A DNA stretch of 36,806 nt from the IMG/VR virus record IMGVR_UViG_3300008266_000822, positions 1 through 36,806 of that record. The stretch is one strand, 5' to 3'. Position numbers and translations under genes: made by a program. Source of the stretch: a virus. Positions 1 through 36,806 of the stretch are shown piece after piece. The notes beneath the pieces are model-generated. The model did not search any database. It was not told the origin of the DNA and was given only the letters and a program-made list of their open reading frames with translations. Numbering within the stretch: position 1 is the stretch's first letter; each line of letters starts with the position of its first letter.

Positions 1-31
1 TAATCGACCTTAAAAAAAGAGGTAGAATATA

Positions 32-1303
32 ATGGCTACTAGAGATAGAAAACCAATACCAAAAAACCAAGCAGAAATAGTACAAGATACTATTACTCCT
101 TTTCTTAATCAGGGTAAACCGATTAGTCAAAATGTATTTACTCATCGTGAAAACAGAGCATTAAATACTACTCGTAAAACTGATAAGATAAAGGATATTG
201 CTATTGGTTTAGAGGATATTGATTATGCATTAATGCATTATTTTCAAAATGTTATTAAACCAACAATAGTACAAGATGGAAATAGAATAGCTGTTCAAGT
301 AATGTATGGTTCTCCTGAGCGCTGGCAATCAGTTCAAGCTGACGGATATTACAGAGATACTAATGGAAAAGCTGTTTTTCCCCTTATAATGTTTAAAAGA
401 ACAAATGTTGAAAAAAATAGAACATTAGGTAATAAAATAGATGGTAACTTAGCTTCTTTATTTCAAACTTTTGAAACTAGATATAATCAAAGAAACCAAT
501 ATGATCAATTTTCTGTTTTAACAAATAGAACACCATCAAAACAATTTTACGTTTCTGTAGTTCCTGATTATGTTACTATATCATATGACTGTGTTTTATT
601 AACAAACTACGTTGAACAGAACAATAAATTAATTGAAGCAATTGAATATGCTTCTGATTCATATTGGGGTGATGCTAATAGATGGCAATTTAGAACATCA
701 TTAGATTCATTTGGTATAACAAATATTATTAATACAGGTGAAGATAGAATATCATCTACTACAGTTAGCTTAAAAGTAAATGGATATTTAATAGCAGACT
801 CTATTAATCAACATCTATCAGATACAAATATCCATTATTCTCCTGCTCAAATTAAATTTACATTTGAAACTGATAGTAGTTCTGAAATATCAATAGCAGG
901 AGGAAAATCAGCACCAAAAACAGCTATGGGTGGTACTTCATTTGCTGATTCTTACAATGTGAATGTTAATTCTCAAATCACTATCCCCGAGAATTTATCT
1001 AATTATTTATTAGCAAATAAAACAGAGTATGCTGTATCTTTTACTGACTCCACAGCAACCTTTAATACTTCTTTCTTAACAGCACCTTCTCCTTTACCGG
1101 CAACTACTGTTTCTAATTTTACTTTCTTTTTAAATGGTCAATTAATAGATTCTTCTTCTATAGTTAGCTTTGCTGATAATGGAGATGGAACCTGCACATT
1201 AACTATAGACCCAGCTCAGTTAGGAGTAGGAGGAGAACCAATTACATTTAGTAATGACGGAGGAGTAGCAGATCAAATTCTAGCAATAGGTAAATTTGTA
1301 TAA
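32..1303 (+). CDS. Virion structural protein, probably tail/baseplate
   Basis: This 423-residue protein opens the structural block. Residues about 60-270 read as the conserved core: a YGSPERW motif near residue 93, a GYYRD motif, and a VVPDYVTISYDC stretch followed by YASDSYWGD. From memory, such sequences occur in tail or baseplate proteins of T4-like environmental phages, but I cannot assign a T4 gene number. The last roughly 130 residues (about 295-423) are Ser/Thr-rich and beta-like, and look like a separate surface domain. The start is ATG at 32 behind an A/G-rich leader (AAGAGGTAG). The stop abuts the ATG of the next gene (TAAATG), so the two are probably co-translated. Structural role is likely; exact function is uncertain. 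Confidence 0.6.
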   Translation: MATRDRKPIPKNQAEIVQDTITPFLNQGKPISQNVFTHRENRALNTTRKTDKIKDIAIGLEDIDYALMHYFQNVIKPTIVQDGNRIAVQVMYGSPERWQSVQADGYYRDTNGKAVFPLIMFKRTNVEKNRTLGNKIDGNLASLFQTFETRYNQRNQYDQFSVLTNRTPSKQFYVSVVPDYVTISYDCVLLTNYVEQNNKLIEAIEYASDSYWGDANRWQFRTSLDSFGITNIINTGEDRISSTTVSLKVNGYLIADSINQHLSDTNIHYSPAQIKFTFETDSSSEISIAGGKSAPKTAMGGTSFADSYNVNVNSQITIPENLSNYLLANKTEYAVSFTDSTATFNTSFLTAPSPLPATTVSNFTFFLNGQLIDSSSIVSFADNGDGTCTLTIDPAQLGVGGEPITFSNDGGVADQILAIGKFV

Positions 1304-1519
1304 ATGGCACATTTAAAACTAAAACAAGTATTATCTAATATGTCCTATGATAGTGGTTCAAATCAACTTACTATTAGTGGTGAGAATAATGCTTTAATTA
1401 TATCTGGTTCTGCTATTGTTACTTCAACTCCAACTACTACAGGTTCACTTACAATTCAAAATATTGATACATTTGGTGATAGTGGTAGTTTCTTTACTGT
1501 AGATTTAGGCGACTATTAA
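1304..1519 (+). CDS. Small fibre-associated protein, unknown
   Basis: This 71-residue protein starts immediately after the preceding stop. It has a short basic N-terminus (MAHLKLKQVLSNM), then Ser/Thr/Gly-rich beta-like sequence with ISG and GSLTIQ patterns like those in the giant fibre gene downstream. It ends with an acidic TVDLGDY tail. There is no signal peptide or membrane segment. Position and composition suggest a minor fibre or adaptor component, but no family is recognised. An ATATTTAT box and a hairpin follow it. Confidence 0.5.
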   Translation: MAHLKLKQVLSNMSYDSGSNQLTISGENNALIISGSAIVTSTPTTTGSLTIQNIDTFGDSGSFFTVDLGDY

Positions 1520-1526
1520 TATTTAT
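1519..1526 (+). promoter_or_regulatory. ATATTTAT box (candidate late promoter)
   Basis: One of nine intergenic copies of the octamer ATATTTAT in this window. It overlaps the stop of the 71-residue gene and lies 44 nt before the ATG of the giant fibre gene. Promoter function is inferred from recurrence and position only. Confidence 0.45.
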
Positions 1527-1556
1527 TAACGGCTATATATATAGCTTTTACCGTTA
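1527..1556 (+). other. Hairpin upstream of the giant fibre gene
   Basis: TAACGG (1527-1532) pairs with CCGTTA (1551-1556). The interior holds a 14-nt palindrome of GC-closed alternating TA (1532-1545), so two structures compete. There is no T-run after it, so it may be an mRNA leader structure or processing site rather than a terminator. Confidence 0.4.
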
Positions 1557-1570
1557 GTATATACTAAGAC

Positions 1571-4500
1571 ATGTCGAATCAATATTTAAAATTACGCCGT
1601 TCTGCGGTACCAGGTAGAATACCAACTACCTCTTCTCTTGATTTTGGAGAGATTGCTTTAAATACATACGACGGTCTGGCTTTTATGAAAAAGTCAGGTT
1701 CTAGCGGTGAAGAAGTTGTTACGATTGGCTCTAAAATAGGAGCATTTACAGGCTCATTTTCAGGCTCATTTACTGGCTCATTATTAGGTACCGCAAGTTA
1801 TGCTTTAACAGCATCATATGTAGCTAATCTACCAGTTGTAGATAGTTCCAGAATAGTAACAGGTAGTGTTACAGCTAGTGTTAGCATTAATCCTGAGAGA
1901 GCTTTTGAAGTAACATATAATGTTCCTGACCCTTCAGGCAATACTACTTTACTTCTTATCAATCAAAGCGGTAGTGTTGCAATCAATACTAGCTCTTTTG
2001 ACCAGTTTAACCCAGAAACATTATTGATTGTATCTCATGATGATACAACATATAACTTAATTGTTGGTAGAAGCAATACTGATAATTATTCTCAAGTTAA
2101 CTTTAAAAATATAAGTAGTGGATCATTAGCATCAACTGATATTGTTGTTACAAACGATATAGGTGATGAAGATAATTACTATGTTGATTTTGGTATTAAT
2201 AGTAGTACATATAATAATCCATTTTTTGTTGGTTTAGGAAATGATGGTTATTTATTCTCTAAAGCAAACGACTTTTATATAGGAAACGCTGCTGCTGATA
2301 AAAAAATTGTTATATTTAATGGTGGTTTAGACACTACAGCAAATGCTAAAATTTGGTTTCATCCTGAAGGTGTAACAAGTTTTAATACTGATACTACAAG
2401 CTCCGCAGCAAGCCCTGCCCTACCAGCGTTAAGAATAGTAGCTCCCCCTGCAGCTCCTAATACATACAATCTAATCCAAGCAGAATCAGATGTAAATAAC
2501 TACTCACAAATTTCTATCCAAAATATAAATTCAGGAACTACAGCATCTGCTGATATAGTTGCTACTAATGATATAGGAAATGAATCTAGTTACTACATTG
2601 ATATGGGTATCAATAGTAGTAACTATAGTCAACCTAATGCTATAGGTATGGCTAATGATGCTTACCTATATTCTACCGGAGACCACTTACATATAGGTAA
2701 TGCCTCAAACCACCCAGTAATGTTTTTTGCTGGTGGTACTGATACAGAAGCAAATAAAAAATTAGTATTAAATCCTAATAATCAACATGAATTAACTGGT
2801 TCTTTAAATATTAGTGGTTCACTAACTGTTTTAAATGGTATTACTGGTTCTTTACATGGTACTTCTAGTTGGGCACAAAATGCATTAACAGCATCTTTTA
2901 TAACAGGAGCTAATGTTTGGGGTCCTTATGGTTCTAATAGTATTATATCTGCTTCTAATGCAGCAACCGCTTCTTCAGCAGATAATTTTACAGTAAGAGG
3001 TACTCTTACAGCACAAACAATTCACGCTCAAACAATTACATCTTCTACTGAATATGTAACTGGATCAACTAGATTTGGTTCTTTATTAACAGATACCCAC
3101 CAGTTTACCGGATCAGTAGATATAACTGGTTCTTTAATTATAAATGGTACCTCTTATACTGCTGCTACTAGTGGAACTAGTGGTACAGCAGGCTCTTCTG
3201 GTACAAGTGGTACAGCAGGATCTAGCGGTACAGCAGGTTCTTCTGGTTCATCCGGTACAAGCGGCTCTAGTGGTACTGGTGGTTCTAGTGGTTCAAGTGG
3301 TACCTCTGGATCATCAGGTACTTCGGGTTCAAGTGGAACTTCAGGCAGTTCTGGCTCTTCAGGCACATCAGGAAGCTCCGGCTCCTCCGGAACATCTGGC
3401 TCTAGTGGCAGCTCAGGTACATCTGGTTCTTCAGGATCTAGTGGTACCTCAGGTTCATCTGGTACATCAGGTTCAAGTGGATCAAGTGGTTCTTCTGGAA
3501 GTTCAGGTACAAGCGGTACAGGCTTTGATACTATTAATTCTCCTTCTCAAGGTAGAGTAATACTTTCAGATGGTACAGCTAACGCAGCAACGGCTTCTGT
3601 CAATTTAACTTATAGTAATAGTAATTTTAATATTACTGGTAGTACTTTTATTAGTGGTTCTTTAACTGTAACTAATACAATTACTGCCCAAACTTTAAAT
3701 GTACAATACATAACTTCCTCTATTATATATAGCAGTGGAAGTAATAAATTTGGAGATGAATTAAGTGATATCCATCAGTTTACTGGATCAGTAAATATAA
3801 CTGGTTCCCTTACTATAAACGGAACCTCATATACAGCTGCTACTAGTGGAACTAGCGGCACCGCAGGCTCTTCAGGCACAAGTGGTACAGCAGGATCAAG
3901 TGGCTCCTCAGGAACAAGTGGTTCTTCTGGTACAAGCGGCAGTTCTGGTACATCCGGAACTAGCGGTACCTCTGGGTCTTCAGGCACAAGTGGTAGTTCA
4001 GGTTCAAGTGGTACATCAGGAAGTTCAGGCTCATCAGGAACTTCAGGTTCAAGTGGAAGCTCAGGCACAAGTGGTAGTTCTGGTTCTTCAGGAACATCAG
4101 GAAGCTCTGGTACAAGTGGCTCATCTGGAACATCAGGTTCAAGTGGTTCTTCTGGAACATCAGGTAGTTCTGGCTCATCAGGTACTTCAGGTTCTAGCGG
4201 CACAAGTGGCACTGGCTTTAATACAATATATGATCCTGCTGTAGGCAGAATATTATTATCAGACGGTAGTGTAAATGCTGCAACTGCTTCCGCTAATTTA
4301 ACTTATAGTGGAAGTGCTTTGTATATAACAGGATCTGTTTATATTTCAGGTTCATTAAATTACACATCAGGATCTATAACTAATGTAGATTACATTGATT
4401 TTAATACTAGTGCTTCATTTGCTTCTGCTCTTGGTAGACTAGGATATGATAGTGGTGAAGGTACTTTACAATTTGGATTAGCTGGAGGTAATGTAACTTT

Positions 4501-7500
4501 AAATATAGGTGAAGATTTATTTCAATATGTTTACAATAATAGTGGTGGAACCTTAACTAAAGGTCAAGTAGTATATATTTCAGGCTCTCAAGGTAATAGA
4601 ATAGCTGTTAAATTAGCTTCAGCAACTGCTGAACAAGGTTCAGCTAATACATTAGGTTTTATTGCTGAAACAATTAACGCTGGTGATGAAGGTTGGGTAC
4701 AAACAGAAGGTACTTTAAGAGGATTAAATACAACAGGATTAGTAGGAGGTCAATTAATATTTTTAAGTAGCTCAGCGGGTCAATTCACTCAAACTCCTCC
4801 TGTAGCACCACTTCATGGTGTAAGATTAGGATATGCTGAAAGAATAGATAATAATGTAGGTTCAATCTACATTAAGATTGATAATGGATATGAATTAGGA
4901 GAATTACATGATGTAGTTGATAGTACAACTACTTCATCATATGGTGATTTATTTATAAAGAGTGGTAGTGTTTGGGTTAATTCTAAAGAATTAATTGGCT
5001 CTTATAAATTAACTGGTTCATTAAATACAAGCGGTTCAAATACTTTTATTGGTATTCAAACTATAACAGGCAGTTTCCTAGTAAGTGGTTCTACTACCCA
5101 AATAGGTAACAATATATTACTTGGAAATACTTCATTATCAGGTAGTATTACTATTTCTGGATCTAGTGGACCGGGAGCTGCAACAGCATCAGTACAAATA
5201 TATGGTGATATTAGGCAATCAGGTTATCATAGATTTGATCCTGTAACAACAAATATAGATACTTCAATATCTGCCTCTTACATTTATGTAAGTGGATCTA
5301 CAAATGACTTATATTTTTCTCAGAATGGAGGAGGATATTCTAATACAACTCGTTTACGTTGGTTAGAAGGTAATTTATATACTGGATTATTAAATGGTGG
5401 TGTAATAACAGCTGCTACAGGATCTACTACATATAATATTAGTAGTGGTAGTGGTATTATTGTTGATTTAAATGCAAGTTTAAATGATAATCCTTACCCA
5501 ACAATTCAATACCTTAACTGGGGCAATTTATCAGCTAGTATTGCTCCTTTAACAGCATCTTACCAACAAGCTTTTGTTGCTGTTGATTCGACTGGTAATA
5601 TCTTCCAACAAGGAACTCCTTTTAGTAATGGACAGTTTGATACATTAATTAATATAGGTGTTGTATTATTTCAAAATGGATCTACAATTAATGCTGTCAA
5701 AACACAGCCTTCTGTAGCATATGGTTTTGAACAATCACAAAATATATTCAATAGAGCGTTTGGTCCATTAAAATTATCAGGATTTACTTTAACACCTAGT
5801 GGATCTTCTACAGGTGGTTTAGTAGTAGGTAGTGGTACCGCTTATTCTCCAGGATCTAATTATACTATAGATCCAAACGAACCATCATATGCTGTTGACT
5901 CAGGAACTAGTATTTCTAAAATATACAGATATTATCAATCAGGATCTACTTGGGTTTATCAAACTAACGGAGGAGCTGGATTTACATCAATTGACCCTAC
6001 ACAATATTCTAATAATGGTACATTAACAGCAGTACCTCCACCTGCAAATTTAAACTGGACTATTCAAAGAGTATTCTGGTTTCCTAATAGTGTAGCTAAA
6101 GCAATAGTTGTTTATTATGGTAATGCTTATTACGGTTCAGAATCTGAAGCTATTGCAAATATAAACATAGAACCATTCGTAGAAGCTCCTAATACAGCTG
6201 CTAATGCAATTTATCTAGGTGCTGTTATAATTAACGGAAGTGGTGTATTTACAAATGCTAATGACTTCACGATCGTACCTGGAGGTCTATTTAGATCAGT
6301 AGGAGGATCAGGTGGTGGTGGATCAGTAATAACTACTCGTTTAGTAGATTTATCTGATGTAATGATATCAGGACCTACAGACGGTCAAGCATTAGTATAT
6401 AATTCTACTTCTACTAAATGGGAGAATGAATCATATATTAGTGCATCTATAAGTGGTAATGCTGCTACAGCAACAACAGCTAGTTTTGCTTCAACAGCTT
6501 CTTCTGCAAATATATTTGCAATTAGAAACTATTTAGAATTAAAACCTGGAACTGACCCAGGTGGATCAAATGTATCTTCATCTTATTTCTTTGTAACTTC
6601 TTCTTTAGATGATACTATACCAAATTTACATTATAGAAACAATAGTGCTCTTTGGGAAACACACTGGTTAGAAGAAAGAACTGATACTGGTATTGTTTGG
6701 GGTGGCGTTACCACATTCTCCGGCTCTATACTTTATGTCACACCAGGTGCTGGTCTAATTATAGATCACAATGCTATTACCAGCTCACACAATAGTACAA
6801 ATCCAACCTATGTTCAATTTGGCCCTATAACAGCTAGTGCTCAATATATAACTTCATCTCAAGTAACTTATCTATTAATTGATTCAAATGGTAGTTTAAT
6901 ACAACAAACTTCTCCATTTACTCCTCAACAATATAATGAACAATTCCCATTAGGTTATATATTTAATTTAACAACATCAAGTATTAGTTCATTTGCTGAT
7001 GCTCGTGTAACAACATATGGCCAATCAGAACAATCAAATCAGTTTGTTAGAGCATTTGGTCCATTAAAAATAAGTGGATTTGATATTACTCCACAAACAA
7101 GCAGTTTAAGAATTAGTATTGCTTCTGGACAAGCATATCGCTATGGTGGTTTTTATAGTCAAAATCCAACTTCACCTTCAATTTATGATTCTACTACTAT
7201 TGCTACTGGTAGTTTAGTTAGGGTATACAGAGATCCAGGAGTAACAGGGGGATATAGAGCTGCAACTAATGCTGGTGTTCCTTATACAGTTATTGATCCT
7301 ACTAAATACGACAATGGATCTGGTACACTTCAAACAGTAAGTGCAAGTCAATGGACAATACAAAGAGTATTCCAGGGTGTTGTTAATAATTTATCATATG
7401 TCTATTATGGTCAAAATGTTTATGACAATCTTTCAACAGCACTTCAAAGTATTACAACAGAAGAATTTGTTGAATCACCAACTAGTCAATTAGCATTACC

Positions 7501-8644
7501 GTTTATTGGTTACATTATTGCTAAAGGTGATACAACTGATTTATCTGATACAGCAAATAATAAAATAATCCAAGCTGGCCTATTCAGAAACACAGCCGGA
7601 TCCTCAGGTGGTGGTGGTGCTGCAGTAACAAACTTAAATGATTTAGGTGATGTAACTATTTCTTCTCCTTCAACAGGACAAGCATTAGTTTATAATGCTG
7701 GTTTGTGGGTAAATGGTATTCCTGCATCTGCATCCTATGCTGCAACATCTTCATTTTCAAATAATTTTATAGTAAGCGGCAGCTTAGATATATCAGGTTC
7801 TCTTACAATAAACGGAACTTCCTATACAGCTGCTACTTCAGGAACTAGTGGAACTAGTGGCACATCAGGTACTACAGGTACAAGCGGTACTTCAGGAACT
7901 ACTGGTACTTCAGGCACAGCAGGTACATCTGGCTCATCAGGTACTAGTGGTTCAAGTGGTACAAGTGGATCTAGTGGCACTAGTGGTCAAAATGGATCGT
8001 CTGGCACAAGCGGCTCAAGTGGGACCTCAGGCCAAAACGGCTCAAGTGGCACAAGTGGCACAAGTGGCTCAAGTGGCACCAGTGGTACAAGCGGCTCTAG
8101 TGGTACTTCAGGTTCATCTGGCACTTCTGGTTCTAGTGGCACATCAGGCTCTACTGGTACAAGTGGCTCCTCAGGTACTGCTGGTACTGGTTTTAATACA
8201 ATTAATAGTCCTGCTACAGGAAGAATACTATTATCAGACGGTACAGTTAATGCAGCAACAGCATCTGTAAGTATGAGCTTTACGGGTGGTATTTTGAATG
8301 TAACTAGTTCAATAATTGCTACTAACTTTACAGGTTCATTATTAGGTACTGCTTCGTTTGCAACAACTGCTTCTTATGCTTTAAATGCTGGTGTTTCTGG
8401 ATTAAAAACAAAAGCAGGATCAGTAGCTGCAGGATCCTTTGCTGGTAATCCTAGAAAATCAACTATAACTTTTGCTGCAGCTTTTGCTGATGCAAACTAT
8501 GCTGTAGTTATAACAGGCGAAGATTCAAGAACATGGACTGTAGAAAGTAAAGTATCTGGTAGCTTTGTTATAAATGCAAATAGTAATGTAGGATTAGCAG
8601 GAACAACATATTGGATAGCAACAGCATATGGGGAAACTAATTAA
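1571..8644 (+). CDS. Giant tail fibre with three collagen-like blocks
   Basis: This 2357-residue protein is a mosaic fibre. The N-terminal 60 residues (LKLRRSAVPGRIPTT, then LDFGEIALNTYDG) resemble virion-attachment ends of marine phage fibres. Residues about 155-410 hold a tandem duplication (ATNDIG and IDMGINSS motifs). Gly-X-Y blocks made of GTS, GSS and GTA lie near residues 535-650, 760-880 and 2091-2206. Each is preceded by a module ending NGTSYTAATSGTSG and followed by GTGFxTI and GR(I/V)(I/L)LSDG. Residues about 970-1140 hold a GTLTKGQVVYISG fibre domain. A second large duplication spans about 1230-2030, each copy ending in an L-DLxDVxIS-GQALVYN motif. The last 80 residues (from GLKTKAGSV) form a compact tip ending YWIATAYGETN, plausibly receptor-binding. 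No chaperone domain is seen. The fibre call is firm; the receptor is unknown. Confidence 0.85.
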   Translation: MSNQYLKLRRSAVPGRIPTTSSLDFGEIALNTYDGLAFMKKSGSSGEEVVTIGSKIGAFTGSFSGSFTGSLLGTASYALTASYVANLPVVDSSRIVTGSVTASVSINPERAFEVTYNVPDPSGNTTLLLINQSGSVAINTSSFDQFNPETLLIVSHDDTTYNLIVGRSNTDNYSQVNFKNISSGSLASTDIVVTNDIGDEDNYYVDFGINSSTYNNPFFVGLGNDGYLFSKANDFYIGNAAADKKIVIFNGGLDTTANAKIWFHPEGVTSFNTDTTSSAASPALPALRIVAPPAAPNTYNLIQAESDVNNYSQISIQNINSGTTASADIVATNDIGNESSYYIDMGINSSNYSQPNAIGMANDAYLYSTGDHLHIGNASNHPVMFFAGGTDTEANKKLVLNPNNQHELTGSLNISGSLTVLNGITGSLHGTSSWAQNALTASFITGANVWGPYGSNSIISASNAATASSADNFTVRGTLTAQTIHAQTITSSTEYVTGSTRFGSLLTDTHQFTGSVDITGSLIINGTSYTAATSGTSGTAGSSGTSGTAGSSGTAGSSGSSGTSGSSGTGGSSGSSGTSGSSGTSGSSGTSGSSGSSGTSGSSGSSGTSGSSGSSGTSGSSGSSGTSGSSGTSGSSGSSGSSGSSGTSGTGFDTINSPSQGRVILSDGTANAATASVNLTYSNSNFNITGSTFISGSLTVTNTITAQTLNVQYITSSIIYSSGSNKFGDELSDIHQFTGSVNITGSLTINGTSYTAATSGTSGTAGSSGTSGTAGSSGSSGTSGSSGTSGSSGTSGTSGTSGSSGTSGSSGSSGTSGSSGSSGTSGSSGSSGTSGSSGSSGTSGSSGTSGSSGTSGSSGSSGTSGSSGSSGTSGSSGTSGTGFNTIYDPAVGRILLSDGSVNAATASANLTYSGSALYITGSVYISGSLNYTSGSITNVDYIDFNTSASFASALGRLGYDSGEGTLQFGLAGGNVTLNIGEDLFQYVYNNSGGTLTKGQVVYISGSQGNRIAVKLASATAEQGSANTLGFIAETINAGDEGWVQTEGTLRGLNTTGLVGGQLIFLSSSAGQFTQTPPVAPLHGVRLGYAERIDNNVGSIYIKIDNGYELGELHDVVDSTTTSSYGDLFIKSGSVWVNSKELIGSYKLTGSLNTSGSNTFIGIQTITGSFLVSGSTTQIGNNILLGNTSLSGSITISGSSGPGAATASVQIYGDIRQSGYHRFDPVTTNIDTSISASYIYVSGSTNDLYFSQNGGGYSNTTRLRWLEGNLYTGLLNGGVITAATGSTTYNISSGSGIIVDLNASLNDNPYPTIQYLNWGNLSASIAPLTASYQQAFVAVDSTGNIFQQGTPFSNGQFDTLINIGVVLFQNGSTINAVKTQPSVAYGFEQSQNIFNRAFGPLKLSGFTLTPSGSSTGGLVVGSGTAYSPGSNYTIDPNEPSYAVDSGTSISKIYRYYQSGSTWVYQTNGGAGFTSIDPTQYSNNGTLTAVPPPANLNWTIQRVFWFPNSVAKAIVVYYGNAYYGSESEAIANINIEPFVEAPNTAANAIYLGAVIINGSGVFTNANDFTIVPGGLFRSVGGSGGGGSVITTRLVDLSDVMISGPTDGQALVYNSTSTKWENESYISASISGNAATATTASFASTASSANIFAIRNYLELKPGTDPGGSNVSSSYFFVTSSLDDTIPNLHYRNNSALWETHWLEERTDTGIVWGGVTTFSGSILYVTPGAGLIIDHNAITSSHNSTNPTYVQFGPITASAQYITSSQVTYLLIDSNGSLIQQTSPFTPQQYNEQFPLGYIFNLTTSSISSFADARVTTYGQSEQSNQFVRAFGPLKISGFDITPQTSSLRISIASGQAYRYGGFYSQNPTSPSIYDSTTIATGSLVRVYRDPGVTGGYRAATNAGVPYTVIDPTKYDNGSGTLQTVSASQWTIQRVFQGVVNNLSYVYYGQNVYDNLSTALQSITTEEFVESPTSQLALPFIGYIIAKGDTTDLSDTANNKIIQAGLFRNTAGSSGGGGAAVTNLNDLGDVTISSPSTGQALVYNAGLWVNGIPASASYAATSSFSNNFIVSGSLDISGSLTINGTSYTAATSGTSGTSGTSGTTGTSGTSGTTGTSGTAGTSGSSGTSGSSGTSGSSGTSGQNGSSGTSGSSGTSGQNGSSGTSGTSGSSGTSGTSGSSGTSGSSGTSGSSGTSGSTGTSGSSGTAGTGFNTINSPATGRILLSDGTVNAATASVSMSFTGGILNVTSSIIATNFTGSLLGTASFATTASYALNAGVSGLKTKAGSVAAGSFAGNPRKSTITFAAAFADANYAVVITGEDSRTWTVESKVSGSFVINANSNVGLAGTTYWIATAYGETN
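3173..3520 (+). repeat. Collagen-like Gly-X-Y block A
   Basis: Gly falls at every third residue, with triplets GTS, GSS, GTA and GTG and no proline. Codons for Gly and Ser vary from triplet to triplet, so the DNA repeat is degenerate while the protein repeat is strict. Confidence 0.9.
3848..4213 (+). repeat. Collagen-like Gly-X-Y block B
   Basis: A second block of GTS/GSS triplets in the same gene. Its upstream flank (3664-3847) and downstream flank (GTGFNTI, then GRILLSDG) are homologous to those of block A, so the whole flank-block-flank unit has been duplicated. Confidence 0.9.
5250..7710 (+). repeat. Tandem duplication of a ~400-residue fibre domain
   Basis: Two diverged copies lie at about 5250-6430 and 6580-7710. 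Shared landmarks in order are an IIVD/IIDH strand, RAFGPLK(L/I)SGF, SGxAYxxG, T(V/S)IDPTxY, WTIQRVF, VYYGxxxY, EEFVE-type sequence, GLFR followed by a Gly-rich linker, and L-DLxDV-ISxPxxGQALVYN. Divergence is high, so the duplication is old. Confidence 0.75.
7841..8188 (+). repeat. Collagen-like Gly-X-Y block C
   Basis: The third Gly-X-Y block of the giant fibre. Besides GTS/GSS it contains two GQN triplets and a GTT-rich start. The GQN triplets link it to the block in the next gene and suggest exchange between the two genes. Confidence 0.9.
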
Positions 8645-8652
8645 ATATTTAT
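8645..8652 (+). promoter_or_regulatory. ATATTTAT box
   Basis: Overlaps the end of the giant fibre stop codon and lies only 8 nt before the next ATG (8661). If it is a -10-type element, the transcript would be nearly leaderless. Confidence 0.4.
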
Positions 8653-8660
8653 ATTAGATC

Positions 8661-10376
8661 ATGCCAATATTTTATACAGATTCGGGTAGTTTTAACGATT
8701 TAAGTGTTACAGGTAGTGTAGTTGTAACTAATACAATTACTGCTCAAACACTTAATGTACAAACAATAACTTCATCTATTGATTTTGTAACAGGATCTAC
8801 TCGCTTTGGTAGCCTATCAAGTAACACACATCAATTTACGGGCTCAGTAAACATAACTGGTTCTCTCAATATAAACGGAACTTCATATACAGCTGCTACT
8901 AGTGGAACTAGTGGTACTGCAGGCTCTTCTGGCACATCAGGCCAAAATGGTTCAAGTGGTACTAGCGGTTCAAGCGGCACTAGTGGCACACGGGGGTCAA
9001 GCGGCACCTCAGGTCAAACAGGCTCAAGTGGCACAAGCGGCCAAACAGGTTCAAGCGGCACTAGCGGCCAAAACGGTTCAAGTGGCACCTCCGGCCAAAC
9101 AGGCTCAAGTGGCACCTCAGGCCAGAATGGTTCAAGCGGCACAAGCGGCCAAACAGGCTCTAGCGGTACCTCAGGCCAAAACGGTTCAAGCGGCACTAGC
9201 GGCCAAAACGGTTCAAGTGGCACCTCCGGCCAAACAGGCTCAAGTGGCACCTCCGGCCAAACAGGCTCAAGTGGCACCTCCGGCCAAACAGGCTCAAGTG
9301 GCACCTCAGGTCAGAATGGCTCTAGTGGTACTAGTGGTCAAACAGGCTCAAGTGGCACTTCTGGTCAAAATGGTTCAAGCGGCACCTCAGGCCAAAATGG
9401 CTCAAGCGGCACAAGCGGTCAAACAGGTTCTAGCGGTACTAGCGGCCAAAACGGTTCAAGTGGCACTTCTGGTCAAACAGGCTCAAGTGGTACTAGTGGC
9501 CAAAACGGCTCAAGCGGTACTTCAGGCCAAAATGGCTCAAGCGGCACCTCAGGTCAAACAGGTTCAAGCGGTACCTCCGGTCAAACAGGTTCAAGCGGTA
9601 CCTCCGGTCAAACTGGCTCGAGTGGCACAAGTGGTCAAACAGGCAGTAGTGGTACTAGCGGTCAAACTGGCTCAAGCGGCACTTCAGGCCAAACAGGCTC
9701 AAGCGGCACAAGTGGTCAAACAGGTTCAAGCGGTACTTCAGGTCAAACCGGTTCAAGTGGTACAAGCGGTCAAACAGGTTCAAGCGGTACTTCTGGTCAA
9801 ACTGGCTCAAGTGGTACTTCTGGTCAAAATGGTTCAAGCGGAACAAGCGGATCAAGCGGCACTAGTGGCACACGAGGGTCAAGCGGCACCTCAGGTCAAA
9901 CAGGCTCAAGCGGTACAAGCGGTCAAACAGGCTCAAGTGGCACCTCAGGCACATCCGCTCCTGGTATTACATCAGGCTCAAGCGGCACTAGTGGTCAAAC
10001 AGGAAGTAGTGGTACCAGTGGTATAAGTGCTGGTTTTACTAGCTTCTCTAAATCAATTGTCATAATTAATAATAGCCTTGTTGCTCAATCCGATACAGGC
10101 TCATTTGTAGGATGGAGAGCTCCATTTACCTGCACAGCTAGTTTAGTAGCAGGATTTAGAGATAGTGGATCTGGTTTAGTAGTAAATGCATTTAAAAATA
10201 CTGCTGCAACTACTTTGTTAGCTTCAAACCTTTCCGTTAACATAACTGGATCTTGGGTATCAAGCTCAACATTACAAAATACAAATTTTAATATAGGAGA
10301 TACATTATATTTTAATATAGTAAACTTTACTGGTTCTCTAACAGAAATAGGTGTGCAAGTTGATTTTATAAAATAA
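8661..10376 (+). CDS. Second collagen-like tail fibre
   Basis: This 571-residue fibre has three parts. Residues 1-80 (VVTNTITAQTLNVQ, HQFTGSVNITGSL, NGTSYTAATSGTSG) are a close copy of the modules before blocks A and B of the upstream fibre. Residues about 82-453 are Gly-X-Y repeats, largely a nine-residue unit GSSGTSGQTG or GSSGTSGQNG repeated more than thirty times, interrupted once by a short APGITSG sequence. Residues about 455-571 form a beta-rich C-terminal domain with VNAFKN and LYFNIVNFTGSL, resembling jelly-roll tips of phage fibres. No proline is present in the repeat apart from that interruption. It probably trimerises as a fibre shaft with a distal head; the head's ligand is unknown. 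Confidence 0.85.
   Translation: MPIFYTDSGSFNDLSVTGSVVVTNTITAQTLNVQTITSSIDFVTGSTRFGSLSSNTHQFTGSVNITGSLNINGTSYTAATSGTSGTAGSSGTSGQNGSSGTSGSSGTSGTRGSSGTSGQTGSSGTSGQTGSSGTSGQNGSSGTSGQTGSSGTSGQNGSSGTSGQTGSSGTSGQNGSSGTSGQNGSSGTSGQTGSSGTSGQTGSSGTSGQTGSSGTSGQNGSSGTSGQTGSSGTSGQNGSSGTSGQNGSSGTSGQTGSSGTSGQNGSSGTSGQTGSSGTSGQNGSSGTSGQNGSSGTSGQTGSSGTSGQTGSSGTSGQTGSSGTSGQTGSSGTSGQTGSSGTSGQTGSSGTSGQTGSSGTSGQTGSSGTSGQTGSSGTSGQTGSSGTSGQNGSSGTSGSSGTSGTRGSSGTSGQTGSSGTSGQTGSSGTSGTSAPGITSGSSGTSGQTGSSGTSGISAGFTSFSKSIVIINNSLVAQSDTGSFVGWRAPFTCTASLVAGFRDSGSGLVVNAFKNTAATTLLASNLSVNITGSWVSSSTLQNTNFNIGDTLYFNIVNFTGSLTEIGVQVDFIK
8904..10020 (+). repeat. 27-nt / 9-residue Gly-X-Y tandem array
   Basis: The DNA unit is 27 nt encoding GSS-GTS-GQT or GQN. 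Some neighbouring units are identical (around 9220-9310 and 9550-9610), indicating recent slippage or unequal exchange. A variant GTRG segment occurs near both ends (about 8981-9020 and 9859-9900) inside nearly identical flanking sequence, so a large internal segment may itself be duplicated. Confidence 0.9.
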
Positions 10377-10389
10377 TTATAAACAAGTT

Positions 10390-13300
10390 ATGGCAATAGT
10401 AAGTTCAGGATCCTTTGCAGCAACTAACAATAAAATTGCAGGTACAACGCTTGCATTTACTTCTTCACAAGCTATACGGTCTGGTGATTTGGCAGTATTG
10501 TTTATTGCAGCAGATAACTCAGCAGCAGGTACAGCAACAAACTTTGTTACTAGTGTAAGGGATAACGCTATTAACTATAACTTTCAGCAGGGTACAGGCT
10601 TTAATAATACAGCATATTCAATAGTATCACAATCAGATGGTAAAATATTGGTTGGTGGTGCTTTTACTACTTATAATGGACAAGATGCTCCTAATATTGT
10701 TCGTTTACATACAGATGGAACTTTAGATACTAGTTTTATTCCTAATTATAGATTAGTTGATGGCTCCGTTTTTAAATTAGCTATACAACCTAATGTAACT
10801 GGGTCTTATTATAGTGGAAGCGGAGTGTGGAGTGTAGGAGGAGCATTTATTAATGTTAGAGCAGATCTTACATCCGCTGGTACTCAAAATGCAGCTTTAA
10901 TTTTTGGAGGCGATCTCAGCTCGGTTGTTTGTAATCTAACTGAAGAATATAATGGATCTGCATGGTCTGCAGGAGGTAACTTAATTACTGCTAGATCATA
11001 TATAGGAGGAGCTGGCAGCCAAAATGCAGCCTTAGCTGCAGGAGGAACTACTACACTCCCAGCAGTTACACAACAAACTATTACGGAAGAATATAATGGA
11101 TCTACTTGGGCAGCTGGAGGAGCAATGACTATTGCTAAATATGATGCAGCAGGAACAGGCACCCAAAATGCTGGATTAAGTATTCTTGCTAGCTCACCAG
11201 GACTTTCAGAAGAATATAATGGTACTTCTTGGACTACTGGTGGTAGCATAATTAATTCATTTAGAAATTCTGCAACAGGTACAGGAACCCAAAATGCAGC
11301 CTTATCTATCGGTGGTGGAACACCAATCGCAAGAACATGTACAGAAGAATATAATGGTATTTCTTGGTCAACTGGTGGTGCTTTGAATACTGCTAGAATT
11401 GTAGCGGCAGCTGGTACTCAAAATGAAGCTTTAGCCTTTGGCGGCACAGCCCCTGCTACATGCACAGAAGAATATAATGGTACTACTTGGTCAACAATAA
11501 GTGTTACTTTTAACACTGCTAGATCTGCTAATATTGGAGCTGGTATTCAAAATGCAGCTTTAGCTATTGGTGGATTTGTATCTTCTACCAATACCGCATG
11601 CACAGAAGAATACACAGCCACAACAACATCCACTTGCATCTCAGACAAAATCATAGCAGTAGGCACTATACCTAATGGTGCTATTCGCCTTAACCCAGAC
11701 GGTACTGAAGATCCATCATTTAATGTAGGTACTGGTTTTGATAATACTGTATGTACTATAATTGTACAAGATGTTGCTGGTGGATATGTTGGTGGTGCCA
11801 CTTGGGCAGCCGGAGGAACACTAATCGTTGCCAGAGCAGGCTTAGCAGGTGCTGGGACACAAAACGAAGCATTAGCTTTTGGAGGATCAAACCCAGCAGA
11901 TGTAACATGTACAGAAGAATATAATGGATCTACTTGGGCAGCCGAAGGAACACTAATCGTTGCCAGATCAAGCTTAGCAGGCACCGGTACTCAAAATGCA
12001 GGATTAGCATTTGGTGGAAATAATCCAACAAGTTTGTCCTGTACAGAAGAATATGATGGTACTTCATGGGCAACAGGTGGTACTTTAATTACTGCTAGAA
12101 ATGGTTTAGCAGGGGCAGGTACACAAAACGCCGCTTTAGCTATTGGTGGATTTGTATCTCCTACCAATACCGCATGCACAGAAGAATACAACGGTACTTC
12201 ATGGACAGTAGGAGGTACTTTAATTACTGCTAGATCTGGCCTAGTAGGTGCCGACACTCAAGATGCAGCTTTAGTCTTTGGAGGAATAGATACACTAGGA
12301 ATCCGAATAGGATGCACAGAAGAATATAACGGATCTACTTGGGCAGCCGGAGGAACACTAATCGTTGCCAGAGCAGGCTTAGCAGGTGCTGGGACACAAA
12401 ACGAAGCATTAGCTTTTGGTGGAAGTACTATAAGTTTAACATTCAGATGCACAGAAGAATACAACGGAACTTCATGGACAGCAAAAGGTACTTTAATTAC
12501 TGCTAGAAGTTCATTAGCAGGAGCCGGTACCCAAAATGCTGCTTTAGCTTTTGGTGGAGCAACACCAGTTCCCGTTACAGTAGCATGCACCGAAGAATAT
12601 ACTATTACTGGTACAACATACACAAACAAACTCATCTTCGGCGGCGCCTTCACCAGCTACAACGGTATTACCTACAGTGGTAGTGCTCGTATTGATGGAG
12701 GTGGAGCTATAGATACATCATTCAATATAGGCGATGGCTTTAGTCCGGTTGATGTAAGATGTTATCAATTTTATAATGGCGGTGCTTGGATAGCAGGAGG
12801 AGCTCTAATAACTGCTAGAGATAATCTAGCAGGCGCCGGCACTCAAAATGAAGCTTTAGCTTTTGGTGGAGATTGCACAGGTTTTCCCTCAGTAGCAGTA
12901 TCCTGCACTGAAGAATATAATGGTTCTATATGGACAGCAGGTGGTGCTTTAATTAATGCTAGAGATAATCTAGCAGGCGCCGGCACTCAAAATGCAGGCC
13001 TAGCCTTTGGAGGACAAACACCAACAACAGTATCATGCACAGAAGAATATGATGGTTCTACTTGGACAGCAGGCGGTAATTTAATTGTTTCTAGATTTGC
13101 TTCAGCAGGAGCAGGCACCCAAAATGCAGGATTAGCTATTGGTGGATTTACACCTGCTGGGTCTAGTGTAGAAGAATATAATGGGTCTATTTGGACAACA
13201 GGTGGTAATTTAATTACTGCTATGGGGTATTTAGGAGGTGTAGGTACTCAAAATGAAGCCTTAGCATTTGGAGGATTTTCACAGGTGGGTCCAACAATTC

Positions 13301-15588
13301 GTTTATCATGCACAGAAGAATATAATGGTACCTCTTGGATAGCCGGTGGTACTATGGCTTGTGCTAGAACTGATTTAGGAGGAGCAGGTACTCAAAATGC
13401 AGCTCTTGCATTTGGAGGATCATCTCAAACACCAATTACACAATTTTCTACAGAAAGATATGATGGTACTTCTTGGGTGAATGGTAATAATTTAATTACT
13501 TATAGATTTAGTCTAGCAGGTGTAGGCACTCAAAACACAGCATTAGCAGTTGGTGGGGGATTTTCTGGGGTTCTTACTTGTACTGAAGAATATAACAGCC
13601 CCTCCTTATTTGCAGTAGGCAATTTCACCTCAGTCTCAGGCTCAACACGTAACCGTATTGCTCTCCTCAATGCACTTACCGGTGACCTCATCTCAACATC
13701 ATCATTCAACATAGGTAGCGCAGGCTTCAACGCAGCCGCCAACAGCATCGCTGTTCTACCAGACAACAGCATCGTTGCTGTAGGAGCGTTTACAGCATAC
13801 TCCGGTTCAAATATAAACCGTATAGTAAAAATTAATACTGATGGAACATTAGATACTGCATTTTCTGCTTCTATTGGTGCTGGATTGAATAACACTGGGA
13901 GTGTTGTTGTGAATTATCCTTCTAGTGGTGTTGATGTTTGGACGGCAGGAGGCGCTTTAATTACTGCTAGAGAAGTTGCTGCCGGCACCGGAACCCAAGA
14001 TGCTGCTTTAACAGCTGGTGGAGGTCCAGGTGTTCCAGCTGGTAATCTTGCAGAAGAATATAATGGGTCTACCTGGTCTTCAGGAGGTAATTTAATTACC
14101 TCAAGATATTGGTTAGTAGGTATGGGTACTCAAAATGCTGCTCTAGTAGCTGGTGGACTTCTTGTTGGACCTAATACAGCTACAGGAATTAGTGAAGAAT
14201 ATAATGGATCTACTTGGGCCTCAGGTGGAACTATGGCTACTGCTAGAGCGCTTATGGGTCGTGCAGGAATCCAAAATGCTGCTTTAGTTATGGGTGGAGG
14301 TATTGGGGCACCGGCTCCTGCATGCATAAATAACACAGAAGAATATGATGGTTCTACCTGGACAGCCGGAGGGAACTTAATAGTTGCTAGACAATATTTA
14401 AATGGTGATGGCACCCAAAATGCTGCTGTTGCTTTTGGTGGATTTGTTTCAGTTGCAGTATCATGTACCGAAGAATATGATGGTACTTCATGGGCAACAG
14501 GTGGTACTTTAATTACTGCTAGAAATAGTTTAGCAGGGGCAGGTACACAAAACGCCGCTTTAGCTGTAGGAGGAGGAGATGCTATATCTCCTAGTCTAAG
14601 TTGTACAGAAGAATATGATGGGTCTACTTGGACAGCAGGTGGTGCTTTAATTACTGGTAGAATTCAATTAGCAGGAGCTGGCACTCAAGATGCAGGTTTA
14701 GCTTTTGGAGGAGGTACTCCAACCATTGTTTCTTGCACTGAAGAATATTTCTCATCTGAAGATACTCTTTTAATTGGAGGTACATTTACTCAATTCTCTG
14801 GTTCAACATTTAGTGGTTCTGTTCGTTTATCATTAAGTGGATCAAGAGACACTACATTCAACATAGGTTCTGGCTTCGGCGCAGCAGTAGACGTAGAAGA
14901 TTATTACATCCACTCCGATGATGATATCATAGCAGTAGGTGGTTTTACAACATACTCTGCTTCATTCTCCCCACAACCAAATCGTATCATCAAACTTAAT
15001 TCAAACGGTTCAGTTGATGCTGCAGGAATAGGAAATACATGGTCAAAAATATCAGAACGTTCATCAAACGATGCTGCAGGTGCAGGTTCAACATTAGCTT
15101 TATTTTATTTAACAGCTTCATACGATATACCTGCAGGCACAGCAATCACAGCTTCTTTTACAGCATCTATTACTGCCAAAGCAGCAACTGGATGGAGATT
15201 TGTTACAGATCAGCGGGCCATCGCTTATACAGGTTCTGTAACATCTTCTGCAGCTGGTGGTACTTCCCAACCTCTTCGTATAAACTTAGCCAACTTAACT
15301 AGTGGTAGTGGTAACTATTTATTTATAAGAGGGGTTGCATTTGAGAATACAAACACTACTACTTTTACACCAACAGCTAACTATACAACAATATCTGCTG
15401 ATGGTACTACGGGTGGCGCTGTAATTACTAACCAAAGTGTAAGAGGTGAATTTAGAATTTTAACTACTGCTTCATACTTTTCTAACCCAACATTGGGTGC
15501 TGCTTCTTCTCAAGCATCAATATTTTGGACATTCTATGAATCAGCAGCTGCTGCTAGAGGCAGAACATATTTTATTTTATTAGATTAA
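10390..15588 (+). CDS. Giant nested beta-propeller fibre/adhesin
   Basis: This 1732-residue protein starts with ATG at 10390 (context AAGTTATG). Residues 1-60 and about 1548-1732 look like two halves of one terminal domain (SGDLAVLFIAADNSA...VRDNA, then GNTWSKISERSS). Between them lie seven delta-60-type repeats (pattern DGKILVGGAFT, RL-DGTLDTSFN, GxGF). Four of these are each interrupted by about 800 nt coding six kelch-like repeats (W-AGG-LITAR, then GTQNAALAFGG, then CTEEYNGS). The GG, Y and W spacing fits kelch motifs. No signal peptide or enzyme motif is seen. Location after two fibre genes argues for a surface adhesin, with propeller faces as ligand-binding sites; this is inference. The repeat assignments are made by eye. 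Confidence 0.8.
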   Translation: MAIVSSGSFAATNNKIAGTTLAFTSSQAIRSGDLAVLFIAADNSAAGTATNFVTSVRDNAINYNFQQGTGFNNTAYSIVSQSDGKILVGGAFTTYNGQDAPNIVRLHTDGTLDTSFIPNYRLVDGSVFKLAIQPNVTGSYYSGSGVWSVGGAFINVRADLTSAGTQNAALIFGGDLSSVVCNLTEEYNGSAWSAGGNLITARSYIGGAGSQNAALAAGGTTTLPAVTQQTITEEYNGSTWAAGGAMTIAKYDAAGTGTQNAGLSILASSPGLSEEYNGTSWTTGGSIINSFRNSATGTGTQNAALSIGGGTPIARTCTEEYNGISWSTGGALNTARIVAAAGTQNEALAFGGTAPATCTEEYNGTTWSTISVTFNTARSANIGAGIQNAALAIGGFVSSTNTACTEEYTATTTSTCISDKIIAVGTIPNGAIRLNPDGTEDPSFNVGTGFDNTVCTIIVQDVAGGYVGGATWAAGGTLIVARAGLAGAGTQNEALAFGGSNPADVTCTEEYNGSTWAAEGTLIVARSSLAGTGTQNAGLAFGGNNPTSLSCTEEYDGTSWATGGTLITARNGLAGAGTQNAALAIGGFVSPTNTACTEEYNGTSWTVGGTLITARSGLVGADTQDAALVFGGIDTLGIRIGCTEEYNGSTWAAGGTLIVARAGLAGAGTQNEALAFGGSTISLTFRCTEEYNGTSWTAKGTLITARSSLAGAGTQNAALAFGGATPVPVTVACTEEYTITGTTYTNKLIFGGAFTSYNGITYSGSARIDGGGAIDTSFNIGDGFSPVDVRCYQFYNGGAWIAGGALITARDNLAGAGTQNEALAFGGDCTGFPSVAVSCTEEYNGSIWTAGGALINARDNLAGAGTQNAGLAFGGQTPTTVSCTEEYDGSTWTAGGNLIVSRFASAGAGTQNAGLAIGGFTPAGSSVEEYNGSIWTTGGNLITAMGYLGGVGTQNEALAFGGFSQVGPTIRLSCTEEYNGTSWIAGGTMACARTDLGGAGTQNAALAFGGSSQTPITQFSTERYDGTSWVNGNNLITYRFSLAGVGTQNTALAVGGGFSGVLTCTEEYNSPSLFAVGNFTSVSGSTRNRIALLNALTGDLISTSSFNIGSAGFNAAANSIAVLPDNSIVAVGAFTAYSGSNINRIVKINTDGTLDTAFSASIGAGLNNTGSVVVNYPSSGVDVWTAGGALITAREVAAGTGTQDAALTAGGGPGVPAGNLAEEYNGSTWSSGGNLITSRYWLVGMGTQNAALVAGGLLVGPNTATGISEEYNGSTWASGGTMATARALMGRAGIQNAALVMGGGIGAPAPACINNTEEYDGSTWTAGGNLIVARQYLNGDGTQNAAVAFGGFVSVAVSCTEEYDGTSWATGGTLITARNSLAGAGTQNAALAVGGGDAISPSLSCTEEYDGSTWTAGGALITGRIQLAGAGTQDAGLAFGGGTPTIVSCTEEYFSSEDTLLIGGTFTQFSGSTFSGSVRLSLSGSRDTTFNIGSGFGAAVDVEDYYIHSDDDIIAVGGFTTYSASFSPQPNRIIKLNSNGSVDAAGIGNTWSKISERSSNDAAGAGSTLALFYLTASYDIPAGTAITASFTASITAKAATGWRFVTDQRAIAYTGSVTSSAAGGTSQPLRINLANLTSGSGNYLFIRGVAFENTNTTTFTPTANYTTISADGTTGGAVITNQSVRGEFRILTTASYFSNPTLGAASSQASIFWTFYESAAAARGRTYFILLD
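10825..11613 (+). repeat. Kelch-like cassette K1 (six repeats)
   Basis: Six repeats, each running from W-GG through GTQNAAL-GG to EEY. The cassette is inserted in the second delta-60 repeat, between AIQPN and KIIAVG. The third and fifth repeats are shorter and the sixth lacks the first GG. Confidence 0.75.
11797..12600 (+). repeat. Kelch-like cassette K2 (six repeats)
   Basis: Six repeats inserted in the third delta-60 repeat, before NKLIFGGAFTSYNG. Repeats 1 and 5 share a stretch of more than 80 identical nucleotides (from about 11801 and 12341), indicating recent copying. Confidence 0.75.
12784..13593 (+). repeat. Kelch-like cassette K3 (six repeats)
   Basis: Six repeats inserted in the fourth delta-60 repeat, before FAVGNFTSVSG. 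Repeats 1 and 2 share RDNLAGAGTQN with near-identical DNA. The sixth has NGNN in place of the first GG. Confidence 0.75.
13933..14748 (+). repeat. Kelch-like cassette K4 (six repeats)
   Basis: Six repeats inserted in the sixth delta-60 repeat, before LLIGGTFTQFSG. Its fifth repeat is almost identical in DNA to the third repeat of K2 (about 14485-14570 against 12063-12150), showing exchange between cassettes. Confidence 0.75.
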
Positions 15589-15595
15589 TATTTAT
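15588..15595 (+). promoter_or_regulatory. ATATTTAT box
   Basis: Intergenic copy starting at the last base of the stop codon of the nested propeller gene, 15 nt before the next ATG (15611). Confidence 0.45.
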
Positions 15596-15610
15596 TGTAA
15601 ATAATACAAT

Positions 15611-15865
15611 ATGCCTTATTATTATCAAGCTACTAATTGGGGTAAAGGATTCATTACCCATGAAGATAACGAATTAGCTCACGTTGCGGGATATCCTGCC
15701 GATATTTGGGTAACTGAAAACACAACTTGGGCAACACGTGTTAGTGCTATTGAAAAAACACAAGCAGAAGCACAAGCTGCTGTTGATGCTGTTGTTGCAC
15801 AAGCACAAGCAGATTGGACTGCTGAATCTGGAATGCCTTATCCTCAACCAATTGTACTTCCTTAA
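15611..15865 (+). CDS. Small protein, unknown
   Basis: This 84-residue protein begins MPYYYQATNWGKG. It has an aromatic N-terminal half and a helical, Ala/Gln-rich segment (residues about 45-72, KTQAEAQAAVDAVVAQAQADW), and ends in Pro-rich PYPQPIVLP. It has no signal peptide. Its position directly after the adhesin genes suggests a fibre accessory or assembly role, but no family is recognised. Its stop codon lies in the loop of a strong hairpin. Confidence 0.55.
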   Translation: MPYYYQATNWGKGFITHEDNELAHVAGYPADIWVTENTTWATRVSAIEKTQAEAQAAVDAVVAQAQADWTAESGMPYPQPIVLP

Positions 15866-15878
15866 TTTGGAAGTACAA
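15852..15878 (+). terminator. Strong hairpin over the stop codon
   Basis: A perfect 10-bp stem, TTGTACTTCC (15852-15861) with GGAAGTACAA (15869-15878), has a 7-nt loop containing the TAA stop. There is no clean T-run after it (ATTTAGTTTCG), so termination is possible but RNA processing or 3' end protection is equally plausible. Confidence 0.5.
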
Positions 15879-15917
15879 ATTTAGTTTCGTATATTTAGTT
15901 ATAAAAATAAATCTGTT

Positions 15918-16604
15918 ATGTCTGAAAACACAGAAAACAACCAAATACAAGTTACAGAAGATTTAAAGAACATCCTTGCTATCCTTAAACCAAATGATGC
16001 ACAACAAATTCTTCAATTAAAAGAAGAATTAGCTGACAACTGGAATAAGAAACAAATCTTTAGAACAGAAACCGAAATGCGTGTTTCAGTTCTTAACGAT
16101 GGTAAATTTCCAACAGTAGCAGCTAAGTACTGGCAATCAGTTAGAGAAATGTCAGCTCACTTTGATGCATTAATGAATCTTTCATTTGATATGAGACGTT
16201 CAACTGTTGAACGCCTTAAATTAGAGAAAAAAATGAAAGAAGCTGAAGAAGCTGCTGATCAATTGGAGATTATGTCACTTCAAATTGATTTAGATCAAAA
16301 TCTATATAATAAAGCTTGTATGGAACAAGTAGCTCACGATCGTGTTCGTGAAATTCAAACTTGGTCTAAATTAAAAACAGAATTGGATGATGGGTCATTT
16401 GATACAAAAGAAGTAAATACACATCAAGCCGTTAGCTTACACCATAGATTAGCCTACAGAGCAAGCGCATTAAATGAACACTCAGACCCAACCGAAGTAG
16501 CAAATGTAATGGGACAGCTTCAAACAATGGAGCGTTTGAAACAACAAAATGCTTTAACTCACGAAGCAGTTATGGCACAAAAACAGTTACAAAATAAGCA
16601 GTAA
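15918..16604 (+). CDS. Helical protein of unknown function
   Basis: This 228-residue protein is highly charged, almost entirely helical in composition and has no membrane segment. A coiled-coil-prone region lies near residues 95-125 (RRSTVERLKLEKKMKEAEEA). The C-terminal 40 residues are Gln/Met/Leu-rich and may form another helix pair. It starts at ATG 15918 (context CTGTTATG) and its stop overlaps the next ATG as TAATG. It sits between the fibre genes and the oxygenase cluster. It could be a scaffolding or assembly factor, but no family is recognised. Confidence 0.6.
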   Translation: MSENTENNQIQVTEDLKNILAILKPNDAQQILQLKEELADNWNKKQIFRTETEMRVSVLNDGKFPTVAAKYWQSVREMSAHFDALMNLSFDMRRSTVERLKLEKKMKEAEEAADQLEIMSLQIDLDQNLYNKACMEQVAHDRVREIQTWSKLKTELDDGSFDTKEVNTHQAVSLHHRLAYRASALNEHSDPTEVANVMGQLQTMERLKQQNALTHEAVMAQKQLQNKQ

Positions 16605-17188
16605 TGCAATTTATATATTCAAACCCTAAGGCTTTAGATCCTGGGTTTTGTGAAGAGGTTATAGAATTATTTGAGCAATCTCCATTAAAGCAACCTGGTG
16701 CTTTTAGGTACAATGAAGAAGTTGTACAAAAGCACGATGTGAAGAAATCAATGGATATTTCTTTTGATCCAACCTTTCTACAACACCCAGATTGGGGAAA
16801 ACCTTTAAGATATCTAGTTGATGTTGTTGAAGAAAATATATCAAAGTATATTTTTAGACACGAGCAAGCATTCCAAAAAATGGATGACTTTAGATTAGAT
16901 ACCTTATTTAATATGCAACGCTATGAGCCTGGGGAAGCATTTTATGGGTGGCACTGTGAAAGAGCAGGCATTCCTGCTTCGGCAAGAGTGCTTGTTTGGA
17001 TGGTTTATCTTAATACAGTAAATGATGGAGGTGGAACTCAATTCTATTACCAAAATCATGTCGAGCAACCAGAACAAGGCAAATTATTAATTTGGCCTAC
17101 TGATTGGACTCATACCCACCGAGGAATTCCTTCACCAACACAAACAAAATATATTTTTACAGGGTGGTATACCCATTATAAAAAGTAA
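16604..17188 (+). CDS. 2OG-Fe(II) oxygenase (prolyl-hydroxylase-like)
   Basis: This 194-residue protein has the P4H-like double-stranded beta-helix signature. WHCE supplies His117 and the acidic Glu119 as iron ligands. His172 in THRG is the likely distal histidine, with Lys182 in TKYIFTGW likely binding 2-oxoglutarate. The VWMVYLNTVNDGGGTQF stretch (about 131-147) is the typical core strand. The family couples 2-oxoglutarate decarboxylation to hydroxylation. The substrate cannot be read from sequence. It overlaps the preceding stop by one base and heads an array of five oxygenase-like genes. Phage members of this family are common and mostly uncharacterised. Confidence 0.8.
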   Translation: MQFIYSNPKALDPGFCEEVIELFEQSPLKQPGAFRYNEEVVQKHDVKKSMDISFDPTFLQHPDWGKPLRYLVDVVEENISKYIFRHEQAFQKMDDFRLDTLFNMQRYEPGEAFYGWHCERAGIPASARVLVWMVYLNTVNDGGGTQFYYQNHVEQPEQGKLLIWPTDWTHTHRGIPSPTQTKYIFTGWYTHYKK

Positions 17189-17191
17189 GTT

Positions 17192-17380
17192 ATGTTTCCT
17201 TTAAAACCATACAACGATTTCAAACCAACTTCTAATTGGAATGATTTTTATTATTTTAAAAATGTATTCAATGATCAAATGATCAAAGAATTAGAGGATA
17301 TGGTTTATGCTAATTACAAATTCTCTAAAATTATTATTTCCTTTAGCACTACAAGCAAACGATGCTTTATTTCATTTTGA
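17192..17380 (+). pseudogene. N-terminal remnant of a broken oxygenase
   Basis: The first roughly 45 residues (MFPLKPYNDFKPTSNWNDF, then FKNVFNDQMIKELEDMVY) match the usual start of PKHD-type 2OG-Fe(II) oxygenases. After about 17325 the frame runs into unrelated sequence and stops at 17380. The catalytic part continues in another frame from about 17335. Start ATG 17192 (context AAGTTATG) looks like a genuine gene start. Confidence 0.6.
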
Positions 17381-17699
17381 TATTGATGTTGTAACTGATC
17401 CAATTCACTATGTTATTTATCCTGAAGACGGAGGTCATCTTGATTGGCATATGGATGTTGGAGCATATGGTGTTAATAAAAGAAAACTAGCAATGACAGT
17501 TCAATTATCAGATTCAACTGATTATGAAGGTGGTGAATTTGAAATTTGGATGGGTGGTAAAGATGGTTTTGTTACTGTACCAAGAGAGAAAGGTGATGTA
17601 ATTATTTTTCCTGCTTTCTGTATGCATAGAGTAAAACCAATAACAAAAGGAACAAGAAAATGTTTGGTTTTTTGGACAGGGGGTCGTCCCTTTAGATAA
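17307..17699 (+). CDS. 2OG-Fe(II) oxygenase, C-terminal catalytic part
   Basis: This reading frame carries an intact catalytic core. HMD (His48, Asp50) and distal His107 in FCMHRV are the iron ligands, Arg117 likely binds 2-oxoglutarate, and GGEFEIWMGG is the usual core strand. Homology starts at about LFPLALQANDALFHFD (nt about 17334), so the listed ATG at 17307 is probably not a natural start. The true gene should begin at 17192 in a different frame. Some 25-35 residues normally between the two parts seem absent, so this is an internal deletion plus frame change rather than a simple one-base error. It is either a broken gene or an assembly fault. Confidence 0.7.
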   Translation: MLITNSLKLLFPLALQANDALFHFDIDVVTDPIHYVIYPEDGGHLDWHMDVGAYGVNKRKLAMTVQLSDSTDYEGGEFEIWMGGKDGFVTVPREKGDVIIFPAFCMHRVKPITKGTRKCLVFWTGGRPFR

Positions 17700-17711
17700 T
17701 AAATAATAGTT

Positions 17712-18299
17712 ATGGAATTTAAGGTTTTTGAACAATTATGGTTTGCAACACCAGTGTGGGAATGTCCTGTTTCTGGAATTGATAACGATGAAATTAAACA
17801 ATACTGTTTAAAAGTACGTGAAAAGAAACCTGGTGCTACTATCTCTAATAGAGGAGGGTGGCACAGCAACGAATTACTTTTTCCCGTACCCGATTCACTC
17901 CAAACACTAATAGATGATATGACTGTGTTTGTAAATGATGTTTGCTATCGTTATACAGGTACACAATTAAAATTTGGTAATTTATGGATTAATATTAATG
18001 GTCATCATGACTATAATTTACTCCATGACCACCAAAAAAGTGTACTGTCCGGAGTATATTATGTAGATGTACCTGATGAAAATATGGGTGATTTAGTATT
18101 GCATAGAGGAGATAATGCTGAGTTCTTTTTAAAAGACATTAATGAGCAAACAATGGCAAATGCTCTTAATTGTAGCAAACAAGCTAAAACATCCACATTC
18201 TATTTATTTCCCAGTTGGGTTAAACACCATGTTGAACGTAATGAAAGTCATAAAGAAAGAATATCTGTAGCTTTTAATTTTGTTCCTTTAAATGCTTAA
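17712..18299 (+). CDS. 2OG-Fe(II) oxygenase, TIGR02466-like
   Basis: This 195-residue protein fits the TIGR02466 type of phage oxygenase. It begins with an F-TPVW motif (residues 11-16). It has HDH (His105, His107) followed by VLSGVYYVDVP, and ends with FPSWVKHHVERN (His172/His173) and Arg183 in ERISVAFNF. The two-histidine motif with a distal histidine is the expected iron site. The substrate is unknown. It is the third oxygenase of the array, preceded by an AT-rich leader ending AGTTATG. Confidence 0.8.
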   Translation: MEFKVFEQLWFATPVWECPVSGIDNDEIKQYCLKVREKKPGATISNRGGWHSNELLFPVPDSLQTLIDDMTVFVNDVCYRYTGTQLKFGNLWININGHHDYNLLHDHQKSVLSGVYYVDVPDENMGDLVLHRGDNAEFFLKDINEQTMANALNCSKQAKTSTFYLFPSWVKHHVERNESHKERISVAFNFVPLNA

Positions 18300-18301
18300 A
18301 T

Positions 18302-18955
18302 ATGAATAAGGATAATGTGCATGTTTTTAGTTTATTTCCTACACCATTATATGTTACAACATATGACGGTGACACAACTGAAATAGTAAAATACCTTGAT
18401 AGTTGTGAAATGAATGAAGCACACGGTAGTGGCTATGGAATGATCTCTAAAAATAGTTATATAATTGATAATCCTGTTTGTAAACCATTAGCAGATTTTG
18501 TAATGTATCATTTCAATCAATTTGCTACTGGCATTATGAGATATGCATATGATGAATTACAGTTTGCCCAATCCTGGCTAACATACAAAATGCCAGGGCA
18601 ATTTCACAAAGCACACACTCACCCAAACACACTAATTGCAGGTGTATTTTACTATGACGTACAAGAAGGAGACTCAGCAATATGTTTTAGTAAAGAGGTA
18701 AGATCATATCATCGTTCCTATTTAGAACCTTCAATATGTGCTGATTATCAAGATCATCTTTATTCACAAGAAGAAATATACTTTCAACCTAAGCAGAATA
18801 ATCTTATTATATTTCCTTCGCATTTGATGCACGGTGTTCCTCCTAATAATACTAATAGAGTAAGAAAAGCATTAGGTATTAATGCATTAACTAAAGGTAC
18901 ATTAGGTGATCAAGAAACTATTAGTGAAATAATATTTGGACGTTATGCTAAATAA
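18302..18955 (+). CDS. 2OG-Fe(II) oxygenase, tandem paralogue 1
   Basis: This 217-residue protein has HTHP (His105, His107), LIAGVFYYDV and FPSHLMHGVP (His177), with Arg near 186-188 for 2-oxoglutarate. It begins with LFPTPLY, the same family opening as its neighbours. It is clearly paralogous to the next gene (shared LDSCE, KPLADF, QSW, HTHPN, GVFYY and FPS blocks), so the pair arose by tandem duplication. It starts 2 nt after the previous stop. The substrate is unknown. Confidence 0.8.
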   Translation: MNKDNVHVFSLFPTPLYVTTYDGDTTEIVKYLDSCEMNEAHGSGYGMISKNSYIIDNPVCKPLADFVMYHFNQFATGIMRYAYDELQFAQSWLTYKMPGQFHKAHTHPNTLIAGVFYYDVQEGDSAICFSKEVRSYHRSYLEPSICADYQDHLYSQEEIYFQPKQNNLIIFPSHLMHGVPPNNTNRVRKALGINALTKGTLGDQETISEIIFGRYAK

Positions 18956-19607
18956 AGAAACAATTGAAGTATTACCTCTATTTCCATCACCTCTGTTTAC
19001 AGCAGTCTATACTGATGGTGATTTAGATAAAACAATTAAACATCTAGATAGCTGTGAGTTAATTGATGGAGGTAAAGCAAGCGAATATGGTTTTCATTCA
19101 AAAGATACTTATATTCTAGAACATAAAGAATGCAAACCATTAGCTGATTTTATAATGCAATCCTTACTCCATTTTGCAAAAGAAATATTGATGTATGCAT
19201 ACGATGAATATGCATTCTCACAATCATGGATCTCACACAAATCCCCAGGCCAACACCACACAATGCATACTCACCCTAATAGCCTAATTTCAGGTGTATT
19301 TTATTATGGTGAGGAAGATGAAGATATTCCTGCAATTTCATTTCATAAACCAATTGTAGGAACAAATGTTTCTTACCTAGCACCTAAATATCAATCAGAT
19401 AGAAGAAAATCACAATACGCTTGGGATTCATTTTCAGTTAATTACACTCCAGGATTATTATTGTTATTTCCCTCTTATGTATTTCACTCTGTTCCTGTAA
19501 ATAAAAGTAAATTAACAAGGAAAAGTTTAGCATTTAATGTTTTACCAAAAGGTAAAATTGGTGATGAACATAGTTTAACTGAATTATTATTTAATAAAGT
19601 AGGATAA
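18945..19607 (+). CDS. 2OG-Fe(II) oxygenase, tandem paralogue 2
   Basis: I place the start at ATG 18945 (MLNKETIEVLPLFPSPLF, 220 residues), not at the upstream TTG at 18936, because the paralogue's homology starts near here and ATG is used throughout. The start overlaps the previous stop by 11 nt. Iron-site residues are HTHP (His108, His110) and a later FHSVP histidine, with SGVFYYGEED as the core strand. A longer insertion (YQSDRRKSQYAWDSF) distinguishes it from its twin. Its stop overlaps the next ATG (TAATG). Confidence 0.8.
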   Translation: MLNKETIEVLPLFPSPLFTAVYTDGDLDKTIKHLDSCELIDGGKASEYGFHSKDTYILEHKECKPLADFIMQSLLHFAKEILMYAYDEYAFSQSWISHKSPGQHHTMHTHPNSLISGVFYYGEEDEDIPAISFHKPIVGTNVSYLAPKYQSDRRKSQYAWDSFSVNYTPGLLLLFPSYVFHSVPVNKSKLTRKSLAFNVLPKGKIGDEHSLTELLFNKVG

Positions 19608-20563
19608 TGGAAGGATACACTTACCAAGCGAAGAAAAAAGGTAATATTATTTCTGTACCGGAAACACCAAAAACAGAAAAATATTTAGTTTGGCATATTG
19701 ATGGAGGATTAGGAAAAAATATTGCTGCAACAGCACTATGCCAAACAATAAAAGAAACATACCCCGATAGAAAATTAATTATGGTTGTATCTCATCCAGA
19801 ATGTTTTCTAAATAATCCATTTATTGATAGAGTTTATTTCTCAGGAAATAAATCCTACTTTTATGATGATTATATAAAAGATAAAGATACGCTTTTCTTT
19901 AAACAAGAACCATATAACCAAACTGACCATATTCTGCGCAGAAAACACCTGATAAACAATTGGTGTGATATTTTAAATATACCTTATACGGGACAACAAC
20001 CACAGATATTTGTCAATATGGCTCAAAAAATGACTACTGGTTTGTGGTTAAGAGATAAACCAACAATGATATTACAAACTAATGGTGGTCCATTAACTGG
20101 TCAAAAATATGGTTATTCTTGGGCTAGAGATATGCCGTATGATTATTCTCAACAAATAGTAGATAAGTATAAAAAAGATTACCATATATTTCAAATTACT
20201 AGACCTGATTCACAAAAATTAGATGGTGTTGAAGTAATAGATAAAGCAATGACGAATATGGAATTGTTTGCTATGATGGTAAACGCTAAAAAACGTGTAT
20301 TAATTGATTCTTGCATGCAACATGCCGCGGCTGCTTTTAAACTTCCATCAACTGTGTTATGGGTTGGTACATCACCTGTTGTGTTTGGATATGATATCCA
20401 TAACAATATTGTAGCAAATCCACCAAAACAAGGTGGTCTTAAATTAATCGATTCATATATGTTTGATTATAATTTAGATGGTATATTACATGAATGTCCT
20501 TATATAGATGCAAATGAAATGTTTAATATAAATGATATTTATAACAGTATAAATAAACAATAA
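19607..20563 (+). CDS. GT-B glycosyltransferase, GT9 (heptosyltransferase)-like
   Basis: This 318-residue protein reads as a two-domain GT-B enzyme. The N-terminal half has WHIDGGLGKNIAATALCQTIKE (residues about 29-50), the Gly-rich loop and helix typical of GT9 heptosyltransferase-like proteins, followed by PFIDRVYF. The C-terminal half has NAKKRVLIDSCMQHAAAAFKLPSTVLW (about 226-252), the usual donor-site region. Family members move ADP-heptose or similar sugars onto glycans. Donor and acceptor are not readable here. It links the oxygenase array to the glycosyltransferase cluster by TAATG overlaps on both sides. Confidence 0.7.
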   Translation: MEGYTYQAKKKGNIISVPETPKTEKYLVWHIDGGLGKNIAATALCQTIKETYPDRKLIMVVSHPECFLNNPFIDRVYFSGNKSYFYDDYIKDKDTLFFKQEPYNQTDHILRRKHLINNWCDILNIPYTGQQPQIFVNMAQKMTTGLWLRDKPTMILQTNGGPLTGQKYGYSWARDMPYDYSQQIVDKYKKDYHIFQITRPDSQKLDGVEVIDKAMTNMELFAMMVNAKKRVLIDSCMQHAAAAFKLPSTVLWVGTSPVVFGYDIHNNIVANPPKQGGLKLIDSYMFDYNLDGILHECPYIDANEMFNINDIYNSINKQ

Positions 20564-20748
20564 TGTATATAGTATTAATGCAATTTATCCCTGGAAACGA
20601 TCAAATTTGGGTTGCCAAATTAAACCCAAATGACCCAGAATATATCTACCCTACTGAACAAGAGGCAATAGATAAAGCAGCTGAATTACAATCAGCTGAT
20701 CCAACAGAAAGACAATATAAAGCCGCTCCTATTAATAATGAAATATAA
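20563..20748 (+). CDS. Small protein, unknown
   Basis: This 61-residue acidic protein (MYIVLMQFIPGNDQIWVAKL, then PTEQEAIDKAAELQ) overlaps the preceding stop by one base. Two short beta strands and one helix are likely. I recognise no family. The tight coupling suggests co-expression with the glycosyltransferases. A perfect TATAAATA overlaps its stop codon. Confidence 0.55.
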   Translation: MYIVLMQFIPGNDQIWVAKLNPNDPEYIYPTEQEAIDKAAELQSADPTERQYKAAPINNEI

Positions 20749-20751
20749 ATA
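20744..20751 (+). promoter_or_regulatory. TATAAATA, T4-late-promoter-like
   Basis: An exact forward copy of the T4 late promoter core, 17 nt before the ATG of the four-domain fusion gene (20769). It is noteworthy because most gaps here carry ATATTTAT instead. Confidence 0.4.
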
Positions 20752-20768
20752 AATTAGTTTTATAAGTT

Positions 20769-23700
20769 ATGAAAATACTTTTTATTGCTCCTCACCTATC
20801 TACAGGAGGAATGCCTCAATACCTTTACAAACAAATGGAGGTTTTAAATGAAAGTTGTGAAGTATGGTGTATTGAATGGGATAACATTACAGGGGGTGTT
20901 TTAGTAGTTCAACGTAATAGAGTCGTCAACTTATTGGGAAACAGACTAATTACCCTAGGAGAACCCAGAGAAAAACTATTTGAACATATTGAAAAAATAA
21001 ACCCAGATGTTATTCACCTCCAGGAAATTCCTGAAATGTTTATGCCATATGATTTAGCTGTAAAGTTATATAATTCAAATAGAAAATATAAGATAGTTGA
21101 AACTTCTCATGATTCTAGTTTTGATATATCAAATAAAAAACACTTTCCTGATCACTTTGCAATGGTTAGTCAATATCAAGTTGAAGCATATAAACCATTG
21201 AATATACCTTGTGAATTAGTAGAATACCCAATTGAATACAAAACAAAAACAAAATCTAGAGAAGAATTATTAGCTGAGTTAGGATTAGATCCTAATAAAA
21301 AACATGTTATTAATGTAGGTTTGTTTACCTCTAGAAAAAATCAAGCCGAAGTTGTTGAATACGCAAAACAAATGCAGGATTATCCAATTCAATTCCATTT
21401 TATTGGTAATCAAGCTGATAATTTTAAATATTATTGGGAACCAATAATGAAGGATTTTCCTCCTAACTGTAAATGGTGGGGAGAAAGAAGTGATGTAGAT
21501 GCATTTTATCAAATGGCTGATCTATTCTTATTTACTTCTAGAGGACATATCAATGATAAAGAAACAATGCCTTTAGTAATTAGAGAAGCTATTAGTTGGA
21601 GAGTTCCTTCTTTAATTTATAATTTGGACGTATATTTAAACTACTTTAATAAGTACGATAATATTGAATATTTAAACTTTAGTGATAAAAATCAAAACAT
21701 AGAAAAAATATTAAACAAACTAAATATAAAAATGAACACAAATAGCATAAGCAATTATTTTGATGTTGATATTCAACCTGAAGAAAATAAAATTTCGATA
21801 AATTATAAAAGGGCTGAACCTAATTCCTATAAAATTTCTATTAAGGAAAAAGATTCTAATGCTCCTCTCTATTGGTTTCCCGTTACTTTTATAAACTATA
21901 GCAGTTGGTGGGTAATTCCAACACCAACATCATCCATAAATTTTGCTACTGACCCGGCTGTAGGAACTATAACGGTTGAATTTTATGATGAAAATGATAA
22001 CTTCTTATTTTTAAAGGATTTATTTGTTAAAAATGTTATTAAAAAAGAAGTAAAACTAAATATTGATAATCCATTTGATTGTTTATTCAACAATTATCGA
22101 GAAATGTTCCTCCAGAACAAATATGATTGCTATGAGTTAGATAAAATGGAAACTGTTTTTGATGTTGGAGCAAATAGTGGATTATTTTCACTTTTAGCAA
22201 TTAATAAAGGAGCTAAAAAAGTTTATGCATTTGAACCTAATCAAGAATCGTTAATTAATTTGAATTGCTTAGTAAAAGATTTAAATGTAGAAGTAATAGA
22301 TAAAGCTATATACACTAAAGATGAAGATCTTACTTTCTATATAGACCCAAGTAATACTACAATCGGAAGTATATCTGAAGATCATATTAAAAATAATGGT
22401 AGTGAGGTAAAACAAATAACTGTACCTGCTGTGTCTTTAAAAACATTCTTTGATCAAAATAATATTGAAAGATTATCATTATTAAAGATGGATATTGAAG
22501 GGGCTGAATATGATATTATAGAAAATCTTGAAGATGAAATTTTTGAAAAAATAGATAATCTTCTTATAGAATTTCATGATAATGAAGGTGAAAGAGTAGA
22601 AAAATTAATTCAAACCTTAGTTAAAAAGGGATTTGATGTTGATCAAATTAGGGATCAAAATACTGAAAACAACAACAGTATTATAGAAGAAGCATATAAA
22701 TCTTCTCCTATTGGAACTATTTTTGCTAAAAAATCTCCTGAGGAAAAGTTACTAACTGTACTTATTCCTACATACAATCATGAAGAATATATTGAACAAT
22801 GTATTGATAGTGTTTTAATGCAACAAACATTATTTAACTTCAATATCTTAATATCTGATGATTGCTCTACAGATAATACTTGGAATATCATACAAAAATA
22901 TAAAGATATTCCAAATGTAATCCTACACAGAAATGAAAAAAATCAAGGAGCTGTCATTCGTAGGACCTATGATCTTTTAAAGAAAATTAGTTCTGAATAT
23001 GTTACTATTCTAGATGGTGATGATTACTATGTCGATAAAAGTAAATTACAAAAACAGATAAACTTTTTAAAGAATAATAAAGAATATTCTGTTTACAGTG
23101 TTGGATATTATATAAAAAATCCTGGTGATGATAATTTCATGAGTAGTTATTATTGGGGTATAAAAGGAGAGGTAATCTTAAGAGATAACATGAAAGCCAA
23201 TTATATTTCTTTTGGTTTTATGTTTAGAAATAATCTTATTAAAGACATGGAATTCCCTGATTGGTTTTTCCATGAAGATGTTTTTGATGCTTACTGGGCA
23301 TTAAATACTATACTTTTAGAAAAAGGAAAAGGAAGAAATGATAAATGGGTAGGAGGAGTTTATAGAATTACCCCCAATGGTGCCTATGGAGAAAGAAGCC
23401 ATGACTGGAAAGTAGAAGTAACTACAAAGCAAAGCCAAGTAATAACCTCTGCTTACCCAGATGTGAATAAAAATTTCCTAGTACATGAATCTAATATAAA
23501 TTTACAAGACATATATAGTGGACATTTTGCAGTACAATATAAGGAGGTTCCCTATTTAAAATGCCCTATGGATTATGCTCTCTACCAAATGCTAATTATG
23601 TCTATTAAACCAGACCTAATCATAGAAATCGGAACCTATATGGGTGGGGGAGCTTTATATTATGCTGATTTGTTGTATTTATTAGGAAAAGGAGAAGTTC

Positions 23701-24098
23701 ATACAATTAATCTCTATAATGAAATACACGATCAAAAAGTATTTAATCATAGTCAAATTAAGTTTTTCTATGGTGGTTTTGAAGAATATGATATAGAAAA
23801 AAATACTAAAGGGTTTGAAAAAATACTAGTTATAGATGATGGATCTCACACTTATGAAGATGTATTAAAATCCCTAAATAAATTTAGTAAAATTGTATCT
23901 AAAGATTCTTACTTTATTGTTGAAGATGGAGTGATTGATTTTACTGGTCTTTCTGATACTTACAATGGAGGGCCTCGTAAAGCTATTAATGAATTTTTGC
24001 AAACAAATTCTGATTTTGTTATAGACAGACATTGGTGTGATTATTTTGGAACCAATTCTACTTTCAACCCAGACGGATACCTAAAAAGAATAAACTAA
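20769..24098 (+). CDS. Four-domain fusion: GT4 + FkbM + GT2 + CmcI-like
   Basis: This 1109-residue protein contains four enzyme domains. Residues 1-310 form a GT4-type GT-B glycosyltransferase (STGGMPQYLY near the N-terminus, EX7E-type Glu265/Glu273). Residues about 330-435 are a beta-rich linker. Residues about 440-635 are an FkbM-type SAM methyltransferase (VFDVGANSGLF at 463-473, MDIEGAEYDII at 574-584). Residues about 660-870 are a GT2 domain (LIPTYNHEEYIEQ, SDDCSTDNTW, DGDD at 749-752). Residues about 905-1109 resemble CmcI/cephalosporin-hydroxylase-like methyltransferases (IIEIGTYMGGGALYYA from 951, IDDGSHTYEDV from 1022, YFIVEDG). It could build and cap an O-methylated sugar chain. There is no membrane segment, so it is likely cytoplasmic. 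Acceptor unknown. Confidence 0.8.
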   Translation: MKILFIAPHLSTGGMPQYLYKQMEVLNESCEVWCIEWDNITGGVLVVQRNRVVNLLGNRLITLGEPREKLFEHIEKINPDVIHLQEIPEMFMPYDLAVKLYNSNRKYKIVETSHDSSFDISNKKHFPDHFAMVSQYQVEAYKPLNIPCELVEYPIEYKTKTKSREELLAELGLDPNKKHVINVGLFTSRKNQAEVVEYAKQMQDYPIQFHFIGNQADNFKYYWEPIMKDFPPNCKWWGERSDVDAFYQMADLFLFTSRGHINDKETMPLVIREAISWRVPSLIYNLDVYLNYFNKYDNIEYLNFSDKNQNIEKILNKLNIKMNTNSISNYFDVDIQPEENKISINYKRAEPNSYKISIKEKDSNAPLYWFPVTFINYSSWWVIPTPTSSINFATDPAVGTITVEFYDENDNFLFLKDLFVKNVIKKEVKLNIDNPFDCLFNNYREMFLQNKYDCYELDKMETVFDVGANSGLFSLLAINKGAKKVYAFEPNQESLINLNCLVKDLNVEVIDKAIYTKDEDLTFYIDPSNTTIGSISEDHIKNNGSEVKQITVPAVSLKTFFDQNNIERLSLLKMDIEGAEYDIIENLEDEIFEKIDNLLIEFHDNEGERVEKLIQTLVKKGFDVDQIRDQNTENNNSIIEEAYKSSPIGTIFAKKSPEEKLLTVLIPTYNHEEYIEQCIDSVLMQQTLFNFNILISDDCSTDNTWNIIQKYKDIPNVILHRNEKNQGAVIRRTYDLLKKISSEYVTILDGDDYYVDKSKLQKQINFLKNNKEYSVYSVGYYIKNPGDDNFMSSYYWGIKGEVILRDNMKANYISFGFMFRNNLIKDMEFPDWFFHEDVFDAYWALNTILLEKGKGRNDKWVGGVYRITPNGAYGERSHDWKVEVTTKQSQVITSAYPDVNKNFLVHESNINLQDIYSGHFAVQYKEVPYLKCPMDYALYQMLIMSIKPDLIIEIGTYMGGGALYYADLLYLLGKGEVHTINLYNEIHDQKVFNHSQIKFFYGGFEEYDIEKNTKGFEKILVIDDGSHTYEDVLKSLNKFSKIVSKDSYFIVEDGVIDFTGLSDTYNGGPRKAINEFLQTNSDFVIDRHWCDYFGTNSTFNPDGYLKRIN

Positions 24099-24102
24099 CA
24101 CT

Positions 24103-25182
24103 ATGCCTCCAGAAATAAAACCTATTATAATAGTAGATGCTTTTTTTCACAATGACAATTGTGTAAGAACTTTTAAAAATTATTTATCTTCTATTAAAAA
24201 AACTGGTCTCCCCATAATGTTGGTGACAAACAGTAAATTTGAACAAGCATTAATTGATGAAGTAGATTATCTTCTATACGATCACAATAACAGACTATTT
24301 AAAAAAGACTATTCAGATGTAGAAACTATTGCTATGTGGTATAGAGATAACCACAAATATTTTTCAATAGCAATTAAAGCATTTCAAAAACATGGTTTGT
24401 CTGTTTTGTCTAATTTATATCATTCTACTAATTTAGCCTTATCTTTAGGTTATACCCATTTTTTTAGAATAGAATATGACTGTACAGTTCCTAGTATAGA
24501 AAATGTTAAAAATATTATAGCTGAAACCCAAGAACAAAATAAAAAGGGATACATCTATATAAACCAAAACAAATATATTTGTTTCCAATTCTGGTATTTT
24601 GCTTTAGATTATTTTACTGAAATTTTCCCCAAAATAAACAATGAAGATGATTATATTATAGCAAAACGAAATTTCAATAGTGATGAAAATTTCATGATTG
24701 CTGAAGAGTTTGTTCTTAATATAGTTAGATCCTCAGAAGGAGGGTTTGATAATGTAGTAAATAAACAAGCAAATATAATATTTGATGATTTCCCTGATTC
24801 TTCCTGGAATACCCTTATATCCCCCTCAGAATCTGATCTGATAATAGATGGATTTATATCATCTATTCATAGAGTAGGATATACGGTTGAAGGAGTTGAT
24901 CCACAATATACCCCTACAGACAATACTAAATTTGCTATAATAACATGGAATTGTAGTTCAGAAAATAATAATAAATCTATTGTTAAAATACTAAGAAATA
25001 ATCAAGAACCACAAATTATAGAACATAACTTATATAGTAGTAATGATAATTATGTAGAAACGTTTGATTTAACAGAAGAAAATGTAGAAGTACAAATTAC
25101 TATGAATGATCATCAAACTAGATCTGTAATTATTAATAAAGATAATATACATTTAATAAATAACATACTTGTTTTAAATTAA
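24103..25182 (+). CDS. Glycosyltransferase-like protein with beta tail
   Basis: This 359-residue protein has an N-terminal alpha/beta domain (residues about 5-240) resembling GT-A enzymes. It has PIIIVDAFFHND, MLVTNSKFE, and FFRIEYDC near residues 122-129, which could be a degenerate DxD metal site. Residues about 245-359 are a beta-rich accessory domain. It is paralogous to the next gene (shared LVT, VDYxxYD and FP-DDY pattern). A donor-binding assignment is tentative. Spacing is 4 nt from the fusion gene and 3 nt to its paralogue. Confidence 0.5.
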   Translation: MPPEIKPIIIVDAFFHNDNCVRTFKNYLSSIKKTGLPIMLVTNSKFEQALIDEVDYLLYDHNNRLFKKDYSDVETIAMWYRDNHKYFSIAIKAFQKHGLSVLSNLYHSTNLALSLGYTHFFRIEYDCTVPSIENVKNIIAETQEQNKKGYIYINQNKYICFQFWYFALDYFTEIFPKINNEDDYIIAKRNFNSDENFMIAEEFVLNIVRSSEGGFDNVVNKQANIIFDDFPDSSWNTLISPSESDLIIDGFISSIHRVGYTVEGVDPQYTPTDNTKFAIITWNCSSENNNKSIVKILRNNQEPQIIEHNLYSSNDNYVETFDLTEENVEVQITMNDHQTRSVIINKDNIHLINNILVLN

Positions 25183-25185
25183 ATT

Positions 25186-26169
25186 ATGTCAAATAATAGA
25201 GATCTTGTTGTTATAGGTGGATATCCTTCTACTGATAGTAGAAAACAAATATTAAAAGATACAATATTAAGTTTAAATCAACATTTTGATATATTACTTG
25301 TAACTCATTATCCTGCAGATATAGAAATACAATCATTAGTAAATTATTATATTTACGATATTAGAAATGAGTTTTTTATAAATGAAAATGTTTATTTTTA
25401 CGTTCATACTCCTAAATTTTATTTAGAATATCATTATGGTGAAAATGGCCATAATCATCACTCATACGCTATATATAAATCTATGATGAGCGCAGTTTCG
25501 TTTATTAAAGATTATTATGATGGATTTTATTATGTAGAAGGGGATTCTATATTTTCTAAAGAAGACATAGAACAACTAAAAAATACCAAATTAGAAACAA
25601 TAAAAAACAATAAAGAAGCATTTTTCTTTTTAATTGATAATTGTATACAAACAATATTTTTCTACACTAAAGTAGATTTTTTCAATAAGGTTTTTCCTAT
25701 ATGTAAAACAGTAGGTGATTATCAAAATTTATGTGGTCAAATCGGAAGTTTTGGAGTATTAGAGAATTTCTTTTATTGTAATTTAAAACAAAACAATTAT
25801 TTAGATAATGCTCTATTAATACAAGGAACTCAAGTCTATGACTATTTTACCAATAGTAAAATAAACATTAACAGACTTAAAGATGATAACAATCAGCTTG
25901 ATATTAAATTATTAAAAATAAAAAACACATCAGATTTTGCTTATTTTTATATGAATAGTATTGATATTGTTCATGAAAATCAATATGCAGATTTATATAT
26001 AAATGATGAATTTATTGATACTATAAATTTACTAAGTCAATATGAATCCAATCCACTCCCTTCTCATTTACAATCAAATAACCATCTTACTATAAGATTA
26101 GGAAATACTGTTATAACATATACAAAAGATCAAATAATTAATAGCAATAGCTTTGTAGAATTTAAATAA
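25186..26169 (+). CDS. Glycosyltransferase-like paralogue
   Basis: This 327-residue protein has the same architecture as its upstream neighbour: a GT-A-like domain (VVIGGYPSTDSR, LLVTHYPAD, YYVEGDS near residues 122-128 as the candidate metal site) and a C-terminal beta-rich domain from about 225. Sequence identity to the neighbour looks low, so the duplication is old. The gene is very AT-rich (Asn, Ile, Lys, Tyr, Phe codons dominate). Function beyond probable glycosyltransferase is not supported. Confidence 0.5.
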   Translation: MSNNRDLVVIGGYPSTDSRKQILKDTILSLNQHFDILLVTHYPADIEIQSLVNYYIYDIRNEFFINENVYFYVHTPKFYLEYHYGENGHNHHSYAIYKSMMSAVSFIKDYYDGFYYVEGDSIFSKEDIEQLKNTKLETIKNNKEAFFFLIDNCIQTIFFYTKVDFFNKVFPICKTVGDYQNLCGQIGSFGVLENFFYCNLKQNNYLDNALLIQGTQVYDYFTNSKININRLKDDNNQLDIKLLKIKNTSDFAYFYMNSIDIVHENQYADLYINDEFIDTINLLSQYESNPLPSHLQSNNHLTIRLGNTVITYTKDQIINSNSFVEFK

Positions 26170-26170
26170 T

Positions 26171-27271
26171 ATGAAATTTACTATAATTACTAGTTTTTAT
26201 AATGGTTCTCATTTTATTTCTAGACTATATGAGAAAATAAAATCCCAAACATATACAAATTGGGAATGGATAGTTACTGACGATTTTTCATCTGATGCGG
26301 AAGATGCTAAAGAAATTTTATCATATATTTCTAGTAGGGATAGAAAGGTAAAGTATGTAGAACAATCTTTCAAAAAAGAAATGTTTTATAACCCACAAAA
26401 TTTTTGCAAAGAAGCAGAAATAATAATACAAGCAGATCAAGATGATTATCCTCTACCTAAAGCATTAGAAGTATACCATCACTTCTTCACCAAATTTCCA
26501 GATACAATAGCAATTGCTGGTGCTGGAAACGCATTTAGAGAAGATGGAAACTGGATGAATTTTCACAATCCCGATTTTACAGACCAAAAAAATATGACTT
26601 GTGGTTATTTAACTTATTTAAGAGCATGGAGAAATAACCCAAATATAGATTATGATTTTAATCCAAATGGTTGGATGAAATATTATTATAATGATTTAGC
26701 TATATTGTGTACTTTAGAGGAACAAGGTAAAATACTTCATCTCCCTAGAAACTTATATTATTATAACTATAGAGAAAATTCTATATCTCATACCTTCTAT
26801 GCAAATGAATCTGTAGATGAAGGTAGTGAATTAATAAAAAAAGTTAATAATAGGCGTATTAATAAAGATATAGATACATTTAATAGATATTTTGAACCTA
26901 TTCATAAAGAATCTTTATGTTTAATGGATCATCATTTAAATAATGTAAATACTCAACAAAAAATAGTTTACTTAGATAGACAATTAGATTTTAAAAAATA
27001 TTCATTACTTAAAGAATTATTTTTTGATCATGAATTAAATATAAATAAAATAGATGGAGATGAGGATGCATTAGTTTGTGTATTAAGAGATGAATCTGAT
27101 CTAGATTATTTTTTAAATACTGATAGGCAATACAACATAAAAAAATGCCAACTTGTAATTTGGAACCAAGCCGAAAATCCATATACTAATATATTATTAT
27201 CTAGAATACCTCAATATTATCAATGTTATTATTTTGCAGCTTATCAATCAATTATTAATATAATAAAATGA
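26171..27271 (+). CDS. GT2 family glycosyltransferase
   Basis: This 366-residue protein opens with the classic GT2 signature: IITSFYNGSHFISR, WEWIVTDDFSSD (about 31-42), and the metal-binding DQDD at 89-92 in IIQADQDDYPLP. Residues about 215-366 are an additional region of unknown role. The family is inverting and nucleotide-sugar dependent; donor and acceptor are unknown. It overlaps the next gene by four bases (ATGA), implying coupled translation with the heptosyltransferase-like fusion. Confidence 0.8.
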   Translation: MKFTIITSFYNGSHFISRLYEKIKSQTYTNWEWIVTDDFSSDAEDAKEILSYISSRDRKVKYVEQSFKKEMFYNPQNFCKEAEIIIQADQDDYPLPKALEVYHHFFTKFPDTIAIAGAGNAFREDGNWMNFHNPDFTDQKNMTCGYLTYLRAWRNNPNIDYDFNPNGWMKYYYNDLAILCTLEEQGKILHLPRNLYYYNYRENSISHTFYANESVDEGSELIKKVNNRRINKDIDTFNRYFEPIHKESLCLMDHHLNNVNTQQKIVYLDRQLDFKKYSLLKELFFDHELNINKIDGDEDALVCVLRDESDLDYFLNTDRQYNIKKCQLVIWNQAENPYTNILLSRIPQYYQCYYFAAYQSIINIIK

Positions 27272-29364
27272 AAATAATTAATGTTACGCCTGGTTTAATT
27301 CCTATTCCCCCAAATGGATGGGGAGCCGTAGAAAAAATTATATGGGAGACACACAATGCCCTATTAGAATTAGGACATGATTCACAAATATTATATTTAG
27401 ATGATGTAAAAGATTATGATGTAGTACATATTCATGTTGCTAATTTAGCTAATTTAGCACATGAACGTGGAATACCATATTATTTTACTATGCATGACCA
27501 TCATGCCTTTTTATATGGAAAAGATTCTACTGCCTATAAAGAAAATTTACAAGCAATCAAGAATGCTAAAAAAGCCTTTGTGCCTGCTAAATTTTTAGTT
27601 GATTACTTTGAAGGAATACCTGAATATTTTTCACATGGAGTAAATACAGACTATTTTACTCCGGGAGAATTTAAAGAACACAAATTATTATGTGTAGCAA
27701 ATAATGGATTTATTCATAATCAAGCCGAAGACAGAAAAGGATTTGGATATGCTATTGAAGCAGCAAAACAACTAGATTTACCTATTACAATAGCCGGACC
27801 AAGTAATAATAAAAACTATTTTGATACCTTCCCTTCAGATTATGATAAATTAACTATTTTATATGATCTTAATGAAGAACAATTAAAAAATATATACAAA
27901 GAACATAGTGTATTTATCCATGCTTCTATATTAGAGGCTGGACATCCTAATTTAACATTATTAGAAGCGTTAGCTTCTGGCTTACCTGTTATTGGAACTT
28001 TTGAGGATAATAACTTACTAAAGGGAATGATAGCTGTAAATCGAGATGTAGATGAAATTGTTGATGCTTTTAATAAAATTAAATTTAATTCACATACATT
28101 ATATTCATCTAGGGCAAGACAACAGGCATTAGATTTATCTTGGAAAAATAGAACAAAAGATTTATTAAAAAAATATGAAGACAATAAAATAAATATGAAA
28201 GATCAATTAATATCTATTTATAAATCAACAAAAAAACTAGGAATACCTTCAAAAGTAAACATTCCTAAATTTAATATTAATTTTATTAATGGTCCTTTTG
28301 CTGAAGTGTTAGACTCACCTTATAAAAAACATAAAGTAAGCTTTATTAATAAAAAAACAAACACAGTAGAATATTCTCAAGAAATAGAAAGTAATTGTTG
28401 GGTTAGAACAAGTAAACAATATTATATAGATTGGAGAATAAAGATTGAAGATGAGAATGGTAATTTATTATATCAACATGATTTAGATCTTAAAGATAAA
28501 AGAGTATATATTGCTTTAGATTCTAAATCATTGGGTGATACTTTAGCTTGGTTTCCATATGTTGAAGAATTTAGAAAAAAACACAAATGTAAAGTTATTT
28601 GCTCTACATTTCATAATTATTTCTTCCAATCACAATACCCAGAAATTGAATTTGTTAAACCGGGAGATACAGTTTACAATTTATACGCAATGTATGTTAT
28701 AGGGTGGTTTTACAATAGTGATGATAATGTTGACTTTAATAAAAATCCTTTTGACATTAAACAACAAAACCTTCAGAAAACAGCATCTGATATTCTAGGA
28801 TTAGATTTTATAGAAGTAAAACCAAAATTAAAAAAGCCATTAGTTGCAAAGAAAAAACAAATTGCTATTGCTGTTCACAGTACAGCACAAGCTAAATATT
28901 GGAATAATCCAACAGGGTGGCAAGAAGTAGTTGATTGGTGTAAAGATCAAGGATATGAAGTAGTAATGTTATCTAGAGAAGAAAACGGATATATGGGAAA
29001 TAAAAACCCAACTGGAATTAAGTATCCTGACTCATTTGATATGGAATCAACTGTAAAAGTACTTAATGAATCTGAAGCATTTATAGGAATTAGCAGTGGA
29101 TTAAGTTGGCTATCATGGGCTACAGATACACCTACAATAATAGTATCTGGCTTTACTGAAGAATATACTGAACCTACTAGTTGTTACCACATTGATGCAC
29201 CTTTAGGTAAATGTAGGGGTTGTTTCAACTCACATAGGCTAGATGCAGGTGATTGGAATTGGTGCCCCGTACATAAAGGAACACAACACCAATTTGAATG
29301 TTCTAAAGAAATATCTTCAGATAGAGTAATAAAAACCTTAGAGAAAATTTTGGTTGTCTCATAA
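27268..29364 (+). CDS. GT4 + autotransporter-type O-heptosyltransferase fusion
   Basis: Residues 1-305 are a GT4-type GT-B domain (PPNGWGAVEKIIWETHNAL, HVANLANLAHERGIPYYFTMHDHH, EAGHPNLTLLEALASGLPVIGT at 223-244). Residues about 325-698 match the Aah/TibC family of strand-loop-strand O-heptosyltransferases. They show a beta domain (NFINGPFAEVL), YIALDSKSLGDTLAWFPY (414-431), QAKYWNNPTGWQEVVDW (541-557), GISSGLSWLSWATDTPT and the C-terminal finger. Four cysteines (C649, C652, C666, C678, in KCRGC, NWCP and FEC) match the iron-binding cysteines known in TibC. Known members transfer heptose to Ser of autotransporter adhesins. In this phage the Ser/Thr-rich fibres are candidate acceptors, by inference. 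Confidence 0.8.
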   Translation: MKIINVTPGLIPIPPNGWGAVEKIIWETHNALLELGHDSQILYLDDVKDYDVVHIHVANLANLAHERGIPYYFTMHDHHAFLYGKDSTAYKENLQAIKNAKKAFVPAKFLVDYFEGIPEYFSHGVNTDYFTPGEFKEHKLLCVANNGFIHNQAEDRKGFGYAIEAAKQLDLPITIAGPSNNKNYFDTFPSDYDKLTILYDLNEEQLKNIYKEHSVFIHASILEAGHPNLTLLEALASGLPVIGTFEDNNLLKGMIAVNRDVDEIVDAFNKIKFNSHTLYSSRARQQALDLSWKNRTKDLLKKYEDNKINMKDQLISIYKSTKKLGIPSKVNIPKFNINFINGPFAEVLDSPYKKHKVSFINKKTNTVEYSQEIESNCWVRTSKQYYIDWRIKIEDENGNLLYQHDLDLKDKRVYIALDSKSLGDTLAWFPYVEEFRKKHKCKVICSTFHNYFFQSQYPEIEFVKPGDTVYNLYAMYVIGWFYNSDDNVDFNKNPFDIKQQNLQKTASDILGLDFIEVKPKLKKPLVAKKKQIAIAVHSTAQAKYWNNPTGWQEVVDWCKDQGYEVVMLSREENGYMGNKNPTGIKYPDSFDMESTVKVLNESEAFIGISSGLSWLSWATDTPTIIVSGFTEEYTEPTSCYHIDAPLGKCRGCFNSHRLDAGDWNWCPVHKGTQHQFECSKEISSDRVIKTLEKILVVS

Positions 29365-29373
29365 TCTTATTAT

Positions 29374-29381
29374 ATATTTAT
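29374..29381 (+). promoter_or_regulatory. ATATTTAT box
   Basis: Lies in the 38-nt gap after the glycosyltransferase cluster, 21 nt before ATG 29403. It may start a new transcript for the small-gene group. Confidence 0.45.
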
Positions 29382-29402
29382 ATACGAAACAAAAACAATT
29401 TT

Positions 29403-29705
29403 ATGACATTACTTATCATTGTACTTATTGTAGCTGGTATTGTAGCTGCAGTTATTTTAAACAGCAAAAAGAAATCTTCATTCCCACCACAAGATGTTGT
29501 ATCTGACAACGGCGCTGATCGTCCAACAGTTGTTCTAGCTGAAACACCAGTATTAGTACCAGTTGAACCTATTGCATCAGATGAAGAACTTGCTACTTTA
29601 AAAGAAGCTAAAAAAAAGGTTTTAACTAAAAAACAACCAGTTCAACAACCTGCAAAGCAATCTGCAAAAACATCTAATAAAAAATCTTCTAAAAAGACCA
29701 AATAA
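29403..29705 (+). CDS. Small membrane-anchored Lys-rich protein
   Basis: This 100-residue protein has one N-terminal membrane segment (residues about 2-20, TLLIIVLIVAGIVAAVIL) followed by a Lys-rich stop-transfer and a Pro/Val-rich spacer. It ends in an extremely basic low-complexity tail (KKQPVQQPAKQSAK...). Topology is likely N-out/C-in with the basic tail facing the cytoplasm. The tail might bind nucleic acid or membrane, but function is unknown. It overlaps the next gene as TAATG. Confidence 0.6.
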   Translation: MTLLIIVLIVAGIVAAVILNSKKKSSFPPQDVVSDNGADRPTVVLAETPVLVPVEPIASDEELATLKEAKKKVLTKKQPVQQPAKQSAKTSNKKSSKKTK

Positions 29706-29959
29706 TGAGTGACGAATCTAAGTTTATTGCTGAAGAAGAATTACTTCAGATTAAATCATTTAAGGCTCAAAAAGATAATATTACTTTTGCTTTAGGTAAA
29801 AATCGCATTGAAAAAGAAACATTACTTGCTTCTTTTAAAAATGTTGCTAATCAAGAGCAGGAATATTATAATAAACTTTCTATTAAATATGGTGATGGTA
29901 GTCTTGATTTAAATACAGGTGAAATTATTCCTTTTAATACCGATGAACAAAATATCTGA
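29705..29959 (+). CDS. Small coiled-coil protein, paralogue 1
   Basis: This 84-residue protein has a long charged helix (residues about 8-60), then a conserved C-terminal signature KYGDGSLDLNTGEIIP. The same plan recurs in the gene at 30183 (KYGTGSINPETGEITP), so the two are paralogues separated by a zinc-ribbon gene. The helix suggests dimerisation. Function is unknown. Confidence 0.65.
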   Translation: MSDESKFIAEEELLQIKSFKAQKDNITFALGKNRIEKETLLASFKNVANQEQEYYNKLSIKYGDGSLDLNTGEIIPFNTDEQNI

Positions 29960-30176
29960 AATATTTAAATCGTGGGTTACTGCTACTAACCCAACACCTG
30001 AACAACAAGCAGTGGCCGAATATCGTGCTACTGTTTGTGATTCATGTGAGAAAAAAACTTACATTACTGCAATTAATTCATTTATTTGTGGTCAATGTGG
30101 TTGTCCACTAAGTAAAAAAGTATTTTCCCCTAAACCAGGTCCTCAAGCTTGCCCATTAGCTAAATGGGAGAAATAA
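29943..30176 (+). CDS. Zinc-ribbon protein
   Basis: I use ATG 29943 (MNKISEIF, 77 residues). It overlaps the upstream gene by 17 nt and replaces an in-frame GTG at 29919 that would add eight unlikely residues. Cysteines C32 and C35 (CDSC) and C49 and C52 (CGQCGC) form a four-Cys zinc ribbon. C54 and C70 are additional. A basic, Pro-containing C-terminus follows (KKVFSPKPGPQACPLAKWE). Proteins of this shape are common in large phages. Nucleic-acid or protein binding is possible, with no specific evidence. Confidence 0.7.
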   Translation: MNKISEIFKSWVTATNPTPEQQAVAEYRATVCDSCEKKTYITAINSFICGQCGCPLSKKVFSPKPGPQACPLAKWEK

Positions 30177-30182
30177 AACGTT

Positions 30183-30452
30183 ATGACACAACTAACACAA
30201 GAAGAATTACAATCAATTAAAGACCTCCAGTCTAAGTACAACCAAACACTATTCGAAATTGGTGTAGCTGAAGCGCAGCGTTTAGCATTGGTAGAGCAAG
30301 CCGAAAAACTTGAAAGCAATAAAAAAACATTGCTAAGTGATCTTGCTACAATTGAACAAAAAGAAAACGACCTAATTAAATCCCTTCAGGATAAATACGG
30401 AACGGGTTCTATTAATCCCGAAACGGGAGAAATCACGCCTATTCAACAGTAA
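30183..30452 (+). CDS. Small coiled-coil protein, paralogue 2
   Basis: This 89-residue protein is a helical paralogue of the gene at 29705: heptad-like charged helix (residues about 4-68) and C-terminal KYGTGSINPETGEITP. Start ATG 30183 has the recurrent context ACGTTATG. Its GC content and codon choice resemble the tail genes downstream more than the glycosyltransferases upstream. Function is unknown. Confidence 0.65.
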   Translation: MTQLTQEELQSIKDLQSKYNQTLFEIGVAEAQRLALVEQAEKLESNKKTLLSDLATIEQKENDLIKSLQDKYGTGSINPETGEITPIQQ

Positions 30453-30476
30453 TCTGCGTTTTATAGTGATTTTTGG

Positions 30477-30484
30477 ATATTTAT
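30477..30484 (+). promoter_or_regulatory. ATATTTAT box before the sheath gene
   Basis: Located 44 nt before the likely sheath ATG (30529), in a 76-nt gap with no other feature. A candidate late promoter for the tail operon. Confidence 0.45.
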
Positions 30485-30528
30485 TATTAGGTCAATCCTA
30501 TTAAAATTTTCAAAAACAATTATACAAA

Positions 30529-30585
30529 ATGGCAGAAAAAATCTTATCTCCTGGCGTATTCCAAAATGAATCAGATCAATCATAG
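30529..30585 (+). pseudogene. gp18: N-terminal remnant of tail sheath gene
   Basis: ATG 30529 opens a frame reading MAEKILSPGVFQNESDQS and then stops. This is the characteristic start of T4-like sheath proteins. The downstream sheath body is in a different frame. The normal roughly 50 residues that follow this N-terminus are absent, so the joint is an internal deletion with frame change. Confidence 0.65.
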
Positions 30586-32104
30586 TTACTACTATGAATA
30601 TTTAACTTCTTTAGCCGCTAAGGATTTCTTCCAAAATGGCGGTCAGACATTATTAGTTACCAGAATTATTAGTGGCAGTGCTAATCTTAGTACTTATGCA
30701 AGTTCTTCAGTAGCTGATATTGATGATGATTCTATTGATAATTCATTTGTACTTGAAACATTAGCTTGGGGCAATCAAATGAACAGTGCTGGTGGTACTG
30801 AAGTTGGTGGTGCCTTACCTAGTGGTAGTGCAATGAATGTTCGTTGGGAAGTTACAAATGTAAATACTGGAAGCGGTACCTTTACTTTAGCAGTTCGTGC
30901 TGGTAATGATAATAATGCTCAAAGGAATTATCTAGAAACTTGGGCTAACTTATCATTAGATCCAATGTTACCTAACTACATTTCTCGTGTAATAGGCGAT
31001 TCAAAACCAGTATATGATGCTACAAACAATATCATCAATTACGTTGGTTCTTACGCAAATGCTTCTCAATACATTCGTGTTAAATCTATATCTAAACCAC
31101 AAGTAGATTCTATTGACAATAACGGTAATTTTAAAGCAACCCAATACAGTGGTAGCCTACCAGCTCTAGGAAGTGGTTCATTTGGGGGTGCTGTTGCAGC
31201 AACAGCTACTGTTCAACTTATGAACGAAAATATTACTACAACTAATATTCAAGGATTTGCTCCGGCTGATTATGTTACTGCTTTTGGTATTTTAACTAAT
31301 AAGGATGAATACCAATTTAATGTATTGCTTGCTCCTGGTGTTGGTTTAGATTGTAGCGCTGCTTCACAATTAATCTCAACAGCTGAAGGACGTGGTGATG
31401 CAATTGCAATTGTAGGAACCGGTGTTTATGGTACTTCAATTTCAGCTGCTGCTAATGCTGCTGCTGGCCAACCAAGCAACTACGCAGCTACTTACTATCC
31501 CTGGGTTCAATTATTCAGCTCAGGTTTAGGTAAAGCAGTATGGGCTCCCGCTCCAACAGTAATGGGTGGTGTATTTGCATTCAACGACCAAGTTGGTGCT
31601 GAATGGTTTGCACCTGCCGGTTTAAATCGTGGTGGTGTTCCTTCAGTATTACGTGCTGAAAGAAAATTATCTCAAAGCGATCGCGATACATTATATGAAG
31701 CAAATGTTAACCCATTAGCTACATTCCCTGGAGAAGGGGTTGTAGTATTTGGTCAGAAAACATTGCAGAAAAAACAAACAGCTCTTGACCGTGTAAACGT
31801 TCGTCGTTTGTTGATTGCATTAAAAGACTATATTGGTCAAGTAGGTAATAATTTAGTATTTGAACAAAACACTAACGTTACTCGCAATCGCTTTTTATCT
31901 CAAGTTAATCCATACCTTGAATCAGTAGTACAACGTCAAGGTTTATATGCTTACAAGGTAGTAATGGATGATTCCAATAATACACCTGATGTAATTGATC
32001 GCAACCAATTAGTAGGCCAGATCTACATCCAACCAACTAAGACTGCTGAATTCATTATCTTGAACTTTAACGTACAACCAACCGGCGCTACATTCCCTGC
32101 ATAA
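30566..32104 (+). CDS. gp18: Tail sheath protein (gp18-like), 5' end damaged
   Basis: The 512-residue frame is the body of a contractile tail sheath. Landmarks are YEYLTSLAAKDFFQNGG with LLVTRI at the start, LNRGGVPSVLRAERKLSQSDRD near residue 352, FPGEGVVVFGQKTL, RVNVRRLLIALKDYIG and VVMDDSNNTPDVIDRNQLVGQIYIQPTKTAEFI near the end. Sheath subunits polymerise around the tube and drive contraction. Real homology begins around 30581, so the ATG at 30566 is unlikely to be the natural start; the natural one is 30529. It is followed by the tube gene, the usual order in T4-like phages. Confidence 0.9.
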   Translation: MNQINHSYYYEYLTSLAAKDFFQNGGQTLLVTRIISGSANLSTYASSSVADIDDDSIDNSFVLETLAWGNQMNSAGGTEVGGALPSGSAMNVRWEVTNVNTGSGTFTLAVRAGNDNNAQRNYLETWANLSLDPMLPNYISRVIGDSKPVYDATNNIINYVGSYANASQYIRVKSISKPQVDSIDNNGNFKATQYSGSLPALGSGSFGGAVAATATVQLMNENITTTNIQGFAPADYVTAFGILTNKDEYQFNVLLAPGVGLDCSAASQLISTAEGRGDAIAIVGTGVYGTSISAAANAAAGQPSNYAATYYPWVQLFSSGLGKAVWAPAPTVMGGVFAFNDQVGAEWFAPAGLNRGGVPSVLRAERKLSQSDRDTLYEANVNPLATFPGEGVVVFGQKTLQKKQTALDRVNVRRLLIALKDYIGQVGNNLVFEQNTNVTRNRFLSQVNPYLESVVQRQGLYAYKVVMDDSNNTPDVIDRNQLVGQIYIQPTKTAEFIILNFNVQPTGATFPA

Positions 32105-32114
32105 GGGGATGTAG

Positions 32115-32137
32115 TTGCTAATATTTATTGATAGCAA
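32115..32137 (+). other. Hairpin enclosing an ATATTTAT box
   Basis: TTGCTA (32115-32120) and TAGCAA (32132-32137) are perfect complements flanking the box at 32121-32128. The promoter-like octamer would lie in the loop. Confidence 0.4.
32121..32128 (+). promoter_or_regulatory. ATATTTAT box before the tube gene
   Basis: Located 26 nt before ATG 32155, between sheath and tube genes, within a short inverted repeat. Confidence 0.45.
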
Positions 32138-32154
32138 TAAAAAATTAAAATAAA

Positions 32155-32643
32155 ATGGCAGTATTAGACGCTAACGAAATAATGTTCACCGCTTTTGAAC
32201 CAAAAGTTCCCAATAGGTTCATAATGTACATTGATGGTATTCCATCATATTTAATTAAAAAGGCATCAGCTCCTGGATTTGAAGCCAATATGATTAAACT
32301 CGATCACATCAACGTTTACCGTAAAGTAAAAGGTAAAGTTGAATGGAATGATATGACTTTAGAATTATACGATCCCGTAACCCCATCAGGCGCACAAGCA
32401 GTAATGGAGTGGGCTCGTTTAGCACACGAATCAGTAACAGGCCGTGATGGATATTCCGACTTTTATAAGAAAGATTTAACACTAGACATTCTAGGCCCAG
32501 TAGGTGATGTAGTAGGTGAGTGGATTATCAAAGGTGCTTATTGCAAAACAGCTACTTTCGGAGAATATGACTGGAGCCAGGGTGATGCTGCAATTACTTT
32601 ATCCTTAACAATCGCTATGGATTACTGTGTACTCAACTTCTAA
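32155..32643 (+). CDS. gp19: Tail tube protein (gp19-like)
   Basis: This 162-residue protein is at the usual length of T4 gp19-type tube proteins. It shows NRFIMYIDGIPSYLIKKASAPGF (residues about 17-40), then KGKVEWNDMTLELYDPVTPSGAQAVMEW and a C-terminal strand set ending LSLTIAMDYCVLNF. These are typical of the tube fold that stacks as hexamers inside the sheath. It is intact, sits directly after the sheath gene, and is followed by a strong terminator. Confidence 0.9.
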   Translation: MAVLDANEIMFTAFEPKVPNRFIMYIDGIPSYLIKKASAPGFEANMIKLDHINVYRKVKGKVEWNDMTLELYDPVTPSGAQAVMEWARLAHESVTGRDGYSDFYKKDLTLDILGPVGDVVGEWIIKGAYCKTATFGEYDWSQGDAAITLSLTIAMDYCVLNF

Positions 32644-32668
32644 AAGATCCTTCATATTTTTTTCTTTT

Positions 32669-32696
32669 GGTGTCTGCTTTCGCAGACACCTTTTTT
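32669..32696 (+). terminator. Rho-independent terminator after the tube gene
   Basis: A 9-bp GC-rich stem, GGTGTCTGC (32669-32677) with GCAGACACC (32682-32690), has a TTTC loop and is followed by T6. This is the clearest terminator in the window. It probably limits readthrough from the abundant sheath/tube transcripts. Confidence 0.85.
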
Positions 32697-32702
32697 CTGC
32701 AT

Positions 32703-32710
32703 ATATTTAT
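32703..32710 (+). promoter_or_regulatory. ATATTTAT box after the terminator
   Basis: Lies just 7 nt after the terminator T-run and 22 nt before ATG 32733. The terminator-then-box order supports promoter function for this motif. Confidence 0.5.
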
Positions 32711-32732
32711 ATATACACAAATAAAATAGTTT

Positions 32733-33389
32733 ATGGCCGAATTAAAAATCCCAACAGAAACAGTTACATTACCCTCAAAAGGTTTATTGTACCCCAAAAG
32801 TGGTATTGTTATTGATAAATTACTTCAATCATTAATTGTTACACCAATTGATTATAACGAATTGTTAATTGGTGATAAAAACGCAATATTAGTTGCTGCT
32901 CGTGTTTTAGGTTATGGTAAAGACTATAATATTAATTATGGTGGTAAAGAAATTACTATTGATCTATCCAAGCTAGAAGATAAAATAATTGATGAATCTT
33001 TATATAAGCGCGGAATAAATGAATTTCCCTTCACTCTACCTCATTCTGGTAACAATATTACTTTTAAGTTATTAACACATGGTGATGAACAAAAAATTGA
33101 AGCTGAAATTAAGGGGTTGCAAAAAATTAACCCAAATGTAACTACTGATGTTACAACTCGTTTAAAATATATGGTTACATCTGTTGAAGGTAAGCGTGAT
33201 GCTAAAGATATTCGTGATTTTGTTGATAATTACTTAATCGCTAAAGATTCAAGAGCACTACGCCAATACTATGCAAAAGTATCCCCAGACATTAATTTAA
33301 AATATATACCAGAAGATGTAGATTATGTAGGGGAGGGCATAGATATTCCAATATCTGTTAACTTTTTTTGGCCTGATTCTGGAATATAG
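32733..33389 (+). CDS. gp26-like baseplate hub / tail chaperone protein
   Basis: This 218-residue protein begins MAELKIPTETVTLPSKGLLYP and ends in FFWPDSGI, like the T4 gp26-type proteins of environmental myoviruses as I recall them. Residues 21-35 read YPKSGIVIDKLLQSL. Relatives have an additional roughly 30 residues here (a segment containing a KYMTAKEEDIL-like motif) between YP and the VIDKLL helix, so an in-frame internal deletion is suspected. The gene lies two positions before the tape measure, the place of tail assembly chaperones in many phages. A T7 run near its 3' end could shift ribosomes into the next frame. Confidence 0.65.
   Translation: MAELKIPTETVTLPSKGLLYPKSGIVIDKLLQSLIVTPIDYNELLIGDKNAILVAARVLGYGKDYNINYGGKEITIDLSKLEDKIIDESLYKRGINEFPFTLPHSGNNITFKLLTHGDEQKIEAEIKGLQKINPNVTTDVTTRLKYMVTSVEGKRDAKDIRDFVDNYLIAKDSRALRQYYAKVSPDINLKYIPEDVDYVGEGIDIPISVNFFWPDSGI
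33363..33369 (+). other. T7 run, candidate frameshift site
   Basis: In the gp26-like frame this reads TTT TTT T followed by GG. Moving +1 (or -2) here joins the 212 residues before it to a 91-codon open frame ending at 33645. A one-base homopolymer sequencing error would look the same. Confidence 0.4.
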
Positions 33390-33645
33390 ACCTATACTAT
33401 TTTCCCAAATACATGAAATAGTATTTCATAGTAATGGTGGATATGATTGGGATACTGTTTATAATATGCCTCTTTGGTTGCGTAAATTTACATTTGAAAA
33501 ATTAAGAGAATATTACGAAAAACAAAAAGAAGAAACAGAAAAGCAACAAAATATGTTGAAAAATAAATCAGGAAAAGATATATCTCGTCCTAATATATCC
33601 CCATCTAAATCACCAACATACGTAGCTAAAGCGCCTAAAAAATAG
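33370..33645 (+). CDS. gp51-like protein or frameshift extension
   Basis: An open frame without a good start encodes about 91 residues: LEYRPILFSQIHEIVFHSNGG, then YDWDTVYNMPLWLRKFTFEKLREYY, then a Lys/Gln-rich basic tail. The QIHEIVF and WLRKFTF motifs are typical of small proteins beside gp26-like genes in T4-like phages, which I associate with gp51. The first in-frame ATG (33466) lies inside the conserved part, so translation needs a rare start (CTG 33373 or 33379, ATT 33376) or frameshifting from the upstream gene. It precedes the tape measure gene by 35 nt. Confidence 0.6.
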   Translation, partial: GLILEYRPILFSQIHEIVFHSNGGYDWDTVYNMPLWLRKFTFEKLREYYEKQKEETEKQQNMLKNKSGKDISRPNISPSKSPTYVAKAPKK

Positions 33646-33652
33646 GCGCTTT
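33628..33652 (+). terminator. Hairpin overlapping the stop codon
   Basis: AAAGCGCCTA (33628-33637) and TAGGCGCTTT (33643-33652) form a perfect 10-bp stem with an A5 loop and contain the TAG stop. A weak T-rich tail follows. It is either an attenuator before the tape measure gene or an RNA processing element. Confidence 0.55.
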
Positions 33653-33654
33653 AA

Positions 33655-33662
33655 ATATTTAT
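33655..33662 (+). promoter_or_regulatory. ATATTTAT box before the tape measure gene
   Basis: Sits 2 nt after a hairpin and 18 nt before ATG 33681. The same octamer also occurs once inside this gene (33871-33878), so the motif is not strictly intergenic. Confidence 0.45.
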
Positions 33663-33680
33663 ATGATGTAACATTATATC

Positions 33681-36197
33681 ATGGCAGAACCTACAGTACA
33701 AGAATTACAACAACAATTAACAGATCTTAACAAAAAATTAAGAGAAGCAGGTGGCTTAGGTATTGACCTTCAAGAAGCATTTCGCAATGCCGGAAATGAT
33801 ACTAAAAAACTTAATGAATATGTTGATAGATTAAACAAACAATATGAAGATATTGTAGATAATGCTGATTATATTTATAGAACATTTCAAGACATAACAG
33901 CTGAATTAAAAAATCAAAATGTTTTATTAAAAATAGGCAAAGGAGCATTTAAAGAATTTACAAACATTGCCCAGGATTTAAATTCTTATCAAAAAGGATA
34001 TAATGACCTTACTGATAATAAATTTAAAAAATTAAAAAATAATCTTGCTGCTGAAAAAAAAGAATTAGATTTTGTTGTACAGAGATTAAAAGCTAGTGAA
34101 GCAAGTCGTCAAAGAGAAGTCGAAGCATTAAATGCATTAGATGAAAGAACCCCAAAACAAAAAGCTAGACTACAAGAACTACTAAAAGAAAATGAACTTC
34201 TAATTAATGCTACTGAAGCTATATCTTCGGGTATTCCTATTTTAGAAAAAGAATTAAATTTAACTAAGCAAATAGCTGATACTAGAAAAGATCTAGGAGG
34301 ATTAGCCCAAGCTGCAGGTAAACTTGTTTCTCAATATGGAGGTTCATTAGCTAGTTTTTTAAATGTAGGTGAAGCAACAGAAGCTGTTGAAGATTTTAAT
34401 AAAAAGCTTATTCAAGATGCTTTATCTACTGAAAAAGTAAAAAATGACCTTTTAGAAAATGAAAGAAAAAAAAGATTAGCAGAAATAGGTAAAGATGAAG
34501 CAGGAAATTCTATAACACAAGAACAAGCTCAAGAACGATTAATAGCATTAGAAAAAGAATCATATAAAATAAAACAAGAAGCCGTTGCTTCAACTGACAA
34601 TCTAGGTAATAAATTTAAATCATTAGGAGTATTTGTTAAAGGATTGGGGGTTGGCCTTAAAAAATCACTAACAGACCCAGTCACAATACTTACTTTTATT
34701 ATAGATAAAGCTCTGCAAGCCAATGAACAGGCTGTTAATTTAGGTAAAATTATAGGATATGGAGCTGACAGATCTGATAGACTTAGAGAAAATTTTGCTT
34801 TTATAGCAGGGGTTACTCCTAACATTAATGTTAATTCTAAATCAATAACTGAGGCTTTTGGAGAATTAGCCCAATCAACTGGATATGTTTCCCAATATTC
34901 TGCCGATCAGCTTGAAACACAAGTTAAATTAACTAAACAAGTTGGTCTACAAGCAGATGAAGCTGCTCAAATTCAACGTTTTGCTGTTTTGAATGGTAAA
35001 ACTTCTGAAGAAACTTATTCTTCTTTTGTTAGGGGATTAACAGCAGCAAGAAATCAACTTAAAGTCGGAATTAACTTTAAATCAGCATTAGCTGAAGCTT
35101 CCAAAGTATCGGGACAATTAGCAGCAAATCTAGGAAACAACCCAGAACAAATTGCTAAAGCAGTAGTAGCTGCTAAAGCATTTGGTATGACATTAGAACA
35201 AGTTGCTGCTGCTGGTGATAAATTACTTGATTTCGGTTCATCAATTGAAAATGAATTAAAAGCTGAATTATTAACTGGTAAACAAATAAATCTTGAAAGA
35301 GCAAGAGCAGCAGCATTAGCTGGTGATCAAGTTACTTTAGCTGAAGAATTATCTAAAAATATAGGTACAGCAGCTGAGTTTACTAAAATGAATAGGTTAC
35401 AACAAAATGCCTTAGCTGAATCTGTAGGTATGACCTCAGATCAATTAGCTGAAACATTAAGAAAAAGAGAAGAAGCACTAGCTAGTGGTAAATCATTAGT
35501 TCAAATACAAGAAGAAGAAGCAAAACAAGCTCTTGAAAGACAACAAATACAAGAGAAATTTAGTGCGGCTTTATTAAAAATACAGGATGTAGTAGGTAAT
35601 CTAGTAGCTGGACCTTTTGGTCAATTATTTGATCTAGTATCAAATATAGCTTCTATATTTACTAACATTATCAGCCCTGTAATTACAGGGATTTCTTATG
35701 TTGTTGGTTTAATAGTAGAAGGATTTAAAACATTATCTCCAATATTATTAGGCATTGGGGGTTTAATAGCAGCAATGAATGCTAAATTATTAATAAATGC
35801 TGTTCTTTCTGTGGCTCAAGGGGCTTGGAAGGCTTTAGGAGGTATATTTCCTGTAGGTCCTATTTTAGCAACAGCTGCTACATTGGCTGGTGTTGGTTTA
35901 GTAACAAGATTAGCTAAAGGAACAGCATTTGCTGAAGGAGGTATTGTAACTGGTGAAATTAATAATGCAACTGTTGGTGAAGCCGGTCCTGAAGCAATAA
36001 TTCCCCTAAATTCCCCCAAAGCTGATAAAATATTAGGTGGGGATGGTTCTCCATCAATAGATCTTACCCCAATGATAGCAGCAATCAATGAAGTAAGAGC
36101 AGCTGTTGATAGATTGTATAGTAAAGATACATCAATCAACATGGATGGTAAAAAAGTAGGTTCAACACTAGTACAAGGCTCATATAAAGTAGCATAA
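33681..36197 (+). CDS. Tail tape measure protein
   Basis: This 838-residue protein has the usual tape-measure plan. A long helical, Lys/Glu-rich N-terminal half (residues about 1-250) is followed by Gln/Ala/Glu-rich helices. A hydrophobic membrane-like region lies at about 640-750 (VISPVITGISYVVGLIV, ILLGIGGLIAAMNAKLLI). The C-terminal signature VGEAGPEAIIPLN (about 765-777) is found in many tape measure proteins. Its length sets tail length, and the hydrophobic part is thought to insert into the host membrane during DNA entry. It follows the gp26/gp51-like pair as expected. Confidence 0.85.
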   Translation: MAEPTVQELQQQLTDLNKKLREAGGLGIDLQEAFRNAGNDTKKLNEYVDRLNKQYEDIVDNADYIYRTFQDITAELKNQNVLLKIGKGAFKEFTNIAQDLNSYQKGYNDLTDNKFKKLKNNLAAEKKELDFVVQRLKASEASRQREVEALNALDERTPKQKARLQELLKENELLINATEAISSGIPILEKELNLTKQIADTRKDLGGLAQAAGKLVSQYGGSLASFLNVGEATEAVEDFNKKLIQDALSTEKVKNDLLENERKKRLAEIGKDEAGNSITQEQAQERLIALEKESYKIKQEAVASTDNLGNKFKSLGVFVKGLGVGLKKSLTDPVTILTFIIDKALQANEQAVNLGKIIGYGADRSDRLRENFAFIAGVTPNINVNSKSITEAFGELAQSTGYVSQYSADQLETQVKLTKQVGLQADEAAQIQRFAVLNGKTSEETYSSFVRGLTAARNQLKVGINFKSALAEASKVSGQLAANLGNNPEQIAKAVVAAKAFGMTLEQVAAAGDKLLDFGSSIENELKAELLTGKQINLERARAAALAGDQVTLAEELSKNIGTAAEFTKMNRLQQNALAESVGMTSDQLAETLRKREEALASGKSLVQIQEEEAKQALERQQIQEKFSAALLKIQDVVGNLVAGPFGQLFDLVSNIASIFTNIISPVITGISYVVGLIVEGFKTLSPILLGIGGLIAAMNAKLLINAVLSVAQGAWKALGGIFPVGPILATAATLAGVGLVTRLAKGTAFAEGGIVTGEINNATVGEAGPEAIIPLNSPKADKILGGDGSPSIDLTPMIAAINEVRAAVDRLYSKDTSINMDGKKVGSTLVQGSYKVA

Positions 36198-36201
36198 TTA
36201 A

Positions 36202-36209
36202 ATATTTAT
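36202..36209 (+). promoter_or_regulatory. ATATTTAT box
   Basis: Intergenic, 20 nt before ATG 36230, just after the tape measure stop. Confidence 0.45.
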
Positions 36210-36229
36210 TCGTATAAAATAGATAAACC

Positions 36230-36532
36230 ATGGGATTATTAGACAAATTAAAAAGTAGCATTTTAGGATTAGGTGGTAACAAACCACAACAATTTGGTGT
36301 AAACCCAATCCCACCTGATTCACTTCATCAATTATATTCAGTTGATGGTAATCCAAATGTTGATTGGCGCCTAATTAAAGGCAATTTATCCAACAAACCA
36401 CAGCCATCTACTCTGGATGAATTAGATACTAAAGCTCCAAATCTTAAACCAAACGGAGTTGTATCACAAGTATACAAATCTAAGCAAGGCCGTAGATATA
36501 AGGACCTAGGACCAACTGAAGGACGTTACTAA
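36230..36532 (+). CDS. Small tail-region protein, unknown
   Basis: This 100-residue basic protein begins with an amphipathic helix (MGLLDKLKSSILGLGGN), continues with Pro/Asn-rich loops (NPIPPDSLHQLYSVDGNPNVDW) and ends KQGRRYKDLGPTEGRY. There is no membrane segment. The location after the tape measure and before a baseplate-like gene suggests a small structural or tail-completion part. No family is recognised. Confidence 0.6.
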   Translation: MGLLDKLKSSILGLGGNKPQQFGVNPIPPDSLHQLYSVDGNPNVDWRLIKGNLSNKPQPSTLDELDTKAPNLKPNGVVSQVYKSKQGRRYKDLGPTEGRY

Positions 36533-36542
36533 TATAATATAA

Positions 36543-36806
36543 ATGCCCCTACTTGATTTAAAAACCGACTTAAAATCACTTAAGTACGGAAAAGATCGAC
36601 CAGGCGGAGGTGACAGTGGTCAACCATACCAACAAGTCGATATCAACACCGTTGATAGAGGCTTTAATCGTTTTCGAATGACTAAATTTGATGATGGTTT
36701 AGTTAGAGGTGGTGTTGTAGGTGCTGCTAATGCTTCAATTGTTGATACTTTCCGTATAGGGAAATTTCTTAAGGACTTTCCAAAAGGTCCTTTATTTATT
36801 GTTAAA
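36543..36806 (+). CDS. Baseplate-like structural protein, 5' part
   Basis: An open frame starts at ATG 36543 and runs off the end of the window (88 codons visible). It reads MPLLDLKTDLKSLKYGKDRPGGG, then VDRGFNRFRMTKFDDGLVRGGVVGAANASIVDTFRI and FLKDFPKGPLFIVK. From memory, proteins starting this way occur in tail regions of environmental T4-like phages, but the product is not established. It is 10 nt from the previous gene. The domain structure cannot be judged from the fragment. Confidence 0.65.
   Translation, partial: MPLLDLKTDLKSLKYGKDRPGGGDSGQPYQQVDINTVDRGFNRFRMTKFDDGLVRGGVVGAANASIVDTFRIGKFLKDFPKGPLFIVK

Follow-up and report, generated by a model that had tools for sequence, protein, structure and literature searches.

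The window analysed here is a virus record of 36,806 bases. Its plus strand carries, from 10390 to 15588, a single open frame with an ATG start and zero internal stops, encoding a protein of 1,732 aa in which kelch-like units are nested inside delta-60-type units (Table 1). This nested gene lies directly after two collagen-like tail-fibre genes and upstream of the tail sheath and tube genes. On its 3' side, four 2OG-Fe(II) oxygenase genes and genes for glycosyltransferases/methyltransferases are followed by the tail sheath (at 30566) and the tube (at 32155). The first-ranked isolate for the tail sheath protein is Flavobacterium phage vB_FspM_immuto (51.9% over 86%), and a Microcystis phage matches it at 53.5% over 56%.

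The gene is present in three further IMG/VR records (L001-L003), where it is 100% identical. A diverged orthologue with the same design was found in a related phage (P0004, 1,191 aa), identical in two records (L006, L008). In a tblastn search of the whole protein against 50,697 phage records, one weak match was obtained (26% identity over 33%, E 7e-8), and the C-terminal segment had zero matches in phage records. The N- and C-terminal segments, when joined, matched zero Pfam families at E≤1 and gave chance-level matches in PHROGs (E 0.13 and 0.26); the C-terminal segment by itself likewise found a chance-level PHROGs match only (E 0.37).

Table 1. Features of the nested propeller gene and of the two fibre genes preceding it (window positions; residues are those of the 1,732-aa protein).
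Feature	Position	Strand	Remarks
Collagen-like tail-fibre protein, 2,357 aa	1571..8644	+	PF01391
Collagen-like (SGTSG) tail-fibre protein, 571 aa	8661..10376	+	Directly upstream of the nested gene
Whole gene, nested propeller protein	10390..15588	+	1,732 aa; identical in L001-L003
N-terminal segment, residues 1-60	10390..10569	+	60% identity to the orthologue
Delta-60 unit 1, uninterrupted	10570..10743	+	PF17164 residues 81-116
Delta-60 unit 2, strand A and N linker	10762..10827	+	
Kelch cassette 1, six units, residues 147-411, inside unit 2	10828..11622	+	
C linker and remainder of delta-60 unit 2 (weakest)	11623..11721	+	PF17164 residues 420-444
Delta-60 unit 3, strand A and N linker	11722..11802	+	
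Kelch cassette 2, six units, residues 472-737, inside unit 3	11803..12600	+	Cassette modelled
C linker and remainder of delta-60 unit 3	12601..12723	+	PF17164 residues 746-778
Delta-60 unit 4, strand A and N linker	12724..12786	+	
Kelch cassette 3, six units, residues 800-1069, inside unit 4	12787..13596	+	Missing from the orthologue
C linker and remainder of delta-60 unit 4	13597..13707	+	PF17164 residues 1074-1095
Delta-60 unit 5, uninterrupted	13708..13863	+	PF17164 residues 1124-1158
Delta-60 unit 6, strand A and N linker	13864..13938	+	
Kelch cassette 4, six units, residues 1184-1453, inside unit 6	13939..14748	+	Missing from the orthologue
C linker and remainder of delta-60 unit 6	14749..14859	+	PF17164 residues 1460-1490
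Delta-60 unit 7, uninterrupted	14860..15030	+	PF17164 residues 1509-1544
C-terminal segment, residues 1548-1732	15031..15585	+	72% identity to the orthologue

An earlier note, made from the letters alone, had counted seven delta-60-type repeats, the first, fifth and seventh of them intact, and this count is borne out. The Pfam family DUF5122 (PF17164), which is of the delta-60 type and labelled as a beta-propeller, scores 153.7 bits on the window protein (cut-off 27) over seven stretches, whose positions were determined in record G002, which has the identical gene, and then converted to window-protein residues. Units 1, 5 and 7 are uninterrupted. The NCBIfam model delta_60_rpt (TIGR02608) matches three stretches (E 2e-19), its 69.2 bits lying below the whole-protein cut-off of 76.5. 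Taken singly, the interrupted units fall under the PF17164 cut-off (17.7-24.2 bits), and so does the intact unit 7 (23.6 bits). The poorest-scoring one is unit 2 (17.7 bits). Our own delta-60 profile gives seven matches on the real protein at E<0.1; with no E cut-off, or with the cassettes removed, unit 2 is split into two small pieces, resulting in eight matches. Relatives align across unit 2 as one unit. The position at which the PF17164 match starts was considered as a sign of interruption (1-2 in the intact window units, 4-7 in the interrupted ones) and was abandoned as a test, since the match begins at position 6 in units 4 and 6 of the orthologue as well, although these are intact.

The number seven recurs among viral relatives. 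Among complete viral DUF5122 ORFs that have five or more units and lack gaps >30 aa, 20 of 26 contain 7, 14 or 21 units, the remaining six having five (one ORF), six (four) or 13 units (one); since several are near relatives, the 26 ORFs do not represent independent cases. Once the cassettes are removed, five of six uninterrupted seven-unit viral proteins (L103, L109, L153, L142 and L143) align one-to-one with units 1-7, with units crossing all four cassette sites. The exception, L149, omits unit 2, and L090, which has six matched units, aligns with units 2-7. This supports units 1-7 forming one seven-unit platform. The repeat counts and the unit-for-unit alignment also lend indirect support to a closed ring of seven, and the units may close in this way.

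The inserted sequences are all kelch-like. With a profile built from 19 of the window protein's own kelch-like units, 24 such units are recognized, in four groups of six, confirming the exactly six repeats that had been proposed for each of the host units 2, 3, 4 and 6. The cassettes measure 795, 798, 810 and 810 nt, within the 790-816 nt given earlier. Cassette 2 and its flanks (window 11752-12633) were modelled with AF2 from an alignment of 52 cassettes. The model has a mean pLDDT of 94.2, a pTM of 0.90 and 24 strands. A Foldseek search against the PDB returned the designed propeller SAKe6 first (E 4.8e-19), followed by Plasmodium kelch, NS1-BP and KEAP1, and VIA-align superimposed the model on the NS1-BP kelch domain over 257 residues (Z 33.5). 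Virion proteins of phages PhiPA3 and Noxifer are also among the fold matches. By sequence, the profile of the 52 cassettes (A7) matches SAKe6FR (4.6e-28), KLHL12 (1.4e-16), KLHL17 (3.2e-16) and NS1-BP (3.6e-16). Pfam Kelch families have zero matches in the window protein at E≤1, and the orthologue has one sub-threshold Kelch_1 match (15.5 vs 20.1 bits), located in delta-60 unit 7, outside the cassettes. The assignment is thus kelch-type by fold and remote profile, and not membership of a Pfam Kelch family. The profile searches suggested in the earlier note therefore agree with it for the delta-60 repeats (PF17164) and, through remote profiles (KLHL12 1.4e-16), for the kelch repeats, and the Pfam Kelch models do not. 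For one cassette of the four, cassette 2, its expectation of a closed six-bladed kelch-type propeller is supported by the predicted structure. Neither outcome that the earlier note named as refuting, a lack of kelch or delta-60 matches or a prediction of an open solenoid, was obtained.

All four host units are split at the same place, as had been claimed, namely between strand A (e.g., TIIVQ) and strand B (e.g., KLIFGG). From strand A to strand B, the inserts in units 2, 3, 4 and 6 span 286, 286, 278 and 283 aa, the cassettes being flanked by linkers of 3-13 residues. The orthologue aligns with the window protein from end to end and has the same seven delta-60 units, with cassettes in units 2 and 3 only. 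Its units 4 and 6 are whole where the window protein carries cassettes 3 and 4, so that filled and empty states of these two sites both exist in nature. Identity between the two proteins is 64% for the platform with the ends and 49% for cassettes 1-2; cassette 1 of the orthologue is very divergent, being 40-46% identical to the other five cassettes. IMG/VR was scanned with the C-terminal segment, with the N-terminal segment plus unit 1 and with units 4-6, and the nested forms found were the window gene (L001-L003) and L006/L008 only. The other loci from these scans, among those examined, have delta-60 repeats without cassettes.

This combination is rare in the sample searched. The window and the loci sampled from pattern-based IMG/VR scans (for DUF5122, the best 80 of 82 confirmed stretches) provided 1,239 distinct ORFs, 97 of them with kelch units and 68 with delta-60 units. 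Both types of repeats occur together in two of the 1,239, the window form and its orthologue, and the kelch profile has zero matches in the 66 other DUF5122 ORFs of the sample. In nine of these others each unit was inspected in turn, and seven of the nine have a gap >100 aa (L164-L166, which have the same 148-aa gap as L163, were left out). Their gaps consist of linkers, poorly matching units and other sequence.

The whole-length orthologue was also modelled, from a nine-row alignment (A6). Mean pLDDT is 50.4 and pTM 0.38. Block pLDDT is mostly 70-89 over residues 751-1000 (53-69 in 4 of the 25 blocks), mostly 26-60 in the cassettes and about 24-42 in the N- and C-terminal segments. The best structural alignments are to seven-bladed and other propellers (Z about 20-21), with the seven-bladed 7big reaching Z 21.0 over 253 residues (rmsd 2.8). 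They span model residues about 420-1042 and exclude unit 1. A6 itself is mis-registered. Six of its seven uninterrupted rows are one unit off, the gap of cassette 1 having swallowed unit 2, and in five of these six the last unit falls on the C-terminal segment. This may explain both the poor model and the structural matches that reach residue 1042. Because A6 is out of register, the orthologue model provides no fair test of ring closure, either way. Another alignment with kelch rows added (A8) was dropped, its delta-60 rows being down to 16-20% identity with the query.

Six units is the commonest kelch module. Among the 128 kelch clusters in ORFs uncut by the locus end, 76 have exactly six units and 83 have 6, 12 or 30. 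Six-kelch cassettes are found in unrelated scaffolds: in L005 they lie between short repeated domains, whereas the large proteins of L044 and L051 carry them close to the N terminus. Collagen repeats occur together with cassettes in L009 and L176, and with both a cassette and a Peptidase_S74 chaperone in L018. A 3,091-aa ORF in L010 contains five kelch clusters (4, 6, 6, 5 and 5 matched units). The presence of the cassette in such different phage scaffolds, among them L005, L044, L051 and the fibre-like proteins, indicates that module insertion is a wider habit; what is special here is the insertion into another propeller repeat.

The cassettes also carry possible traces of exchange. An exact 83-nt repeat links two places within cassette 2, and exact repeats of 57 and 38 nt are shared by cassettes 2 and 4, where the mean identity of units from different cassettes is 64%. 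The shared repeats suggest that kelch units were exchanged or copied between these two cassettes, the inserts of delta-60 units 3 and 6. Of all cassette pairs, 2 and 3 are the most similar (63.7%). A tree of the cassettes distinguishes neither local duplication from several acquisitions nor gain from loss at sites 4 and 6. GC content is 43.1% in the cassettes and 39.3% in the platform with the ends (39.5 and 34.6% in the orthologue), a difference too small to argue for a foreign origin of the cassettes.

Twenty other ORFs of the window have a match in the L006 record, and for 17 of them identity is 80-97%. The three low values belong to 24103-25182 (25%), 33681-36197 (49%) and 32733-33389 (71%); the fibre gene that immediately precedes the nested gene shares 73% over 601 columns. 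Three more window ORFs (195-327 aa) are without an L006 counterpart among the matches listed. Since three matched ORFs and the upstream fibre gene have also diverged, divergence alone does not single out the nested gene.

Both repeat families have known representatives. Like the cassette, the kelch propellers of KEAP1, KLHL12, NS1-BP, the designed SAKe6 and the phage protein CBB_552 consist of six four-stranded blades, with VIA Z scores of about 32-33, Foldseek E values of about 1e-19 to 1e-16 and a remote profile match. Unlike them, the window protein lacks a Pfam Kelch match, and its cassette is a hairpin insert in a propeller repeat, four times over. With other DUF5122/delta-60 proteins (PF17164, TIGR02608) the window protein shares its seven units, but four of these are each interrupted by an entire second propeller. 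In a whole-word search of open-access PMC text, which yielded one paper, DUF5122 appeared almost unstudied. The structure 2ymu is presumably a WD-type propeller. In the available part of PMC8078820, PF17164 was modelled with 2ymu_A as the best template. Integrin alpha, in the text accessible from PMC12422189, has a ligand-binding alpha-I domain inserted in a seven-bladed propeller. That is one insert, of vWFA fold, placed between blades 2 and 3, whereas the window protein has four propeller inserts within blades. The phi11 paper reportedly describes a beta-propeller platform in the receptor-binding protein. Excerpts of PMC7048315 present beta-propellers as receptor-binding platforms in S. aureus phages (phi11/80alpha RBP), and those of PMC12923769 describe eCIS eBAP3 fibres in which receptor-binding beta-propellers occur together with collagen-like shafts. 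As far as these excerpts go, both systems have a single five-bladed platform or lectin propeller, with nesting not described. Knowledge of a described example had been denied in the earlier note, and a search of open-access PMC text likewise yielded no description of one propeller being inserted several times into another. The two repeat families are familiar, and so is the insertion of a single domain into a propeller; the repeated propeller-in-propeller arrangement looks new.

Our preferred reading, at a probability of about 0.62, is that the gene encodes a variable, multivalent tail-fibre adhesin, in which six-kelch modules are plugged into the hairpins of a seven-unit propeller. The product would be part of the phage virion and would most likely serve as the distal adhesin of a tail fibre. 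A seven-unit delta-60 (DUF5122) beta-propeller, presumably closed, would form its platform, and in four of the seven blades the hairpin of strands A and B would hold a self-contained six-bladed kelch propeller. Up to four kelch heads could thereby be displayed on one face of the platform, and those on the adjacent blades 2-3-4 may crowd one another, given linkers of 3-13 residues. The heads would bind host surface glycans or proteins with avidity, the swap or addition of a head would change fibre recognition, and cassettes might be exchanged through recombination between repeats. A role in the fibre is supported by the proteins that join cassettes to collagen or collagen and S74 (L018, L176, L009) and by the tail-fibre gene neighbourhood, and from these we infer an adhesin. 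A bolder version adds a third level to the nest. Residues 1-60 and the last 185 residues would form a split beta-sandwich with the seven-bladed ring in one of its loops, and the six-kelch module would be gained, lost or exchanged among the seven hairpins, tuning valency (0 to 7 heads) and specificity like a revolver. We regard this version as doubtful. The split sandwich is unsupported, the terminal segments having no Pfam family, chance-level PHROGs matches and a block pLDDT of about 24-42 in the orthologue model.

Other readings place the protein, or its parts, differently. It might be a structural or decorating part of the virion, such as a fibre collar, a whisker or a capsid or tail decoration, with the cassettes as spacers or glycan-binding decoration rather than the receptor-binding tip. 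The appearance of PhiPA3 and Noxifer virion proteins among the fold matches agrees with this, as does the kelch-type giant-phage protein CBB_552, which was found in the virion and to which the consulted portion of PMC5259590 gives no known receptor role. However, two collagen-like tail-fibre genes immediately precede the gene, cassettes occur in collagen and collagen/S74 proteins, and 18 of the 20 other matched ORFs are less diverged than the nested one, so this role, though a serious candidate, seems to us rather unlikely. The closed kelch propellers could also be beads on a string, the delta-60 stretches forming partial sheets or pairing with another chain. Closure of the seven-unit ring is not seen in any model, and the orthologue model has a pTM of 0.38 with unit 1 outside its best alignments. 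Yet the repeats number seven, relatives count 7, 14 or 21 units, five of the six uninterrupted seven-unit proteins align unit for unit with the platform, and residues 751-1000 of the orthologue mostly reach pLDDT 70-89, with Z about 21 to seven-bladed propellers. Such a string is unlikely.

The origin of the arrangement has its own alternatives. If a cassette-bearing blade had been duplicated, instead of cassettes being repeatedly inserted into existing blades, the single site shared by the four inserts and the closeness of cassettes 2 and 3 would follow. But units 4 and 6 of the orthologue are empty at the matching positions, with platform homology on both sides, and the total is seven units in the window form and the orthologue alike, making blade duplication quite improbable. 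Repeats can fragment or mislead assemblies, according to the section consulted of PMC9238414, and a kelch gene and a delta-60 gene might have been fused in this way. Since three further IMG/VR records contain an identical gene, a diverged orthologue (two records) shares its design and the frame is a single one, an artefact is nearly refuted and hardly credible. The nested gene is almost certainly neither a product of chance nor an assembly error.

A propeller plugged repeatedly into matching hairpins of another, with filled and empty sites among related phages, would be a novel architecture for binding proteins that are both multivalent and evolvable. The nested propellers would follow a natural design rule, insertion where the N and C ends meet with linkers of 3-13 residues, and they raise the testable question of whether closed repeat domains are tolerated as plug-ins in any propeller hairpin. 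For the uncultured myovirus group to which the record belongs, the gene likely encodes a variable host-recognition protein.

A second protein carrying several kelch cassettes within a single host protein is encoded by record L010. Its 3,091-aa ORF contains five kelch clusters, with 4, 6, 6, 5 and 5 matched units, and the stretches between them, judged by eye, are apparently repeated and beta-sandwich-like. The cassette is also tied to tail fibres, because one ORF of record L018 combines a six-kelch cassette with collagen repeats and a Peptidase_S74 chaperone. An otherwise different viral ORF (1,820 aa, record L090) contains a delta-60 (DUF5122) block, and kelch cassettes are absent from it. 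Six-kelch cassettes were also seen on three contigs (L177, L178 and L181) binned to archaeal MAGs (Nitrosotalea, Methanothrix); these contigs may belong to viruses or may have been binned wrongly.

At cassette 3 of the main gene, a YN motif occurs both in the strand of the host unit (QFYNG) and at the end of the cassette (EEYN); this shared motif, present at one site only, might be the mark of recombination at short homology. In the gene directly upstream of the main gene, exact identity with two of the records that carry an identical main gene (L001 and L003) starts at position 9213, inside the collagen-like repeats, which suggests that this repeat array varies from record to record.

The 838-aa ORF close to the tail tube gene is 49% identical between records (384 aligned residues); its neighbours mostly reach about 90% between the same records. 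Its family matches were all sub-threshold.

Two of the oxygenase genes (18302-18955 and 18936-19607) have no counterpart in the otherwise similar record of L006 among the matches listed; a separate comparison gave weak cross-matches of 24-25%. The gene of the 1,109-aa multi-family protein is placed between the tail sheath and fibre genes, and its product may glycosylate virion proteins.

Coordinates of the features, in the window unless a record is named
Feature	Position
Collagen-like tail-fibre gene	8661-10376
Host strand at cassette 3	12766-12780
End of cassette 3	13585-13596
Four 2OG-Fe(II) oxygenase genes	16604-19607
1,109-aa protein with successive family matches to GT1, FkbM methyltransferase, GT2 and rhamnosyl O-methyltransferase	20769-24098
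838-aa ORF	33681-36197
Multi-cassette ORF	L010:5962-15234
Cassette, collagen and chaperone ORF	L018:3373-7332
DUF5122 ORF	L090:6387-11846
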